Assembly: GCF_021209385.1 (NCBI RefSeq)
Contig: NZ_JAJOIL010000030.1
Span: 1 to 64,000 of the forward strand
Origin: Seleniivibrio sp.
Lineage (GTDB): Bacteria > Chrysiogenota > Deferribacteres > Deferribacterales > Geovibrionaceae
Reading direction: 5' to 3'
DNA: 64,000 nucleotides
The translations under genes and the position numbers were made by a program. Below the pieces are notes generated by a model that worked only from the letters and a program-made list of their open reading frames with translations, did not search any database and was not told the DNA's origin. This document shows, piece by piece, positions 1 to 64,000 of the stretch (positions within the stretch are counted from its first letter, which is position 1; each line of letters opens with the position of its first letter).

Positions 1-390
1 ATAATATCAGGCGATAACTTCGGCTGCGGTTCATCCCGTGAACATGCTCCGCAGGCTATCAAACGCGCAGGCTTCAACGCTGTTATCGCGGGAAGCTATG
101 CCGAGATATTCTTCGGCAACTGCACAATGCTGGGCATAGTCTGCGTTGTGGCCGACAAGGCAACCCGTGACGCTCTCATGGCGGATGCGGAGGCTAATCC
201 TTCTGCGGAGATGGTCATCGACGTTGACTCATCAAAGGTCAGCTTCAACGGCAAGGAATATGCCGTTGAAATCAAACCCAACGCAAGAAAGGCTTTCCTT
301 GAAGGAAGCTACGACTCACTGGCGGAACTGCTCAACGGACTTTCTCAGGTAAAAGAAGTCGAAAAAACACTGAAATACTCTTTCGTATAA
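1..390 (+). CDS. leuD: 3-isopropylmalate dehydratase small subunit, 3' part
   Basis: Partial gene; the reading frame is open from base 1, leaving the last 129 residues. LeuD pairs with LeuC to isomerise 2-isopropylmalate to 3-isopropylmalate in leucine synthesis. The fragment holds the swivel-domain signature of the aconitase family: GDNFGCGSSREHAP near its start, followed by an AVIAGSYAEIFFGN stretch. These match the short (about 165 residue) bacterial LeuD type. LeuC would lie upstream, outside the window. The stop codon is followed by a strong hairpin, so the leu transcript may end there. The family call is secure from the motif. Confidence 0.93.
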   Translation: MISGDNFGCGSSREHAPQAIKRAGFNAVIAGSYAEIFFGNCTMLGIVCVVADKATRDALMADAEANPSAEMVIDVDSSKVSFNGKEYAVEIKPNARKAFLEGSYDSLAELLNGLSQVKEVEKTLKYSFV

Positions 391-411
391 TGGAATATAA
401 ATCCTTCTCCG

Positions 412-445
412 CCCTCCCTTTCTCAAAGGGAGGGTTCGGGAGGGG
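412..445 (+). terminator. perfect 10-bp hairpin after leuD overlapping a G-quadruplex motif
   Basis: CCCTCCCTTT and AAAGGGAGGG form a perfect 10-bp stem with a CTC loop (412-434). The right arm runs on into GGG-A-GGG-TTC-GGG-A-GGGG (428-445), a textbook G-quadruplex pattern. There is no T-tract, so as a rho-independent terminator it is atypical. It may instead be a dispersed intergenic repeat. Apart from it, I see nothing in the 391-624 gap beyond AT-rich sequence upstream of glyS. Confidence 0.5.
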
Positions 446-624
446 TTGCTCCTTAAATCATGTTTCCTTTATTTCCATATTGATAAATCCTATCTCTGAA
501 ACCCGTGCCTGATGAACACCTCACAAATTCTTGCATCTTATATATATAAAGGTATAAACTTCTTGAAATTATCTGAATCTATTGTAGGATGCTAGGACTA
601 AAATAATCATGTTTAGGTGTTACA

Positions 625-2687
625 ATGCCCGATTTTCTGCTTGAAATAGGTAGCGAGGAAATACCTGCGGGTTTCATTCAAGGAACCAGCGAATACCTTG
701 TCAAAGAATTCACAAAAAAACTTACCGAAGAAGGAGTTCCGTTTTCATCAGTTGAATCTGACGGAACGCCCAGAAGAAGCTATATACACATTACGGGACT
801 GAGCGAAAAACAGCCTGACCGCGAAGAGGTTATTATGGGACCTCCCGCGTCTGTGGCTTTCGATGCGGAAGGCAAGCTCACAAAGGCGGGCGAAGGTTTC
901 GCCAAGTCAAAAGGGCTTGATTTTGGTACGCTGAAAAAAGAGACCACCGAAAAGGGCGAGTACCTCAGCGGCGTGAAAAAGACGAAAGGTGTAGATACCA
1001 CAGAGCTTTTTGAAACTCTGGTGCCGAATATCATCAAAGGCATCCCTTTTAAGAAATCAATGAAATGGGGTGACGGAACATTCCGCTATGCCAGACCCAT
1101 CCACTGGTTCCTTGCCATCTTCGGCGGAAAAGTAATAAACTTTGAGATAGACGGCATAAAAAGCGGCAATACCACCATGGGACACCGCATCCATTTTAAT
1201 ACGGAATTTCCAGTTAAAGATTTTACGGACTATATGACAGTGCTTGAAAAAGCCCGCGTGATAGTCTCCACTGAAGCCAGAAGGGAACTTGTGAAGAAAC
1301 AGGTTGCCGATATCGAGAAGGAGACGGGTTACAAGGTCGACCTTGATGAAGGTCTGCTGGACACCGTTGCGGGGCTTGTGGAGTATCCCGTTTCGCTCAT
1401 GGGCGAGTTCGAGGAAAAATACCTGTCCCTGCCCGCAGACGTTCTCATCACTTCCATGAAAAATCACCAGAAATATTTCTATGTAACAGATAAATCAGGC
1501 AAACTTGTTAACAGATTCATCGGTGTTTCAAACACGACCCGAAAGACCCTGCTGTTGTTAAAGCGGGTTATGCAAGGGTTCTGCGCGCAAGACTTGCCGA
1601 CGCGGCTTTCTTCTGGGAGAATGACAAGGTCTATCCTCTTGAAAAGCACGTCGAAGAGCTTAAAAAAGTTACATATCAGGAGAAACTCGGCACTTCATAT
1701 GCGAAGATGGAACGTTTCCGCAAACTTGCCGTGTTTTTCTCAGAACAGTTCGCACCCGCCGCAAAAGCGGACACAGACCGCGCGGCATTCCTCTGCAAAG
1801 CTGACCTTCTCAGCTCTATGGTTTATGAGTTTCCAGAACTGCAGGGTATCATGGGCAGAACCTATGCGAGACTGCAGGGCGAAAATGAAACCGTTGCCAC
1901 TGCCATAGATGAACACTACATGCCCAGATTCGCAGGCGACGACCTTCCCACAACAGATGCCGGAGCTTTTGTTTCCATGGCGGACAAGCTGGATACGATA
2001 GTCGGCTGTTTCGCAGTTGACCTTATTCCTACGGGAAATCAGGACCCCTATGCGCTTCGCAGAAACGCCATCGGCATCCTGAACATCATCCGCCAGAAAG
2101 GTCTGCGTGCTGACATTTCAGCTCTTGTTGAAAAGAGTGTGGATATCCTTGCGGACTATATAAAATTTGATAAACAGAAAACAGTTGATGCCGTGAATGA
2201 GTTCATTATTCAGCGTTTTCGTCAAATGCTCACAACGGAAGGGCTAGCTTCTGACTGTGTTGACTGTGCAGCGAGCATTTCCGGTGATATAATCAAAATA
2301 GATAAGGCAGCGAAAGCCCTTGCGCAGTACAGAGAGACTGCGGAGTTTGCAAGCATCGCAGCCGGATATAAACGTATCAACAACATCCTTAAAAAGAGCG
2401 GACATACTGGCACAGAGTATGACGCCGCACTGTTTGAGTCCGACCACGAGAGGGAACTGGCAGAACTTATTAACACAAAGGCTGCCGGTATTAATAGAGA
2501 GGTGTGTGAAGAGAACTTCACTGAGGCGATGACCCAGCTTTTGACCTTCAGCGGCCCTGTTGACCGCTTTTTCGAGAACGTCATGGTTATGGCGAAGGAT
2601 GAGAAGGTGAAGGAGAACAGATTAAGTTTGCTGAACCGTTTGATAGGTCTGTTCAATCTGCTGGGCGATCTGACAAAAATCATATAA
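625..2687 (+). CDS. glyS: glycyl-tRNA synthetase beta subunit, interrupted by an apparent 1-base deletion
   Basis: Beta subunit of the tetrameric (alpha2beta2) glycyl-tRNA synthetase, which charges tRNA-Gly. The N-terminal part ([18 protein letters not shown]) and the C-terminal part ([20 protein letters not shown], the DALR-type region) are both classic GlyS. The frame changes near base 1537: frame 1 reads up to SNT, then frame 3 continues [30 protein letters not shown]. Restoring one base (AACACG-A-ACCCGAAA) gives an uninterrupted protein of about 687 residues, the usual length. The gene is normally essential, so a sequencing or assembly error is likelier than a real pseudogene. The partner glyQ is not immediately upstream, which is less usual. 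It is followed 16 bases later by ppdK. Confidence 0.9.
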
Positions 2688-2703
2688 CAGGGGGTTTATC
2701 GCA

Positions 2704-5327
2704 ATGAGCACCAAATGGGTTTACTTTTTCGGTAAAGGACGCACGGAAGGGGACGGTAAGAACAAAAACCTTCTCGGCGGGAAAGGAGCGGGGCTGGCTG
2801 AAATGACCAGCATCGGCATACCCGTGCCTCCCGGCTTTACCATTACGACAGAAGCTTGTGTGCAGTATTACAAGGATAACAAGAGCTATCCCGTAGGTCT
2901 TTGGGATCAGGTGATTGCGGCTCTTACAGAACTTGAAACTGCAATGGGAAAAAAATTCGGAGATGTGAACAATCCTCTCCTCGTTTCAGTCCGTTCCGGC
3001 GCAAGGGTTTCAATGCCTGGTATGATGGACACAGTTCTTAACCTCGGTCTGACAGACGAATCTGTCAAGGGGCTTGAAAAGTCCTCCGGCAATGCCAGAT
3101 TCGCTTATGACAGCTACAGAAGATTCATTCAGATGTTCTCTGACGTTGTTCTGGGCATCGGACACCACCAGTTCGAGCATATCCTTAAGGATATGAAGAA
3201 CGCCAGAGGTGTTAAAGAGGATACGGAGCTTAACGCTGACGACCTTAAAGGGCTTGTTATAAAATATAAGGCTCTTGTTGTTGAGGAGATCGGAAAGGAA
3301 TTTCCACAGGATCCCAAAGAGCAGCTCAGATATGCTATCGATGCGGTTTTTGACTCATGGAACAATCAGAGAGCGAAAACCTACAGAAAAATAAACAAAA
3401 TGTCCGACGACTGGGGAACTGCAGTAAACGTGCAGTCCATGGTTTTCGGAAACATGGGCGACGATTGCGGAACAGGTGTTGCGTTCACCCGTAACCCCTC
3501 CACAGGCGACAAAGAGTTCTTCGGCGAATACCTTGTGAACGCACAGGGCGAGGACGTTGTTGCGGGTATCAGAACCCCGGAACCCATAGCGAAACTGAAA
3601 ACAGCTATGCCGGAAGTCTTTGCACAGCTTGAAGAAGTTTATAAAAAACTGGAAAACCACTACAAAGACGTTCAGGATATTGAGTTCACCATTGAAAAGG
3701 GAACTCTTTACATGCTCCAGACAAGAACAGGCAAAAGAACCGCAAGAGCGGCTGTTAAGATCGCTTTCGACATGGTTGCGGAAGGACTTATCGACAAAAA
3801 AACGGCTGTACTCCGTGTTGCTCCGGAGCAGGTTGACCAGCTTCTGCACCCCATGATAGATACCAGCGTTAAATACGACGTTATCGCAAAAGGTCTTCCC
3901 GCTTCTCCCGGCGCGGCTGTTGGAAAGGTCGTTTTCACTGCGGAAGAGGCTGAAAGCTGGGCGGCACAGGGCGAAAAAGTTATCCTTGTGCGTGCTGAAA
4001 CGTCACCCGAAGATATCGGCGGTATGCACGCCGCACAGGGTATCCTTACTGCCACAGGCGGTATGACAAGCCACGCGGCTGTTGTTGCCAGAGGCATGGG
4101 AAAATGCTGTGTCGCAGGCTGCGGCGCGGTACGCATCAACGATGTACAGAAATTCTTCACCGCCGGCGCGCCACCGTTAAAGAGGGTGACATCATAACCA
4201 TAAACGGTTCCACAGGCGAGGTTATACTCGGCGCGGCGAAACTTATAGAACCCGAACTTTCAGGCGAGTTCGCAGAGATACTGACATGGGCAGACTCATT
4301 CAGAACCCTCGGCGTGCGCGCAAACGCTGATACCCCCCATGATTCAAGAGTGGCAAGGGATTTCGGAGCGGAGGGGATCGGTCTTTGCCGTACGGAACAC
4401 ATGTTCTTTGACGGCGACCGTATCGATGCCGTGCGCGAGATGATACTTGCTGACAACGAAGAGGGACGCAGAAAGGCACTTGCGAAGGTTAAACCCTATC
4501 AGAAAGAGGACTTCCTCGGACTGTTCACCGCAATGGAAGGGCTGCCTGTAACAATCCGTCTGCTGGATCCGCCTCTTCACGAGTTCATCCCCCACACAGA
4601 TGAGGAGATTGAGCGCGTTTCCAAGGCCTCCGGTATTTCCGCAGACCACCTTAAAGCTAAGGCGACTGAGCTTTTCGAGTTCAACCCGATGCTTGGTCAC
4701 AGAGGATGCCGTCTGGGTCTCACCTTCCCCGAAATTTATGAAATGCAGGTCTATGCCATCTTCGAGGCGGCATGTGAGCTTGTTAAACAGGGCAAGGTTG
4801 TTAAACCGGAAGTTATGATTCCTCTCGTGGGTTCATACAAAGAGCTTGAGATACTGAAAGATATGACAAACGAAGTTGCCGCGGAGGTAATAGCAAAATA
4901 CGGCGTTAAGCTGGATTACCTCGTCGGTACGATGATAGAGCTTCCCAGAGCGGCGCTCACAGCGAACGAGATAGCAGAACACGCACAGTTCTTCTCGTTC
5001 GGAACAAACGACCTCACCCAGACAACTCTGGGGGTAAGCCGTGATGACGCGGGCAAATTCCTGCCCATCTACGTTGAGAAAGGGATATATAAAGAAGACC
5101 CCTTTGTCTCCATTGATGTCAGCGGCGTCGGTCAGCTTGTTGAAATGGGCGTAAGCAAAGGACGCAGTATCAGGGCAGATCTTAAAACAGGCATCTGCGG
5201 CGAACACGGCGGCGACCCTGAGTCGATAGCATTCTGTCAGAAAGCGGGACTCAACTACGTAAGCTGTTCCCCCTTCCGCGTTCCCGTGGCAAGGCTTGCG
5301 GCAGCTCATGCAGCACTGAAACAATAA
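2704..5327 (+). CDS. ppdK: pyruvate, phosphate dikinase, interrupted by an apparent 1-base deletion
   Basis: Interconverts pyruvate, ATP and phosphate with PEP, AMP and diphosphate. The N-terminal ATP-grasp region begins [20 protein letters not shown] and [10 protein letters not shown]. The swivel phospho-histidine lies in [18 protein letters not shown] (His about 457). The PEP-binding barrel follows, with the GHRGCRLG and [13 protein letters not shown] motifs. Frame 1 breaks near bases 4165-4169: it reads TAGAPPL where the family has TAGGATVKEGD. Restoring one G (GCCGGCG-G-CGCC) joins frame 1 to frame 3 and gives about 874 residues, the standard PPDK length. A sequence error is more likely than loss of the gene. 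A strong terminator follows at 5338. Confidence 0.92.
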
Positions 5328-5337
5328 CAAATCGCAA

Positions 5338-5374
5338 GGGGAGCGTCTGAAAAGACGTTCCCCTGTTTTATTTT
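5338..5374 (+). terminator. rho-independent terminator of ppdK
   Basis: GGGGAGCGTCT, a GAAA loop and AGACGTTCCCC form an 11-bp stem with one G-T wobble. It is followed by TGTTTTATTTT. It lies 10 bases after the ppdK stop and before the histidine kinase. Confidence 0.9.
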
Positions 5375-5392
5375 CAACTATCGGAGCAGCCA

Positions 5393-6856
5393 ATGGGGCG
5401 TTCAGCGACTCAAGACCTTCTTGGTTTACTCGAATCCGTCCTGCAAACCGAGATTAAAGGTCTTCTGGTGAGAGACACGGAAGGAACCATTCTTCACACT
5501 GGAAACACCTCTTCCGAAATGACGGAATACAGCCTTGTTTCCGGCGGCTGTGCTGCGTCCGTTTTCACGAACAAGCAGATATTCCCGTCTGAAGCTCAGA
5601 CGGAAATGCTTAAAAAGATAATAAACATATACAGTTTTGCACCTTTCGGGGCAGCTCTTTCAAGGGTTGTCGCCGGGGCGAAAATACTTGAAACGATAAC
5701 GAACAGAAAAAATCTGGACGAAGTTCTGCACCAGCTTATTTCGTCTGTTATAATAAACGGACAGTTCGGAAGAGCCGGAATAATGTTTCTTAACGAGGCC
5801 TTACTTGAACTGCGCGGCGGAATATTCTGCAACAGTGACATGAAAATAGACGTTACTCTGTTCCGCAACCTGAAAGTGGGCTTTGAAACTAAAAACAGGC
5901 TCTCAGACATTATGTTTTTCGACAAGACCGATACCATTGACCTTAATTCATCCGATGAATACGATCCGCTGAAAAGATACTTCTGCGATGAAGTTCTGGT
6001 TTCGTCGCTGGGCATTGGCGGTAAGCCGATCGGTGTTCTTATGGTTTGCAAGCCGACATATTCCAGAGCGGACAAAGATGCGCTCAGGCTTTTCGGTAAC
6101 ATCTGCTCACTGTCAATTGAGTATTTCAGAGCTGTGAAACAGCTTGAACTGGTAAGGTCGGAGCTGGACGAAGCGAAGCGCATATCTTCCAACAACGACA
6201 ACCTGCTTCAGATAGGCAGCCTTTCCGCCACAGTTGCTCATGAGCTTAAAAACCCTCTGATAGCCATCGGAGGATTTGCGAAGCGTGTTGAGCAGGCGGG
6301 CGGTCTCTCAGAAGACCAGCACCACTGGATAAGCATCGTGCAGTCTGAAGTTAACAGGCTTGAAAAGATAGTCGGTGATATTCTTTCCTATACGAAAAGA
6401 GTTGAGCTTGAATACGAAAAGATAAATCTGGTGCAGTTTACAGAGGAAGTTATTCAGATTTTGAAAAATTGCTTTTCATTTGAACAAATAAATGTCGTTG
6501 TAAATATCGGAAACGGGATGTATGTTGATGCAGATAGAGGGCTTTTACAGCAAGTGCTCATGAACCTTATAACCAATGCGGTTCAGGAGATGAAAAAAGG
6601 GGGCGATCTCATCATAAGCGCTTCCGAGAGCAAAAGCTATGTTACAATAGGAGTTGCCGACACCGGAAACGGTGTTCCTGAGGAACTTCGCGAAAAAATA
6701 TTCGAGCCGTTCTATACAAACAAAAAAGACGGAACAGGTTTGGGGCTGGCGCTGTGTAAAAAAGTCATGCGAGCACACGACGGGGACATTTATGTTTCCG
6801 ATGCCCAGAAAGGAGCGGTCTTTACGCTTCTGCTGCCTAAAAGGGGACAGGAATGA
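5393..6856 (+). CDS. sensor histidine kinase with a GAF-like input domain
   Basis: Predicted soluble two-component kinase of 487 residues; no membrane helix is evident. Residues 1-100 are unassigned. About 100-255 resembles a GAF domain (conserved AGIMFLNEALLELRGG and LGIGGKPIGVLMV stretches). A short coiled-coil linker (QLELVRSELDEAKRIS) leads into the dimerisation domain with the phospho-accepting His283 in AHELKNPL. The catalytic ATPase domain has an N box (LITNAVQEM), G1 (DTGNGVPEE) and G2 (GTGLGLAL). The start is preceded by a GGAG ribosome site. Its stop overlaps the next gene (ATGA), so kinase and regulator are co-translated and are very probably partners. The input signal cannot be told from sequence. 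Confidence 0.88.
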   Translation: MGRSATQDLLGLLESVLQTEIKGLLVRDTEGTILHTGNTSSEMTEYSLVSGGCAASVFTNKQIFPSEAQTEMLKKIINIYSFAPFGAALSRVVAGAKILETITNRKNLDEVLHQLISSVIINGQFGRAGIMFLNEALLELRGGIFCNSDMKIDVTLFRNLKVGFETKNRLSDIMFFDKTDTIDLNSSDEYDPLKRYFCDEVLVSSLGIGGKPIGVLMVCKPTYSRADKDALRLFGNICSLSIEYFRAVKQLELVRSELDEAKRISSNNDNLLQIGSLSATVAHELKNPLIAIGGFAKRVEQAGGLSEDQHHWISIVQSEVNRLEKIVGDILSYTKRVELEYEKINLVQFTEEVIQILKNCFSFEQINVVVNIGNGMYVDADRGLLQQVLMNLITNAVQEMKKGGDLIISASESKSYVTIGVADTGNGVPEELREKIFEPFYTNKKDGTGLGLALCKKVMRAHDGDIYVSDAQKGAVFTLLLPKRGQE

Positions 6857-7206
6857 AAAAGATACTTATTATTGATGATGAAGAGCATATCAGAGATCAT
6901 TATCAGAATCTCCTTTCAGAGAAAGGGTTCAAGGTTGACACTGCCGAAAACGGTACGGTCGGTCTGGAAATGTTCAGGGCTGGCGAATATGATCTTGTTC
7001 TTCTGGATGTCAACATGCCGGACAGATCGGGGCTTGAGGTTCTGAAAGATATCAAGTCTGTCAAAGAGGGACAGGTTGTTTTTCTTCTGACGGCTTATGA
7101 AGAATACAAGAGGAACTTCGCATCATTGTATGCCGAGGAATATTTCACAAAGGACAAGAAGATAGAGATACTTCTGCGCAGAATCAAGGAACACTTAGAA
7201 GGTTAG
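6853..7206 (+). CDS. single-domain response regulator (CheY-like receiver)
   Basis: A 117-residue stand-alone receiver. Acidic pocket Asp8/Asp9 (IIDDEEHIRDHY), phospho-acceptor Asp52 (LLDVNMPDRSG), conserved Thr in LLTAY and Lys in YFTKDKK are all present. There is no DNA-binding or enzymatic output domain, so it must act through protein contact or as a phosphorelay intermediate. It overlaps the upstream kinase gene by 4 bases and is its likely partner. Confidence 0.9.
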   Translation: MKKILIIDDEEHIRDHYQNLLSEKGFKVDTAENGTVGLEMFRAGEYDLVLLDVNMPDRSGLEVLKDIKSVKEGQVVFLLTAYEEYKRNFASLYAEEYFTKDKKIEILLRRIKEHLEG

Positions 7207-7237
7207 CATAATTTTGTCCATCCCTGCCAAAATTATG
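7207..7237. terminator. inverted repeat between convergent genes
   Basis: CATAATTTTG (7207-7216) and CAAAATTATG (7228-7237) are perfect 10-base inverted copies around an 11-base loop. The element lies just after the response-regulator stop and faces the convergent FlhB-like gene, where a bidirectional terminator is expected. The rest of the gap (7238-7304) shows nothing I can name. Confidence 0.45.
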
Positions 7238-7304
7238 TAACGCTCAGGTCGGCAAGCCTTCCTTCGCTCACGCAAGCGGGTTTCATCCTGAAACCTTTGG
7301 GCTA

Positions 7305-7625
7305 TTAATTGTTCTGATTGGTTTCGTTACTGACGGGCGCTTTTGCCTGTGCTTTCTGCTCTTTTATCTTTCCGTTGATATGGTATAGCTCCGCAAGCAG
7401 TGCGGCAACGACCTTATACAGTTCAACGGGTATGTCGTCGAAAAGATCGAGTGTGGACAGAGCCTCAACGAGGTCTTTGTCCTCTTTTATATAAATCCCG
7501 TGTTCTTTCGCTTTCGCAATGATATTATCCGCCACAAGCCCTTTGCCCTTTGCAATAAGCTTAGGAACCTTGTCGGTCTTGTTGTCATACTTTATGGCGG
7601 CGGCTTTTTTTCTTATATAAGCCAA
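7305..7625 (-). CDS. FlhB-like cytoplasmic protein (FlhB C-terminal domain homologue)
   Basis: A 106-residue soluble protein matching only the cytoplasmic C-terminal domain of the flagellar export switch FlhB (EscU/YscU family): KAAAIKYDNKTDKVPKLIAK, then GLVADNIIAKAKEHGIYI and VPVELYKVVAALLAELY-type sequence. It lacks the membrane domain and the NPTH self-cleavage motif. Such stand-alone versions exist in several flagellated bacteria and some can partly replace the FlhB C-terminus (family knowledge). The start is a TTG at 7625, placed by a GGGGGT ribosome site 5 bases upstream. It is downstream of, and probably co-transcribed with, the aminotransferase gene. It implies that flagellar genes lie elsewhere in the genome. 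Confidence 0.82.
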   Translation of the reverse strand: MAYIRKKAAAIKYDNKTDKVPKLIAKGKGLVADNIIAKAKEHGIYIKEDKDLVEALSTLDLFDDIPVELYKVVAALLAELYHINGKIKEQKAQAKAPVSNETNQNN

Positions 7626-7641
7626 GTTACCCCCGAAGAGG

Positions 7642-8922
7642 CTATATCATTTCAAACGATCTTTTGTATGCCTCTGTAAGTTTACTATTCGTCACTTCAT
7701 CGAGATGCATAAATGAAAATGCGCCTCCGGAATGCATTGTGAACACATTATTTATCAGCATTGCCACTTTGAACAGGTTTTCCGTCTCTCGGTCGGAGTG
7801 TGCCATAACTATCTGAGGTGTTATTTCGCTGAATCTCTGATCTGTGAAGTGTACGCAGAAGAAAGAGCCGAAACCTGTGACATATGCGGGTAGGCTGAGT
7901 TTTGCAGTCATAGCCGCAAGTTTTTTCCGGAAGGCGTCACCTGCCGCATTGAGTTTTTCATAGTCCTGTTTTTGCAGTTCTTTAAGAGTTTCTATCCCCA
8001 CACACATAGCCACCGGATTTGCGGAATAGGTTCCTCCGCCGACGAACAGTTTCTGTACGGTTATGGTGTCCATAACATCTTTGCGTCCGCCGTAAATACC
8101 TATGTGTATGCCGCCTGCCGCTGCCTTCCCGAATGTGAAAAGGTCAGGTTTAACACCGAGAATATTCCATATGCTGCCGTAGCGGAATCTGAAACCTGTG
8201 ATAACTTCATCAAAGATGAGAAGAGTTCCTGTCAGGTCGCAGAAGTCGCGCAGAAGTTTCAGATATGCGGGACTTGCAGTTATACCGCCGCCGGAACCCA
8301 TCATGGGCTCTATGATTATTGCGGCTATCTCGTCATTGTATGAGCGGAGTATTTCCGCTGTCTTTTCAACGTTGTTGTAAGGCACAGTGACGGTTTTCTG
8401 CCCTTCGGGTGCGTTTTTATCCTTTACGAACGGAGGAACGACGCCGGTTGATAATACGGAGTTACCGCCGTGCCATCCACCCTCTGCCTTCACAATGACA
8501 TGCCTGCCTGTGAATGCACGGGCGACTCGGGTAACGTACATGGTTGCTTCGGTGCCGGATGTGCAGAGACGCATGAGTTCCAGCTCCGGTACAGCCTGCT
8601 GAACCAGCTCTGCATATTCTATCTGGTATCTGTTAAGAGTGCCGTGATGAACTCCGGCAGTCATGGCGCGTTCAATACCCCTTTTCTGGGCTTCTGTGCC
8701 ATGCCCCAGTATGTTGGCGTAGTGCCCCATCCAGAGGTCGATGATGCTGTTGCCGTCCACATCATGCATGTGGATGCCTTCACAGCGGTCTGTTACCAGC
8801 GGAAAAGGGAAATAATTTCTTATGTCGTGGCAGACGCCGTTAGGGAAAAGCGTTCTGCTTTTTTCATAAAGCTCTTTCGATTTGGGGAATTTTTTGGAAT
8901 ATTCGTCAAATATTATGCCCAT
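7642..8922 (-). CDS. class III PLP aminotransferase (glutamate-1-semialdehyde aminomutase-like)
   Basis: A 426-residue class III aminotransferase related to glutamate-1-semialdehyde 2,1-aminomutase. Key motifs are LCTSGTEATMYVTRVARA (phosphate binding), IIIEPMMGSGGG, LLIFDEVITGFRFRYGS and the PLP lysine in LFTFGKAAAGGI. The GSA aminomutase glycine loop is only partly kept, so this may be a different aminotransferase of that branch rather than HemL. I chose the ATG at 8922 over the longer frame because GGGGA lies just upstream and the preceding gene stops 2 bases before it. It forms an operon with the DUF72 gene upstream. Substrate unknown. Confidence 0.82.
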   Translation of the reverse strand: MGIIFDEYSKKFPKSKELYEKSRTLFPNGVCHDIRNYFPFPLVTDRCEGIHMHDVDGNSIIDLWMGHYANILGHGTEAQKRGIERAMTAGVHHGTLNRYQIEYAELVQQAVPELELMRLCTSGTEATMYVTRVARAFTGRHVIVKAEGGWHGGNSVLSTGVVPPFVKDKNAPEGQKTVTVPYNNVEKTAEILRSYNDEIAAIIIEPMMGSGGGITASPAYLKLLRDFCDLTGTLLIFDEVITGFRFRYGSIWNILGVKPDLFTFGKAAAGGIHIGIYGGRKDVMDTITVQKLFVGGGTYSANPVAMCVGIETLKELQKQDYEKLNAAGDAFRKKLAAMTAKLSLPAYVTGFGSFFCVHFTDQRFSEITPQIVMAHSDRETENLFKVAMLINNVFTMHSGGAFSFMHLDEVTNSKLTEAYKRSFEMI

Positions 8923-8923
8923 A

Positions 8924-9706
8924 TCAGTCCCCGGCAAGCATTTTTCTGAGGTCGATGGCGTTTGCCGCTGCACTTCCCATTGCAGAGTTGCAGAAAGAAA
9001 CGAAGACCGAGCTTGAAACGGAAGCTACAATATCTATATCTTTCCTGAACTTTTCAAGCTGCTTTATGCTGTATCTGTAGTTCAGGTCACGTTTCTGGGG
9101 ACCTTCCCATTCGGGGCTTTTGCCGTACAGTCGGAAGTAGGACATATTGTTGAAGGCTTTTACGGAATAGGGTGCAAGTCCTGCCGATGGCGGAAAATCT
9201 GCATTGATAACGCCTACGCCGTTTTCTTTCAGTTCTTCCTGAAATTTCTGTCTTGCCCACCCGCGGTTTGCCAGCTCAACAAAGAACGGTTTATCGGCAA
9301 ATGTGTCGCGCAGACGCAGGATGTGATCGAAATTTGCCCTTGATGGAGTGAAGCCGTTATAGAAATCGGCAAAATACGCTTTCACTCTATTATATATAGG
9401 AGAGAGACCGTTTTTGAACTCGCTTGCGTCTTCCTTCAGCGGGGGTTCTTTAAGAAAGCGTTTACCCAGCCGCACGGATATTGCCAGCTCGTCTGATGCG
9501 TTCTCTGCGATGTTTGCAGTTATTTCCTCAGTGGGGTCGTTATAAAAAGTGAATGTCAGTTCAAGGAAATCAATTCCCTTATCACGGCTGTAAAACTTCA
9601 GCATCTGTTCGTTGGGAAACTGTTCAGGATAGAACGTACCCAGCCAGTCGTCAAATTTGTACCCCGCAGTGCCTATGTAAACAGGAGTATCATTGTATGT
9701 AATCAT
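8924..9706 (-). CDS. DUF72 (YecE-like) family protein
   Basis: A 260-residue TIM-barrel-type protein of the DUF72 family. It shows the family opening VYIGTAGYKFDDWLGTFYP, then YSRDKGIDFLELTFTFY and FFVELANRGWARQKFQ, and the late YFRLYGKSPEW motif. Function is unknown for the family. It is the first gene of a three-gene minus-strand unit with the aminotransferase and the FlhB-like gene; its stop is 1 base from the aminotransferase start. The 9707-9836 gap upstream holds only a weak promoter candidate for the tRNA genes. Confidence 0.85.
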   Translation of the reverse strand: MITYNDTPVYIGTAGYKFDDWLGTFYPEQFPNEQMLKFYSRDKGIDFLELTFTFYNDPTEEITANIAENASDELAISVRLGKRFLKEPPLKEDASEFKNGLSPIYNRVKAYFADFYNGFTPSRANFDHILRLRDTFADKPFFVELANRGWARQKFQEELKENGVGVINADFPPSAGLAPYSVKAFNNMSYFRLYGKSPEWEGPQKRDLNYRYSIKQLEKFRKDIDIVASVSSSVFVSFCNSAMGSAAANAIDLRKMLAGD

Positions 9707-9785
9707 CTTAACCTCGTGTAGAATTGTAATATGATGTTTTTGATTTCAAATCAAGGAGTAATGTATAAACAGGACAAATTAGCTA

Positions 9786-9814
9786 TTGACTTAATGGAGG
9801 TCTTTTGATAAGTT
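9786..9814 (+). promoter_or_regulatory. possible promoter of the tRNA cluster
   Basis: TTGACT (9786-9791) is a good -35 box. The element 17 bases later, TAAGTT, matches the -10 consensus in only 3 positions. The location, about 25 bases before the first tRNA, is right. Weak evidence. Confidence 0.3.
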
Positions 9815-9836
9815 TCGTGATTCGTAAGACCGATAC

Positions 9837-9910
<74 letters not shown>

Positions 9911-9921
9911 CTTTCTTGCAT

Positions 9922-9995
9922 GGTGGCTGTAGCTCAGTCGGTAGAGTACAGGATTGTGATTCCTGTTGTCGCGGGTTCGATCCCCGTCAGCCACC
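9922..9995 (+). tRNA. tRNA-His (anticodon GTG)
   Basis: Acceptor arms GTGGCTG / CAGCCAC, with the extra 5' G opposite the discriminator C that is diagnostic of tRNA-His. Anticodon GTG lies in GATTGTGATTC. A run of seven T follows. Confidence 0.97.
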
Positions 9996-10014
9996 TTTTT
10001 TTGTTACCGGTTTG

Positions 10015-10095
10015 GCGAGTGTGGCGGAATTGGTAGACGCGCTAGACTTAGGATCTAGTGTCCTTGGCGTGGGGGTTCGAGTCCCTTCACTCGCA
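10015..10095 (+). tRNA. tRNA-Leu (anticodon TAG)
   Basis: Acceptor arms GCGAGTG / CACTCGC. Anticodon TAG in GACTTAGGATC. A long variable arm (TGTCCTTGGCGTG region) gives the class II length of 81 bases. Confidence 0.97.
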
Positions 10096-10108
10096 TATCA
10101 TGCCTTCC

Positions 10109-10181
10109 GCGGGTGTAGCTCAACTGGTGGAGCACGACCTTCCCAAGGTTGAGGTTGCCGGTTCGAGCCCGGTCACCCGCT
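10109..10181 (+). tRNA. tRNA-Gly (anticodon CCC)
   Basis: Acceptor arms GCGGGTG / CACCCGC. The loop TTCCCAA between CGACC and GGTTG gives anticodon CCC, reading GGG. The T arm has GGTTCGAGCCC. It ends about 50 bases before tig. Confidence 0.95.
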
Positions 10182-10234
10182 TAAAAATCCAAATTAGTCA
10201 GTTATATTCTTTGATAGATTCCAAGGAGAAAACA

Positions 10235-11584
10235 ATGAAAGTTACTGTTGCCGACAAAGAGAAGTCACAAAAAGAACTCAGTGTGGAGATCCCTGCACAG
10301 GTCTATAAAGACACTTTTGAAAAAGAATTCGATAAAGCTGCAAAAACTGTCAAAGTTGCCGGTTTCCGCGAAGGAAAAGCACCCAAAGATGTCGTTATGA
10401 AAGAAAAAGGACACGCTATCCGTGTCTATGCCCTTGAACACGTCATCAACGAAGCAGTTAAGAACGCAATCGAAGAGAACGGTATCAGAGCTATGGGACA
10501 GCCCGAAGTTAAAGACGTTAAATTTGAAGACGACGATTCTCCCATCACTTTTAAAGTGTGTGTTGACGTTTTCCCCGTATTTGATGTCGTAAGCTATACA
10601 GGTTTTGAGTTCACCAAAGAGATAAACAGCGTTGAAAAAGAGGATGTCGATAATGTTGTTGATAACCTCCTGAAACGTCAGGCTCAGTTTGAAACCGTTG
10701 AAGGCGGCGAAGTCGCTGACGGAAACATGGCTGTAATAGATTTTGAAGGAAAGCTTAACGGCGAGGTTATCCCCTCTGCATGCGCAAAAGCTTACTCACT
10801 TGAAATCGGCTCTAACACATTCATCCCCGGATTTGAAGAGCAGATCATCGGTATGAAAGTCGGCGATGTTAAAGACATCACTGTAACTTTCCCCGCTGAA
10901 TATCATGAGAAATCTCTCGCAGGTCAGCCTGTGGTTTTCACAATCACCCTGCATGAAATAAAACAGAAAAAAGCTCCCGTACTTGACGATGCATTCGCAA
11001 AAAGCATAGGCGAAAAATACGAAACAGCAGAAGCTCTTCTGAAGGCTATTGAGGAAGACCTCAAAGCTGAAGCGGCAGACCTTTCAAAAGACGCTCTTTA
11101 CAATGCAATGCTTGAAAAAATAATTTCTGAGAACCCTTTCGATATTCCGGCTGTCATGGTTGTAGAACAAGCGGAAAAACTTGCTGAACAGACGCTTCGC
11201 CAATACAGCATGTACGGCATGAACCCCGAACAATTCGGAATGAATAAGAAAAAAATTGCCGAACAGCACATGGACGCTGCCGAAAGACAGATAAAAAGCG
11301 CTCTTGTTATTAATAAGATTTCCGAAAAGAACAATATCAACCCCACAGACGAGGACGTTGATAAGGCAATCGCGGAATACGCGGAAAAATTTGAAAGATC
11401 TGTTGATGATTTCAAAAAAGAACTTGAGCAGTACGGCGGCATAGCTTCTTTCAGAAACACAGTTTTCACCAACATGGTCTATGACTATCTTACTGCTAAT
11501 AACAAAATAGCCGAAAAAGTTATCAGCAAGGCGGAAAGAGACGCGAAAATAGCTGAGGCGTCAAAGGCTGCCAAGGAAGCGTAA
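10235..11584 (+). CDS. tig: trigger factor, ribosome-associated chaperone / prolyl isomerase
   Basis: A 449-residue trigger factor. The N-terminal ribosome-binding domain carries the signature [14 protein letters not shown] (family GFRxGKxP). The central FKBP-type domain follows ([36 protein letters not shown]). The C-terminal part is the helical chaperone arm. The start at 10235 follows a strong AAGGAG site; the longer open frame upstream runs through the tRNA-Gly gene and is not coding. clpP starts one base after the stop, giving the common tig-clpP-clpX-lon arrangement. Confidence 0.97.
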
Positions 11585-11585
11585 T

Positions 11586-12173
11586 ATGAGCTATTATATC
11601 CCTTATGTCATTGAACAGACAGGAAGAGGAGAAAGGTCTTACGACATTTACTCCCGTCTGCTTAAAGACAGGATCATATTCTTAGGTTCGCAGGTGGAAA
11701 GCGGAGTGGCAAACTCCATTGTTGCGCAGCTTCTTTTCCTTGAGGCGGAAGACCCCGATAAGGACATCTTCCTTTATATCAACAGCCCCGGCGGCGTTGT
11801 TACAGACGGTCTCGCCATACTTGACACTATGAACTACATCAAACCCGACGTATCCACAATCTGCATCGGACAGGCATCCAGCATGGGCGCCGTTCTCCTT
11901 GCGGCAGGTGCGAAAGGCAAAAGATTCGCTCTTCCCCACGCGCGCATCATGATCCACCAGGTTCTCGGCGGCGCACAGGGTCAGGCGACAGATATAGAGA
12001 TTCACGCGAAAGAGATCCTTCGCGTTAAAGAAGTTCTGAACGGAATTCTTGCTTCCGCATCCGGTAAAACCGTTGATCAGCTTGCGAAAGATTCCGACAG
12101 AGACAACTTCATGTCAGCAGCAGAGGCTAAAGAGTACGGTCTTATAGACGATGTATTCACCAAGAGGGGTTGA
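11586..12173 (+). CDS. clpP: ATP-dependent Clp protease proteolytic subunit
   Basis: 195-residue serine peptidase that forms the tetradecameric chamber fed by ClpX. Catalytic triad: Ser99 ([11 protein letters not shown]), His124 (RIMIHQ), Asp173 (DSDRDNFMS). The conserved YINSPGG strand is at 64-70. Almost no propeptide precedes the mature-like start. It is translationally coupled to tig, with an AAGGA site inside the tig 3' end. Confidence 0.98.
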
Positions 12174-12217
12174 AATATTTACACATATGCATATATTTGT
12201 GTAGATAAACAATCCGA

Positions 12218-12234
12218 CGCGGACTAGGTTCGCG
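12218..12234 (+). terminator. hairpin between clpP and clpX
   Basis: CGCGGAC-TAG-GTTCGCG makes a 7-bp stem with one G-T wobble, followed by TTTAATTC. It lies in the 119-base clpP-clpX gap. A second looser dyad, TACACA / TGTGTA, is at 12180-12203. It may be a weak attenuator that sets the clpP:clpX ratio. No clear promoter was found. Confidence 0.35.
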
Positions 12235-12292
12235 TTTAATTCAGGCGGCAGAGCGGCAGGATGTCGTTTTGTTGTCCACGCGAGGTGTGTCC

Positions 12293-13534
12293 ATGGCAAA
12301 ATCAAAAAAAGAAACACTCTCCTGTTCATTCTGCGGAAAAACTCAGGACGAAGTAAAAAAACTGATTGCAGGTCCCAACGTATTTATCTGCAACGAATGT
12401 ATAGAGCTTTGTAACGAGATTCTTAAAGAAGACCTCGAAGACGGCATCAAAGAGGACACTGCTCTTAAACTTCTCACTCCGGCGGAGATAAAAGAGAAGC
12501 TTGACGAATATGTCATAGGTCAGCAGGAAGCCAAAAAAGTGCTTAGCGTTGCTGTACACAACCACTATAAAAGAGTTCTCCACGGCAAGAAGAGCGAAGT
12601 TGAACTTGAAAAGAGCAATATTCTTCTGCTCGGACCCACAGGAACAGGAAAGACCCTTCTTGCAAGAACTCTGGCAAGAGTGCTTAATGTTCCATTCGCT
12701 ATAGCCGATGCAACTACACTGACAGAAGCAGGCTATGTTGGCGAGGATGTTGAGAACGTTGTTCTTAAACTTCTTCAAAATGCCGACTACGACGTTAACA
12801 GAGCACAGAACGGCATCATCTTTATCGACGAAATAGATAAGATAGCCAAGAAGACCGACAGCCCCAGCATCACGAGAGATGTTAGCGGTGAAGGTGTTCA
12901 GCAGGCGCTTCTTAAGATTATTGAGGGCACAATCGCCAACGTTCCGCCGCAGGGCGGGCGCAAACACCCGCAGCAGGACTACATTCAGGTTGATACATCA
13001 AACATCCTGTTCATAGTCGGCGGTGCTTTTGAGTTCCTCGACAGCCTTATCAAAAAACGTATAGGCGAAAAATCACTCGGATTTACAAAAAAATCCGTCG
13101 GAACAAAAGACTATACGAGATTTGAGCTTTTAAGACAGCTTCGTCCCGACGACCTTGTGAAATTCGGTCTTATCCCCGAATTTGTGGGCAGACTCCCCAT
13201 AGCTGCGGCTCTTGAGGATCTGGATGAAGAGGCTCTGGTTCGCATACTTCAGGAACCTAAGAATGCACTCATCAAACAGTACATTCAGATGTTCTCTTTT
13301 GACGACGTTAAGCTGACCTTCACAAACTCCGCTCTGAAAGCAGTTGCCAAAAAGGCGCTGAACAGAAAGACAGGTGCGAGAGGTCTGCGTTCAATCCTTG
13401 AAGAAGCCATGATGGAAATCATGTATGATGTGCCTTCCGACAGCGATATTGTCGAATGTATCATCAATGAGGATGTGATAAACGATAACGCAAAACCCAT
13501 CCTGATGTATGAAAATAAAAAAGAGACCGCGTAA
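12293..13534 (+). CDS. clpX: ATP-dependent Clp protease ATP-binding subunit
   Basis: 413-residue AAA+ unfoldase partner of ClpP. An N-terminal C4 zinc finger (CSFCGK ... CNECIELC) is followed by Walker A GPTGTGKT, Walker [11 protein letters not shown], and the sensor/arginine-finger region (EFVGRLPI). The ClpP-docking IGF-type loop reads IGEKSLGF in this protein (the loop itself is not certain). The ATG at 12293 is chosen because of the GAGGTG site just upstream. A terminator follows at 13594. Confidence 0.97.
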
Positions 13535-13593
13535 AAGCATTTCCAGCAAGTAACCCTTGCCCTTTTTGTAAAAATCAACTTATTATACATAAA

Positions 13594-13629
13594 AGCAACG
13601 CTCCCTTCGGGGAGCTTTGCTTTATTTAT
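13594..13629 (+). terminator. rho-independent terminator of clpX
   Basis: AGCAA-C-GCTCCC, a TTCG tetraloop, then GGGAGC-T-TTGCT form a two-part stem with a single mismatch. TTTATTTAT follows. It lies 60 bases after the clpX stop and before lon, so lon needs its own promoter or read-through. Confidence 0.85.
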
Positions 13630-13648
13630 CTGAAATTACAGGTGATGA

Positions 13649-15958
13649 ATGGAGAGAATAGAGCAATATCCGCTTATCCCCCTCAGGGACATGGTGGTTT
13701 TTCCTTATATGATAACTCCGGTGTTTGTAGGGCGTGATAAGTCTGTCAATGCCGTTGAACTTGCTGAAAAGACAGGGGGCTATGTCTTTTTCGTTCTTCA
13801 AAAGGACGAAGAGATAAACGACCCCGCGTTTGAAGATATGTACACCACAGGTGTTTCCGCAAAGATACTGCAGGTACTTAAACTGCCTGACGGAACAGTT
13901 AAACTCCTGATGGAAGGGATGCAGCGGGGACGCATACTGTCTGTGGCTGACGAAGGCGACTGCCTTTTTGTTAATGCCAGCATGCTTTCAGACGGCGAAA
14001 TAGAACATTCGGAAGAACCGGTGCTTTTCAAAATGCTGGCGGAAAATTTCAGAACCTATTCTGAACTTTCAAAGAAGATTAACGAAAATATTCTCAGCAC
14101 TGTAAGTGAAATAGACGATATTAACAGGCTGGCATATTCTGTTGCCTCATATATGCCTGTGAAAAATACTGAACAGCAGACAATTCTTGAGACAGACAGC
14201 GCACAGGAACGTGTTGAAAAGGTCATTGAGCTTGTGCAGACCTACACTGAACTTGTGAAAATGGATAACCGCATCCGCCAGAAAGTTAAAAGCCAGATGT
14301 CAAAAGCTCAGAAAGAGTATTACCTCGGCGAACAGGTCAAGGCGATCAACGAAGAGCTTGGCAAAGACGACGATTTCAAGGCGGACATTGACGAGCTTGA
14401 AGAAAAGATAACCTCCGCGAAGCTCAGTGAAGTTGTTAAGGAAAAAACTAAAAAGGAATTCAGGAAACTGAAACTGATGTCCCCTATGAGTGCAGAGGCT
14501 ACCGTTGTCCGCAACTATCTGGACTGGATACTCTCTATGCCCTGGGGCAACTATACGGAAGACAAGCTTGAGCTTAAGAACGCGGAAGAGATACTTAACC
14601 GCGACCATTTCGGACTTGAAAAACCGAAAGAACGCATACTCGAATACCTCGCAGTCAAAAAGATCGCACCTGATATCAAGGGTGCAATACTCTGCTTTAC
14701 AGGACCTCCCGGTGTGGGCAAGACCTCACTGGCTCGTTCCATAGCGGAAGCCATGGGAAGAGAGTTCGTTCGTATGTCCCTTGGCGGCGTGCGGGACGAG
14801 GCGGAGATACGCGGACACAGGAAAACATATATCGGCTCACTGCCGGGTAAAATTATTCAGAGCGTCAAAAAAGCGAAAAGCATGAACCCCGTGTTTCTGC
14901 TGGACGAGATTGATAAACTGGGTGCGGATTTCAGAGGCGACCCGTCGTCTGCTCTGCTTGAGGTGCTTGACCCCGAACAGAACTCAACCTTTGTCGACCA
15001 CTATCTTGAGGTGGAATTCGACCTTTCAAAAGTTCTGTTCATTACAACTGCGAACAGCCTTGACGGTATACCAAGACCCCTTCTGGACAGAATGGAAGTG
15101 ATACCTGTAACAGGCTACACTGAAAAGGAAAAATTCGGCATAGCAACTAAGTTCCTTCTGCCGAAACAGCTCAAAGAGCATAACCTCGACAGCGAAAGAG
15201 TGAAGATAGCAGACAGCGCCGTATACGGCGTTATCAGAGGATATACAAAAGAGGCAGGCGTAAGAAACCTTGAGCGCGAGATTGCTTCTATAATCAGAAA
15301 AGCCGCTAAGAAGATAGTTGAAAATCCGGAGCTTAAGGCTGTTAAAGTTAATGAAAAGAATCTGGATAAGTATCTGGGGAAGATGAAGTTCCGCTCCGAA
15401 GCGATACCCGCGCCAGTTGAAACAGGCGTTGCAACCGGACTGGCATGGACACCATACGGCGGTGATATCCTGCAGATAGAGGTCGCCATATACAGAGGAA
15501 ACGGCAAATTACAGCTCACGGGCAAGCTTGGTGACGTTATGAAGGAATCGGCACAGACAGCTTTTACAGTTGCGAAAAGCTGTGCCACAAGGCTTCAGAT
15601 ACCCGCTAAACGATTTTCGGAGTTTGACCTTCATGTCCATGTTCCGGAAGGCGCTGTGCCTAAGGACGGACCCAGTGCGGGCATTACGATGACAACTGCG
15701 ATTCTCTCCGCTCTTTCCGAGCGTCAGGTGCGCTGCGATATCGCCATGACAGGAGAGATAACATTAAGAGGACGTGTATTGGCGATAGGCGGTGTTAAAG
15801 AAAAAGTTCTCGCCGCACACAGAGCGGGTGTAAAAGAGGTTATTTTGCCGAAAGCCAACGATAAGGACTTGACAGACATTCCCAGTGATGTTAGAACTGT
15901 GCTTCGTATCCATCTGGTCGAGCATATTGATCAGGTGTTGGATATAGTGTTAATTTAA
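13649..15958 (+). CDS. lon: ATP-dependent Lon protease
   Basis: 769-residue cytoplasmic Lon (LonA type). The N-terminal substrate-recognition domain opens YPLIPLRDMVVFPYM. The AAA+ module has Walker A GPPGVGKTS and Walker B PVFLLDEIDKLG. The protease domain has the catalytic dyad Ser676 (PKDGPSAGI) and Lys719 (GGVKEKVLAA), with the standard 43-residue spacing. The start is fixed by AGGTGA 4 bases upstream. Length is normal. Confidence 0.98.
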   Translation: MERIEQYPLIPLRDMVVFPYMITPVFVGRDKSVNAVELAEKTGGYVFFVLQKDEEINDPAFEDMYTTGVSAKILQVLKLPDGTVKLLMEGMQRGRILSVADEGDCLFVNASMLSDGEIEHSEEPVLFKMLAENFRTYSELSKKINENILSTVSEIDDINRLAYSVASYMPVKNTEQQTILETDSAQERVEKVIELVQTYTELVKMDNRIRQKVKSQMSKAQKEYYLGEQVKAINEELGKDDDFKADIDELEEKITSAKLSEVVKEKTKKEFRKLKLMSPMSAEATVVRNYLDWILSMPWGNYTEDKLELKNAEEILNRDHFGLEKPKERILEYLAVKKIAPDIKGAILCFTGPPGVGKTSLARSIAEAMGREFVRMSLGGVRDEAEIRGHRKTYIGSLPGKIIQSVKKAKSMNPVFLLDEIDKLGADFRGDPSSALLEVLDPEQNSTFVDHYLEVEFDLSKVLFITTANSLDGIPRPLLDRMEVIPVTGYTEKEKFGIATKFLLPKQLKEHNLDSERVKIADSAVYGVIRGYTKEAGVRNLEREIASIIRKAAKKIVENPELKAVKVNEKNLDKYLGKMKFRSEAIPAPVETGVATGLAWTPYGGDILQIEVAIYRGNGKLQLTGKLGDVMKESAQTAFTVAKSCATRLQIPAKRFSEFDLHVHVPEGAVPKDGPSAGITMTTAILSALSERQVRCDIAMTGEITLRGRVLAIGGVKEKVLAAHRAGVKEVILPKANDKDLTDIPSDVRTVLRIHLVEHIDQVLDIVLI

Positions 15959-15983
15959 ATTTATAGAAAAGGATGTGATTACA

Positions 15984-16202
15984 GTGGCAATAAACGCTAT
16001 TGTAAAGGTTGACGGCGATAACGTCGACTACGCTCTTAAACTTCTGAAAAAGAAGATAGAGCGCGAGGGTCTCATTAGGGAGATTAAAACTCATACCTAC
16101 TATGAGAAACCCACAGAGGTTCGCAGAAAAAAACTGCTTAAAGCAAAACGCAAACAGCAGAAACTTCAGCGTAAACTCAACGATAAGTACAAATACTATT
16201 AA
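15984..16202 (+). CDS. rpsU: 30S ribosomal protein S21
   Basis: 72-residue basic small-subunit protein. It opens (M)AINAIVKVDGDNVDYALK and has the family's C-terminal lysine/arginine tail (RRKKLLKAKRKQQKLQRKL). Two in-frame GTG codons are possible. The second, at 15984, is 10 bases after AAAAGGA and gives the usual N-terminus; the first (15975) is too close to that site. A terminator follows at 16246. Confidence 0.95.
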   Translation: MAINAIVKVDGDNVDYALKLLKKKIEREGLIREIKTHTYYEKPTEVRRKKLLKAKRKQQKLQRKLNDKYKYY

Positions 16203-16245
16203 GAATGTATGGTTGCTTGGATAAAGCGGCTGTCTTAATGAGAAG

Positions 16246-16285
16246 TGACCGGTAGAGCGAGGCCTCTATCGGTCATTTTACTTTC
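16246..16285 (+). terminator. rho-independent terminator after rpsU
   Basis: TGACCGGTAGAG and CTCTATCGGTCA form a 12-bp stem with one G-T wobble around CGAGGC. TTTTACTTTC follows. Confidence 0.88.
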
Positions 16286-16295
16286 AATCGTTTGC

Positions 16296-16325
16296 TTTAC
16301 AATCAAATTCAACTCATGTTAAGAT
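16296..16325 (+). promoter_or_regulatory. possible promoter of the MBOAT-SGNH pair
   Basis: TTTACA (16296-16301) and TAAGAT (16320-16325) are separated by 18 bases, just after the rpsU terminator and about 50 bases before the MBOAT start. Matches are partial, so this is tentative. Confidence 0.35.
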
Positions 16326-16373
16326 CACACTGTATTCATAATCTCCCAGGACAACCCTTTTGAAGGTTTCTCA

Positions 16374-17789
16374 ATGTTATTTCACAGTGATGTTTTCATA
16401 TTTGTTTTTCTTCCGGTGACGTTCTGTGCGTATTTTTTGTTGTCTTCTAAAACTTCAGAAGGTGTTTCAAGATTTTTTTTGCTTGCGGCCTCTCTCTTTT
16501 TTTACAGCTACTGGAATATAGCTTTTTTGCCTCTGATTCTGCTGTCGATCATCTTTAACTACACTGCAGGAAGATTCTTAAGTGAAAAAAGACGCATTTT
16601 CAGAGTTACGCCGAAAAGCATTCTCACTTTGGCTGTTCTGGCAAATATAATGTTACTGTTCTACTATAAGTATTATAACTTTTTCATAACTAATCTGAAT
16701 TATGTCTCAGGCAGTTCGCTGACTCTGCTTCATATTGCACTTCCACTTGGTCTCTCTTTTTTTACATTTCAGCAGATAGCATATCTCGTGGACTCATACA
16801 GAAGAGAGACGAAAGAGTACAGTCTGGTCAACTATGCTTTGTTCGTAACATTCTTCCCCCAACTGATAGCTGGACCGATCACTCATCACAAAGATATTAT
16901 TTCCCAGTTTGAGTGTAAAAACGTCGGTAAAATTGATTATGATAATATTGCAAAAGGACTTTTCATTTTTTCAATTGGTCTGTTTAAAAAAACTTTTATT
17001 GCAGACAGTCTTACGAAGTTTGTAACCGAGGGCTTTAACGGAACAGATCCTTTGTGCTTTGCTGCCGCCTGGTGCTATAGTTTTGCGGCAACAATAAGAA
17101 TATATTTTGATTTCAGCGGTTACGCAGATATGGCTATAGGATTGGGTCTGCTTTTTAATATCAGAATTCCCGTTAATTTTGATTCACCATACAGAGCACA
17201 TTCGGTAGCAGATTTCTGGCGGCGATGGCACATAACACTTTCGCAATTTGTAAATAAATATGTTTTTATGCCTATCCTGCGGGCTTTCGGCAGTTACAGC
17301 CTTGCAAAGGCTATGACCGCGATATTCATTTCAATGGTTATAATCGGTTTGTGGCATGGTGCAAACTGGACTTTTATTGTTTTCGGTGCAGTACACGGAG
17401 TTGCTGTGGCGTTCAATCATTTCTGGAAGAAGAAAATATCGTATCAGCTGCCTGATCTTGCCGCATGGTTTATAACTTTTATTTTCGTCAGTGTATCAAT
17501 AACCATATTTACCGCTGACAATATGAGCGCAGTGGGGAGAATGTTCAGTGCCATGTTCTCCTTCAGCAGTTTTTCCGTTAATGAGTCATTGAGTTATTTC
17601 CTCATAATCTGGCGTAAACTCTTAATAATCACTTTGGGCATGGGAATTATTCTCTATCCCGTAAATTCTGTTCAGAGACTGAATAATTTTAAATCGAATT
17701 ATAATACAGCTGTTTTGGCGGCAGTTTGCTTTGCCATAGGAATATTGTTTAACATGAAATCGCCTCAGTTCATTTATTTTGTGTTTTGA
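16374..17789 (+). CDS. MBOAT family membrane O-acyltransferase (AlgI-like)
   Basis: 471-residue polytopic inner-membrane protein of the MBOAT family, close in type to AlgI/DltB/PatA. These move an acyl (usually acetyl) group across the membrane for O-acetylation of polysaccharide or peptidoglycan. About ten hydrophobic segments are visible. The family's catalytic histidine is His328 in GLWHGANWTF, and the conserved FDFSGYADMAIG and VADFWRRWHITLS stretches are present. The start follows GAAGGT. The next gene, an SGNH protein 8 bases on, is the expected partner that completes the transfer outside the membrane. The DNA is more AT-rich than its neighbours, which hints at transfer. Confidence 0.9.
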   Translation: MLFHSDVFIFVFLPVTFCAYFLLSSKTSEGVSRFFLLAASLFFYSYWNIAFLPLILLSIIFNYTAGRFLSEKRRIFRVTPKSILTLAVLANIMLLFYYKYYNFFITNLNYVSGSSLTLLHIALPLGLSFFTFQQIAYLVDSYRRETKEYSLVNYALFVTFFPQLIAGPITHHKDIISQFECKNVGKIDYDNIAKGLFIFSIGLFKKTFIADSLTKFVTEGFNGTDPLCFAAAWCYSFAATIRIYFDFSGYADMAIGLGLLFNIRIPVNFDSPYRAHSVADFWRRWHITLSQFVNKYVFMPILRAFGSYSLAKAMTAIFISMVIIGLWHGANWTFIVFGAVHGVAVAFNHFWKKKISYQLPDLAAWFITFIFVSVSITIFTADNMSAVGRMFSAMFSFSSFSVNESLSYFLIIWRKLLIITLGMGIILYPVNSVQRLNNFKSNYNTAVLAAVCFAIGILFNMKSPQFIYFVF

Positions 17790-17797
17790 GGTAACTG

Positions 17798-18952
17798 ATG
17801 AAAAGTAAGCAATGGATTTTAACTTTTTTTGTATCAGTGTTATTGATAGGAATATCGACAGCTGTTTTTGTCTGGTATTCTGATCCTCATGATTTAGGGA
17901 AAATTGAAAACAGAGACTATAATAGTTTTTCAGATTATAATATGCGATATATCAAATTTAAGCAGATTCAAAAACTTAAACCGTCATATCTTATATTAGG
18001 TAGCTCAAGGGCATATGCAGGGTATGACACTATAAATGCCTATTTTGATAATAACACATATAATGCTGGTGTTGGCGGTGCCAGCATGTATGAAGTAAAT
18101 AAGTATTTTGACTCTGCTTTAAAACAGGGAAACTTAAAAAAAGTTTTGATTGGACTTGATTATCTATCGTTCAATGCTCAGCTTCATGTACGCGAGAAAA
18201 ATTTTGATGACTACGAGCAGCAGCAGATATGGTTTTATACTTATACGATCAGATTTGACGCAGTTAAAGACAGCATAAAAAAAGCACTGGGTACATTAAA
18301 AAGAACTCATAGGACTTTTACTGCAAGAGGAGTCGCAGAATCGACAGAAAAAAATATGTTTCTGGATAACATTAGCGTTGCTATGTCCTTACTTAAATAT
18401 ACTCAGCTGTATGCCGATATGTCCTCAGATTACAGATACGGTGATACTAAAAGAAATTCATTTGATGATTTTTCGACAATATTGGATGAATGTTATAAGA
18501 ACAATATTGAAGTTGAGCTTGTTTTCAACCCTTCGCACGTGCTGCAATGGGAAGTGGCGACTCTTAATGTCGGGTATGACAGCTGGCTTAAATGGAAAAA
18601 GGATGTTGTTGATGCAGTATACAAATCGGCAGAAGAACATGGCAAAAAGCCGTTTCCAATCATAGATTTTGCTGTCTATAATGATATCACAACAGAGAAA
18701 ATCCCACATTCATCCAATGAAATGCAATATTATTATGACACCAGTCACTTTAAAAGAAATGTCGGAGATATGGTTCTGGAACGGCTCAAAAGCGGTGTTG
18801 TTAAAGACGGATTCGGAATAGAACTTAACCCGCGGATGATGGACGGTTATCTGGCTAAGATGAAACAGGAAAGAGCGGATTATCTGAAAAAGTATTTAAA
18901 AGAAAACGGAAGCCTTTTTTCAAAGACTTCCGCTGATTTTGACTTAGATTAA
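17798..18952 (+). CDS. membrane-anchored SGNH-type acetyltransferase/hydrolase (AlgJ/AlgX-like role)
   Basis: 384 residues. One N-terminal membrane segment (about 6-27) anchors a periplasmic domain. SGNH blocks: LILGSSRA with the likely nucleophile Ser70, GVGGASMYE for block II, and DTSHFK near residue 313 giving the Asp-His pair. In pairs of this kind the MBOAT exports the acetyl group and the SGNH enzyme places it on the glycan (family knowledge). The target here is unknown. One line of this gene (17941-18000) is only 27% GC by hand count, against 52% in a secA line. It ends 4 bases inside the convergent secA gene. Confidence 0.8.
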
Positions 18953-21549
18953 TCTTCGTTAGCGTCCGGCTCGTTTGCGCCATGGCATTTTTTATATTTC
19001 TTTCCGCTGCCGCAGGGGCAGAGGTCATTTCTGCCGACCTTCGGATATTCCCTTTTGATGGGTGTGCGTTTCTCTTCGCTTTGCTGGGGTTTTTCGGCGA
19101 AAATGTCGCGCTGTTCCTCTTTGGTCTGAACCCGTTCCTGATTCTGTTCGGCTGCTTCAATGTCTGATTTCTGGTTCATCTCTACATGGAACAGAACGCG
19201 TATGACTTCGCTGTTTATTTTGTTCATCATGGCGACGAAAAGGTTGTATGCTTCACGTTTGTATTCGTTAAGCGGGTCTTTCTGTCCGTAACCGCGCAGA
19301 CCGACAGAGTCACGCAGATGATCCATCTGGAGCAGGTTTTCTTTCCATTTTGAGTCGAGTATGGAGGTGTAGAGGAACCTTGCAACGTCGGAAAAGAAAC
19401 CGCCGAAATCCTGTTTTTTCTGCTCGAGTTTGGCTTTAACGAGACCTTTCAGGCGCTCCATTTCGTTGTGAAGCTGTCTTCTGTCCTCAGCAAAAGTAAA
19501 CTCTATGTCGAAAACTTCAAATATCTCTTTCTGAAATTCTTCATAATCGGGTTTATCTGCTGCATTGACGTGTGCTTCAAGCATTGCGTCTAAAACATTG
19601 TCAATGGTTTCGGCAATAATCTCTTCTGCGGCACCGCCGGAAATTATATCACGGCGCAGGCTGTAAACGACGTTTCTCTGCTGGTTCATTACGTTGTCAT
19701 AGTCCAGCAGGTGTTTTCTTATTTCAAAGTGGAACGCCTCGACTTTCTTCTGTGCGCCTTCGATAGAGCGGGTTATTATTGGGTGTTCTATTGATTCGCC
19801 CTCTTTCATACCGAGTTTCTGCATGATAGAGGATATCTTTTCGGATCCGAAGATGCGCATAAGGTCGTCTTCAAGGGAAACGAAGAAACGTGACGAACCG
19901 GGGTCGCCCTGACGTCCGGCACGACCGCGGAGCTGGTTGTCGATACGTCTTGATTCATGTCTGTCCGTACCGATGATGTGCAGACCGCCGAGTTCTCTTA
20001 CGCCGTCACCCAGTTTAATATCCGTACCGCGACCCGCCATGTTTGTGGCGATGGTAACGGCACCCTGAAGACCTGCGTCTTTAACAATTTCCGCTTCACG
20101 TTCGTGATTCTTTGCGTTCAGAACCTCGTGTTTTATCTTTCTGCGGTTGAGCAGATCGCTGATGAGTTCAGACTTTTCGATGGAGCTTGTACCCACAAGA
20201 ACTGGTCTGCCGGTCTTATTCATCTCTTCTATCTCATCAACGATGGCTATGTATTTTTCTTTTGCAGTACGGAAGATAACGTCTGTGAAGTCCTTACGCA
20301 CCATCTTCATGTTAGTGGGGATAACGGCAACGCCGAGGTTGTAAATAGACAGGAATTCGTTAGCTTCTGTGAGAGCCGTACCTGTCATACCGGAAAGCTT
20401 TTTGTACATTCTGAAGAAGTTCTGATATGTGATGGAGGCGAGGGTCTGGTTCTCGCTCTCTATCTGTACGCCTTCTTTCGCTTCCAAAGCCTGATGTATG
20501 CCGTCGGAATAGCGTCTGCCTGGTTGAAGTCGTCCGGTGAACTCATCGACAATTATAACCTGACCGTCTTTAACAACGTAATCTACGTCGCGTTTGAAGA
20601 TTGCATGAGCTTTAAGTGCGTTGTTGACATTGTGCAGAATATCGACGTGTTTGATATCGTAAAGGTTTTCAATGCCCAGTTCTCTTTCAACGAAGTTGAT
20701 GCCCTCGTCGTTCATCTGTGCGGTTCTGTTTTTTTCGTCAACTTTATAGTGAGTTTCCGCGCGAAGCTGGCGGACAACCACATCGACATTATAATATTTC
20801 TCAGTGCTTCTTTCTGTGGGACCGGAGATGATAAGGGGTGTTCTCGCTTCGTCGATAAGGATTGAGTCAACCTCATCCACGATGGCGAAGTTAAGTTCTC
20901 TTTGTGCAGTGGGTTCGTGAGGCGGTTTCATGTTGTCGCGGAGATAGTCGAAACCGAATTCGTTGTTCGTTCCGTATGTGATGTCTGCGGCATAAGCCTC
21001 GGGTCTTGTAACTTCGATAAGTTTGGTGGTAAATGCTTCTTTGTCGTCCCATTCAACGAGGAACGAACGTTCGTGGTTTATTATGCCCACGGAAAGACCC
21101 AGCGCCAGATAGATTGGGCTCATCCACTGTGCATCTCGTCTTGCGAGGTAGTCGTTAACAGTTACAAGGTGTGCGCCTTTTCCGCCCATAGCGTTAAGAG
21201 ACATAGCGAGGGTTGCGACGAGGGTTTTACCTTCACCTGTCTTCATCTCGGAAATCTTGCCTTTGTGCAGAGCGTATCCGCCCATAAGCTGAACGTCGAA
21301 GTGACGCATGTTAAGGGTTCTGCGTCCTGCCTCGCGGACGAGGGCGAAAACCTGATTCATAATGTCGTCTTCTGTTGCGCCGTTCTTAAGTTTTTCCTTG
21401 AGCATTTCCGCCGCTTCCGCTATCTGGTCGAAGGTGAGTTCCTGCATCTTCGGTTCCAGTGCGGCAACGGCAGAGACCATGGGCTGCATGGTCTTGATAT
21501 AGCGTTCGGCATATGAGCCGAATATTTTCTTCATAACAGATTTGAACAT
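18949..21549 (-). CDS. secA: preprotein translocase ATPase SecA
   Basis: 866-residue motor that drives proteins through SecYEG. It has the N-terminal [12 protein letters not shown] helix, Walker A in [13 protein letters not shown], the [20 protein letters not shown] helicase motif, the [11 protein letters not shown] motif and the [14 protein letters not shown] motif VI. The C-terminus carries the zinc/SecB-binding SEC-C motif [14 protein letters not shown] after a charged linker. Length and motifs are complete. It is probably second in a unit with the globin-fold/PsiE gene 12 bases upstream. It converges on the SGNH gene with a 4-base overlap and no terminator between them. Confidence 0.98.
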
Positions 21550-21561
21550 TAAAAACCCCGA

Positions 21562-22452
21562 TTAATTATTATTTTCCGTGCGGACAATGAGCCAGTAAAC
21601 TATACCGAGAACGGTTATCGCCGCAAGAATGAATCCATGCTGGAGCATGTTTGTTGTTTCATGTTTAAGCGTGATTATCATGAGGTCTCTGATAAAGGCT
21701 ATCAGGGCGACGCTTATGAATATCGAGTTTTTGAATTTTCCGCCTTTCAGCATCTGAACTTCCGTGTGGAGAAGCTCCACCAGTACCCAGATTATAAGCA
21801 GTGAACCCAGCGCGTTTATAAGCGCGTGGTCGGGCTGTTCGCCGAAAAGATGTATGGTCTCAAGGAGAAACGCGATACCCGCCGTAAGGGTCAGACCGAT
21901 AAGAGTAATGACCATGAGGGCGTGTACCAGAAACGAAAACTTTTCGCTGAGATCGACAACTCTGTTGCGGTAGCTGTGTACAGGGTTGTATGTGCTGACC
22001 AGCTTTTCATAATATGAGCTGATGATTATTTCGCTGTTGATGTCGAGCATCTTATGCATGGAGAGAAGTATGCCCTTTCTGCGGATGTCGTCGTCAATAA
22101 GGCTGAATATCTTTTCGTGCATCCAGAGGCGCACGAAACTTATCATTGAGGAGATGAACTCCGGTTCAAATCGGTATTTATTGAGTGAAACACCAAGTTT
22201 CCCTACAAAGGCGAAGTAGGCGTTGTCGGCGTAGCCTTCAAACAGCGAATCAAACCACTGTGCGAGCTTTGCACTGTTAGCTTCCATCGCGGCTATCTGC
22301 TTTTCGTTAACGGAATAGGTTCTCATCTTTTCCATGAAGTCTTCGATAAACTCGTCTTTGTATTTCGATATCATGGGCTTGATAAGAAGAAGATTGTCGA
22401 CGTCGTTTTCATTCAGATCATAGTTTTTGGTGAGCGTTTTACGGTATCTCAT
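21562..22452 (-). CDS. globin-fold (protoglobin-like) domain fused to a PsiE-type membrane domain
   Basis: 296 residues. About 1-160 resembles the protoglobin / globin-coupled sensor fold (NDVDNLLLIKPMISKYKDEF, then a helical globin-like stretch with LGVSLNKYRFEPEFISSMIS). About 170-290 has four membrane segments and the PsiE hallmark LLIIWVLVELLHTEVQMLKGG. PsiE is a phosphate-starvation-inducible membrane family of unclear function. By eye, the place where globin-coupled sensors carry the proximal haem histidine (VHxRIGL pattern) reads LGVSLNK, so haem binding is doubtful. This could be an RsbR-like non-haem sensor domain. It lies upstream of secA and diverges from hisB. Confidence 0.7.
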   Translation of the reverse strand: MRYRKTLTKNYDLNENDVDNLLLIKPMISKYKDEFIEDFMEKMRTYSVNEKQIAAMEANSAKLAQWFDSLFEGYADNAYFAFVGKLGVSLNKYRFEPEFISSMISFVRLWMHEKIFSLIDDDIRRKGILLSMHKMLDINSEIIISSYYEKLVSTYNPVHSYRNRVVDLSEKFSFLVHALMVITLIGLTLTAGIAFLLETIHLFGEQPDHALINALGSLLIIWVLVELLHTEVQMLKGGKFKNSIFISVALIAFIRDLMIITLKHETTNMLQHGFILAAITVLGIVYWLIVRTENNN

Positions 22453-22497
22453 TTTATATGCTGTCTCTCATAAAAGGGAAAACATCTGCAATAGATA

Positions 22498-22526
22498 TTT
22501 ATTTTTACGTCATGTTAGGATAATAT
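22498..22526 (+). promoter_or_regulatory. possible hisB promoter in the divergent gap
   Basis: TAATAT (22521-22526) is a fair -10 element. The -35 candidate TTTATT 17 bases upstream is weak. It lies in the 115-base gap between the divergent globin-fold gene and hisB. No attenuator or T-box was recognised. Confidence 0.3.
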
Positions 22527-22567
22527 ATCAGGACAGTAAAGTAAAATAAAAGTTCGAGGTGTTTGCG

Positions 22568-23152
22568 GTGGCAGAGAGAAAATCAAGCATCACAAGGAAG
22601 ACAACGGAAACGGAAATATCCATTGTTCTTAATGTGGACGGCAGCGGGAAATACGTCGTTGACACGGGAATAGGTTTTCTGAACCACATGCTTGAGCTTT
22701 TCACACGCCACGGCGGTTTCGATATGGAGCTTAAGGCAAAAGGCGACCTGCACATCGACGGACACCACACCGCAGAGGACATCGGAATAGTGATGGGCGA
22801 CGCTTTCCGCGAGGCGCTGGGCGACAAGAAGGGCATCCGCAGATACGGATTTTTCCTTCTGCCCATGGATGAAACACTTATCGAGTGTGCGGTGGACTTT
22901 TCCGGCAGAACCTACCTCAACTTCGATGCGGATATCCCTGCGGAAAAGGTAGGGGACTTCGATACGGAACTTACTGAAGAGTTTTTCAAAGCGTTTGCCG
23001 ACAGAGCGGGTATAAACCTGCACATCATTAAAAGATACGGAAGAAACACTCACCACATCATTGAGGGGATGTTTAAATGCTTCGCGCGCTCCGTTAAGGA
23101 TGCGGTGCGCATTGAGTCAGACCGGATAATGTCCACTAAGGGCAGTCTCTGA
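22568..23152 (+). CDS. hisB: imidazoleglycerol-phosphate dehydratase
   Basis: 194-residue monofunctional HisB, removing water from imidazole glycerol phosphate in histidine synthesis. The duplicated metal-binding motifs are DGHHTAEDIGI and RYGRNTHHIIEGMFK. The near-start signature GIGFLNHMLELFTRHGGFD is typical. GTG at 22568 is chosen over GTG at 22559 because GAGGTG is then 6 bases upstream, and the N-terminus AERKSSITRKTTET matches the family. It is first of hisB-hisH-hisA. The other his genes are not here. Confidence 0.97.
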   Translation: MAERKSSITRKTTETEISIVLNVDGSGKYVVDTGIGFLNHMLELFTRHGGFDMELKAKGDLHIDGHHTAEDIGIVMGDAFREALGDKKGIRRYGFFLLPMDETLIECAVDFSGRTYLNFDADIPAEKVGDFDTELTEEFFKAFADRAGINLHIIKRYGRNTHHIIEGMFKCFARSVKDAVRIESDRIMSTKGSL

Positions 23153-23184
23153 CATCTTTTCAATATCTAACGGAGTACATATAA

Positions 23185-23805
23185 ATGATCGCAGTGATAG
23201 ACTACGGAATGGGAAACCTGCGCAGTGTCGAGAAGGCGTTGCAGTCTCTCGGTTTTGACGCGCAGATAACTTCCGACCCCGACAAGGTTATAAAGGCTGA
23301 CAGAGCCGTTCTGCCGGGCGTGGGCGCATTTGCCGACTGCCGCACGGGGCTGATAGATTCAGGGCTTAAAGAGGCGGCGTCAGAGTTCATCAAGACAGGA
23401 AAGCCTTTCCTCGGTATCTGTGTCGGGATGCAGCTCCTTTTTGAGAAGAGCCTTGAATTTGGCGAACACGAAGGGCTTGGCTATTTCAAGGGAACGGTCA
23501 GAAAATTTCCCGAAGAGATAATCGCAAAAGGGATGAAAATCCCCCAGATGGGCTGGAACTGCATAACAAAAAAGATGAACCACCCTCTGCTTGCGGGTAT
23601 CAATACAGGCGACTATTTCTATTTTGTACACTCCTACTGTGTAAAGGCGGAGGAAGAGGGCGTTGAAGCGCTCTCCTGCGAATACGGAATAGATTTTTCC
23701 GCTATGGTAATCCGCGACAATATGGCGGCGACCCAGTTTCACCCTGAAAAGAGTCAGAAACTCGGTCTGCACCTGCTTAAAAACTTCGGAGAATGGAAAT
23801 GCTGA
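23185..23805 (+). CDS. hisH: imidazole glycerol phosphate synthase, glutaminase subunit
   Basis: 206-residue class I glutamine amidotransferase that feeds ammonia to HisF. Catalytic Cys79 is in LGICVGMQLL, with the His-Glu pair in TQFHPEKS. The opening MIAVIDYGMGNLRSVEKAL is diagnostic. HisF is not in the window. It overlaps hisA by a few bases. Confidence 0.97.
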   Translation: MIAVIDYGMGNLRSVEKALQSLGFDAQITSDPDKVIKADRAVLPGVGAFADCRTGLIDSGLKEAASEFIKTGKPFLGICVGMQLLFEKSLEFGEHEGLGYFKGTVRKFPEEIIAKGMKIPQMGWNCITKKMNHPLLAGINTGDYFYFVHSYCVKAEEEGVEALSCEYGIDFSAMVIRDNMAATQFHPEKSQKLGLHLLKNFGEWKC

Positions 23806-24518
23806 TAATACCCGCCATAGACCTCTTAAACGCTAAGGCAGTGCGCCTTAAACAGGGGGACATGGACGATTTCACCGTATATTACGACAACCCGCTGGAC
23901 GCGGCGAAAATGTTCGCCGAAATGGGAGTAAAAAGACTTCACATCGTTGACCTTGACGGTGCGAAAAAGGGCGAAACAACCAATTTCTCGCTCATCGAGA
24001 AGATGGTTGCAACCGCCGGAATGGATATTGAAGTAGGCGGCGGCATACGCGATATGAAAAAGCTGAAAGCCTATTTCGAGATAGGCGTTAAATACGGAAT
24101 CCTCGGCACTGTGGTTGTCAAGAACCCTGAGTTCGTTAAAGAGGCAATGAGCGAATATCCCGACAGAATCATTCTGGGCGTGGACGCAAAGGACGGATAC
24201 GTTGCAACCGAAGGCTGGTACGAAAAGAGTACGGTCACAGCAGTTGAGATAATCAACAGCTACGAAGGCTATTCTGCGGAAAGCGTCATCTATACCGACA
24301 TATCGAGAGACGGGATGCTCACAGGCATAAACATTGAAGCGACGCTGAAACTGGCGGAGAGTATAGAATATCCCGTAATAGCCTCCGGAGGTCTCAAAGA
24401 CATCAACGATATAAGGGCGCTTCAGGGTAAGAAAGGTATTCTTGGCGCTATTACAGGAAAGGCTTTTTATGAGGGCAAGATAGACCTTAAAGAAGCTCTC
24501 AAACTGCAGGAAATATAA
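23799..24518 (+). CDS. hisA: ProFAR isomerase (phosphoribosylformimino-AICAR-P isomerase)
   Basis: 239-residue beta/alpha barrel that performs the Amadori rearrangement in histidine synthesis. The N-terminal motif IIPAIDLLNAKAVRLKQGD carries the first catalytic Asp (Asp8). The second is in IYTDISRDGM. Phosphate-binding glycines (EVGGGIRDMKKL, VIASGGLKDINDI) are present. ATG at 23799 is preferred over 23793 because GGAG ends 7 bases before it. The start lies inside the end of hisH. Confidence 0.96.
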   Translation: MLIIPAIDLLNAKAVRLKQGDMDDFTVYYDNPLDAAKMFAEMGVKRLHIVDLDGAKKGETTNFSLIEKMVATAGMDIEVGGGIRDMKKLKAYFEIGVKYGILGTVVVKNPEFVKEAMSEYPDRIILGVDAKDGYVATEGWYEKSTVTAVEIINSYEGYSAESVIYTDISRDGMLTGINIEATLKLAESIEYPVIASGGLKDINDIRALQGKKGILGAITGKAFYEGKIDLKEALKLQEI

Positions 24519-24986
24519 ATGGACAGATTTGCGAAGATAGTTGCGCTTGGGTTTGGTTCGGGGCTTGCTCCGAAGGCTCCAGGCACTTTCGGGACGCTTT
24601 TTGCGATACTTCCGGTTTTGGCTACAGAACAGCTTGCTTATCCCTTTAAGGCTTTTGTATTTATTGTTCTGATGTTCGGCGGTGTCTGGGCGGCGGACAG
24701 ATATGAAAAGCTGACGGGTAAAAAGGATGCTTCCGAAGTCGTAATAGACGAAATAGCCGCTTATTATATGATTTTTTTATTTATCCCTGCGAACGTGTTT
24801 ACAATTCCTCTGGGTTTTGTGCTGTTCAGGATATTTGATATATGGAAGCCTTATCCCATCAAAAAACTTGAAAAGATAGACGGCGGACTTGGCGTCATGG
24901 CAGATGACATCATGGCGGCGGTATACTCAATCATACTTCTGGGATTGTTTTATCTCGGATACATATTTTTCTTTTCTCATATATAG
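24519..24986 (+). CDS. pgpA: phosphatidylglycerophosphatase A
   Basis: 155-residue membrane phosphatase, making phosphatidylglycerol from its phosphate. It shows the family opening GFGSGLAPKAPGTFGTL, the metal-binding VVIDEIAAY motif, FRIFDIWKPYPIKKLEK and the late GGLGVMADDIMAAVYS. Three or four hydrophobic segments are visible. It starts immediately after hisA and is followed by cinA, a common neighbour. Confidence 0.94.
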   Translation: MDRFAKIVALGFGSGLAPKAPGTFGTLFAILPVLATEQLAYPFKAFVFIVLMFGGVWAADRYEKLTGKKDASEVVIDEIAAYYMIFLFIPANVFTIPLGFVLFRIFDIWKPYPIKKLEKIDGGLGVMADDIMAAVYSIILLGLFYLGYIFFFSHI

Positions 24987-24993
24987 GTGATCT

Positions 24994-26220
24994 ATGGTCA
25001 GATGTGCGATTTTTGCGGTTGGAAGCGAGCTTCTGGAGGGGAGCATCGTTGACACCAATTCCGCGTGGCTTGGTTCAAGGCTTGTAAAAGCCGGATTCGA
25101 TGTTGAACAGGTAAGACTTATCCCCGACAATAAAGAGATGATAGTCTCAGTTTTCCGTCAGGCGCTTGAAGAATACGACTGCGTATTCACCACCGGCGGG
25201 CTGGGACCTACGTTTGACGACCTCACGGCAGAGACTGTTGCCGAAGCGACAGACGTTGAAACAGAGATGAACGAAACTGCCAAGACGCATATGATAAACC
25301 GCCTGAAAGAGCGCGGGGTCAATATAAAAGACAGCCATCTCCGTCAGGCGATGCTGCCGAAGAGCTGTATACTGTTTCCCAACGGCAGAGGAACAGCTCT
25401 GGGCTTCGGTATGGAGAAGAACGGGCATATCATAATAAGTATGCCGGGCGTTCCCTATGAGATGTATCTGATGTTTGAGGAACACGTTATGCCGTTTCTG
25501 CGGGAGCGGTTTGAAATGCGCGAACGCCACAGTATTGATATCCGCATAGGTTCCCTTCCCGAATCGGAGGTTGACGACGTTCTGCGGGAATTCGGCTTTC
25601 CCGAAGGCATGGAATGTATCATCAATGTCGCGAAAGGCGAGATTCTGGTGAAACTCAGAGGTTTTGACGAAGCGATGCTAATGGAGTATGCGGAACGCGT
25701 CAGAGGCAGATTCTCTGATAATTTTATAGGCTACGGTTCCGACAATATAGCAGCCGTTGTTCTTCGGACGCTCAGGGAAAAGAGATTGACCCTTTCAGTT
25801 GCAGAAAGCTGTACCGGCGGGATGATAGGCAAAGAGATAACCGATATCGCAGGTTCCAGCGACGTGTTCATGGGCGGTGTGATATCTTACAGCAATGATG
25901 TTAAGATGCGCGTTCTGCGCGTTCCGGAAAATATACTTATCAACCACGGCGCTGTCAGCGAAGAGTGCGCGCGTGCCATGGCGGTGGGTGTTGCGAACCA
26001 GCTTCGCACGTCCTGCTCTGTTTCGGTCACAGGTGTTGCGGGTCCCGGCGGCGGTACGGATGAAAAGCCTGTGGGTACCGTATGCATCGGCTGGTGTGTG
26101 GGCAGAGAGGTTGTAACGAAGAAATATAACTTTGCCGGCGACCGCGACGCAATACGCATCCGTTCAATGAAAACGGCGCTGATAGAACTCAATAATTTAG
26201 TGAAAAAGTATCAGCCCTAA
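24994..26220 (+). CDS. cinA: CinA: competence/damage-inducible protein with nicotinamide-nucleotide amidase domain
   Basis: 408 residues. The N-terminal MoCF-like COG1058 domain (AVGSELLEGSIVDTNSAWLG, TTGGLGPTFDDLTAE) hydrolyses ADP-ribose-type compounds in studied members. The C-terminal CinA domain (SVAESCTGGMIGKEITDIAG, VTGVAGPGGGT) is the NMN deamidase. The start follows AGGTGATCT. In many bacteria cinA is directly upstream of recA. Here the 37-kb glycan island lies between them. Its end overlaps the convergent DUF354 gene by 4 bases. Confidence 0.95.
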   Translation: MVRCAIFAVGSELLEGSIVDTNSAWLGSRLVKAGFDVEQVRLIPDNKEMIVSVFRQALEEYDCVFTTGGLGPTFDDLTAETVAEATDVETEMNETAKTHMINRLKERGVNIKDSHLRQAMLPKSCILFPNGRGTALGFGMEKNGHIIISMPGVPYEMYLMFEEHVMPFLRERFEMRERHSIDIRIGSLPESEVDDVLREFGFPEGMECIINVAKGEILVKLRGFDEAMLMEYAERVRGRFSDNFIGYGSDNIAAVVLRTLREKRLTLSVAESCTGGMIGKEITDIAGSSDVFMGGVISYSNDVKMRVLRVPENILINHGAVSEECARAMAVGVANQLRTSCSVSVTGVAGPGGGTDEKPVGTVCIGWCVGREVVTKKYNFAGDRDAIRIRSMKTALIELNNLVKKYQP

Positions 26221-27275
26221 GCAAGTATCTCCTCAATAATGCTGTCCATGTCAAAAGACATGGTATCGAACAGCGGTTTCGGATCGTGCCGTTTTGATAT
26301 TATCTGCTGTGCTTTTTCAAGAAGCTCTTCCGCTGTGTCCGCTTTTTCCATGAGCGAGCTGTCAATCAGCAGTTTGTCATAGTGAGAGATGAACGAGCGG
26401 GTGGATATTACGGGTGTGCCGAAATAGCACGCTTCGGAGTTAAGCGTTCCGCCGCCGCCGATGAAAAGGTCGGCGAACGCCAGAAGGTGCTGGATAACCA
26501 TCTTTTCCTCAATGACTGTGGCATAGGGGAAAAGAGCTTTAAGTGGTTCCGCCTCATATCTGGGGATAAGGACGATGTTGACGTTCATTTTTTCTTTTAT
26601 CAGCTCAAGCCCTTCATAAAGTACCGGATATTTCTTCCCAACGTATGACGCCTTAAACTCTTCCTCGCGCACTACTATGGTCTTTTTGTTCGGGTTAAGT
26701 CCGCGTGATTTAAGGAAATCTCTGAAAAAGTTGATATCCGGTCTGAAGTCGTGGAGCCATGCCACAACGTCGAGGAAATTGTATGAAAATATCTGTTCGG
26801 GTTCCAGTGAGAAACGCTCAAAAATGCTTTGCGGTACCATATAGGGTCTGAATGCCTTAGTTGAAAGGGGCAGGGTGAGCCTTGCCTGCGGGAGTGCCTT
26901 ACGGAAATTTGCCGTATGGTCTGAAAGAGGGATATCATAAAAATTGACTATCGGAATCCCAAGCCCGAAAGCAACTCGGTTCGCGTCCACACTGCAAAGA
27001 CAGACCAGCTTCGTGATACTGCATTTCTCTATATATTCCATCAGAGCAAGCTGACGGTGGATTGATGCCTTAAGTTTGTCGCCAAGATTCGCGCCTCCGA
27101 AGTATCCGCGGTTCACAAACTCTATTTTGTATAGGTTGAGCAGATCCACAACCTCTTTGTAGCCGTCGCCCTCCCGCGCCGTTACGAGAACGGTTTTGCC
27201 GCGCGCCTTTATGCCCTCAATGAAGGGGCGGAAGAACATAACGGATTTCGGCGTAACAAGGTCGAACCAGATCAA
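26217..27275 (-). CDS. DUF354 family glycosyltransferase-like protein
   Basis: 352 residues, DUF354 family, which looks like a GT-B glycosyltransferase related to UDP-GlcNAc 2-epimerases. Visible are WFDLVTPKSVMFFRPFIEGI at the start, FYDIPLSDHTANF in the middle, and a sugar-nucleotide-binding-like segment LFIGGGGTLNSEACYFGTPVIS near residues 270-292. It is the last gene of the island operon and overlaps the upstream radical SAM gene by 4 bases. Substrate unknown; a role in the island glycan is inferred from position. Confidence 0.75.
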   Translation of the reverse strand: MIWFDLVTPKSVMFFRPFIEGIKARGKTVLVTAREGDGYKEVVDLLNLYKIEFVNRGYFGGANLGDKLKASIHRQLALMEYIEKCSITKLVCLCSVDANRVAFGLGIPIVNFYDIPLSDHTANFRKALPQARLTLPLSTKAFRPYMVPQSIFERFSLEPEQIFSYNFLDVVAWLHDFRPDINFFRDFLKSRGLNPNKKTIVVREEEFKASYVGKKYPVLYEGLELIKEKMNVNIVLIPRYEAEPLKALFPYATVIEEKMVIQHLLAFADLFIGGGGTLNSEACYFGTPVISTRSFISHYDKLLIDSSLMEKADTAEELLEKAQQIISKRHDPKPLFDTMSFDMDSIIEEILA

Positions 27276-28375
27276 ATTATGCCCCTTTGGACGTATTCGT
27301 CATACCACCAGGGTTTGACGGGTATAACGTCCTTTTCGCTGAAAATGTATCCGTATTTCCCCTGATACTTTATCATGCCGACAGCGGGTATTTCGGGGTT
27401 GATGAGCGTCATTTTGTTCGCACAGGTGTAAAGGCAGTCCTCGTGGCACTGTTTCGAGCGTATCATGGTAAGAACATCCTGCGCCTGATCGCCTTCGAGA
27501 ACCTTGTCCAGACCGCCGGCTTTGCGCACATTGCCCATTTTCAGATAGTTCAGCCACAGAAGACAGGGGAACACATTGCCGTATGGGTCGATGTCGATGC
27601 TCCGACCGCCCATATAGCAGTTGAAGTCTATCTTCTGTCCTTCGTAAACCGCTTTTTGCAGTAAATATTTGCTTCTGTAACGTCCCTTGTCGTAGCCTAT
27701 TTTTACAAGCTGTTCGTCTATCTGTTTCAGTTCGTCGTCAGTCCAGATGAAGCTGTTTTTGTTCAGGGTGCATTTTTCAAGGTTGTCCTGAGTGTTCTTA
27801 TAACGTTCACTGCTGAACCTTCCGTAGCCGATATAAAGCCCGACGCCCATCTCTTTTGCGAAGTTGTATATCCATTCGATGAGGTGGAGGTTCTCTTTGT
27901 AAATGGTGAACTGGAAGCGCAGAACAAGCCCTTTTAATTTTTTCAGCCGCTCAAGGGTCTCCATCGCAGATTTAAAGCCGTCTTTGCGCAGGCGTATTTT
28001 TGCGTTGGTCTCCTCGTCACCGTCCAGCGATATGTCAAGACGGTAGAGCGGATGCTTTTTGAGGACGTATTTCGCTATTTCCTCGTGTCTTTCGGGAAAC
28101 CAGCCTGTTATGGGTGAATCTATGACCACGCTGTCATGGAAACGGTAGATACTGTCCACCACGCGCAGATATGTGTCGCTCATGTGGGGTTCGCCACCTG
28201 TGAGGTGAACCTTTTTCAGATCGAGGTGTTTTGAGGAGAAGATGCTGTCCAGCTCAGTGTCGGTGAGTTCTTCGCCGCGTCTGTCTTCCTGCTTCCATAT
28301 GGAGCAATAACGGCAGGGTCCCGGGCAGTATTCAGTAATGGTGTAGGAGATGTCTTCAATGTTGTATTCTCTCAA
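27272..28375 (-). CDS. radical SAM protein with extra C-terminal cysteines (SPASM-like)
   Basis: 367 residues. The radical SAM cluster motif is Cys17-x3-Cys21-x2-Cys24 (CPGPCRYC), with KKVHLTGGEPHM supplying the GGE motif for SAM. Cysteine-rich C-terminal elements (NCYMGG, VFPCLLW, CHEDCLYTC) suggest an auxiliary iron-sulfur cluster. It lies between a DUF354 gene and a CDP-sugar epimerase-like gene, so radical chemistry on a nucleotide sugar is possible (inference). I cannot assign a substrate. Confidence 0.8.
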   Translation of the reverse strand: MREYNIEDISYTITEYCPGPCRYCSIWKQEDRRGEELTDTELDSIFSSKHLDLKKVHLTGGEPHMSDTYLRVVDSIYRFHDSVVIDSPITGWFPERHEEIAKYVLKKHPLYRLDISLDGDEETNAKIRLRKDGFKSAMETLERLKKLKGLVLRFQFTIYKENLHLIEWIYNFAKEMGVGLYIGYGRFSSERYKNTQDNLEKCTLNKNSFIWTDDELKQIDEQLVKIGYDKGRYRSKYLLQKAVYEGQKIDFNCYMGGRSIDIDPYGNVFPCLLWLNYLKMGNVRKAGGLDKVLEGDQAQDVLTMIRSKQCHEDCLYTCANKMTLINPEIPAVGMIKYQGKYGYIFSEKDVIPVKPWWYDEYVQRGII

Positions 28376-28383
28376 AATGAACC

Positions 28384-29445
28384 TCAGAATCTTTGTTTCA
28401 TAGTATCATATATTTCGGAAATAATCTGTTCAACATTATATGTGTAGTCCCATTCAGGATAGTCGGCTTTAAATTTTGAAACGTCGCTTATCCACCAGAT
28501 ATGGTCGCCGCTTCTGTTGTCCTCTGTGTATGTGTGGCGGAATGGTTTGCCGGTCAGCTTTTCCAGCATAGCGATCGCCTCCAGCATGGAACAGCAGCTA
28601 TGTCTGCTTCCTCCCATGTTGTACACTGCGCCGCAGCGGGGTGCTTTATAGAAACTGTGGAACGCGTTTATCATATCGAAAGAGTGTATGTTGTCGCGCA
28701 CCTGTTTGCCTTTGTAGCCGAAAACGGTGTAGGGCGTATCGGTGACTGCGCATTTTATCAGATAGCTCAGGAAACCGTGAAGCTGTGCGCCGGAGTGGTT
28801 GGGGCCTGTGAGACATCCGCCGCGGAAAACTGCGGTTTTCATGCCGAAATAGCGTCCGTATTCCTGAACCATGACATCCGCCGCGACCTTGCTCGCACCG
28901 AAAATGGAATGCTTTGAATTGTCTATAGACATGCTTTCGTCTATGCCTTTTGCGAAATAAAGGTGGCTTTTGTCAATTTCCCAGCGTGTTTCAAGCTCAA
29001 CCAGAGGCAGAAGGTTAGGCGTATCTCCATAAACCTTGTTTGTGGATGTGAAGATGAAGACCGCATCGGGGCAGTGTCTTTTTGCGGCTTCCAGTGCGTT
29101 CAGCGTGCCGTTGGCGTTAACGCCGAAATCCGTGAATGGTTCCTTTGCCGCCCAGTCGTGGCTCGGCTGTGCCGCTGTGTGCAGAACGAATTTTATGTCC
29201 GTACCGTATTCTGCAAAGAGTTTTTCCAGTTTTTCAAAATCTCTGATGTCTATGTTGAAATGTTCATAATTTTTCAGTTTTTCCGACAGACGTGAAACGT
29301 TCCACGATGTTGACGCACTCTGTCCGAAGAAGTATGAGCGCATATCGTTGTCGATGCCTATCACTTTGTCGAAATGAGCGGAAAAAAACTCTGCCGCTTC
29401 CGAGCCTATCAGTCCTCCGCTTCCGGTTATCAGGCAAATATCCAT
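28384..29445 (-). CDS. NAD-dependent sugar epimerase, CDP-paratose (tyvelose) 2-epimerase-like
   Basis: 353-residue extended short-chain dehydrogenase. The cofactor motif [15 protein letters not shown] opens the protein. The resemblance to CDP-tyvelose 2-epimerases comes from [20 protein letters not shown], the HGFLSYL region and the [12 protein letters not shown] loop. The usual catalytic YxxxK reads FGASK, with Phe in place of Tyr. From memory other members of this branch share the Phe, so it may be a subfamily trait rather than damage. Position suggests it acts on a nucleotide sugar for this glycan. Confidence 0.78.
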
Positions 29446-30446
29446 TTCAGTTCCTCTTTGTTCTCTGTAATCCAGTCTGCTATCTCTTTCAGAGTTTCCT
29501 CAGCCGAAATTTCAGGCGACCAGCCGTAACTTTGTATCTTTGTATTGTCAGTGACGTAGTATTTTATATCCAGAACACGTTCCGGCATGAACGGCACTTC
29601 TTTAGCGCCTATGAGTTTTTTACAAAGCGCATCCAGCTCAAATATGGACAGCGAGTTATTTATCCCGCCGCCTATGTTGAAAAGCTCACTGCGAAATCTG
29701 TCAAAGCTGTGTATTTGCATGTCGATCAGGCGGAAGAGGTCGCGCACGTTTAGAATATCGCGCACCTGTTTTCCGTTTCCGAAGATGCTTAATTGCTTAT
29801 CGTAGATATAGCTTGCCGCCCAGTGTGTTACAACGCCCTGATCGGTTTTGCCGAACTGACCTTTGCCCGCAAGAAGCCCGCATCTGTTTATGATCGCTTT
29901 AAGTCCCAGCATTTCTATATATTCTGCGATCAGTAGCTCGCCCGCATACTTGCTCATACCGTAGAGGGAGCGCGTTCCTTCTTTCGGAAAGTTCTCTGCT
30001 ATGCCGTGTCCGTATTTCATGGTGTAGCGTGACGCCTCTTCTATATATTCCAGCCCGTTTATGGCAGACATGGGGAATATCCTGCTGGTTGACAGGAAGA
30101 TCAGCTTTGCATTGTTGTCCAGCACCGAACGGACGCAGTTGAAAAGCCCGCCGAAGTTTGTTTCCATCAGATACCTGTCGTCGCCGTTAAGTCCCGCCAT
30201 CACAGACGGTTCCGCACTCGCCTCTATCATGAGGTCATAGCTGAGCGGTTCAAGGTCTTCCGGTCGGCGCACGTCGCCCTGAATGAAGTTTATCCCCGCC
30301 TCGTGGAGTATCGGGATATTAAGTTCACTGCCGTTTCTGTGGAGATTGTCCAACGCGGTTACTTCGTATTTGGGATATTTCTGTTTTATATTCAGTGCCA
30401 GACTGCTGCCCACAAAGCCGCAGCCGCCTGTTATGAGAATGTTCAA
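29430..30446 (-). CDS. NAD-dependent sugar epimerase/dehydratase
   Basis: 338-residue extended short-chain dehydrogenase of the UDP-glucose 4-epimerase type. The dinucleotide motif [16 protein letters not shown] is at the N-terminus and the catalytic YGMSK (Tyr/Lys) is in the middle. The [16 protein letters not shown] stretch is typical. It overlaps both neighbours (16 and 4 bases), so it is firmly in the operon. The substrate cannot be read from sequence; it forms a pair with the CDP-paratose-epimerase-like gene. Confidence 0.8.
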
Positions 30447-33010
30447 TTTGTGCCTCTGTTTTTGTGTTTCGTCCAGTCCTTAACCCATTTGTCTTTCAGC
30501 CTTACTATCTCGTCACTTTCGAGATTTCCGCGGAAGGCATGGGTATTGTGACCGTCGAAGTCCGTAAGATTATCATCGACCAAAACACCCTTTTTGATAA
30601 GCTCGTTATACATGGGAGTGCCGGGAAATGGCGTAACTATTGAAACCTGCTGCGAGTCGGGGTTCTGTGCGAGCATCCAGTCGAACGTTTTTTGTATGGT
30701 CTCTTTGGTATCAGCAAGATAGCCGATGGAAAATGTAAGGTGTACCTCTATCCCGTGTTTTCTGCACAGCGAAAGGGTCTGTTCGCATTTTATTATATCG
30801 AGTTTCTTGTTTATCTCTTTCAGAACGGTTTCATCCACACTCTCTATGCCGAATTTAAGCCCTATGAGACCGCTGTTTTTCATGCGGATGATAAGTTCCT
30901 CGTCAAGCCCGCCGTCAGCACGCGCCATAGCCATCCACGGCAGTTTTACGCCGTTCTCCCCCAGCGAATCGCAGAAACGGTGTAAATGCTTTTTATCTAT
31001 GTTGAATGTCTCGTCGTCCAGATAAAATGACCGGATTCCTAATTTTCCCTGCGCGTCGAGAATCTCTTTTACAATGGTATCAGTATCGGCTTTCCTGTAT
31101 CCGTTAGCGTAGATTGTATGCACCCACTGACAGAAACAGCATTTGTACGGACAGCCGCGGGAAAGCTGAGTCTGGAAAGACGGGTATGCCAGAGCGTTAA
31201 CGGGTCTGTCGTTGTAGTTATAAAATGGAGTGATGAGCCTTTCGGGGCGTGGCAATGCGGCAAAATCGGTGGTTTTGCGGGGAGGATTGATTCCGCAGAT
31301 ATGTATCAGCCCGTCAATATGTCCGTAAGGTTTTCCCTCTTTCAGGCATTTCGCAAGCTTAAGTGCGGAGAGTTCGTATTCTCCCTGAATGGCGAAGTCG
31401 ATATGTTCCTCATCCAGAATATTTTCTTTCAGAAAACCTACGTGCGAGCCTGTAACGCATATCTTTGTATGTGGCAGGAACTCTTTTATCTGTTTCAGAA
31501 GTGCCATATCGTTTTCAAATGACGGGGCGGATGTTTCGGTTATCAGCAGATCCGGTGCGTAGCCGAAGGCTTCGTATATAATCTCTTCGGGGGCGTATCC
31601 CTCTGCAACGCCATCCGTTATCCATGCGCTAATCCCGTTCTCTTTCAGCAGGCTGAAAAGATGTCCCATGAAGAATGGATAGGGTATGTAGGGCTGCAAA
31701 TTCGCCTCATAACGCGACATATCGTATGTATGCGGCCAGCGGCTTCCTGCGTTAACGCCTGCCCTGCCGTTCTGTCTCCAAGGCAGGTTGACGGTCATTA
31801 CCCTGAAATCGCCGTATGCATTGAGCTGTTTTTCATACTCCATACGCTGCATTGATGCTTCCACAGCCTTTGTTTTGAGTTCGGTATCTGTTTCCGTCAG
31901 CTTTGTGTCGTGCATGGCGGGGAATTTTTTATGAAGTACATCAAGGGTCGCAAGTGATCGGAACCACTCGAATATCTCTTTATCAGTTTCTTCTGAGGGG
32001 GTGAGTGCTATTTTATCCAGTATGTCCTTGTTGAAATCAAGAACGCCCTGACGGATTTTGTCGGATGTAAAATGGTTAAGGGATTTTATGAAGGAACTAT
32101 AAATCCTCTGCGCGGCAGGGGCATCTTCCTGAAATCTTAAAATGTCTTCCAGAAAAAATTTGAAGCCTGCCAGTATGTATGGATACACCAGATAGCTTCG
32201 GGATTTTTCAGTTATAATGTCTAAACCCATTCGGGTGTAGTTGATGTTGTGTTCCGCCTTTTTGCGGTAGAGGGTTTCATCCTGAAATGCGCTATTCATC
32301 GACCATTTGAACACTCTGTAGCGGTACGCACGGTTGAGATATGAGGCGACATCATCTTTCTGAAGGTGATATGTGTGATGGTCTGGGTGCCAGAGCAGTT
32401 CGTAACCGAGTTTTCTGAGTTTTATGCCGATGTCCACATCTTCGTAGTTGGACATCAGGCTGTCGTCAAAAGGTCTGTGTTTATTGCCGTTTTCGGCTAT
32501 GCCTGCTTTATGAAGCGCCTCTGTTCTGTATATGCTGTTTGAACCAAGCAGAAATTCGCGGTATTCGTCTGTTTCGGAACCGAGCGGTTTGTAAAGGTCG
32601 CGCATATCCACAAGAGCGCGGCATCTGTCGCCCATCTCCGTGCGGTTAAGCTCTATCTGCTTTCCCGCAACACCTGCAAGTTTCGGGTTGTTCTTTAGTA
32701 TAGGCAAAAGTTTTTCTATGTGGTCGGGACGGAGAATGATATCACTGTCAACGGAGAGAAGATAAGGTGTATCGATGAGTTCCAGTATGCGGTTTCTCGC
32801 TCTGCCGAGACCGAGGATACCGTCTATGCCGAAATGTGACGGCGGATAAAACTCAAAACCCTCTTCGCGGCAAATGCTTTCCGTGTTGTCTGTGGAACCG
32901 CTGTCTATGACTATGAACCGAGACGGCTGCACTGTTTGCGCTTTTATGGCGCTAAGCACCCTGCGGATGGTGTTTTCATTGTTCAGGGTTGGTACGAATG
33001 CGGATATCAT
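30443..33010 (-). CDS. fusion: GT2 glycosyltransferase + B12-binding radical SAM enzyme
   Basis: 855 residues. About 1-230 is a GT2 glycosyltransferase (FVPTLNNENTIRRVL, VIDSGSTDNTESI, LLSVDSDIIL with the DxD motif). About 230-400 is a helical linker. About 403-560 resembles a cobalamin-binding domain as seen before class B radical SAM enzymes (FRVMTVNLPWRQNGRAG, DLLITETSAPSFENDM). About 600-800 is the radical SAM domain with Cys620-x3-Cys624-x2-Cys627 (CPYKCCFC) and FYLDDETFNIDK. No obvious DxHxxG cobalamin motif is seen. One frame runs cleanly through all parts, so the fusion is not an artefact of joining. B12 radical SAM enzymes often methylate unreactive carbons, so this protein might both transfer and modify a sugar (inference). 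Confidence 0.85.
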   Translation of the reverse strand: MISAFVPTLNNENTIRRVLSAIKAQTVQPSRFIVIDSGSTDNTESICREEGFEFYPPSHFGIDGILGLGRARNRILELIDTPYLLSVDSDIILRPDHIEKLLPILKNNPKLAGVAGKQIELNRTEMGDRCRALVDMRDLYKPLGSETDEYREFLLGSNSIYRTEALHKAGIAENGNKHRPFDDSLMSNYEDVDIGIKLRKLGYELLWHPDHHTYHLQKDDVASYLNRAYRYRVFKWSMNSAFQDETLYRKKAEHNINYTRMGLDIITEKSRSYLVYPYILAGFKFFLEDILRFQEDAPAAQRIYSSFIKSLNHFTSDKIRQGVLDFNKDILDKIALTPSEETDKEIFEWFRSLATLDVLHKKFPAMHDTKLTETDTELKTKAVEASMQRMEYEKQLNAYGDFRVMTVNLPWRQNGRAGVNAGSRWPHTYDMSRYEANLQPYIPYPFFMGHLFSLLKENGISAWITDGVAEGYAPEEIIYEAFGYAPDLLITETSAPSFENDMALLKQIKEFLPHTKICVTGSHVGFLKENILDEEHIDFAIQGEYELSALKLAKCLKEGKPYGHIDGLIHICGINPPRKTTDFAALPRPERLITPFYNYNDRPVNALAYPSFQTQLSRGCPYKCCFCQWVHTIYANGYRKADTDTIVKEILDAQGKLGIRSFYLDDETFNIDKKHLHRFCDSLGENGVKLPWMAMARADGGLDEELIIRMKNSGLIGLKFGIESVDETVLKEINKKLDIIKCEQTLSLCRKHGIEVHLTFSIGYLADTKETIQKTFDWMLAQNPDSQQVSIVTPFPGTPMYNELIKKGVLVDDNLTDFDGHNTHAFRGNLESDEIVRLKDKWVKDWTKHKNRGTN

Positions 33011-34152
33011 TGTTCCTCTTGAAGGATATCAATTATTTTGATATTCGGGATTTTCCACAGCTTTTTGTAAGCCCGCAGGACGTCTTTATGTTTGTATCCG
33101 GCGATTATCACACTGCACGGCTTTTCTGCGGTTTTTGCAAACTGTTCAAAGCTCATCGCATCCTTTTTAAAATCGTCTATGAATCCGCCGAAACGGACGT
33201 CTGCCTTCTCCATGTATTCATGCAGAGCCAGCCCCACCCAACCTTTGAAACAGATGTAGGCAGTCTGTCCGTCAGTTATCTGTGCCAGAGCGCGGCGGAA
33301 GTTCTGTTCGTTTGAACAGGCGTCCCTGTCAGCCAGAATAGCAAGGAACGTGTATTCTGTTCTGCGGTCGAGATATGTATTTATCACTGCCCTGAGAGGT
33401 GCAGAGAGGTTTTTATCTTTGAAATATTTGTGCATGTCTAAGGGTGCGGAGAGGTTAAGTTCCGTCTGTTTTATCAGATTCGCCTTTCCACTGTGGCTGA
33501 AACTCTCTTCGGAGTTTCTTGTCCATTCGTATGTTACTCTGTCCAGAAAAGCGATTTTTTCGCAGTCAGCCGCGTATTTGATTATTGTTGCGATATCGGC
33601 AGCTATGGAATCTTTGAACATGGACACGAACGGAGCGGTCTGCATCAGCATATCTCTTTTGAACAGGAAATTGCTGAAACAGAAATGTTCGGGGTGGTTC
33701 AGGCGTATATCGAGCAGGGACTGGATGAATTCTGCGGGAGTACAGCTCGCTTTGAACGGGTGATTGTTAACTATGTCGCCGTATTCGGTTTTCAGCCTGA
33801 CACGGGAAAAAACCATGTCCGCGCCTTTTTCGATAAGCGCTACTGCGTCCTCTATGAATCGCTCGTCGCAGATTCTGTCGTCGTCGCTTACGAAAATAAT
33901 ATATGCTCCTGATGCGTGTCTGATTCCGTTCAGGGAGTTAAGAGTATATCCCGAATTTTTTTCGGTGCGGACGTATCTGACACGCGGGTCGTTTATGGAA
34001 CGAATAACGCCTTCTGTGGTATCGGTGGAACAGTCGTCGGATATTACCAGTTCAATATCTGTGTAGGTCTGTCCGAGAACCGCAGAAACGGCGCTCATTA
34101 GCATATCTGCTCTGTTGTATGTCGTCATGACTACGCTGGCTGTTCTGTTCAC
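33007..34152 (-). CDS. GT2 glycosyltransferase with C-terminal extension
   Basis: 381 residues. Residues 1-230 are GT-A family 2: SVVMTTYNRADMLMSAVSAV, LVISDDCSTDTTEGV and the metal-binding IFVSDDDRICDE. The C-terminal part ends with a small Rossmann-like segment (CSVIIAGYKHKDVLRAYKK), recalling the tail of the three GT2 enzymes at 50-54 kb. It overlaps genes on both sides by 4 bases. Donor and acceptor are unknown. Confidence 0.82.
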   Translation of the reverse strand: MNRTASVVMTTYNRADMLMSAVSAVLGQTYTDIELVISDDCSTDTTEGVIRSINDPRVRYVRTEKNSGYTLNSLNGIRHASGAYIIFVSDDDRICDERFIEDAVALIEKGADMVFSRVRLKTEYGDIVNNHPFKASCTPAEFIQSLLDIRLNHPEHFCFSNFLFKRDMLMQTAPFVSMFKDSIAADIATIIKYAADCEKIAFLDRVTYEWTRNSEESFSHSGKANLIKQTELNLSAPLDMHKYFKDKNLSAPLRAVINTYLDRRTEYTFLAILADRDACSNEQNFRRALAQITDGQTAYICFKGWVGLALHEYMEKADVRFGGFIDDFKKDAMSFEQFAKTAEKPCSVIIAGYKHKDVLRAYKKLWKIPNIKIIDILQEEQ

Positions 34153-34862
34153 AGATATTCTCCGAGCTGTTTTATGTCTTTTCTGGCAATTTCCAGACTT
34201 TCCGGTGTGCCGATGTCCCTGTGGTAAACATTGTTATTGAACGTTGCTATCCTGCCCATGAAAGCAGGGATGACCTCTGTGCTGAAATCGACTTTTTCTC
34301 TGCCGAGAGATGCTATGTAATCTACTACGATAGGTTCCAGTATATAGACGGCGCCGTTTGCATGGCTGGATGGCGGATTCTGCACTTTTTCATGGAATTT
34401 AAGAACTCTGCCTTCGCTGTCACATTCCACTATACCGCAGCTTTCTGGTGTTTCAGTTATAAAGGTCATCATGGTCATGTCTGTGCCTGTCGGTCTGTTG
34501 CGGTGTGCCTGAATGAAATCGGCATAGCTGCAAACGGAAAGGTTGTCTGCATGAGCGGCTATAAAAGGCTCATTGCCGAAACGGGGGCTGTTTTTCAGGA
34601 TGGTTCCGCCTGTGAGAAGCAGTTCTTTTTCGTATACGCATACGGCGTTGTCGAAGACCTTCTGATTCTTTATGAAATCCTCCACCTGTCCGGCGAAGTG
34701 GTGTGTATTTATAATTATTTCATCCACTCCTGCTTTTTTAAGCAGTGTGAGCCAGTACCAAAGCAGCGGTTTTCCGTCTATAGGCACAAGACACTTGGGC
34801 ATGTCTTTGGTCACGGGGTACAGCCTTGTCCCAAGTCCTGCAGCCAAAAGGAGGGCTTTCAT
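34149..34862 (-). CDS. sugar-1-phosphate nucleotidyltransferase
   Basis: 237 residues, GT-A-like nucleotidyltransferase fold. The N-terminal signature LLAAGLGTRLYPVT and MPKCLVPI binds the nucleotide. FSTEVIPAFMGRI and YHRDIGTPESLEIA are like mannose-1-phosphate guanylyltransferase and HddC-type enzymes. Adjacent to the HldE-like gene (4-base overlap), so activation of a heptose-1-phosphate or hexose-1-phosphate is plausible. The base specificity cannot be decided by eye. Confidence 0.8.
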   Translation of the reverse strand: MKALLLAAGLGTRLYPVTKDMPKCLVPIDGKPLLWYWLTLLKKAGVDEIIINTHHFAGQVEDFIKNQKVFDNAVCVYEKELLLTGGTILKNSPRFGNEPFIAAHADNLSVCSYADFIQAHRNRPTGTDMTMMTFITETPESCGIVECDSEGRVLKFHEKVQNPPSSHANGAVYILEPIVVDYIASLGREKVDFSTEVIPAFMGRIATFNNNVYHRDIGTPESLEIARKDIKQLGEYL

Positions 34863-36352
34863 TTGAAATTCACCTCGATGTTGTGCATCAGCTCTGCCAT
34901 GGTTATCGGTGTGTTACCCACTCTTGTGACGTGCAGTCCCGCTGTGACCGAACCGAGATATGCGGCGTGCCATATGTCCGAACCGCTTGCCAGCGCCAGC
35001 GATGCGCATGAGAGCATGGAATCACCGGCTCCCGCAACGTCCTTAGGCGATTCGTTCAGAGCAGGCAGTTTGTCCGTTGCCCAGTCGTCCTGATCTTTCA
35101 GAGGTTTTTCTCTGGTGGTGTGTATAAGGACACCCTCTGCGCCCATTGTGAGCAGAATGTCTTTCACCCCTGTTTTTTTGCGTATCTTTTCGCAGAGGAC
35201 AACAAGTCCTGATTCGTAGTCTTTCATGGGACCGCGCGCCTCTACCTCTGTGGGGGTTATCATGGATACCCCTGAGAAGCGGGTTATGTCGCCGGATTGG
35301 GAAGAAGTCTGACTGTCCGCCGACATCAGTACGTTATATTTTTTTGCCATAGCTGTTATAGCTTCCACAAGGCTTGCGGGCAGACAGCCGTAGCTGAAAT
35401 CGGAGAACACCAGCAGGTCGGCGGTTTTCATCTCCTCTTCCATACTCCTGAGAATTTTGGACTGTATCTGTTTGCTTATGCCGTGTGCCTTAAGCGAGTT
35501 GACCCGCAGAAGTGTTTTGTTGCCTGCTCTGTATCTTTTCTTAAGTGTTGTCACCCTTGTCTCGTCTTTAAAAATGTAGGGTTTTATGTCCCATTTTTCC
35601 AGATGTTCGCTGACGAAACTGCTGTATTCGTCCGCCCCTGTGATAGTGAAAAAGGAGACGTTTGCACCCAGCCCTTTCAGGTGACCGCTGACTATGCCCG
35701 CCCCGCCGAGAAAAGTGTTGGAGAACAGAGGTGTGACCACTATTGTCGGGTCTTCCTGCGATATGCCGAGTGGCTGGCATGTGATGTATTCGTCGATGAT
35801 GGAATCGCCTATAACGATTGCCTTTATATCAGAAAATTTTGAGAGAACCGATGTTATAGATTCTTTTGTTATGCCGTGTCTTTCCAGATAGCTCTGCGGT
35901 TTGATCAGCTTAACGTCGTCGTGGAGTTTGAACTCCTTCATGATGAGGTCTGTGGACGAGAAAACTATGTCGCCCGACCCGAATATCAGTTTTCCGCCGT
36001 ATTCGCAGACAACGTCCTGTTCAGGATTCTGCTTGTTTTCAAACTCCTTTCCTTTCACAACGATGTCGGGTTGCAGTATGGAGATGAAATCCTGCGGGGG
36101 ACAGTTAAGGATGAAAGCGTGGTTTACAACGGAGATGGAGCGGATGCTTTCCAGTCTGTCGTCCTGAGATACTATTGTGGCATCGGAATCTGGGTTTACG
36201 CCCACAACGAGATATTTCCCGTTTGATGCCGCAAAGTTAAGAAGACGCAGGTGTCCGGGATGGATGATGTTGAAATTACCTGATACAAATACTAATTTTT
36301 TATTCTTTGCCGCATTGCGGATATGTTCTGCTATCGCTTTCAGTTCGACCAT
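34859..36352 (-). CDS. HldE-like bifunctional enzyme with reversed domain order (nucleotidyltransferase, then PfkB kinase)
   Basis: 497 residues. About 1-140 is a cytidylyltransferase-like domain: SGNFNIIHPGHLRLLNF with the HxGH-type motif His31-Pro-Gly-His34, then VVKGKEFEN. About 175-480 is a ribokinase/PfkB domain with FLGGAGIVSGHLKGLGANV and the catalytic Asp444 in VAGAGDSM. Both halves correspond to HldE, which phosphorylates and nucleotidylates D-glycero-D-manno-heptose. HldE, however, has the kinase first and the transferase second. The two activities therefore look present but permuted. It is adjacent to a second nucleotidyltransferase and in the same operon as a GmhA homologue, which supports a heptose role. 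Confidence 0.8.
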   Translation of the reverse strand: MVELKAIAEHIRNAAKNKKLVFVSGNFNIIHPGHLRLLNFAASNGKYLVVGVNPDSDATIVSQDDRLESIRSISVVNHAFILNCPPQDFISILQPDIVVKGKEFENKQNPEQDVVCEYGGKLIFGSGDIVFSSTDLIMKEFKLHDDVKLIKPQSYLERHGITKESITSVLSKFSDIKAIVIGDSIIDEYITCQPLGISQEDPTIVVTPLFSNTFLGGAGIVSGHLKGLGANVSFFTITGADEYSSFVSEHLEKWDIKPYIFKDETRVTTLKKRYRAGNKTLLRVNSLKAHGISKQIQSKILRSMEEEMKTADLLVFSDFSYGCLPASLVEAITAMAKKYNVLMSADSQTSSQSGDITRFSGVSMITPTEVEARGPMKDYESGLVVLCEKIRKKTGVKDILLTMGAEGVLIHTTREKPLKDQDDWATDKLPALNESPKDVAGAGDSMLSCASLALASGSDIWHAAYLGSVTAGLHVTRVGNTPITMAELMHNIEVNFK

Positions 36353-36369
36353 GAGAGACTCTCCCGTTT

Positions 36370-37440
36370 TCAGAGTGTACTACTACAAATCGTAATAAAG
36401 TCTATTTTGTTGAATCTTGCGCTGATATTTGATGCCATTTCCTGCGGGAAGGGAAGTATACATTTTATCCCGTTTTCGGCATCTAAGGGGCTTATAATTT
36501 TTTTATCAAGGTGCAGTTTCCCCTGTTTAAAGGTGTCCTCGTCCAGAAAACCAACCAGCCTGTCGCCTATGTATCCGCCGAAAAAAGTGCTTACGGGGGC
36601 TGTGCCGAAAACGTACATCGGCTCGTTTATTTCGCTGACTGTTTTCAGATATTCGATATATTTTTCAAAATCCACCGTTTCTTTTTCCGGCTGTTTTGTG
36701 TCTCTTCCATGCATTGATGCAATTGCGGTTATCTCTTTTGCAACCTGTCCTTCCGGAAGGGCTACACATTTAAAATGCTCTTTAAGCAGGGAATACAGGC
36801 TGGCTTTTGAAAAGTGAACAACATGGTCTAAGACAGCCGTGTCGAATATGTTAGAGGAGATGTCTGGTACCTGAATCAGCAGAACGCCGTTTTCGGTGAG
36901 AAGCCCTTTAACATTCTCAAGGAACTCGTGGGGTTCTGTGATGTGTTCAAGAACGTGTATCATGCTTATCATAGAGAAGCGTTCGGATATTTTATCCGGC
37001 GGACAGGTGTAGAATTTTTTCACATCAACAGAGAAATCGGGGTCGCGCCCTATATCCTGCGCGAAAAGTTTAAGGTTTGGTTTGGCTTCGGACATAACTT
37101 TGAGGAAACTTCCGCTGCCTGTACCTATATCCAGCGCACTGCCTGTTTCGGGAAGGTGGTCTGCACAGTTTTTTTCTATCAGTTGTGCGCGGGTGACAGG
37201 TATCTTGCCGAAGGATTTCAGCTGGTCTCTGCCTTCGGTCAGTGGGTATGATCTGTAATGGGAGTAAAGCTCTGTTATATTAAGTTTATATGTCTCATCG
37301 GCTTTTTTTTGCAGCGTTCCGCATGAACCGCATCTGACCAGCGAAAATCCGAAAGGAAGAAATCTGCTGTCGGAAGATACGGAACAGCTTAAGGAGAGTA
37401 TTTCATGGGTGTCTCCGCTGCCGCAGAGGATACAGCCCAT
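36370..37440 (-). CDS. SAM-dependent methyltransferase with N-terminal zinc-knuckle-like motif
   Basis: 356 residues. Cys3/Cys6 (GCILCG) and Cys37/Cys40 (RCGSCG) form a putative metal site, as in sugar C-methyltransferases. SAM-binding motif I is SALDIGTGSGSFL near residues 101-113. SMIHVLEHITEPHEFLENV is the post-motif region of class I enzymes. The tail (FGTAPVSTFFGGYI) resembles the C-terminal associated domain of NDP-sugar C-methyltransferases. Such enzymes put branch methyls on deoxysugars. It starts 1 base after the stop of the SDR gene. Confidence 0.8.
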   Translation of the reverse strand: MGCILCGSGDTHEILSLSCSVSSDSRFLPFGFSLVRCGSCGTLQKKADETYKLNITELYSHYRSYPLTEGRDQLKSFGKIPVTRAQLIEKNCADHLPETGSALDIGTGSGSFLKVMSEAKPNLKLFAQDIGRDPDFSVDVKKFYTCPPDKISERFSMISMIHVLEHITEPHEFLENVKGLLTENGVLLIQVPDISSNIFDTAVLDHVVHFSKASLYSLLKEHFKCVALPEGQVAKEITAIASMHGRDTKQPEKETVDFEKYIEYLKTVSEINEPMYVFGTAPVSTFFGGYIGDRLVGFLDEDTFKQGKLHLDKKIISPLDAENGIKCILPFPQEMASNISARFNKIDFITICSSTL

Positions 37441-37441
37441 C

Positions 37442-38146
37442 TCAAAGCCCGCCGTTTGCCGTTATTACAGACCCATTCAGAGCCATCCCTTTCATGCGTA
37501 TCACCGCCAGAATTATCTCGGCGGTTTCGTCCGCGCGTAGAAATCTTTTAAGGGGCATCATGTTTATTCGGGCATTGTAATAATCGGGATTTGTGATTTT
37601 TTTTTGTGTCCAGTCGCTTGTGGGGTGCTCTGTTATGCCGGGAGCAACGGCGCATATGAGAACGCCTTTTTCGCCGTAGTATCTTGCGGATGATCGAACA
37701 TATGCGTTAACTGCGCTTTTCGCCGCAACGTAGCATGGCGAGGCATTGCCGTTATCTGCCGCATCGGAACTGATGTGTATGATCTTTCCGCCGCCTGCTT
37801 CAACCATGGCGGGGATTATGAACGAGTTTATCTCTGTTGCCGCTGTCAGGTTAAGGCGCATGGTCTTTGCCATTGTTTCAGCGCTTGGCGGCTGTGTGTC
37901 AGTTTCCAGCCTGCCGCCCATGAGATGCACAACACATGTGGGCTTATGACCGTTGGCGTTGAGTTTTTTGCAGAGGGTTTCAGGTGCGCCTTCGGAAGTC
38001 AGATCAAGTGTGTACTGCGTGTCGCAGACGGCACATTCGGACTTGTCGGCGGCTATAACGAAAGCCCCGCTGTCCTTGAGCATAAGGCAGAGGGCATTGC
38101 CCATTCCGCCCGCTGCGCCTGTCACCAGTATTTTTTCACTGTTCAT
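37442..38146 (-). CDS. short-chain dehydrogenase/reductase
   Basis: 234 residues, classical SDR. Cofactor motif TGAAGGMGNALCLML at the N-terminus, catalytic Ser-Tyr-Lys as ISSDAADNG and CYVAAK. NSEKILVT is the real N-terminus: the ATG at 38146 sits behind GGAGATGAT, while the longer frame adds six unlikely residues. It overlaps the zinc dehydrogenase gene by 4 bases. The two probably act on the same sugar or precursor (inference). Confidence 0.82.
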   Translation of the reverse strand: MNSEKILVTGAAGGMGNALCLMLKDSGAFVIAADKSECAVCDTQYTLDLTSEGAPETLCKKLNANGHKPTCVVHLMGGRLETDTQPPSAETMAKTMRLNLTAATEINSFIIPAMVEAGGGKIIHISSDAADNGNASPCYVAAKSAVNAYVRSSARYYGEKGVLICAVAPGITEHPTSDWTQKKITNPDYYNARINMMPLKRFLRADETAEIILAVIRMKGMALNGSVITANGGL

Positions 38147-39192
38147 ATCATCTCCAAAAGGCATCTTCCGTCCGTTTCTCCTTTGCGCATCATATCCAGA
38201 GCGGTGTTTATGTCATCCAGCTTAAATGTGTGCGTGATAAGCCTGTCAAGGTCGAGGCGACCCGCCTTGTACAGCCTGATATATGCGGGGATATCTTTCT
38301 GAGGAATTGTTCCGCCGCCGTGTGAGCCTGTTATGCTTTTGCCGAAGTGCAGGGGCAGAGTATAAAGCTCTGTGTTGTTGCCTTTTTTGGGTACCCCCAC
38401 CAGAACTGTGCGTCCTTCCGGCGATGTTATTCCGTATGCCTGTGCGATTACGGCGGGATTTCCCGTGTTGTCTATGGCTATGTCGAAGCCCTTTATCGAG
38501 TATTGCTTCATTGCGGCTTCCAGACCCTCTTTGTCGTCTGCAAGCAGACAGACAGTTGCGCCCATCTTCTTCGCCATTTCCAGTCTGTTCTTGTGGATGT
38601 CTGTGGCTATGACAGGATAAGCACCGGACATCACAGCGCCTTGAATCATGTTCAGACCGACGCCTCCGGCACCGAAGATGATCACAGAATCGCCTATCTT
38701 CACCTGCGCATCGTTCTTTATAACGCCGAGGCCTGTTGTCACGGCGCATCCGAACAGGGGTGCGATTTTCATGTCGAAATCATCGGGAATGGGTGTGAGT
38801 CTGTTCTCGGAGACCACCGCATGTTCGGAGAAAGTGGTTATCTGCCCCGAATTGAGCTTTGCACCGCGCCATGTATAGTTCGCGGGTTTTGCGTTTATTC
38901 CGTTTGATGGTTTCCAGTGCATTACAACCCTGTCTCCGGGTTTTACCATTGAGACACCTTCGCCGACCTCAAGAACCACACCGCTGCCTTCGTGTCCAAG
39001 CATGTGAGGAAGGTAGGGGTCATGCCCTTTAACGCCGCTTATCTCGCCAAGTTGTGAGCCGCATATACTGCTGTAGTGTATGCGAACAAGCACCTGTCCG
39101 TAGGCAAGGTTTTCCGGAAGGGTTATTTCGTCTATTATCAGCGGCGAATTCAGTTCTTTCAGAATGGCCGCTTTGGTAGTTTTAACCTGCAT
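38143..39192 (-). CDS. zinc-binding medium-chain alcohol dehydrogenase family protein
   Basis: 349 residues. Catalytic-zinc region SSICGSQLGEI and MLGHEGSGVVLEVGEGV. Coenzyme-binding motif IIFGAGGVGLNMIQGAVMSG with ATDIHKNRLEMAKKMG. The four-cysteine structural-zinc loop of typical ADH is not seen, as in many sugar-acting members. Located in an operon of sugar-modifying genes next to an SDR and a split transketolase; a role in oxidising or reducing a sugar intermediate is inferred. Confidence 0.85.
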   Translation of the reverse strand: MQVKTTKAAILKELNSPLIIDEITLPENLAYGQVLVRIHYSSICGSQLGEISGVKGHDPYLPHMLGHEGSGVVLEVGEGVSMVKPGDRVVMHWKPSNGINAKPANYTWRGAKLNSGQITTFSEHAVVSENRLTPIPDDFDMKIAPLFGCAVTTGLGVIKNDAQVKIGDSVIIFGAGGVGLNMIQGAVMSGAYPVIATDIHKNRLEMAKKMGATVCLLADDKEGLEAAMKQYSIKGFDIAIDNTGNPAVIAQAYGITSPEGRTVLVGVPKKGNNTELYTLPLHFGKSITGSHGGGTIPQKDIPAYIRLYKAGRLDLDRLITHTFKLDDINTALDMMRKGETDGRCLLEMI

Positions 39193-39200
39193 ATGAACCT

Positions 39201-39863
39201 CTATTCAAAGTAAATGAAAGAATAGTCACCGTCGTATCCGAATTTCTCGAACCACCACTCCCATTCTTTCGGGCTGAAGAAGCACTCGCCTGTGAGCACC
39301 CAGCACATCAGGTTTACCTTCTCCTCTTCGTTTCTGTATGATTCAACAATGACGTATTTATCTTTTTTGCCCACTCTGGCAATCTCAAGAAGTGCCTTTT
39401 CAAGGTCGTAGCAGAAGAGGTTGTGCAGTGTGTTAAGTGAGATTATCAGGTCGAAGGATTTATCTTCAAAGGGGAGTTTTGCCGCGTCCGCAACCTGAAG
39501 GAAGGGTTTTACCTCCTCCTTTGCGTTTTCGATGGCATATTCGGAGATGTCTATTCCGGTAACTTTGATTCCGGGGACTAGCTGCATTATTTCATAGAGA
39601 AGAAATGCTTTTCCACATCCAATGTCGAGAACTTTGCTGTCTTTTGTAAGGTTGTATGCTTTAACAAGTTTTTCGGCGACAACCTTCCATCTTCCGTCAT
39701 ATTTGTATCCGCCGTAGCCGAATTTTCTGTCTCCGTCCCAATAGTCGTATCCGTATTTTTTCGCTTTCTCAATAGCCTGTGCTTTGGGATATTCGTTCAT
39801 TCTGCCCAGATAGTCTCTGGTTGTTCTTTTGTGCAGATCTGCCAGATGGTCGATGTATCGCAT
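39201..39863 (-). CDS. class I SAM-dependent methyltransferase
   Basis: 220 residues. A distinctive N-terminus MRYIDHLADLHKRTTRDYLG and a YDYWDGDRKFGYGGYKYDGR block precede SAM motif I (VLDIGCGKAFLLYEI, residues 78-92). It carries LISLNTLHNLFCYDLEKALL after motif II. This subgroup seems to travel with surface-glycan loci. In C. jejuni the phosphoramidate pathway ends with O-methylation by SAM enzymes, so this gene is one candidate for that step. That is inference from neighbourhood, not from motifs. Confidence 0.8.
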   Translation of the reverse strand: MRYIDHLADLHKRTTRDYLGRMNEYPKAQAIEKAKKYGYDYWDGDRKFGYGGYKYDGRWKVVAEKLVKAYNLTKDSKVLDIGCGKAFLLYEIMQLVPGIKVTGIDISEYAIENAKEEVKPFLQVADAAKLPFEDKSFDLIISLNTLHNLFCYDLEKALLEIARVGKKDKYVIVESYRNEEEKVNLMCWVLTGECFFSPKEWEWWFEKFGYDGDYSFIYFE

Positions 39864-39870
39864 ACTTCAC

Positions 39871-40845
39871 CTATAAGATATTAATTGCTTTGTATTTTTC
39901 GATGTAGCGAGCAGTTTTTGCAAGCTGCTGTTCCTGTCTTTGTGCTGTTTCCTGATGGTCTGCAAAGTTTCTGCGGAGAAGGTCGTCGGCGCTGAACTCG
40001 TTCAGCATTATAAATATCCATTTCCGCGCGTAAAGCTTTGTCAGAATATCGCATCGGATTTCAAAGTCGTTTTTATTATTCACCAGATATGATGTTTTTT
40101 CCATAAATAATTTGCGGAATCTGAAATCTGGAGCGGAATCCGGCTGGAGGAAAAAATCCGACACGGTTTTTGCGGGGTCGTCCCATCCTGCGTATTCAAA
40201 ATCTATGAAAACTGTGCTTCCTTCATTTGTCCTTATAGCGTTGTGGTAACCGAAATCCGAAGGGGAGATTATTCTGTCCGCAGTTTCGTCATGTTCCATT
40301 GCATATTCGTTTTTCAGTTTTTCAAGACTGTCTGTTGTCCATGCAAGTATTTCAGCCGCTTCTTTTTCGACGCTGGTCTTTGGCGACATGTTTCTGAAAC
40401 GTTCCACCCTGCCTGCAACGGCAGCGAAATGATCTTTTATACTGAAACAAGCCTCGGAAGCATTACCCAGAGGCGCTCTGTTGTGCTTTTCGCTGTTCAT
40501 TTCCAGAAGGAAATCGGCGGCGGTGAGAACATCATTTTCTGTCAGATTCTCCTGCTCAACCTTGAAACCGTCGATGTATCCGGCAATTTCCGCGTTCAGC
40601 TCCGGAAGAAGACGCAGAAGTGCGGGAACGGACTTACTCCTTGCGCTGTTCATCATAGTGAGAAATTCGGTTTCCGAACGGTATCTGTCTCTGGTGTCTG
40701 TTTGGTGCTTGAAAAATACTTTCAGAACGTATTGCCCATCCGAGCCGAAACGGAAGACCCTGTTGTTTCGCCCGCTTTTAAGAGGCGCTAATTCACAGTG
40801 GTATCCTGCGAAAAGTTCTGCCGCTTTGACCAGAGCCTCATCCAT
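39871..40845 (-). CDS. aminoglycoside phosphotransferase (APH)/choline kinase-like protein
   Basis: 324 residues, protein-kinase-like fold. The P-loop-like SGRNNRVFRFG and Lys in YVLKVFFKHQ are at the N-terminus. The catalytic loop reads SPSDFGYHNAIRT (Asp and Asn retained, Brenner His replaced by Ser). The metal Asp is in VFIDFEYAGWDDPAK. It most likely phosphorylates a small alcohol or sugar rather than an antibiotic, since it lies amid glycan genes. It overlaps the HAD gene by 8 bases. Confidence 0.78.
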   Translation of the reverse strand: MDEALVKAAELFAGYHCELAPLKSGRNNRVFRFGSDGQYVLKVFFKHQTDTRDRYRSETEFLTMMNSARSKSVPALLRLLPELNAEIAGYIDGFKVEQENLTENDVLTAADFLLEMNSEKHNRAPLGNASEACFSIKDHFAAVAGRVERFRNMSPKTSVEKEAAEILAWTTDSLEKLKNEYAMEHDETADRIISPSDFGYHNAIRTNEGSTVFIDFEYAGWDDPAKTVSDFFLQPDSAPDFRFRKLFMEKTSYLVNNKNDFEIRCDILTKLYARKWIFIMLNEFSADDLLRRNFADHQETAQRQEQQLAKTARYIEKYKAINIL

Positions 40846-41440
40846 TTGTACACTTCCGCAAAATTTCTGCTGCTGTTGCCCAGTCGGGGCAGGGGATTAT
40901 GTTTGACACCGGATAATCTGAAAATCCGTAGAGGAGGGGAAGAGTGGTCTTCGGAAAAAGTTTGTGTGTGAGTATATCCGGCAGATCGTCTATGAACATG
41001 GAACATTTAAGCTCCGCTATCTTCTGAATCTTTTCCTCTTTGGTCAGGCGGAAAAATATATTCTCTTTTCTGACCAACCCTTTGGATACTATGTTTTTGT
41101 TGATATAGCCCCACGCGGCTTCGTGGAGGTCGTATTTTTCACCCAGGTAGGGGTATCTGGTTTTGTGGCTTACTATGAACAGTTCCGCGCCAAGCTCTTT
41201 CGCTGTGCTGATGAAATCCCCGAATCCTTTGTTGAGAACGGCATATTCCATCCTCGCACCATAGACAAGTCCCTGAAGTCTTGTCCAGCTCTCTTCACGT
41301 CCGGAATCTATGAGCAGCCTTTTGACATCATCTTTTTTTGCCGCCTGCACACCCGAAAGGAGTCCTTCCTCCTCAGCACAGCGGCAGAAGGCGTTGTCAT
41401 AGTTGACGATTGTGTTGTCAAAATCCAGTCCTATTTTCAT
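40838..41440 (-). CDS. HAD-superfamily hydrolase
   Basis: 200 residues. Motif I GLDFDNTIVNYD supplies Asp6/Asp8; motif II is LFIVSHKT; the motif III Lys and motif IV CSMFIDDLPDIL follow. A small cap lies between motifs I and II. It is not clearly the GmhB phosphatase of heptose synthesis but could fill that step. It overlaps the transketolase C-subunit gene by 4 bases. Confidence 0.8.
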   Translation of the reverse strand: MKIGLDFDNTIVNYDNAFCRCAEEEGLLSGVQAAKKDDVKRLLIDSGREESWTRLQGLVYGARMEYAVLNKGFGDFISTAKELGAELFIVSHKTRYPYLGEKYDLHEAAWGYINKNIVSKGLVRKENIFFRLTKEEKIQKIAELKCSMFIDDLPDILTHKLFPKTTLPLLYGFSDYPVSNIIPCPDWATAAEILRKCTNG

Positions 41441-42354
41441 TTGCCACCGAGTATCCGTTTGCGTATGGTTTCACTGTCCAGACCGAAAAGCCCATGGGCA
41501 TAGCTCTGCGAACCTGTGGTCTTCATAAATGTGTCGTCTATGCCGCAGCGGATAAGTTTTGCGCCGGATATGCCGCTGTCGGCGAGCCATTCCGCAACGG
41601 AGCTTCCGCCGCCGCCTGCAAGAAAATGCTCTTCCACAGTGCAGACCTTTTTAAATTTGCTGAATATATCTTTAAGGAACTCTTCGTTCTGAGGTTTTAC
41701 CGTGTGATAGCTGTAAACTGCGGCTGATATGCCTTCATTCTCAAGCATTTTTGCCGCTTCGAGACACTGCGGAACAGTGTTGCCTATACCCAGCAGGCAG
41801 ACGTCTTTTCCGTCAATGACAGGTGTCGGGTTCCCTATAGCAAACGAATAAGGTTCGGGAAATATGACGGGTTCGCCCTTTTTGCCCAGACGCAGATAGG
41901 CGGGACCGTGGGAGTTGACTGCCGCCGCAAGGGCGAGCCTTGTTTCTGTGGCGTCGCAGGGACAGAGTACCCGCATGTTCGGCATGACCCTGAGAATAGC
42001 TATGTCCTCTGCTGAGTGGTGGGTCGGTCCGAGCGGTGCATATGAAAGTCCGGCTCCCGTTCCGGCGATTATCACATGCAGGTTGTGGTAGCAGAGGTCA
42101 ATTTTTATCTGTTCAAGACAGCGTGTCGTTGCAAACGGCGCGATAGTGTATATCACGGGGATGAAGCCTTCCAGTGCCAGTCCCGCCGCAACGGAAGCCA
42201 TGTTAGCCTCCGCAATTCCGCAGTTGTAGAATCTTTCAGGGTGTGCCGCCTTGAACCTGTCGAACATCCTGTTTCCGATGTCGCCGGAGAGCAGAACAAG
42301 TTTGTCGTTGGTTTCCGCCAGCTTCTCAAGCTCTTTTACGAATGCGTCACGCAT
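41437..42354 (-). CDS. transketolase, C-terminal (pyrimidine-binding) subunit
   Basis: 305 residues, second half of a split transketolase. It shows MRDAFVKELEKLAETNDKLVL at the start, then GIAEANMASVAAGLALEG with the catalytic Glu, HHSAEDIAILRVMPNMRVL, and a C-terminal domain. ATG at 42354 is chosen because GGGGG precedes it and it overlaps the end of the N-subunit gene by 8 bases; the longer frame has a low-complexity N-terminus that reads through that gene. It works as a complex with the neighbouring subunit. See the paired entry for role. Confidence 0.9.
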   Translation of the reverse strand: MRDAFVKELEKLAETNDKLVLLSGDIGNRMFDRFKAAHPERFYNCGIAEANMASVAAGLALEGFIPVIYTIAPFATTRCLEQIKIDLCYHNLHVIIAGTGAGLSYAPLGPTHHSAEDIAILRVMPNMRVLCPCDATETRLALAAAVNSHGPAYLRLGKKGEPVIFPEPYSFAIGNPTPVIDGKDVCLLGIGNTVPQCLEAAKMLENEGISAAVYSYHTVKPQNEEFLKDIFSKFKKVCTVEEHFLAGGGGSSVAEWLADSGISGAKLIRCGIDDTFMKTTGSQSYAHGLFGLDSETIRKRILGGK

Positions 42355-43147
42355 TGGCGGCCCCCAGTTCTTTTGCCGCCGCCGCAACCTCGTCCTTTGA
42401 CGGTGTGCGGTAGTGCCAGTTGTTGTCGTCTTCCATAAAAGAGACACCTTTACCCTTTACCGTATGCGCTATTATGACCAGAGGTTTTTCTCTGTCAGCA
42501 GGTGCAAGAGCTTTGAATATCTGGGTGTGGTCATGACCGTCTATCTCTGCTGTTTCCCATCCGAATGAGCGGAATTTGTCCGCAAACGGCTCAAGAGGCA
42601 TGATCTCTCTGCTTCTGTCGGTTGCCTGCCACTTGTTAAAATCTATTATAGCGGTAACATTGCTCAATTTTTTTGCCGATGCGAACATCACAGCTTCCCA
42701 AATAGAGCCTTCATTACATTCGCCGTCTCCGAGGAGCGTATAAAATCTTCTGCTGTCGTCTTTAATCTTCGCTGCCAAAGCCATTCCGCAGAGAATAGGC
42801 AGTCCGTGACCGAGGGAGCCTGTGGCTGCATGTATGCCTTTTATGCCATGAGCGGGAGGATGTTCACCAAAGAGCGAACCGTCACTGCCGTAGTCCTCCA
42901 TCTCCTTTTTAGAAATTATGCCTTTCTCTGCCAGAACAAAGTAAAGGGCGGGTGCGGCGTGACCCTTGCTCAGAAGGAATATATCATCATCAGACATCAC
43001 GGACAGGTGCAGGGTCGCAAGTATATCAGTGCATGAGAGGCATGAACCCAGATGGGGAACATGATTCATGGACGAGTTTTTTATAATCCCGTAACGTATT
43101 CTGTCGGATGCGTTTTTCAGTTCTGCGGCATCATACGAAGAGGTCAC
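42347..43147 (-). CDS. transketolase, N-terminal (TPP-binding) subunit
   Basis: 266 residues, first half of the split transketolase. Thiamine diphosphate motif FYTLLGDGECNEGSIWEAVM is intact, as are SKGHAAPALYFVLAEKG and ATGSLGHGLPI. Split pairs in glycan loci may make special sugars: either sedoheptulose-7-phosphate for heptose synthesis, or a two-carbon branch on a nucleotide sugar (inference). A housekeeping one-piece transketolase probably exists elsewhere. Overlaps its neighbours by 8 and 17 bases. Confidence 0.9.
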   Translation of the reverse strand: MTSSYDAAELKNASDRIRYGIIKNSSMNHVPHLGSCLSCTDILATLHLSVMSDDDIFLLSKGHAAPALYFVLAEKGIISKKEMEDYGSDGSLFGEHPPAHGIKGIHAATGSLGHGLPILCGMALAAKIKDDSRRFYTLLGDGECNEGSIWEAVMFASAKKLSNVTAIIDFNKWQATDRSREIMPLEPFADKFRSFGWETAEIDGHDHTQIFKALAPADREKPLVIIAHTVKGKGVSFMEDDNNWHYRTPSKDEVAAAAKELGAANA

Positions 43148-44093
43148 GGTTCTCCTCCACCATACGCTTCATGGTTTTGATGTTGTACCAGTCGGGTGCG
43201 TCTTTCAGCTTTCCGCTTCTGTATGCTTCAATTATCTCTTCGATAGCCTTTGCGATGCTGTATTTCGGTTTGAAACCTGTTTTAAGCAGTTTGTCGGAGT
43301 TCAGACGATAGCTTCTGGGGTCGTTGGATTCTGTAACGACTATCTCTGCCGGAACGTATTTTGTGACTGTTTCCGCTATGTCGAGTATGCTTATATTCTC
43401 AAATCCGGCGTTGTAAACACCTGTGAGGTTTTTTCCTTCGTTCATCATGAAAAGATAGACGTCTGTGATATCCTGTATGTGGATGTTGGGACGCACCTGT
43501 TTTCCGCCGAAAACGGTGATTCTGCCGTTAGTGAGCGCCTGCATGGTGAGCATGTTCACGGAGACGTCGAGGCGCATTCTGGGTGAATATCCGCAGACGG
43601 TCGCCGGACGGATTATCACTGTCTGAATCCTGTCGGAATAGCTCATGAGAACTCTTTCGGCTATCATCTTTGTCTTGTTGTAGTCGGAGATTGGAACGAG
43701 TGAAAGCTCTTCTGTAACCTGTTCCTCTTCTTTAACACCGTAAACACTGCCGGAGCTGGCGTAGATAAATTTCTTAACTCCGCAGGCGATGGCTTTTTCG
43801 AGCATGTTCATCAGCGCGAGGCAGTTGACCTCCCATGAGAGCTTTGAGTTAAGGTCTCCGCATGGGTCGTTTGCAATGTTTGCCAGATGTATGATGGTAT
43901 CTATCCCTTCAAGGGGAAGGACTTCGGTTTTAAGTATGTTTGCTTTTATCGTTCTAAGTTTCGGATGGTCGGGCAGAAAGTTGCCGAACCACATGGTGTC
44001 AACGGCTGTAACGCCGTATCCCGCGTTGAGAAGTTTTTCTGTCAGAACAGTACCTTTAAATCCGCATGCTCCTGTTACAAGTATATTTTCCAT
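43131..44093 (-). CDS. NAD-dependent sugar epimerase/dehydratase
   Basis: 320-residue extended SDR. Cofactor motif NILVTGACGFKGTVLTEKLL. Catalytic YNKTK within PISDYNKTKMIAERVL. ATG at 44093 is preferred, 7 bases after GGAG; the in-frame GTG at 44099 falls too close. It matches the general NDP-sugar epimerase group with the GKQVRPNIHIQDITDVY loop. Substrate unknown. Confidence 0.8.
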   Translation of the reverse strand: MENILVTGACGFKGTVLTEKLLNAGYGVTAVDTMWFGNFLPDHPKLRTIKANILKTEVLPLEGIDTIIHLANIANDPCGDLNSKLSWEVNCLALMNMLEKAIACGVKKFIYASSGSVYGVKEEEQVTEELSLVPISDYNKTKMIAERVLMSYSDRIQTVIIRPATVCGYSPRMRLDVSVNMLTMQALTNGRITVFGGKQVRPNIHIQDITDVYLFMMNEGKNLTGVYNAGFENISILDIAETVTKYVPAEIVVTESNDPRSYRLNSDKLLKTGFKPKYSIAKAIEEIIEAYRSGKLKDAPDWYNIKTMKRMVEENRDLFV

Positions 44094-44095
44094 GA

Positions 44096-44200
44096 TCACT
44101 CTCCGAAATATTCTATTATTTTAAACGCTCGCCCCATGGGTGAATAGTCGCCGAGGTCTTCCGCTTTTACAGCGAAACTGCTTATTATGAACTTTAACAT
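44096..44200 (-). CDS. small ORF of 34 residues, unknown
   Basis: A 34-residue frame (MLKFIISSFAVKAEDLGDYS, then PMGRAFKIIEYFGE) fills the only sizeable gap in this part of the operon. AAGGA precedes its ATG by about 7 bases, and its stop lies 2 bases before the next gene's start. The position and ribosome site suggest real translation. I do not recognise the sequence. It may be a decayed remnant of a longer gene or a small coupling peptide. Confidence 0.45.
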   Translation of the reverse strand: MLKFIISSFAVKAEDLGDYSPMGRAFKIIEYFGE

Positions 44201-44204
44201 TTGT

Positions 44205-45194
44205 TCATTCCTTATGAATATAATAGTCGGGGAGAGTGTTCAGCAGTTCAAGATTTGCTTTTATCCAGTCGGCTGTTCTGGCTATCCCCTCGTCAAGCCC
44301 CACTGTGTCCTGCCATCCTGTCTCGGTTCTGAGTTTTGTGCTGTCCAGCAGATAGGCGCTGTCTTTGCCGGGTCTGTCGTCGGTTATCTCAACCGCGTCC
44401 GAATATTCTATGCCGAGATAGGCTGCTATCTTCTGTGTGAGCGCACGAATGGAGATAGTCTCTCTGGTGGCGATGTGGTAAATGTCGCCGATTTGTCCTT
44501 TTTCTGCAATTTTCAGTGTTGCGTCTGAAACGTCGTCTATGTGTATGAACGAGCGCACGGAATGTCCGCCGCCGTGGAGCGGCAGTTTTTTGCCTGAAAA
44601 AAAGCAGAGGAGCGCTTTGGGGATAATTCTGTAAAGCTGTTGATGTTCGCCGTAAACATTTGCCGCGCGGGTGAAAAGAACGGGGAATTTATAGGTATCG
44701 AAAAAGTTTTTAAGGCTCATATCTGCTGCGGCTCTGGATGTCGCATAGGGTGTGCTGGGGTTGTAGTTTCTGTTTTCGGTGACATCGCCGGAACAGCTGC
44801 CGTAAACTTCCGGTGTGGAGATATGGACGTATCTGTCCAGAAAGTCCAGATGTCTGAGCCTTTCGTGCAGGTTTATAGTTGAGAGAGTGTTTGTCATATA
44901 CCAGTGGTGAGGTTTTTGCCAGCTTTCGCCCACCATGCTCTGTGATGCGAAATTCACAACAGTGTCAATGCGCTCGGCTTTTGCCGCATCAATTATCTCG
45001 TTAAGATGCTTGTTGAGGTCATACGGGCGGAAAGTGAATCTGTTCAGATTCGGGTTTGACGAGTATTTAAGAAAAACCGGATTGGTGTCTGCGCTTCTGT
45101 TTATTCCCAAGACCTGTAAGCCTTCTTTGAGACATGTATCTGTGAAAGATGCTCCCGAAAAAGAGTTACATCCGATAACCATCACTTTATTCAT
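44205..45194 (-). CDS. NAD-dependent dehydratase/epimerase (GDP-mannose or dTDP-glucose dehydratase-like)
   Basis: 329-residue extended SDR. N-terminal MVIGCNSFSGASFTDTCLKE is the cofactor region, slightly degenerate. The active-site stretch is PSTPYATSRAAADMSLKNFF, where the usual catalytic Lys of YxxxK is Arg. TRAANVYGEHQQLYRIIPKA and SVRSFIHIDDVSDATL resemble sugar 4,6-dehydratases. From memory, the Arg recurs in this branch. It overlaps the GmhA gene by 4 bases. Confidence 0.78.
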   Translation of the reverse strand: MNKVMVIGCNSFSGASFTDTCLKEGLQVLGINRSADTNPVFLKYSSNPNLNRFTFRPYDLNKHLNEIIDAAKAERIDTVVNFASQSMVGESWQKPHHWYMTNTLSTINLHERLRHLDFLDRYVHISTPEVYGSCSGDVTENRNYNPSTPYATSRAAADMSLKNFFDTYKFPVLFTRAANVYGEHQQLYRIIPKALLCFFSGKKLPLHGGGHSVRSFIHIDDVSDATLKIAEKGQIGDIYHIATRETISIRALTQKIAAYLGIEYSDAVEITDDRPGKDSAYLLDSTKLRTETGWQDTVGLDEGIARTADWIKANLELLNTLPDYYIHKE

Positions 45195-45766
45195 TTTGAG
45201 CCGCCTTTGCTGATGTAATAAGAATATATTATGTGGTCGAGGATAAGGTGCATATCCTCCACCAGCCCGTATTCGCCTTTTGGGGTGTCGACATGGAACG
45301 AGATGTCGGCAAGCTCTTTAAGACGTCCTCCGCCGAAACCGGTGACGCCTATTATGGTTGCTCCGACCTCTGCCGCATATTCACAGGCACGGACGATATT
45401 GGGTGAATCGCCGCTGCACGAAATTGCGATGATAACATCATCCGGTTCAAGTCTGTTAACAAGCTGGCTTACGAAGATATTGTCGTATCCGACATCGTTG
45501 GCTAAAGCAGTTGTTACAGGCGTGTTGTCAGCAAGGCTTGATATGCGGAAATACATCAGTCCGCGTCTTTGAAGCCCGACACCGAGATCGTTTACCATAT
45601 GCGAAGCTGTTGCTGCACTGCCGCCGTTTCCCATAACGTATATATTGCTCTTCTTATGCTGAGCTGTTTCCAGTATCCTGATTATATCTGCAATGGCATT
45701 GCTGTCTATTCCGTCCAGAAGCCCCTTAAGTTTTTTAACGTAGTTTTCTATAAATTCATTAATCAT
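45191..45766 (-). CDS. gmhA: SIS-domain phosphoheptose isomerase
   Basis: 191 residues, GmhA type: converts sedoheptulose 7-phosphate to D-glycero-D-manno-heptose 7-phosphate. SIS motifs IYVMGNGGSAATASHMVNDL and IAISCSGDSPNIVRACEYA are present, along with the C-terminal LVEDMHLILDHIIYSYY helix carrying the family's His. ATG at 45766 follows AAAAGG; an upstream TTG at 45772 is less likely. The gene sits 10 bases after the cytidylyltransferase. C. jejuni also keeps gmhA in its capsule locus close to the phosphoramidate genes, so heptose plus phosphoramidate is a recurring pairing. Confidence 0.88.
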   Translation of the reverse strand: MINEFIENYVKKLKGLLDGIDSNAIADIIRILETAQHKKSNIYVMGNGGSAATASHMVNDLGVGLQRRGLMYFRISSLADNTPVTTALANDVGYDNIFVSQLVNRLEPDDVIIAISCSGDSPNIVRACEYAAEVGATIIGVTGFGGGRLKELADISFHVDTPKGEYGLVEDMHLILDHIIYSYYISKGGSK

Positions 45767-45776
45767 ATACAACCTT

Positions 45777-46535
45777 TTAACCTGTTATACTTTTTTGCAG
45801 TTCGGTGTTGTTTTGGTACGCTTCAAGGTCCTCTGCGGAATCGACCTCCAGCCATCCTCCGTTTATGAATACCGGAACTGCGGGGACACCCGTGTCAATA
45901 AGGCTTTGCAGAAGATCGGTCATGTACATTTTTACGGCATCGGGAGAATCTTGCAGAGCTTTTCTGTAGATTTCCTTCGCTTTTTTGAAAGTTTCAGGAG
46001 ACATCCGTATCAATCCGATGTACTGCCCCTGGATATCTTCCATCTTTTCAGGTTTTTTACCTAGTTCAACTATTCTGCCGTTCTCTATCTTCATGGTTTC
46101 CGCATCTTTCAGCGGATCTTCCATCCTCATCTGCCATAGTTTCTGCCATTGCGTATCAACGACAACCTGCATGTCGCCCGCTGCAGAGCAAAGCTTCTGC
46201 ATGATTTCAGGATTATAAATAATATCGGAATAACTGATGATCACATCATCCCCTTCTGCGAATGATGAAGCGCAGAAAAGAGTTTCTACCATGTTTGTTG
46301 TGCTGAAACGCTCGTTGAAAAAAAAGGTTATTCCTCTGTCTTTCAGGTGGTTGTGCAGAACTTCGCTTTTGTAGCCCGACACAACCGCAATATCACTGAA
46401 ACCTGCGTTCGCAGATACATCAAGTATGTGGTCTATCATGGGTCTGCCGTAAACTTCCACCATACATTTCGGTTTTTCATCTGTCAGAGGGCGCAGTCTT
46501 CGCCCTTCGCCGCCAGCAAGAATAATCAGTTTCAT
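45777..46535 (-). CDS. LicC-like nucleotidyltransferase; probable CTP:phosphoglutamine cytidylyltransferase (Cj1416-type)
   Basis: 252 residues. Nucleotide-binding start ILAGGEGRRLRPLT and KPKCMVEVYG. The DVIISYSDIIYNPEIM and AETMKIENGRIVELGKKPEK stretches, and IQGQYIGLIRMSPETF, are like C. jejuni Cj1416 as I recall it. Cj1416 couples L-glutamine phosphate to CTP, giving CDP-L-glutamine (gamma-glutamyl-CDP-amidate). Alternative: a plain phosphocholine cytidylyltransferase (LicC). The neighbours (glutamine kinase, amidohydrolase, CysC-like kinase) make the phosphoramidate role the better reading. Overlaps the amidohydrolase gene by 4 bases. Confidence 0.82.
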   Translation of the reverse strand: MKLIILAGGEGRRLRPLTDEKPKCMVEVYGRPMIDHILDVSANAGFSDIAVVSGYKSEVLHNHLKDRGITFFFNERFSTTNMVETLFCASSFAEGDDVIISYSDIIYNPEIMQKLCSAAGDMQVVVDTQWQKLWQMRMEDPLKDAETMKIENGRIVELGKKPEKMEDIQGQYIGLIRMSPETFKKAKEIYRKALQDSPDAVKMYMTDLLQSLIDTGVPAVPVFINGGWLEVDSAEDLEAYQNNTELQKSITG

Positions 46536-47149
46536 TCAAAAAACCTTCTTATAAGTTCTATGTCGTTCTCCTGTGTACCTCGTTCGGGGTGCCACATGAT
46601 ACCGAGAATTTTCAGATACTCGTGTTCAAAAGATTCGATACAGCCGTCACCCGACCTGCTCAGTATTCTGAGTCCGAACCCTGGTATATCTATCTCATAA
46701 TTATGAAAAGAGTTTACATTTTTAAATCTTTCCGTCAGAAATGAAAACCTGCCGCTGCTATGGGCAAGATCGTGACGTGTGCCTGCATGTCCTTCCGCTG
46801 TCTTGAGTTCTCCGCCGAAATAACCATTAATGAACTGCATCCCTCTGCATACTCCGAGAACAGGTATTCCTGCTTCATTACACACATCCATTACTTTTTT
46901 CTCATGACTGTCGCGCATCGCCGACAAATTGGAGTCTGACACGGAGGAAAGGTCATTGCCTCCGCTTAATATCACTCCGTTTAAACCGACGGATTGAATG
47001 AAGGAGCTGATATCCTCCGTATACGGAACAGGACACGGCAGATATCCTGCGCAGTTCAGCAGGCTGAACCAGCTTATATCCAGACAGGCTCTTATTTCGG
47101 TGTATTCTTCCATATTAACAAATCTTTGGGTGATACCTATCTTTTTCAA
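46532..47149 (-). CDS. class I glutamine amidotransferase-type hydrolase; probable gamma-glutamyl-CDP-amidate hydrolase (Cj1417-type)
   Basis: 205 residues. Catalytic Cys is in LGVCRGMQFINGYFGG, with the His/Glu pair in LGIMWHPERG. The start ITQRFVNMEEYTEIRACLDI and ILSGGNDLSSVS recall C. jejuni Cj1417, which cleaves gamma-glutamyl-CDP-amidate to glutamate and cytidine diphosphoramidate. The longer frame overlaps the kinase gene heavily. The TTG at 47149 follows AAGGTGAT and overlaps the kinase stop by 4 bases, and gives the correct N-terminus. It could otherwise be called a PuuD-like gamma-glutamyl hydrolase. Confidence 0.83.
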   Translation of the reverse strand: MKKIGITQRFVNMEEYTEIRACLDISWFSLLNCAGYLPCPVPYTEDISSFIQSVGLNGVILSGGNDLSSVSDSNLSAMRDSHEKKVMDVCNEAGIPVLGVCRGMQFINGYFGGELKTAEGHAGTRHDLAHSSGRFSFLTERFKNVNSFHNYEIDIPGFGLRILSRSGDGCIESFEHEYLKILGIMWHPERGTQENDIELIRRFFE

Positions 47150-49497
47150 GCTATCACCTTCAGCGTTCTGTTCCCTGCGTCCAGTTCGAGTTTTTTTGCA
47201 GATACGCATTTCTTATATATTCGTGAGCCGCAGCCTATTGCGGCGGGGATACCAAGTTCGTGGCATCTTATGGCCATGTGCGAGTTCGCGCCGCCGAAAC
47301 AGGTTACAAGCCCGCTGATTCCGCATGTGAAGAGAAAGTCATATCCGGGGTCTGCGGAAGGAAGGCAGACTATCTTGCCCTGAAGAGCTGACGAGTTTAT
47401 CTCCCCGTCTGCAACAACGCCCGCCTGCACGCGTCCCAGAGTTACAAAATTCGGATTCTCCTGAGCTATCATAAAGCTGTAGATGTCGTCCTCGCGTGTT
47501 ATAAGAGCGGGAAGTTTAACGGACAGGGTATAATCATACGCTGTACGGTTAGTTCTGATATCTTCCATAAAAATATCTTTAACATCCTGATGGTTAATGG
47601 ATGAATACATTCTTTTTATGGTGTTGATGTTCAGAAATGCCAGATATTCCGGTTCAAGACCGACCCTCGCACCGAATTCGCCGATGAGCTTGAGAACCAT
47701 GCTGACCGATCTGCTGAATATCAGTTTTGAATATTCTCTGCCCTCTATAGCGTCTTTGATGAACCTTACAAGTTCTCTGCCTTTGCAGACAAAGCCTTCC
47801 GAATCAAGCAGCTGATCCAGAACGGAATAGAATTCTGAAGAAAAATCAAAATTATTTTCTTTATCGGGTACTTCGTTATCGGCAACGCCGAAATAGGTCT
47901 CAAAACTTTCGTCGTATCGTTTTGACAGAATGTCGTAAGTTCCGGGTCTGAGATGTCCGTATTTTTCAAGAAAAACATTTTTGTCCAGATTGTGCAGATC
48001 AGAATTTATCTGCCTGCTGACGGTGTTCAGAGAAGAGAGAAACATCGCCTTTTCATGTGAAGAGATAAGTCCGCACTCCTCGAATGAATTTAAAAACTGA
48101 ACACCGATGAATGCTGCTCTGGCTATCCCCGCAAAGGGCAGGGTGCCGTATCTTTTGCAGTATTCCAGATGCCAGTATATTTTACCGACAATGGGCAGTT
48201 CGCTTTCACATATTTCTTTATATTTTTCATTGAGCGTCTCTATCCGTGCCATATCGGAGCGGAAAAGCCCGCCGTCCTCTTTCATTATCCTGTTGGTAAG
48301 TTCCAGCAGAGAATTCCGTATCCCGGCTGTTTCGTCTTTTGTGAATCCGCAGTTGCAGAGCGTTTCCAGTTTCTTTTGGATTCCCGGATACCAGCATGAA
48401 AAAACTATTTCAAACTCAACCTTGTCATGAAGGAATTTGTTATCTTCCAGCTTGCGCAGGTAATATCCGGCGAGTTTTTCCGCTGTGCGGTCATCAAGAT
48501 TTTTAGGAATAAACGAGTTAAACGAAACCCTTGCATCAATATAGGGTATACCTAAAAAAGAGACCATCAGCGGGTGTGAGCGGAGATTGCGATATCCGTA
48601 ATTATCTCTTTGGTATGCCCAGATGCTGTCCGTTACAAGTTCCATATAAAGGGAGAGCGACAGCATTTTCGGGCGCAGTCCTATTATTTCTGCGGGGTTC
48701 CAGTCGGGCATAACGCCGAGGATGGTTTTGTCCCCGAGCAGTCCCGGATGTCTGGAATTAAGCTTCTTTATTTTTTTGTGTATCTTGTTAAGCGAATCGG
48801 AGAGATTCAGCGTCGAAAATGCTGCATCCGGAACAGTAGTGATTTTTCGTACCTGAAAAATGTAAACTGTCTCCTCAGCGTATGCAAATTCTATGTCAAG
48901 CCTTTGTTCACCCGTAAGATACATGATCTCTTCGCATGAACCGATGACTTTTTTAATGAAATTGTCAGCGCACATGTCTTTTGCTTCTTTGAAAACTATG
49001 CATGTTTCGGTATTGTTTTTCCCTGCCGTAACAGTGTCGGTGTAGCCGTCTGCAGAGTAGTTTATGATGTAATAACCGACCCCTGTTTCCGGATCTTCCG
49101 TAAAAGCTACGCCGCAATATTCCGTGCCGGTCAGCATCGGCTGGATGAATACTTCATTTTCTCCGGAATTGTCATAGCTGTCTATGACCTCCCTTACAGC
49201 GGAAATGATGCTTTCTTTATCCGGTGAAACGTTAAGCACACTGCGGAAAACTCCGGCACATGAACTTTCCGCACAGTCTTCGGACATTGCGGATGACCTT
49301 ATTATTACGTCTGTTTTACCGAACATAGACACGGCTTTGTCTGCCACGGCGTTTTCATTTTCAAAAAAATCGGAGACTTTGAAGCAGAAAAGCGGGAGTA
49401 TTACAGATTGTTTAACGCGATCTTTCAGCGCAAAAAGATTCTGAGCTTTGGAAGACAGTATTATTTTTTCATTCTTTTCAGAAGTTTCTGTTTTCAT
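47146..49497 (-). CDS. PEP-synthase-fold enzyme; probable L-glutamine kinase (Cj1418-type)
   Basis: 783 residues. An N-terminal ATP-grasp nucleotide domain (VIIRSSAMSEDCAESSCAGV, RLDIEFAYAEETVYIFQVRK) is followed by a large central domain and a C-terminal swivel domain with the phospho-accepting His740 (CFGGANSHMAIRCHELGIPA). The PEP-binding barrel of PEP synthase/PPDK is absent, so this is not an ordinary PEP enzyme. In C. jejuni, Cj1418 of this build phosphorylates the amide nitrogen of L-glutamine with ATP, the first step of phosphoramidate synthesis (established knowledge). The other pathway genes flank it, overlapping by 4 bases downstream. Confidence 0.85.
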   Translation of the reverse strand: MKTETSEKNEKIILSSKAQNLFALKDRVKQSVILPLFCFKVSDFFENENAVADKAVSMFGKTDVIIRSSAMSEDCAESSCAGVFRSVLNVSPDKESIISAVREVIDSYDNSGENEVFIQPMLTGTEYCGVAFTEDPETGVGYYIINYSADGYTDTVTAGKNNTETCIVFKEAKDMCADNFIKKVIGSCEEIMYLTGEQRLDIEFAYAEETVYIFQVRKITTVPDAAFSTLNLSDSLNKIHKKIKKLNSRHPGLLGDKTILGVMPDWNPAEIIGLRPKMLSLSLYMELVTDSIWAYQRDNYGYRNLRSHPLMVSFLGIPYIDARVSFNSFIPKNLDDRTAEKLAGYYLRKLEDNKFLHDKVEFEIVFSCWYPGIQKKLETLCNCGFTKDETAGIRNSLLELTNRIMKEDGGLFRSDMARIETLNEKYKEICESELPIVGKIYWHLEYCKRYGTLPFAGIARAAFIGVQFLNSFEECGLISSHEKAMFLSSLNTVSRQINSDLHNLDKNVFLEKYGHLRPGTYDILSKRYDESFETYFGVADNEVPDKENNFDFSSEFYSVLDQLLDSEGFVCKGRELVRFIKDAIEGREYSKLIFSRSVSMVLKLIGEFGARVGLEPEYLAFLNINTIKRMYSSINHQDVKDIFMEDIRTNRTAYDYTLSVKLPALITREDDIYSFMIAQENPNFVTLGRVQAGVVADGEINSSALQGKIVCLPSADPGYDFLFTCGISGLVTCFGGANSHMAIRCHELGIPAAIGCGSRIYKKCVSAKKLELDAGNRTLKVIA

Positions 49498-49535
49498 CTT
49501 ATCCTGCGAGGGTCTGCGATGTGTCCTTAAGCTGC

Positions 49536-50045
49536 TTATGGTAAAACAAGTTTCAGGATTTTTTCTACATTGCCTTCTATGTCTGACATAGCAGTATTCT
49601 CAAGAACCAGATCGGCTTTTTCCGGCTTATCATAAGCCAAATCAACGCCTACGATGTTTTTGGCTTTGCCTTCCATAGCCATGGAATACAACCCCTTCTG
49701 GTCGCGTTTTCTCAGTTCATCCATGCTGCATTCGAGGAATATTTCAAAATATTCAGTGTGGGAATTTCTATTGAACTCATGAATTTCAGAGTAAAGGGAC
49801 ATGGTCGCGCAGATGACGTTGATATCCTGTTCAACAAGGAATTTGCATAAGCCGGCTATTCTTCTGGCATTTTTGATGCGTCCGTCCGGGTCGTGCCCCA
49901 GATCGTCCCCGAAGATATTCCGTATTCTATCTCCGTCGAGAAATACTGTGGCAGGCGAAAGTGCTTTGAAACGTTCGTAGATAATATTCCCTATCGTACT
50001 TTTTCCGCTTCCCGCGAGTCCGGTTATCCAGATGAGTTTAGCCAA
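49536..50045 (-). CDS. adenylylsulfate-kinase-like P-loop kinase; probable cytidine diphosphoramidate kinase (Cj1415-type)
   Basis: 169 residues. P-loop ITGLAGSGKST (Gly9-Thr17) and FLDGDRIRNIFGDDLGHDPD, as in CysC. DGRIKNARRIAGLCKFLVEQ and ICATMSLYSEIHEFNR match the C. jejuni Cj1415 type as I recall. That enzyme phosphorylates the 3'-hydroxyl of cytidine diphosphoramidate. No sulfate-assimilation genes are nearby, which argues against true APS kinase. It is the first gene of the four-gene phosphoramidate set and is preceded by a 69-base gap. Confidence 0.83.
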   Translation of the reverse strand: MAKLIWITGLAGSGKSTIGNIIYERFKALSPATVFLDGDRIRNIFGDDLGHDPDGRIKNARRIAGLCKFLVEQDINVICATMSLYSEIHEFNRNSHTEYFEIFLECSMDELRKRDQKGLYSMAMEGKAKNIVGVDLAYDKPEKADLVLENTAMSDIEGNVEKILKLVLP

Positions 50046-50114
50046 AAGAACACCGCCAAAATAGTATAACCTGATTGTACCAAATTGATATTTTCAAGTA
50101 CAGAGTTGTTTGTT
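50046..50114 (-). promoter_or_regulatory. gap upstream of the phosphoramidate genes, possible promoter
   Basis: This 69-base AT-rich gap is the largest in the promoter-proximal half of the island. On the minus strand TATACT (50063-50068) could be a -10 box. No well-spaced -35 is seen. An internal promoter for 49536-45777 is plausible but unproven. Confidence 0.25.
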
Positions 50115-51299
50115 TTAAAGAGCTGATAGAAGAACCGAAAAGACGCTCTCTTTCAGACCTGCCGACAGAATATTCTTTTCACTTAATTTTGCGGATATTT
50201 TTTTAAACACTTCCGAATCGCTCACGGTTATGGCGCACATGCCATACTCATTCTGTTTTACTTCGGACATGCGTACGGCAGATATCTGCGGGTTGTCGTC
50301 GATAATGTCATATTTGATGTTGAATTTATCGAGGAGACGACAGAACAGACTGCCCAGAAATCCATAGCCGAATACTGCATTTTTACCTTCGGGTTTGAAA
50401 ATATGTTCTGCTGCAGCAACTTCTGCTTGAAAATATTCTTCAATTCCCGCACATCTTTTTTCAATAGAAAGAAAGGCGGTTTTGACATCTATGCCGGAAA
50501 CGACAAGTTTCATGATAATTTCCAGAAGTTTCGGCACAAAATGCAGTTCATCGTATCTCTGAAGTTCTTCGTTTTTGAATTTGTTTCTGGCTTTCCAATA
50601 TCCGTCCAGTGAGCACATGAGTTTTGCGGGATACTTTTCCATCTCAGCAAACCCGTAACTGTCGTCACTTTGCACCCAGCAGGCAAAAACTTTGTTAATA
50701 TAAGCTGTTTTACAGTCAGAGGCATGAATTGAAAGAACTATTTCCGCATCGGAAGAGAGGTTGTCGTCTGCAACATCCGAATATATTTTTTTCAATATAT
50801 TTCTTTCAGTAAATGCGGCGTTGAACGACAGAAAAAGCTTATGATCTAGTAATATCCTCTTTCCTGAATAAGTGCCGGAAGGCAATCCGTGGCAGTTCTT
50901 TTTTAAAAACGTTCCGTCATCGTTTACGATATCGGAACAGCCTGTGATATAGCCGATATCTGTACTTGATTGCGCCGCCACATAAACTTCGTCCAAACAG
51001 TCCGGATCGGTAAAATAGTCGTCATCGCACAGGTAGATGCAATATTTGCCTGTTGCATATTCCATTGCCATCTTTTTACTGTTTGCAACCGAACCAAGAT
51101 TTTTTTCATTTTTGAAATATCTGATACGTTTATCTTTTTTTGTCAGTTCTTCTGCAACCTGAGCTGTTTGGTCTGTGGAGCAGTCGTCGGAGATTATTAC
51201 CTCAAAATCTGCAAAGGTCTGGCTCATGACGCTTTCAACAGCTCTCGGTAACAGATCACACCTGTTGTATGTTGCTATCAGAACAGAGAAGAAAGGCAT
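50115..51299 (-). CDS. GT2 glycosyltransferase, tandem copy 3 of 3
   Basis: 394 residues. GT-A family 2 part: SVLIATYNRCDLLPRAVESV, VIISDDCSTDQTAQV and CIYLCDDDYFTD (metal-binding Asp). A C-terminal Rossmann-like segment near 300-330 reads NAVFGYGFLGSLFCRLL. The layout is the same as the next two genes upstream, so the trio arose by duplication. Specificity is unknown; each copy may add a different sugar. Confidence 0.85.
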   Translation of the reverse strand: MPFFSVLIATYNRCDLLPRAVESVMSQTFADFEVIISDDCSTDQTAQVAEELTKKDKRIRYFKNEKNLGSVANSKKMAMEYATGKYCIYLCDDDYFTDPDCLDEVYVAAQSSTDIGYITGCSDIVNDDGTFLKKNCHGLPSGTYSGKRILLDHKLFLSFNAAFTERNILKKIYSDVADDNLSSDAEIVLSIHASDCKTAYINKVFACWVQSDDSYGFAEMEKYPAKLMCSLDGYWKARNKFKNEELQRYDELHFVPKLLEIIMKLVVSGIDVKTAFLSIEKRCAGIEEYFQAEVAAAEHIFKPEGKNAVFGYGFLGSLFCRLLDKFNIKYDIIDDNPQISAVRMSEVKQNEYGMCAITVSDSEVFKKISAKLSEKNILSAGLKESVFSVLLSAL

Positions 51300-51300
51300 G

Positions 51301-52530
51301 TCAGTTGTCCCCGCCTTTAAGGAAAAGGGCGAATATGTAATCGTTGAATCCGCATATACTGGCTGCGCCGAGTGAAGTCAGTTCTTCATGTATTTTTTCC
51401 GAAACCGTTAAGTTTCCTATGCCTATGATGATATTATAATCTGCTGTATTAATTGAAGAGATTTTACGGACAGGTATTCCTGAAACTTCCCCGGTTATGC
51501 CGTCATCAAGAAAGAAAGCTGTCTTTATGCCTGCTTTTTTAAGGTACGCGGCAACCTCTTTTCCCGCTATGCCGGCTCCGTATATGGCGAACCCTTTGCC
51601 GTTTGCGTATCCTCGGCACGTCAGTCCGCTTATCTTTTCATGCAGGTATTCACCCAGCAGAGGATTTCTCTCGCTGAACAGTTTTTCAACTTCTGCCGCG
51701 TCTCTTATACCTTCTTTATAGAGGGCGCATAAAAAATCGTATAACGGGTTTGTGAGAAAATATTTTTCAACGTGTGCCATTTCGTCGGCTGTGAATGTTC
51801 CGTCTTCGAGGATTATACGGTAAAGATTCCAGTAGCAGTCAACCGCTCTGATAAAAAATACGGCACTTCTGTTTGCCGCCGCAAATCCTGTTCCGCCCGG
51901 ATGGTGAACCCATGCAGATGCAGTAATGTTCAGATGGGCAACTTTGGAATACCAGTAGGTTTTGAAGAGAATTTCAAGTCCCGCTTCCCAGTTTGTAGAG
52001 GAGATACTCCGATATACCTTTTTAACAAGTTCCGTTTCGATAAATGCGGCATTTATATTCGGTACCAGACGCCTGTGGGTTCTGAAATAGTCCTTCCCCT
52101 GAAATATGCCGTATCCTTCAAGGTTGGCAGTTATTTCACTGTTATCATGATAATTGACAACTTTTGAATCCGCTATGACAACGCCGACTTCCGGATCTTC
52201 AAATATGGCGTCTGCGGCTGCTTTGAAAAATGAACTGTCAAAAAGATAGTCATCATCACAGAGAAACAGAACGTATTTACCTGCGGCATGATCATAGAGC
52301 AGTTTTTTAGTGTTCTCAACCGGACCGAGATTAAAGTTGTTTCTGTAATATTTTATTCTTTTGTCATTACCGGATATTTCCTGCATAACGGACATTGTAT
52401 CATCTGTTGAACAATCGTCGCATACAATGACTTCAAAATCATCGAAATCCTGTGCCATAACGCTTTTCAGAGCATTGATAAGCAAAGCTGATCTGTTGTA
52501 TGTCGGGATGAGAATTGAGAATAAAGGCAT
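51301..52530 (-). CDS. GT2 glycosyltransferase, tandem copy 2 of 3
   Basis: 409 residues. SILIPTYNRSALLINALKSV, VIVCDDCSTDDTMSV and VLFLCDDDYLFD define GT2. The C-terminal domain has GFAIYGAGIAGKEVAAYLKK, a dinucleotide-binding-like glycine motif. ATG at 52530 follows AAGGTAACGCC and lines up with its paralogues; the longer frame adds an unlikely N-terminus. It starts 1 base from copy 3. Confidence 0.85.
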   Translation of the reverse strand: MPLFSILIPTYNRSALLINALKSVMAQDFDDFEVIVCDDCSTDDTMSVMQEISGNDKRIKYYRNNFNLGPVENTKKLLYDHAAGKYVLFLCDDDYLFDSSFFKAAADAIFEDPEVGVVIADSKVVNYHDNSEITANLEGYGIFQGKDYFRTHRRLVPNINAAFIETELVKKVYRSISSTNWEAGLEILFKTYWYSKVAHLNITASAWVHHPGGTGFAAANRSAVFFIRAVDCYWNLYRIILEDGTFTADEMAHVEKYFLTNPLYDFLCALYKEGIRDAAEVEKLFSERNPLLGEYLHEKISGLTCRGYANGKGFAIYGAGIAGKEVAAYLKKAGIKTAFFLDDGITGEVSGIPVRKISSINTADYNIIIGIGNLTVSEKIHEELTSLGAASICGFNDYIFALFLKGGDN

Positions 52531-52546
52531 GGCGTTACCTTGCTCC

Positions 52547-53767
52547 TTAAACATCATCAAACAAGTCAAAAACAAAATTTTCAAATTTGCTTATGTGTTC
52601 GGCATTAATACTTTCGAGCCGATCTTGTATATCTACTGATATTTTTCTGTCGCCGACACCTATTACGATATTATACTGTTTCCAGTCCACAGAATCGGGT
52701 TTAACAATTTCAATTCCGCAGATGCTCCCTTCTTTTCTGTCATCGGCTATATAAGCAAGGGTAAATCCGCCGTTGATGAGACATTCCGCCGCCTCTTTGC
52801 CTGCTACACCTGCGCCGTATATGGCGAAAGGTTTTTCTTTATCAAACAGTCCGGAACGTCTTTCCATGATTGTTTTTCTGACATAAGAACCCAGCTCCAT
52901 ATCTCTTTCGGCAAAAATATCAGATGTTTCCGCAATACTCTTAATATTGCCGCCGACAAGAACCGTAAGGAATTCTTTCAGAGGGCGGATCATATAATTA
53001 TATTCCATTTCCATCTTTTCGGTCTCTGTAAAATAGCCGTCATTGCGAAACAATTTAAACAGTTTCCAGTAGGCGTCGATAGCTCTGACATAGATTTTCG
53101 GGTCTTTTATTGCGACGGCATTTCCGGTTCCTTCGGAATGGAACCGCCAGACGAAAGCCATGTTGCTGATATGGGCAACTGTTGTGTAGTAATAGGCCAG
53201 AAGCATTATCTCCAGACCCGATTCCCAGTTTGAATCAGCCACCTGCGCATAATAGCTTTGCATGAGCTCTGTCTTTAAAAAGGCTGTGCCGAAGTTAGGC
53301 ACAATATTGTCATATTTTCTCAGATAGTCTTTGCCGTAGAAAACACCGTATTCTTTTTGTATTCCGTCCAGAAATGAACCGTCGAAGGTATTTAAAATTC
53401 TGCTGTTGGCGACAACCATACCCGTTTCGGGATTTTTACGGACAACATCGGCAACAGATCTGAAAAAAGTTTCATCGGTAAAATAATCATCGTCGCACAG
53501 AAATATTGTGTATTCGCCTTTTGGGTAATCCATGCACATTTTTCTGCTGTTTCTGACCGGTCCCATATTTTCGCTGTTGCGGTAATACCTTATTCTGCTG
53601 TCGCCTGCGGCAATGTCTCTTGCTTTTTCAGAGCAGGCTTCGTTTGAGCAGTCATCTGAAATTATTATTTCAAAATCACCGAAGTCCTGACAAAGAACAC
53701 TGTCCACAGCTTTTACAAGCATTTCCGGTCGGTTGTATGTTGCTATCAATATGGAAAAAAGAGGCAT
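52547..53767 (-). CDS. GT2 glycosyltransferase, tandem copy 1 of 3
   Basis: 406 residues. SILIATYNRPEMLVKAVDSV, IIISDDCSNEACSEK and TIFLCDDDYFTD define GT2. The C-terminal domain carries PFAIYGAGVAGKEAAECLIN and YNIVIGVGDRKISVDIQ, close to copy 2. The start at 53767 is set by GGAGGA 5 bases upstream. These tails resemble small sugar-nucleotide-binding Rossmann domains; they may hold a donor or regulate the enzyme (inference). Confidence 0.85.
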   Translation of the reverse strand: MPLFSILIATYNRPEMLVKAVDSVLCQDFGDFEIIISDDCSNEACSEKARDIAAGDSRIRYYRNSENMGPVRNSRKMCMDYPKGEYTIFLCDDDYFTDETFFRSVADVVRKNPETGMVVANSRILNTFDGSFLDGIQKEYGVFYGKDYLRKYDNIVPNFGTAFLKTELMQSYYAQVADSNWESGLEIMLLAYYYTTVAHISNMAFVWRFHSEGTGNAVAIKDPKIYVRAIDAYWKLFKLFRNDGYFTETEKMEMEYNYMIRPLKEFLTVLVGGNIKSIAETSDIFAERDMELGSYVRKTIMERRSGLFDKEKPFAIYGAGVAGKEAAECLINGGFTLAYIADDRKEGSICGIEIVKPDSVDWKQYNIVIGVGDRKISVDIQDRLESINAEHISKFENFVFDLFDDV

Positions 53768-53790
53768 TGCTCCTCCGAGGTGCATTTTAT

Positions 53791-53820
53791 TAATTATCGT
53801 CTGAAAAACGGGGATAATTA
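53791..53820 (-). other. small hairpin between formyltransferase and GT2 genes
   Basis: TAATTATC (53791-53798) and GATAATTA (53813-53820) are perfect 8-base inverted copies with a 14-base loop, overlapping the stop codon of the upstream gene. It has no T-tract. It may slow transcription or protect the mRNA end in an otherwise tightly packed operon. Confidence 0.3.
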
Positions 53821-54504
53821 CCGGATATTGTTATTGGATATCTGATCCTGTCTGTTAAGGGCTATTTTTTTGAGTACCGGATGAATCTTATAAAACATCA
53901 TGCTTTTGTTTTGCGGTTGAGGTGTCTGGCTGAATGAGCCGTTTCTGTCGTACTCCTTTAAAACGTCGGCAAGCAGTTCCGAACGTATCCTGCTGTCGTA
54001 TGAACCGTCAACACTGCATCCGCATATTTCAAACTCTTTTGCGGCGACGATACATCCGCCGTCGATTGATTTGTCCATTATGAATGCAGTGGCGTACGCC
54101 TTTCCTTCGTTTAGCAGGGAATAGTAAATAGTCGTACTGCCTCTGTAAAGCGGCAGCAGACCCGGATGGATATGCAGAATCCTGAATCTGCTGACATGAT
54201 GTTCCTTAACTATGCCCTTTCCGGCGAATATGTAAAAATCAGCCCCTTCAGCAACATGCTCAAGGGCAGAGTTGATGTCGTCTGCTTCGATGTTTATTAT
54301 CGGTATGTTTTCGGTGAGCTCTTCAAAGCTGATTTCCGGTTTTTTATGCAGTTTTTCGCAGAAGCCATAACCTGGTGAAACTGCTTTCTTTGCGCCGTAA
54401 AGGTATATCTGTGCGGGGAGAAAACCCACATTCCGCATGGCGTAGAGGTACATAAACAGTCTTGAAGAAGGTGTGCCTATTACAGAACAGTTAATGGTTT
54501 TCAT
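53818..54504 (-). CDS. formyltransferase-family protein
   Basis: 228 residues. The active-site stretch RILHIHPGLLPLYRGSTTIY matches the formyl transferase core (His plus LPxYRG), and ATAFIMDKSIDGGCIVA contains the downstream Asp. Enzymes of this fold take formyl from N10-formyl-tetrahydrofolate to an amino sugar in glycan pathways such as N-formylperosamine. The N-terminal and C-terminal parts are divergent, so activity is not certain. It overlaps the next gene upstream by 14 bases. Confidence 0.72.
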   Translation of the reverse strand: MKTINCSVIGTPSSRLFMYLYAMRNVGFLPAQIYLYGAKKAVSPGYGFCEKLHKKPEISFEELTENIPIINIEADDINSALEHVAEGADFYIFAGKGIVKEHHVSRFRILHIHPGLLPLYRGSTTIYYSLLNEGKAYATAFIMDKSIDGGCIVAAKEFEICGCSVDGSYDSRIRSELLADVLKEYDRNGSFSQTPQPQNKSMMFYKIHPVLKKIALNRQDQISNNNIR

Positions 54505-54955
54505 TCACAAGCTCTTCAAATATTTTTAATTCGTTCATGAGCGAAAATGCGAAAAGGATCAGCTGTTCTCCGGAAAGCCGTTCATAAGCCGCTGATATCA
54601 GAGAGTCGTTCATCTTTAAAAGGGTATTGAAACATATGAGAAGCTCAGGCTTTCCAACTGAAAGACACCTTGCCGAAAGTGCATATGAAGCCGAAGTTAT
54701 CAGCTTTATATCATTGTCATAATCTGCTTTGTCCAGTCTTTTTGATATCTCGAATCTTTTCAGGAGAGTCATATCAAAGACATCTGCCTTTGGCGCTTCT
54801 TCCGGCAGTTTGCCGCAAAGAACTTCAATTTTCCTGATAGCTTCCGCTCTGTTCTCTCTGTATGAATCCAGAAAATCGGGCGCGGAACAGTCGCAGAACG
54901 AATATTTTTCAGGCTCAATAAGAAGGTCTCTTTCGGTGTACGGATAGCCGCTCAT
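54491..54955 (-). CDS. hypothetical protein
   Basis: 154 residues, soluble, mostly helical in appearance, with two Cys near residue 21-23 (FCDCSAPDF). I do not recognise it. It begins 2 bases after the CDP-glycerol-type transferase gene and overlaps the formyltransferase gene by 14 bases, so it is translated within the operon. A helper subunit is possible. Confidence 0.6.
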   Translation of the reverse strand: MSGYPYTERDLLIEPEKYSFCDCSAPDFLDSYRENRAEAIRKIEVLCGKLPEEAPKADVFDMTLLKRFEISKRLDKADYDNDIKLITSASYALSARCLSVGKPELLICFNTLLKMNDSLISAAYERLSGEQLILFAFSLMNELKIFEELVNENH

Positions 54956-54956
54956 G

Positions 54957-56402
54957 TCACACCATTTTCCAGCCGGAGGCGTTTGTACCTTTTATAATGG
55001 ATTCAAAGTTCTCTATGAAATAATCTTCTGATTTACCCGGATTAAAGAAAAAGTTTTCTCTGAACTCCATAATATGTTTCTCGTCGAATTTTCTGAAAGC
55101 GCTTTCTATACCCTGCTTAAGTTCATTTACGGAGGATACGACAACTCCGACCTCGTTGCGGAATCTGAAATAGGCGTCTGTAAAAGCCGTTTCTCCTACA
55201 AAGGCGGTGATGTCCGGATTTCCCCTCTGGAAAAAGACAACGGGGCGAAGTTGTGTCAGAGCAAAATTATACCCTGTGGATGAGTGATCAGTTACTGTCA
55301 GAACAGATCTTGACATAGCTTCTTTTTGAGAATTATTGCCGGAGTCCAGAACCACCCTGCCTGACAATGCGGTCTCTTCCATTATCCTTGCGATGTGTTC
55401 TGAGGCATCTTTCAGTGAACCCGGGTGGGGTCTGAAAATTATCCGTTTATCTTCAAATATTCTTGCCAGTTCATTTAAGATATCTGCGCTGTATTTCGGA
55501 AACGATGTGTAATCTGCAAAAGTGGAGGAACCGGGAACGTATTTGCCTGCCGGAGCATACAATACGCTGTCCCTTGCATCTGAAATGTCAGAGGTTTCCT
55601 TCAGATTTATATCGACGCTTGGGTATCCGCACGGGATCAGCACGGTGGATTTTTCTCTGCGGGTATAATCCGAGACGGTTTCAAGAAGCCTGATAGTGCT
55701 TGGTCTCATACAGGCGATATAGTCGAATCCCTCAAAAATCTCTGTGAATCTTGGTATGTTGGCTCTGTTGTCCTTGTCAACAAGGTCAGTGCTGACGAAG
55801 CTTTCAAATGTGAACATGCCGTGGGGGAAATGTACTCTTCGGGACGCTTTCGGAAGTTTAGTGAACATATCGGTTGTGATGAAGACATCAATATTCTTAA
55901 GGTTTTCCACCATCCAGCCCTCAATAGGAGCGATAAACTGAAATTCTTCAGAGTAGCGGTCTTTGGAATCAACTTCCGAAAAAACCGTTACTCCGTAACC
56001 CATCTCTTTGAGTCTGAAAGGGATATCGCCCAGGTGCCTGCGATACATGTTGTGCTGGAAATATATACCTATGCTGCCTTTTTTCCCTTTTGCCATGTTC
56101 TCTGCGATACGGTCAAGGGTTGTGACAATGAAGTCTTTGTAGTGCGTATGATTTGTAATTCCCTTTTTTCGGAGATTTTCCGTGATAGCTTCCGCATACG
56201 TATCTGAATTGACTATCACACAGATGTTTTCGCGCTTTATCCTGTCGGAAACATCGTCAAGTCCCGCCACATCAACACCGTCGAAGCAGGTTCCGCATTT
56301 TGAATCGTCAATTATGAATTCAAGCTCCATGTCAGCGTATTTTTCGGCAATTTTTCTGACTGACGAATAGTGTATTCCTGACGGGTAAAGAGCATATTTC
56401 AT
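54957..56402 (-). CDS. CDP-glycerol glycerophosphotransferase-like protein (TagB/TagF type)
   Basis: 481 residues. About 1-110 is a small Rossmann-like domain (ALYPSGIHYSSVRKIAEKY, ICVIVNSDTYAEAI), possibly nucleotide-binding. About 130-470 resembles CDP-glycerol:glycerophosphate transferases: RVHFPHGMFTF, RIIFRPHPGSLKD and TVTDHSSTGYNFALTQLRPVVFF, where the family has its conserved His and Ser residues. This class moves a phospho-group from a CDP carrier, so in this locus it is a candidate for transfer of phosphoramidate from its cytidine carrier (inference). Alternatively it transfers a glycerophosphate. Confidence 0.75.
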   Translation of the reverse strand: MKYALYPSGIHYSSVRKIAEKYADMELEFIIDDSKCGTCFDGVDVAGLDDVSDRIKRENICVIVNSDTYAEAITENLRKKGITNHTHYKDFIVTTLDRIAENMAKGKKGSIGIYFQHNMYRRHLGDIPFRLKEMGYGVTVFSEVDSKDRYSEEFQFIAPIEGWMVENLKNIDVFITTDMFTKLPKASRRVHFPHGMFTFESFVSTDLVDKDNRANIPRFTEIFEGFDYIACMRPSTIRLLETVSDYTRREKSTVLIPCGYPSVDINLKETSDISDARDSVLYAPAGKYVPGSSTFADYTSFPKYSADILNELARIFEDKRIIFRPHPGSLKDASEHIARIMEETALSGRVVLDSGNNSQKEAMSRSVLTVTDHSSTGYNFALTQLRPVVFFQRGNPDITAFVGETAFTDAYFRFRNEVGVVVSSVNELKQGIESAFRKFDEKHIMEFRENFFFNPGKSEDYFIENFESIIKGTNASGWKMV

Positions 56403-56404
56403 AA

Positions 56405-57676
56405 TCAGACCTCAAAAATACCGATAAGTTTTTTGAAATATTCTTCTGCGATGATGCTGTTTGTTTCCGGAAGCTGGTGAACTGTGTCCAGAAACATTGT
56501 ACTTCCCGAACCGTACTGACGGAATATCTCATGGAAATTGATGTATTCTTTAACGCCGGCTTTAAGCAGTCTGTCTGATTCGTCGTACAGTTTTGGGAGC
56601 TGCTTATGTAAAAACCTGTGAGAGTTGTTTTCATATTTGCTTATTGTTTCCGCTTCGATGGGGGAAATTGCCTTTTTGCTGTTTATGAACGGCTGAAACC
56701 CCAGAATAAACCTGCCTCCGGTGTATGATCCGGCATAAGATTCAAACAGGGAGACCCGTTTTGCAAATGTTTCACAGACGATATGCGCAGGTACGGATGA
56801 CATTACGGTTCCAAAGTTCTGAACGGATTTACGACTCTGAACCTTATCAGCCCATTTTTCCTGTTCCTGCATGTAGTTGATATCAAACTGTCTTTGAAGC
56901 CCGATACTGCTGATCTGACCGTTCATCAGGTCATTGTATCCGGTATGGGAAATTACGGCATCAGGCATGAGATTATGGCAAAACAGGGTGAACGCCGTCA
57001 TTTCATTTAGCAGAACATAGGCAGATGCGCCGAAATTGAAAACTCTGAACGAAATATCCTTATTTTTAAAATGTTCGTTCAGACGTGATTCGAGGATGTC
57101 GCTGAATCTTTCGCCGACTTTCGACAGAATATCAAACGCAGCCGACCCGCCGAAGATGAGAATAAGTTTTTCGTTTTTCCCTCTGGCAGATGCCTCCCGC
57201 CAGTTTTCGGGGATTCTGAATCCGTATTCGTTTATATCTCCGAACCCGTTTGTTCTTTGCATGAAGGTGTAAGGAAAGTAATAAAGTCCATAGCCTTCCG
57301 CAGCGCTTATGCTGGAGAAATAATGTGTGTCCAGATGGCTGCAAGCCTTATTATCGAACTTTCCTATGACGCTCAACCCCGCGTAGCCGTCCATATTGGG
57401 CAGATATATCGGAATGTTAAAATCGTCTGAAATTTCAGTTCTCATGGAGACCAGAACGTCGGATTTATCCGGAGAGATACCGAAAGTGCCGTGAAGCCAC
57501 ATAGGTGAAAGCACCGAAGGTTCTTCTTTATATAGTATTGAACCGTCCAAAGGCAGTGACCGTTCGTTGACAAGGAGTTTCAGAGGCACGTTTTTCCATC
57601 GGTACGCTATGACGCCGAGCACTCTTTCCAATGTCTGTCTGTCGGTAAAACCTTCGGGTATATGAAGATATATCAA
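56405..57676 (-). CDS. SGNH-hydrolase-domain protein
   Basis: 423 residues. About 1-155 is of unknown type. About 165-423 is SGNH/GDSL-like: block I LIFGGSAAFD with the nucleophile Ser178, block II VFNFGASAYV, block III TGYNDLMNG with Asn248, and the last block FLDTVHQLPE with Asp397/His400. All four catalytic positions are present. A cytoplasmic location is likely (no signal peptide). It could deacylate or acylate a sugar in the pathway. The segment around Ser178 is clearly related to the C-terminal domain of the gene at 58080. Confidence 0.8.
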   Translation of the reverse strand: MIYLHIPEGFTDRQTLERVLGVIAYRWKNVPLKLLVNERSLPLDGSILYKEEPSVLSPMWLHGTFGISPDKSDVLVSMRTEISDDFNIPIYLPNMDGYAGLSVIGKFDNKACSHLDTHYFSSISAAEGYGLYYFPYTFMQRTNGFGDINEYGFRIPENWREASARGKNEKLILIFGGSAAFDILSKVGERFSDILESRLNEHFKNKDISFRVFNFGASAYVLLNEMTAFTLFCHNLMPDAVISHTGYNDLMNGQISSIGLQRQFDINYMQEQEKWADKVQSRKSVQNFGTVMSSVPAHIVCETFAKRVSLFESYAGSYTGGRFILGFQPFINSKKAISPIEAETISKYENNSHRFLHKQLPKLYDESDRLLKAGVKEYINFHEIFRQYGSGSTMFLDTVHQLPETNSIIAEEYFKKLIGIFEV

Positions 57677-57684
57677 GTAGTCAC

Positions 57685-58077
57685 CTAAAACATGCTGTAT
57701 ACGGCGGATGAGTATTTTCTGCTGTTTTCAACGCCTTTTGCAGAAACGAAAATACGCTCTGTCAGATATATTTCCCATATCGCTTTCATAAACTTAGTGG
57801 TCATAATATCGTCGAAATCATCAAGACAGTGCAGGAAATTGTCCGCTTCTGCCCTGATTATAATATCGAGTTCGTCTGTTTTTGAAAATCGCGGCATATG
57901 AAAATACTGATGCAGGTGCTCTTTTATCTTTCCGATATCGGAGCGCAGAATATTTTCACATTCACAGCTTTCGCCGTCCAGTCTGTTGCGGCATATGGCA
58001 ATGAGTCTGTTTTTTGCGCTTTTCTCTTTGAATCTGTATCGGTCGATGATTTCGGTGCAAATGCTGTATATATCCAT
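57685..58077 (-). CDS. hypothetical protein
   Basis: 130 residues, soluble and helical in appearance, with a small cysteine pair (GESCECENI). Not recognised. It lies 8 bases after the SGNH gene and 2 bases before the carbamoyltransferase gene, in the same operon. It may be an assembly partner of one of them. Confidence 0.6.
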   Translation of the reverse strand: MDIYSICTEIIDRYRFKEKSAKNRLIAICRNRLDGESCECENILRSDIGKIKEHLHQYFHMPRFSKTDELDIIIRAEADNFLHCLDDFDDIMTTKFMKAIWEIYLTERIFVSAKGVENSRKYSSAVYSMF

Positions 58078-58079
58078 AT

Positions 58080-60575
58080 CTAAAGATCCTCAACGGCAGC
58101 TTTAAGCTGAGTATATATAAAATCGGCTCCTGTTTCAGAATCCTGTATGGATATAAATTTTCCGCCGTTTCCAAGCACTGTTTTCTCAAACTGTTTTTCT
58201 CTCTCTTTGTATGCTTTTGTAAGGTCTTCGTGACTCAATCCGTTCGGAACACTCTCTCTGTTTCCGCTTCCGTGGATAATTTCCGCTGTTTTTCGTGCAT
58301 TTTCAGGGTAGATTACCGCGTCTTTTGCGACCAGATGCCGGTCGCAGAATGCCGCCGCCTCAAGGTCTTCCGTACCGCCGTAATGGACTGCTATATCCGG
58401 GTGCAGTGCATATGCAAAGAGCAGATAGATCATTATCTGATCGGTGATCACAGAATTCTGTGTTCCGAAATTCAGAACTTTATATGTGTGTTTGCCATTT
58501 TCGTTAAGCATTTTTTCGAGGATATCGCTGAATCTGTTGCCGCAACTGGACGAAGGGTCATAGCATTTCGTTCCGCCGAAAAAAGCCACCAGTTTGCAAT
58601 CGTTGTCTCGATTTGCAAGTTCTTTGTAATCAACGGGTACTCTAAAGCCGAAAGCGGAAGTTTCGTCGCTGTTGCCCGCTGTTTCATAAGCCAGATAGGG
58701 AAAATACGATCCGCTGAAAGGATTGCCGGCATGCATGAAATGCGGTTGTCCTGAGTTATCCTCAGCATGTCTGAAAGCAGGTTCATCGGTTTCGTCACCG
58801 TATGCTTTCAGTATATATGGATTCATCACAAGATAATCCATATAGCTGTAGCTGAATGTTATCAGGGCGTCCAGAGGGGTTTCCACAACTGGTTCACCTT
58901 TAAGATTGAATGATGTATTTAAAAGCATGGGAACGCCTGTCAGCCTGTAAAATTCTGAAATGAGAGCGTGGTATTCAGGATTAACGGATTTATGCACCAG
59001 CTGTATTCTTGATGTTCCGTCGTGGTGTACGACAGCGTTTATTCTGCCATGCTTTTCGTCGCGTATTCTGACTGTTGTCAGCATATAGCTTTCGGGGTCG
59101 TTGGGTTTAAGCCCCCTTGGGAGATGGAACCATTCGTGTGCGTATTCCGCAAGAACAGAAGGAGCAAAAGGTCTGAACGGTTCTCTGTATTTAATTTTTC
59201 TGTTAACTGTCAGCTTTGTTTCCTCATATCTGGGGTCTGCCAGTATACTGCGCCCGCCGAGCGCTCTGGGTCCCCATTCGCTCCTGCCGCAAAACCAGCC
59301 GATAACCTTTCCTTCGGCTATCTTTTGGGCTGTGAAATGCACAAGTTCGCTTATATTTTCCGTAACGGATATCCTTTCATTTCCGCAGCAGCCGGAAAGA
59401 ATCTGCTGCTTGCTTTCGTCGTAGCTTCTGCCTTTATAAGCATCCATCATCGGACTGCGTTCGATTCTGCCAAGGACATTATGCCAGAAATAAAGAGCCG
59501 CCCCAAGTGCCGAACCGCTGTCGCCTGCGGATGGCTGAACAAAGAAACCTGACAGATCCAATTCTTTCCGAATTCTTCCGTTCGCTTTCGAGTTAAGCGC
59601 CACGCCGCCTGATAAACATAGATTTCTGGTTTTGCAAAGTGTCATGGCATGTTTTGCCATGCTGATTATTATTTCCTCTGCGACATGCTGGAGACTTGCG
59701 GCAATATCGGCATATTTTCTGTTTCTGACCGACATTTCGGATATCTCTTCCGGAGAGTATCCTTCGGGGGCGTATTCCATGTAATCCTCGGTAAAAAAAG
59801 GACTTTCAGGCACACGCGGTTCTCCGAAAAGCTCAGGAAGTCTGTCTGTGTACATCCTTTCCTCGGACAGTCCGAAATTGAAAAAGTCCATATTGACTTC
59901 AATATATCCTTCATTAAATGAAATCAGCTTTCCGACTTCATTTTTGTATGCAGGGTTGCCATACGCCGCCATACCCATGACCTTATATTCACCTTCGTTG
60001 ACCTCGAAACCGAGAAAAGATGTCATTGCGGCATAGAAAAGACCAAGGGAATCGGGGAGTTTCTGTTTTTGTACGGGGGTTAGTTTTTCGTTCTCACCAC
60101 TGTAAATGCAGAGGGTGTCCCATTCGCCGACACCGTCAAGGGTCAGAACTGCTGCTCTGTCGAAAACAGAAGGATAGTAAGCCGCCGCCGCATGTGCTTC
60201 GTGGTGTCCGACATAGACAATTTTTGCTCTGTCGAAGGAAAGCTTTGATGCTATATAGCCTTTAATGTCAAAACTGTCTGTGCGAACCCATTCAAAAAAT
60301 CTGTCTGCGGCAAACGCACTGTTTTCGTTTTCTGACGACATCTGGATTATTCTGCCGAATTTGATATCGGGTCTTTCGTAATACACGATATGATCGATGT
60401 CGTTCATACCGCATCCTGATTGATTCAGACAAAAATCTATGCTTTTTTGCGGGAAAGTGTTGTCATGTTTTTTTCTGCTGAAACGTTCCTCGTGGCTTCC
60501 GGCGATAAAGACGCCGTCGTCAATTAGCGCTGCTGAAGAGTCGTGATATCCGAATGAAAGCCCTAGTATCTTCAT
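58080..60575 (-). CDS. fusion: carbamoyltransferase (NodU/CmcH type) + degenerate SGNH-like domain
   Basis: 831 residues. About 1-580 is a carbamoyltransferase: SFGYHDSSAALIDDG, VYVGHHEAHAAAAYYPS (catalytic His), CLSGGVALNSKANG and RSEWGPRALGGRSILADPR. It moves carbamoyl from carbamoyl phosphate to a hydroxyl, typically of a sugar. About 610-831 is an SGNH-like domain paralogous to that of the neighbour at 56405. There block I reads AFFGGTKCYDP (Thr669 in place of Ser), block II LNFGTQNSV, and block III VHYGGTEDLEAA (the Asn is lost). It therefore probably does not hydrolyse, and may only bind a substrate. Confidence 0.87.
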   Translation of the reverse strand: MKILGLSFGYHDSSAALIDDGVFIAGSHEERFSRKKHDNTFPQKSIDFCLNQSGCGMNDIDHIVYYERPDIKFGRIIQMSSENENSAFAADRFFEWVRTDSFDIKGYIASKLSFDRAKIVYVGHHEAHAAAAYYPSVFDRAAVLTLDGVGEWDTLCIYSGENEKLTPVQKQKLPDSLGLFYAAMTSFLGFEVNEGEYKVMGMAAYGNPAYKNEVGKLISFNEGYIEVNMDFFNFGLSEERMYTDRLPELFGEPRVPESPFFTEDYMEYAPEGYSPEEISEMSVRNRKYADIAASLQHVAEEIIISMAKHAMTLCKTRNLCLSGGVALNSKANGRIRKELDLSGFFVQPSAGDSGSALGAALYFWHNVLGRIERSPMMDAYKGRSYDESKQQILSGCCGNERISVTENISELVHFTAQKIAEGKVIGWFCGRSEWGPRALGGRSILADPRYEETKLTVNRKIKYREPFRPFAPSVLAEYAHEWFHLPRGLKPNDPESYMLTTVRIRDEKHGRINAVVHHDGTSRIQLVHKSVNPEYHALISEFYRLTGVPMLLNTSFNLKGEPVVETPLDALITFSYSYMDYLVMNPYILKAYGDETDEPAFRHAEDNSGQPHFMHAGNPFSGSYFPYLAYETAGNSDETSAFGFRVPVDYKELANRDNDCKLVAFFGGTKCYDPSSSCGNRFSDILEKMLNENGKHTYKVLNFGTQNSVITDQIMIYLLFAYALHPDIAVHYGGTEDLEAAAFCDRHLVAKDAVIYPENARKTAEIIHGSGNRESVPNGLSHEDLTKAYKEREKQFEKTVLGNGGKFISIQDSETGADFIYTQLKAAVEDL

Positions 60576-63184
60576 TTAGCAGTTCCGCATATTATATCAA
60601 TGAGACCCGCCGCTGCCGGTCTGATTGCTAAATTGTTGTTGTGAACTTTTGACTGTGTTGTACCCATAAATGATCTGAAAGACTTGTTCTTTACGAGTCT
60701 GATCATGAGTCTGCGCATATAGGCTGAGATGGGCAGTTCTCCGAATTCTTTGTCAAAATCGGCATATTCCTTTTCACTGAAACCCAGCTTTATAAGTTTG
60801 TCCTTATAAATGACGTTTCTGAAAACAGACCACATTTTTTCCGCTTTTTCACGGCTGCCGTATGCATCGCTTTCAAGGAACGCAAAGAGGTTTTCAAGAA
60901 CATCCCCGGAAGGCGAATAAAGTTCGTAGCTGTATTTTAAACTTTTAAGATATGCCTTATTTCCGCCCAGATTTCTTTCCCAGTCGTTTAATGAGATTAA
61001 GGCGGCTGTTTCAGATGTGTACGGACTGTAATTGAGGCTGAAAACCGCATAAACATCTTCACTTGCCATGACCTGATCCAAGAATTTCGGCAGCATGCCG
61101 TAATCAGGTATGTAGCAGATATCCGTAATTCTGCAAAATACCTTCATATCCAGCGAGTTAATATATATGAATCTGTTGCTGTCTATAGAACAGAACCGTT
61201 CTTTGCATAATGATTCAGGTGAATTGCTGAAAAGAACAAATCTTGCAGACGGGCAGGAACTTATAATCTCAGCAACTGATTTGATGTATTCTTCGGCAAA
61301 TCTGCCGATGTCTCCCGCCGCGCCGATGGTTATGAGCGAAGTCTCTTTTTCCGTGTTATTGTCAGAAACATCGGCTGCCGTTTTTATATGAATTGCTTCG
61401 GATGCATCGCAGACATATCTGATTTTTTCCTGATCCGGATTCAGTGGTACGACGGTCTTTGTGACAAGGATATTTTCTCCGTTTTTCGATAGGAATTCGT
61501 TGACGCTTTCGCCGCCTGTGAGTGGGAAGGTGTTCAGGTAGATGTCTATAACGTGTCCGTATATATGAGGGTCAACCCAGCCTGTAAAAATGAATCTGTC
61601 CTCAATGCCCAGTTCGCGCACTTTCACACGTTTTTCAGCAATGGGACCGTCTCCGCAGGCAAGATATATCGCATAGGGATTCTGTTTTAAGACTTCGGCA
61701 ATTGTTTCCAGATATTCATCTGAAAGTTTCATAATGCGTCCGATACTGCCCAGAACAACCCTATGTTGCGGGAGTTTTTTCTTTATCTCCGCCGCCTCCG
61801 TTTTTTTTATGTCTTCTTCCGGAGCAAGATATTTCGGAAGCATCGGCAGTGTGAAGCGAGAAAACTCAAAGTCGTTTTCGTACCTGTCGTTAAAATGACA
61901 GATGCGTTTGTCTATCCCGTTAACGTCGTATTCATGATTTCCGTGATCCCAGTACAATTGCAAAGGCGCAGTTCTTGATGCCAGAAGGAATGAAGACTGT
62001 GTTCTGTTGCCGGTTACGATAAGGGTATCTATTTCATCTCTGACCACGGCGTCTCTCAACGCCGAGCATTTTTCAAAATGGCTGTAATATCTGTCCGTAC
62101 CGGAGTTTGCCAGCTCATGCCCGTTGGTATATTTTGTGCCCACTGCAAGAACTTCATCAATGTATTCTTTCTGAGAAGGTGCCTTTTCAACATAGCCCAT
62201 GTCGTAAACGTAAAGCTCATATTTTTCGTCTTTCATATAGTTGAGGAGAGATATCAGCAATTTGACAGGTGAACTTCCCACCAGTCTGTCGAAAACGAAA
62301 CCTATGCGCTTATTGCTGTTTTCGCGCTGAACAGGTTTGACGTTCCATCTGTTCATGTTTTCTGACATATATGCGGATATTGGCTTTTCGACTTTTTCGT
62401 TGAAGGTTTTGAATTCCGCCTGCGTGTGGCAGAGGTTCAGATATATGTGACTGAGGGGGAAGTGCAGATAGAACACCGCTTCGTCGTATTGTTTTTTTAT
62501 AACCTCTTTCAGAACACCGATGAGAGGCTCCATAAGAGTCATATGAGCCGGATGTTCTTTGTAGGCTATGCCCCATGATATTTCCACTAACCAGATAATT
62601 CCCGCTTTAAAGGCTGTGATATCCCGTTCAGCATATTCGCTGGTGAATACGGCGGCGTAGTTATTCATAAATTCTTCCGCAGAAGGGAAGAGCATTTTCA
62701 GGTTTTGTGCGAAGAAACGCAGTTCGTCCTTATTTCTGAAACATTCTGCCGATTTAAGAAGTGACATTTTTTTCAGAAATTCCGCTTTATCAGAGCAGTT
62801 CATGAAAGATCTTACGACCATGTCCATGCGCAGGATGTTCAGCTTCCAGTAGGTATCGTTATCGCCGTATGAGTTTTTGAAAGCGTTGGTTATCCTTTGT
62901 CCGTTCTCTGTGGGCGGCAGAACTATGCCGCTTCTGCGCATAAGGTTTGCCAGCTCTTCAAAAACTGGGAGCAGATTAAATTTATTATGATTCGGTAGTA
63001 TTATTTTGTCTCTTAAAAGATGGAATATCCGCCCGTACTGCTGAATATAATTTTTATTCAGATGCCCGCAGTATTTAAGTTCGGTGTCGATGAAAGACCG
63101 GAACGCGCCGTGAGGCACCTGCGGCTGTGAGAAGCCTGCGGTATATGTTCTCAGGTGTTCTTCGATGTTGAACGTGTTTCCCAT
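60572..63184 (-). CDS. large GT41-like glycosyltransferase
   Basis: 870 residues. About 1-280 is all-helical. About 290-560 is GT-B with GSIGRIMKLSDEYLETIAEV, IFTGWVDPHIYGHVIDIYLN and TFPLTGGESVNEFLSKNG, reminiscent of O-GlcNAc transferase/HMW1C-type (GT41) enzymes. About 590-720 looks like a further Rossmann-like segment. GT41 proteins glycosylate proteins (adhesins, flagellins) in the cytoplasm. It is the first gene of the island, preceded by the divergent recA gap. Specificity is inferred only; a polysaccharide role is also possible. Confidence 0.72.
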   Translation of the reverse strand: MGNTFNIEEHLRTYTAGFSQPQVPHGAFRSFIDTELKYCGHLNKNYIQQYGRIFHLLRDKIILPNHNKFNLLPVFEELANLMRRSGIVLPPTENGQRITNAFKNSYGDNDTYWKLNILRMDMVVRSFMNCSDKAEFLKKMSLLKSAECFRNKDELRFFAQNLKMLFPSAEEFMNNYAAVFTSEYAERDITAFKAGIIWLVEISWGIAYKEHPAHMTLMEPLIGVLKEVIKKQYDEAVFYLHFPLSHIYLNLCHTQAEFKTFNEKVEKPISAYMSENMNRWNVKPVQRENSNKRIGFVFDRLVGSSPVKLLISLLNYMKDEKYELYVYDMGYVEKAPSQKEYIDEVLAVGTKYTNGHELANSGTDRYYSHFEKCSALRDAVVRDEIDTLIVTGNRTQSSFLLASRTAPLQLYWDHGNHEYDVNGIDKRICHFNDRYENDFEFSRFTLPMLPKYLAPEEDIKKTEAAEIKKKLPQHRVVLGSIGRIMKLSDEYLETIAEVLKQNPYAIYLACGDGPIAEKRVKVRELGIEDRFIFTGWVDPHIYGHVIDIYLNTFPLTGGESVNEFLSKNGENILVTKTVVPLNPDQEKIRYVCDASEAIHIKTAADVSDNNTEKETSLITIGAAGDIGRFAEEYIKSVAEIISSCPSARFVLFSNSPESLCKERFCSIDSNRFIYINSLDMKVFCRITDICYIPDYGMLPKFLDQVMASEDVYAVFSLNYSPYTSETAALISLNDWERNLGGNKAYLKSLKYSYELYSPSGDVLENLFAFLESDAYGSREKAEKMWSVFRNVIYKDKLIKLGFSEKEYADFDKEFGELPISAYMRRLMIRLVKNKSFRSFMGTTQSKVHNNNLAIRPAAAGLIDIICGTAK

Positions 63185-63330
63185 GGGAAAATTTTAATCC
63201 AAGATATCTGTGTTGTACAGTTATATGTGAACGACAGCAACTGTCGCTTGAGTATGTTATTAAAAGGCTGTTTTCATAGGACAGATTTTATAGTAATATA
63301 ATTTGTTAAATCAAACTTATCGGAGGCGAG
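63185..63330. promoter_or_regulatory. divergent control region between the glycan island and recA
   Basis: This 146-base gap serves both the island's first gene (minus) and recA (plus). A perfect hyphenated dyad CGACAG-CAA-CTGTCG is at 63232-63246. A strong -10 (TATAAT, 63297-63302) faces recA, with a weak -35 (TTCATA) 18 bases earlier. No recognisable LexA box (GAAC/GTTC spacing) was found. The dyad is a candidate operator. Confidence 0.45.
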
Positions 63331-64000
63331 ATGGATCAGGACAAGAAAAAAGCCCTTGAGCTTGCTCTGGGCAAGATAGAAAAGGATTTCGGAAAGGGTG
63401 CTGTAATGCGTTTGGGCGACAAACCCAACGAAAAGCTTCCTGTTGTTTCCACGGGCATTCTGTCGCTGGACATAGCCCTTGGTGTCGGCGGTTTCCCGAA
63501 AGGCAGGATAATCGAGATTTACGGAGCGGAATCCAGCGGTAAAACCACCATCGCTCTTCATGCCATAGCGGAAGCTCAGAAGATGGGCGGAGCGGCGGCG
63601 TTTGTGGATGCCGAACACGCACTCGACCCCGTATATGCGAAAGCAATAGGTGTGGATACCGATAACCTGCTCGTCAGCCAGCCCGACAGCGGCGAGGCGG
63701 CACTTGAAATAACGGAAACACTTGTCAGAAGCGGCGCCATCGACATCATTGTCGTTGACTCCGTTGCCGCGCTCACTCCCCGTGCGGAGATAGAGGGTGA
63801 AATGGGTGATTCACATATGGGACTTCAGGCGAGACTGATGAGCCAGGCTCTCAGAAAGCTTACCAGCATTGTCAATAAGTCTCAGACAACGCTGATATTC
63901 ATCAACCAGACCCGTTCCAAAATAGGCGTTGTTTACGGAAACCCCGAAACCACAACAGGCGGTAACGCGCTTAAATTTTACGCTTCAATGCGTATAGAGA
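63331..64000 (+). CDS. recA: recombinase A, 5' part
   Basis: Runs off the window edge after about 223 residues. It begins [20 protein letters not shown], with Walker A in [14 protein letters not shown], the [10 protein letters not shown] block, [19 protein letters not shown] and [10 protein letters not shown]. It carries out strand exchange and SOS co-protease activity. The start is preceded by GGAGGCGAG. Fully typical of bacterial RecA. Confidence 0.98.

Follow-up and report, generated by a model that had tools for sequence, protein, structure and literature searches.

Four adjacent genes on the minus strand of the 64-kb stretch of Seleniivibrio DNA analysed here (hereafter the window) very probably encode the Campylobacter route to an activated phosphoramidate donor, judging by their sequences. 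The four open reading frames lie at 45777-50045, as the initial annotation had described, and their products, here termed K, H, C and S, are all 42-46% identical to the proteins of a K-H-C-S cluster in a named Campylobacter jejuni genome. All reactions given here for this organism are inferred from the pathway of C. jejuni, the chemistry of which was used as a template (PMC6429109) and the steps of which are also taken from Raushel-group papers cited in PMC11924219. K would convert glutamine and ATP to N-phospho-glutamine, C would couple CTP to this intermediate, H would cut off glutamate to leave CDP-phosphoramidate, and S would add a 3'-phosphate, making 3'-phospho-CDP-phosphoramidate the most likely product; a transferase would then pass the P-NH2 group to a sugar of a surface glycan from the surrounding ~37-kb locus. 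The modest new point concerns a variant of this cassette in which two further genes, D and F, occur without the usual methyltransferase, and the window locus belongs to that variant.

The four predicted donor-pathway proteins

The predicted L-glutamine kinase K (Cj1418 type; 47146-49497, minus strand) combines an ATP-grasp with a phospho-His domain (Pfam PPDK_N and PEP-utilizers), and the PEP-barrel domain is absent in the Pfam scan. K scores 944 bits against PRK05849/NF004508, the Cj1418-like NCBIfam family (cut-off 501), and 56 bits against true PEP synthase; it is 44% identical to the C. jejuni kinase across its length and weakly similar in sequence to PEP synthases in the PDB. His740 lies within the motif GGANSHMAIR; its counterpart in the C. 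jejuni kinase is residue 737, the catalytic histidine of Cj1418, and this phospho-His is kept in 80 of 81 aligned kinases, the remaining one being gapped there. The Pfam domains and this alignment agree with the initial description of K as a PEP-synthase-like enzyme without the PEP barrel. In the kinase tree K groups weakly with environmental Campylobacterota (support 84).

The predicted gamma-glutamyl-CDP-amidate hydrolase H (Cj1417 type; 46532-47149, minus strand) has a class I amidotransferase fold (Pfam Peptidase_C26/GATase) and contains both of the motifs ascribed to it earlier, LGVCRG and MWHPER. The listed reading frame (46532-47209) starts inside the kinase gene, and the likelier start, from the local sequence, would be a TTG at 47149-47147 that overlaps the K stop codon TGA (47148-47146); from this start H would have ~205 amino acids, and its C. 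jejuni counterpart, to which it is 42% identical, has 200. The best NCBIfam match is NF045546 at 173.5 bits, below the equivalog cut-off of 250, followed by GMP synthase (61.6), with the PuuD-type hydrolase at 25.6; in the controls, the C. jejuni protein reaches 330.7 bits on NF045546 and the relative in locus L012 reaches 102. The Cys/His/Glu triad is kept in 71 of 71 relatives. The predicted phosphoglutamine cytidylyltransferase C (Cj1416 type, LicC-like; 45777-46535, minus strand; Pfam NTP_transferase) is 45% identical to the C. jejuni protein and shares its position after H. Its best PDB match is LicC (1jyk), over the N-terminal third only, and no equivalog-level NCBIfam match was obtained either for C or for the C. 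jejuni control.

The predicted CDP-phosphoramidate 3'-kinase S (Cj1415 type, CysC-like; 49536-50045, minus strand; Pfam APS_kinase) scores 201 bits on PRK05541 (cut-off 127; C. jejuni control 291) versus 128 on apsK, under the cut-off of 138.7 (both NCBIfam), and is 46% identical to the C. jejuni protein. In the CysC tree S falls in a supported clade with the C. jejuni kinase (98/97), apart from E. coli CysC (99/86), and the two share a loop, (T/A)(M/I)S(L/M)(F/Y)xE, where E. coli CysC reads FISPHRAE. S is the sole CysC-like gene of the genome. The initial annotation had seen no sulfate-assimilation genes near S, and in the whole genome (96.6% complete) neither a PF01747 ATP sulfurylase nor, with a query that had no positive control, a match to E. 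coli CysD was found. In a Campylobacterales bin (L015:8712-9998) a single 428-aa open reading frame joins a CysC-like kinase to a Cj1419-type methyltransferase, a fusion that supports a joint role for the two enzymes.

In 71-81 relatives, the phospho-His site of K, the triad of H and key residues of C vary little or not at all. The four proteins fall with the Cj1415-Cj1418 types instead of with true PEP synthase, LicC, PuuD or APS kinase, and the family assignment first proposed for them is supported by the NCBIfam scores, by the 42-46% identities and by the kinase and CysC trees.

The surrounding locus

The host genome is a 2.9-Mb draft in 42 contigs. From ~26 kb to 63 kb of the window nearly all large open reading frames lie on the minus strand, and this run of ~37 kb, flanked by a cinA-like gene (24994-26220) and by recA (63331 on), reads as a surface-glycan locus, judging by its predicted glycosyltransferases, epimerases, nucleotidyltransferases, split transketolase and carbamoyltransferase. 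Genes are transcribed in the order G, D, F, three GT2 glycosyltransferase genes, S, K, H, C and a SIS isomerase. G lies next to D with hardly a gap, and there are overlaps between D and F, between K and H (at TTGA) and between H and C. The three GT2 genes (50115-53785, minus strand, between F and S; Pfam GT2 for two, the third assigned from its sequence) probably form one transcription unit with the cassette. Scans for promoters and terminators returned sites no more numerous than in shuffled sequences. The G+C content is 43% at 48-56 kb compared to 46-48% across most of the window, which fits acquisition from elsewhere.

Several other genes of the window deserve mention in their own right. 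The products of the three GT2 genes end in a Rossmann-like tail (PglD_N in one, by Pfam), which makes each a fusion of a glycosyltransferase with a nucleotide-binding domain. Directly downstream of C lies the SIS-domain (GmhA-like) sugar-phosphate isomerase (45191-45772, minus strand; Pfam SIS_2), 57% identical to a protein encoded close to the cassette in L016, a locus from Arcobacteraceae. Adjoining it and two SDR genes, inside the glycan locus, is a transketolase split into N- and C-terminal genes (41437-43147), both halves of which have relatives near the cassette in L024 and L031 and which may be the source of an unusual sugar precursor. A carbamoyltransferase of the NodU/CmcH type (58080-60575), transcribed in the same direction as the cassette, suggests that the glycan is also carbamoylated. 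A second PPDK_N (PEP synthase ATP-binding) protein of ~500 aa is encoded at 2704-4197.

Distribution of the cassette

P-N bonds are rare in nature. When 84,980 species genomes were scanned once with a kinase profile made from three sequences, at least 588 candidate stretches were returned, and relatives of the kinase are encoded in at least 518 loci, the best 80 of which span over a dozen phyla (Campylobacterota, Bacillota, Pseudomonadota, Spirochaetota, Bacteroidota, Planctomycetota, Verrucomicrobiota, Nitrospirota, Nitrospinota, Omnitrophota, Fibrobacterota, Ignavibacteriota, Balneolota and others). The occurrence of the module outside Campylobacter, which the initial annotation highlighted, is therefore not unusual, and these counts contradict a 2022 review in which the glutamine kinase was called specific to C. 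jejuni (PMC9561416). The kinase is usually accompanied by the hydrolase and the cytidylyltransferase, and most of ~80 loci, spread over many phyla, share the order kinase-hydrolase-cytidylyltransferase, a gene grouping far beyond chance. With this spread over more than a dozen phyla, phosphoramidate glycans may be a common and overlooked surface modification.

A separate broad sample contained the kinase in 7 of 385 genomes. Among 45 sampled relatives within the window's order, four of the same genus included, the kinase was absent, so the cassette was either gained by the window's lineage or lost by the others. Viral contigs yielded no relatives of the kinase with a single-sequence query, which reaches close relatives only. 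Gene neighbourhoods were compared over 85 loci, made up of 80 loci from the scan, the window and genomes from the samples, and not a random sample.

Predicted fate of the phosphoramidate group

Among the 85 loci, 59 carry an S-type kinase, 51 a Cj1419/1420-type methyltransferase near the kinase and 15 a CysQ-like phosphatase. An HMM built from the 51 methyltransferase loci found no SAM methyltransferase of the Cj1419/1420 type in the 64-kb window, and for this reason we predict that the group is not O-methylated here, the unmethylated product being somewhat favoured. Nor was a sulfotransferase or a DUF2972 transferase (a family of Campylobacter and Helicobacter proteins adjoining the cassette) found among the scanned proteins of the locus, though S is present. 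The description of the module as complete holds for synthesis of the donor only: the locus has neither the O-methyltransferase that accompanies the kinase in 51 of the 85 loci nor a transferase of the known kinds.

The neighbours of S-bearing loci (n=121 proteins) include Sulfotransfer_3 most frequently (10), then Sulfotransfer_1 (8) and DUF2972 (7), compared to Glyphos_transf (5), DUF2972 (4) and Sulfotransfer_3 (4), with no Sulfotransfer_1 listed, in loci without S (n=81 proteins). The one CysQ-like neighbour tested is a CysQ by TIGR01331, above the cut-off. Together, the sulfotransferase neighbours of S loci and the CysQ-like genes of 15 loci fit a PAPS-like 3'-phosphonucleotide donor, and the sulfotransferase neighbours suggest, by analogy with sulfation, that the 3'-phosphorylated donor may pair with a sulfotransferase-like transferase. 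A specific tie between CysQ and S was rejected, as CysQ is not enriched in S loci (p=0.54).

Within the Seleniivibrio genome itself, the search for a CysQ-like protein gave just a distant match of the inositol-phosphatase type (33%), and no Sulfotransfer_1 protein was found. The single Sulfotransfer_3 protein (contig 33, 34377-35846; L096:8378-9850) is unlinked to the cassette and was ruled out as the transferase, since all four congeners have it and all four are without the kinase. This sulfotransferase-fold protein is kept across the genus, while the genome yielded no ATP sulfurylase.

The transfer of a phosphoramidate group needs attack on the beta-phosphorus of a CDP donor with release of CMP, and the leading candidate for this step is therefore G (54957-56402, minus strand; PF04464, E 4e-8), a CDP-glycerol glycerophosphotransferase-like protein, which we propose tentatively as the phosphoramidate transferase. 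G-type proteins occur in 15 of the 85 kinase loci and are enriched both in loci with F (5 of 7 versus 10 of 78, p=0.0015) and in loci that have no methyltransferase (p=0.007); these p-values, like those given below for D and F, take no account of common descent or of the fact that the loci were not chosen at random.

The D-F pair and a possible non-methyl variant

F (53818-54504, minus strand; Pfam Formyl_trans_N) is a formyltransferase-fold protein, the AlphaFold model of which (mean pLDDT 79) has ArnA and sugar N-formyltransferases as its best Foldseek matches (E down to 4e-13). The usual catalytic set of the formyltransferase family is Asn-His-Asp, and the position of the usual Asn is occupied by His in all six aligned rows of F. 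The paired gene D (54491-54955, minus strand) encodes a small protein with no Pfam or NCBIfam match and no confident fold match in the PDB; its model is helical with a mean pLDDT of 71, the other four D models having 40-57.

With HMMs for D and F that were built from few members, F was detected in 7 of the 85 kinase loci (the window, G051/L012, L060, L081, L085, L092 and G113), D in six of these seven and in none of the other loci (Fisher p=1.6e-8), and the methyltransferase in none of the seven (p=0.001). Those F loci that are represented in the kinase tree fall on separate branches of it. Rheinheimera mesophila is among the F-bearing species and Fusibacter bizertensis among those with the methyltransferase; both are cultured and non-pathogenic. 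S, D and F are adjacent in that order in L060 and G113, and L085 has the order G-like, D, F, K, H, C. Three genomes of the 385-genome sample carry F at E<=1e-22, and in each of them the kinase lies within a few kb of it on that contig; two of the three had fed the profile, G113 alone among the sampled genomes being independent of it, and the chance of this independent genome having the kinase is ~1-2%. These statistics are strong hints, drawn from 7 loci in the case of the D-F association, and we propose that D and F are accessory parts of a non-methyl phosphoramidate variant. It is conceivable, although rather unlikely, that D, F and G form a second, non-methyl branch in which the CDP-glycerol-transferase-like and formyltransferase-fold enzymes act on the CDP-phosphoramidate donor or on the group once transferred, with an N-formylated or otherwise carbon-substituted phosphoramidate, hitherto unseen, as a possible outcome. 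The D-F variant hints at an uncharacterised decoration.

The donor could instead be made here and the decoration methylated and transferred in the Campylobacter manner, by enzymes that are encoded away from the locus or escaped recognition, with D, F and G serving another part of the glycan, F by formylating an amino sugar and G by adding glycerol phosphate. The usual substrates of formyltransferases with this fold are nucleotide-amino sugars, PF04464 proteins usually use CDP-glycerol, and the window does encode other methyltransferases (39201-39863 and 36370-37440); several F loci likewise carry other, unrelated methyltransferases, so the group may be methylated by a different enzyme. On the other hand, F at E<=1e-22 was found in none of the 378 sampled genomes without the kinase, several loci from separate branches of the kinase tree have the D-F pair immediately next to S or K, and the window has no Cj1419-type methyltransferase, all of which leaves this account plausible but short of probable.

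That the phosphoramidate donor is destined for, say, a small molecule and not for a surface glycan is quite improbable: the assignment of the transferase is uncertain and some members of the family sit among mixed-strand genes with no obvious glycan locus, but in the window the genes are part of a series on one strand that also encodes glycosyltransferases, sugar epimerases, nucleotidyltransferases and a SIS isomerase. Least tenable of all is a gathering of ordinary PEP synthase-like, glutamine amidotransferase, LicC and APS kinase enzymes for sulfation or phosphocholine metabolism, which the broad Pfam names and weak PDB similarity to PEP synthases and LicC would allow, but against which stand scores (PEP synthase 56, PuuD-type 26, apsK 128, under its cut-off) far below those of the MeOPN-type families, the lack of an ATP sulfurylase match in the genome and the recurrence of the same cluster with C. 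jejuni orthologues.

Comparison with known systems

A 2019 review knew the O-methyl phosphoramidate modification only from Campylobacter (PMC6429109). The C. jejuni MeOPN cassette (cj1415-cj1418 with cj1419-cj1422) resembles the window in all four donor proteins, in their catalytic residues and in its surface-glycan setting. The window differs in having no cj1419/1420-type methyltransferase, in that no transferase of the cj1421/1422 (DUF2972) type was seen nearby, and in its extra D-F pair and CDP-glycerol-transferase-like G; moreover, S precedes K in the window, whereas it follows C in C. jejuni. The initial annotation supposed a phosphoramidate-modified glycan to be undescribed for this kind of bacterium; outside Campylobacter, such a glycan has a precedent in its unmethylated form in the LPS of Xanthomonas campestris and Shewanella MR-4, as cited in PMC3907429. 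The product predicted for the window would likewise be a phosphoramidate without an O-methyl group, a likeness in the kind of product.

Sulfate activation by CysC, PAPS sulfotransferase and CysQ offers a further parallel. In both systems a CysC-fold kinase adds a 3'-phosphate, and loci related to the cassette carry sulfotransferase-family proteins and CysQ-like nucleotidases; this sulfation logic of a 3'-kinase, a sulfotransferase-family enzyme and CysQ, shared by many loci, provides a testable rule for finding the transferases. The window differs from sulfate activation in that no ATP sulfurylase was found in its genome and in that S belongs to the clade of the Campylobacter CDP-phosphoramidate kinases.
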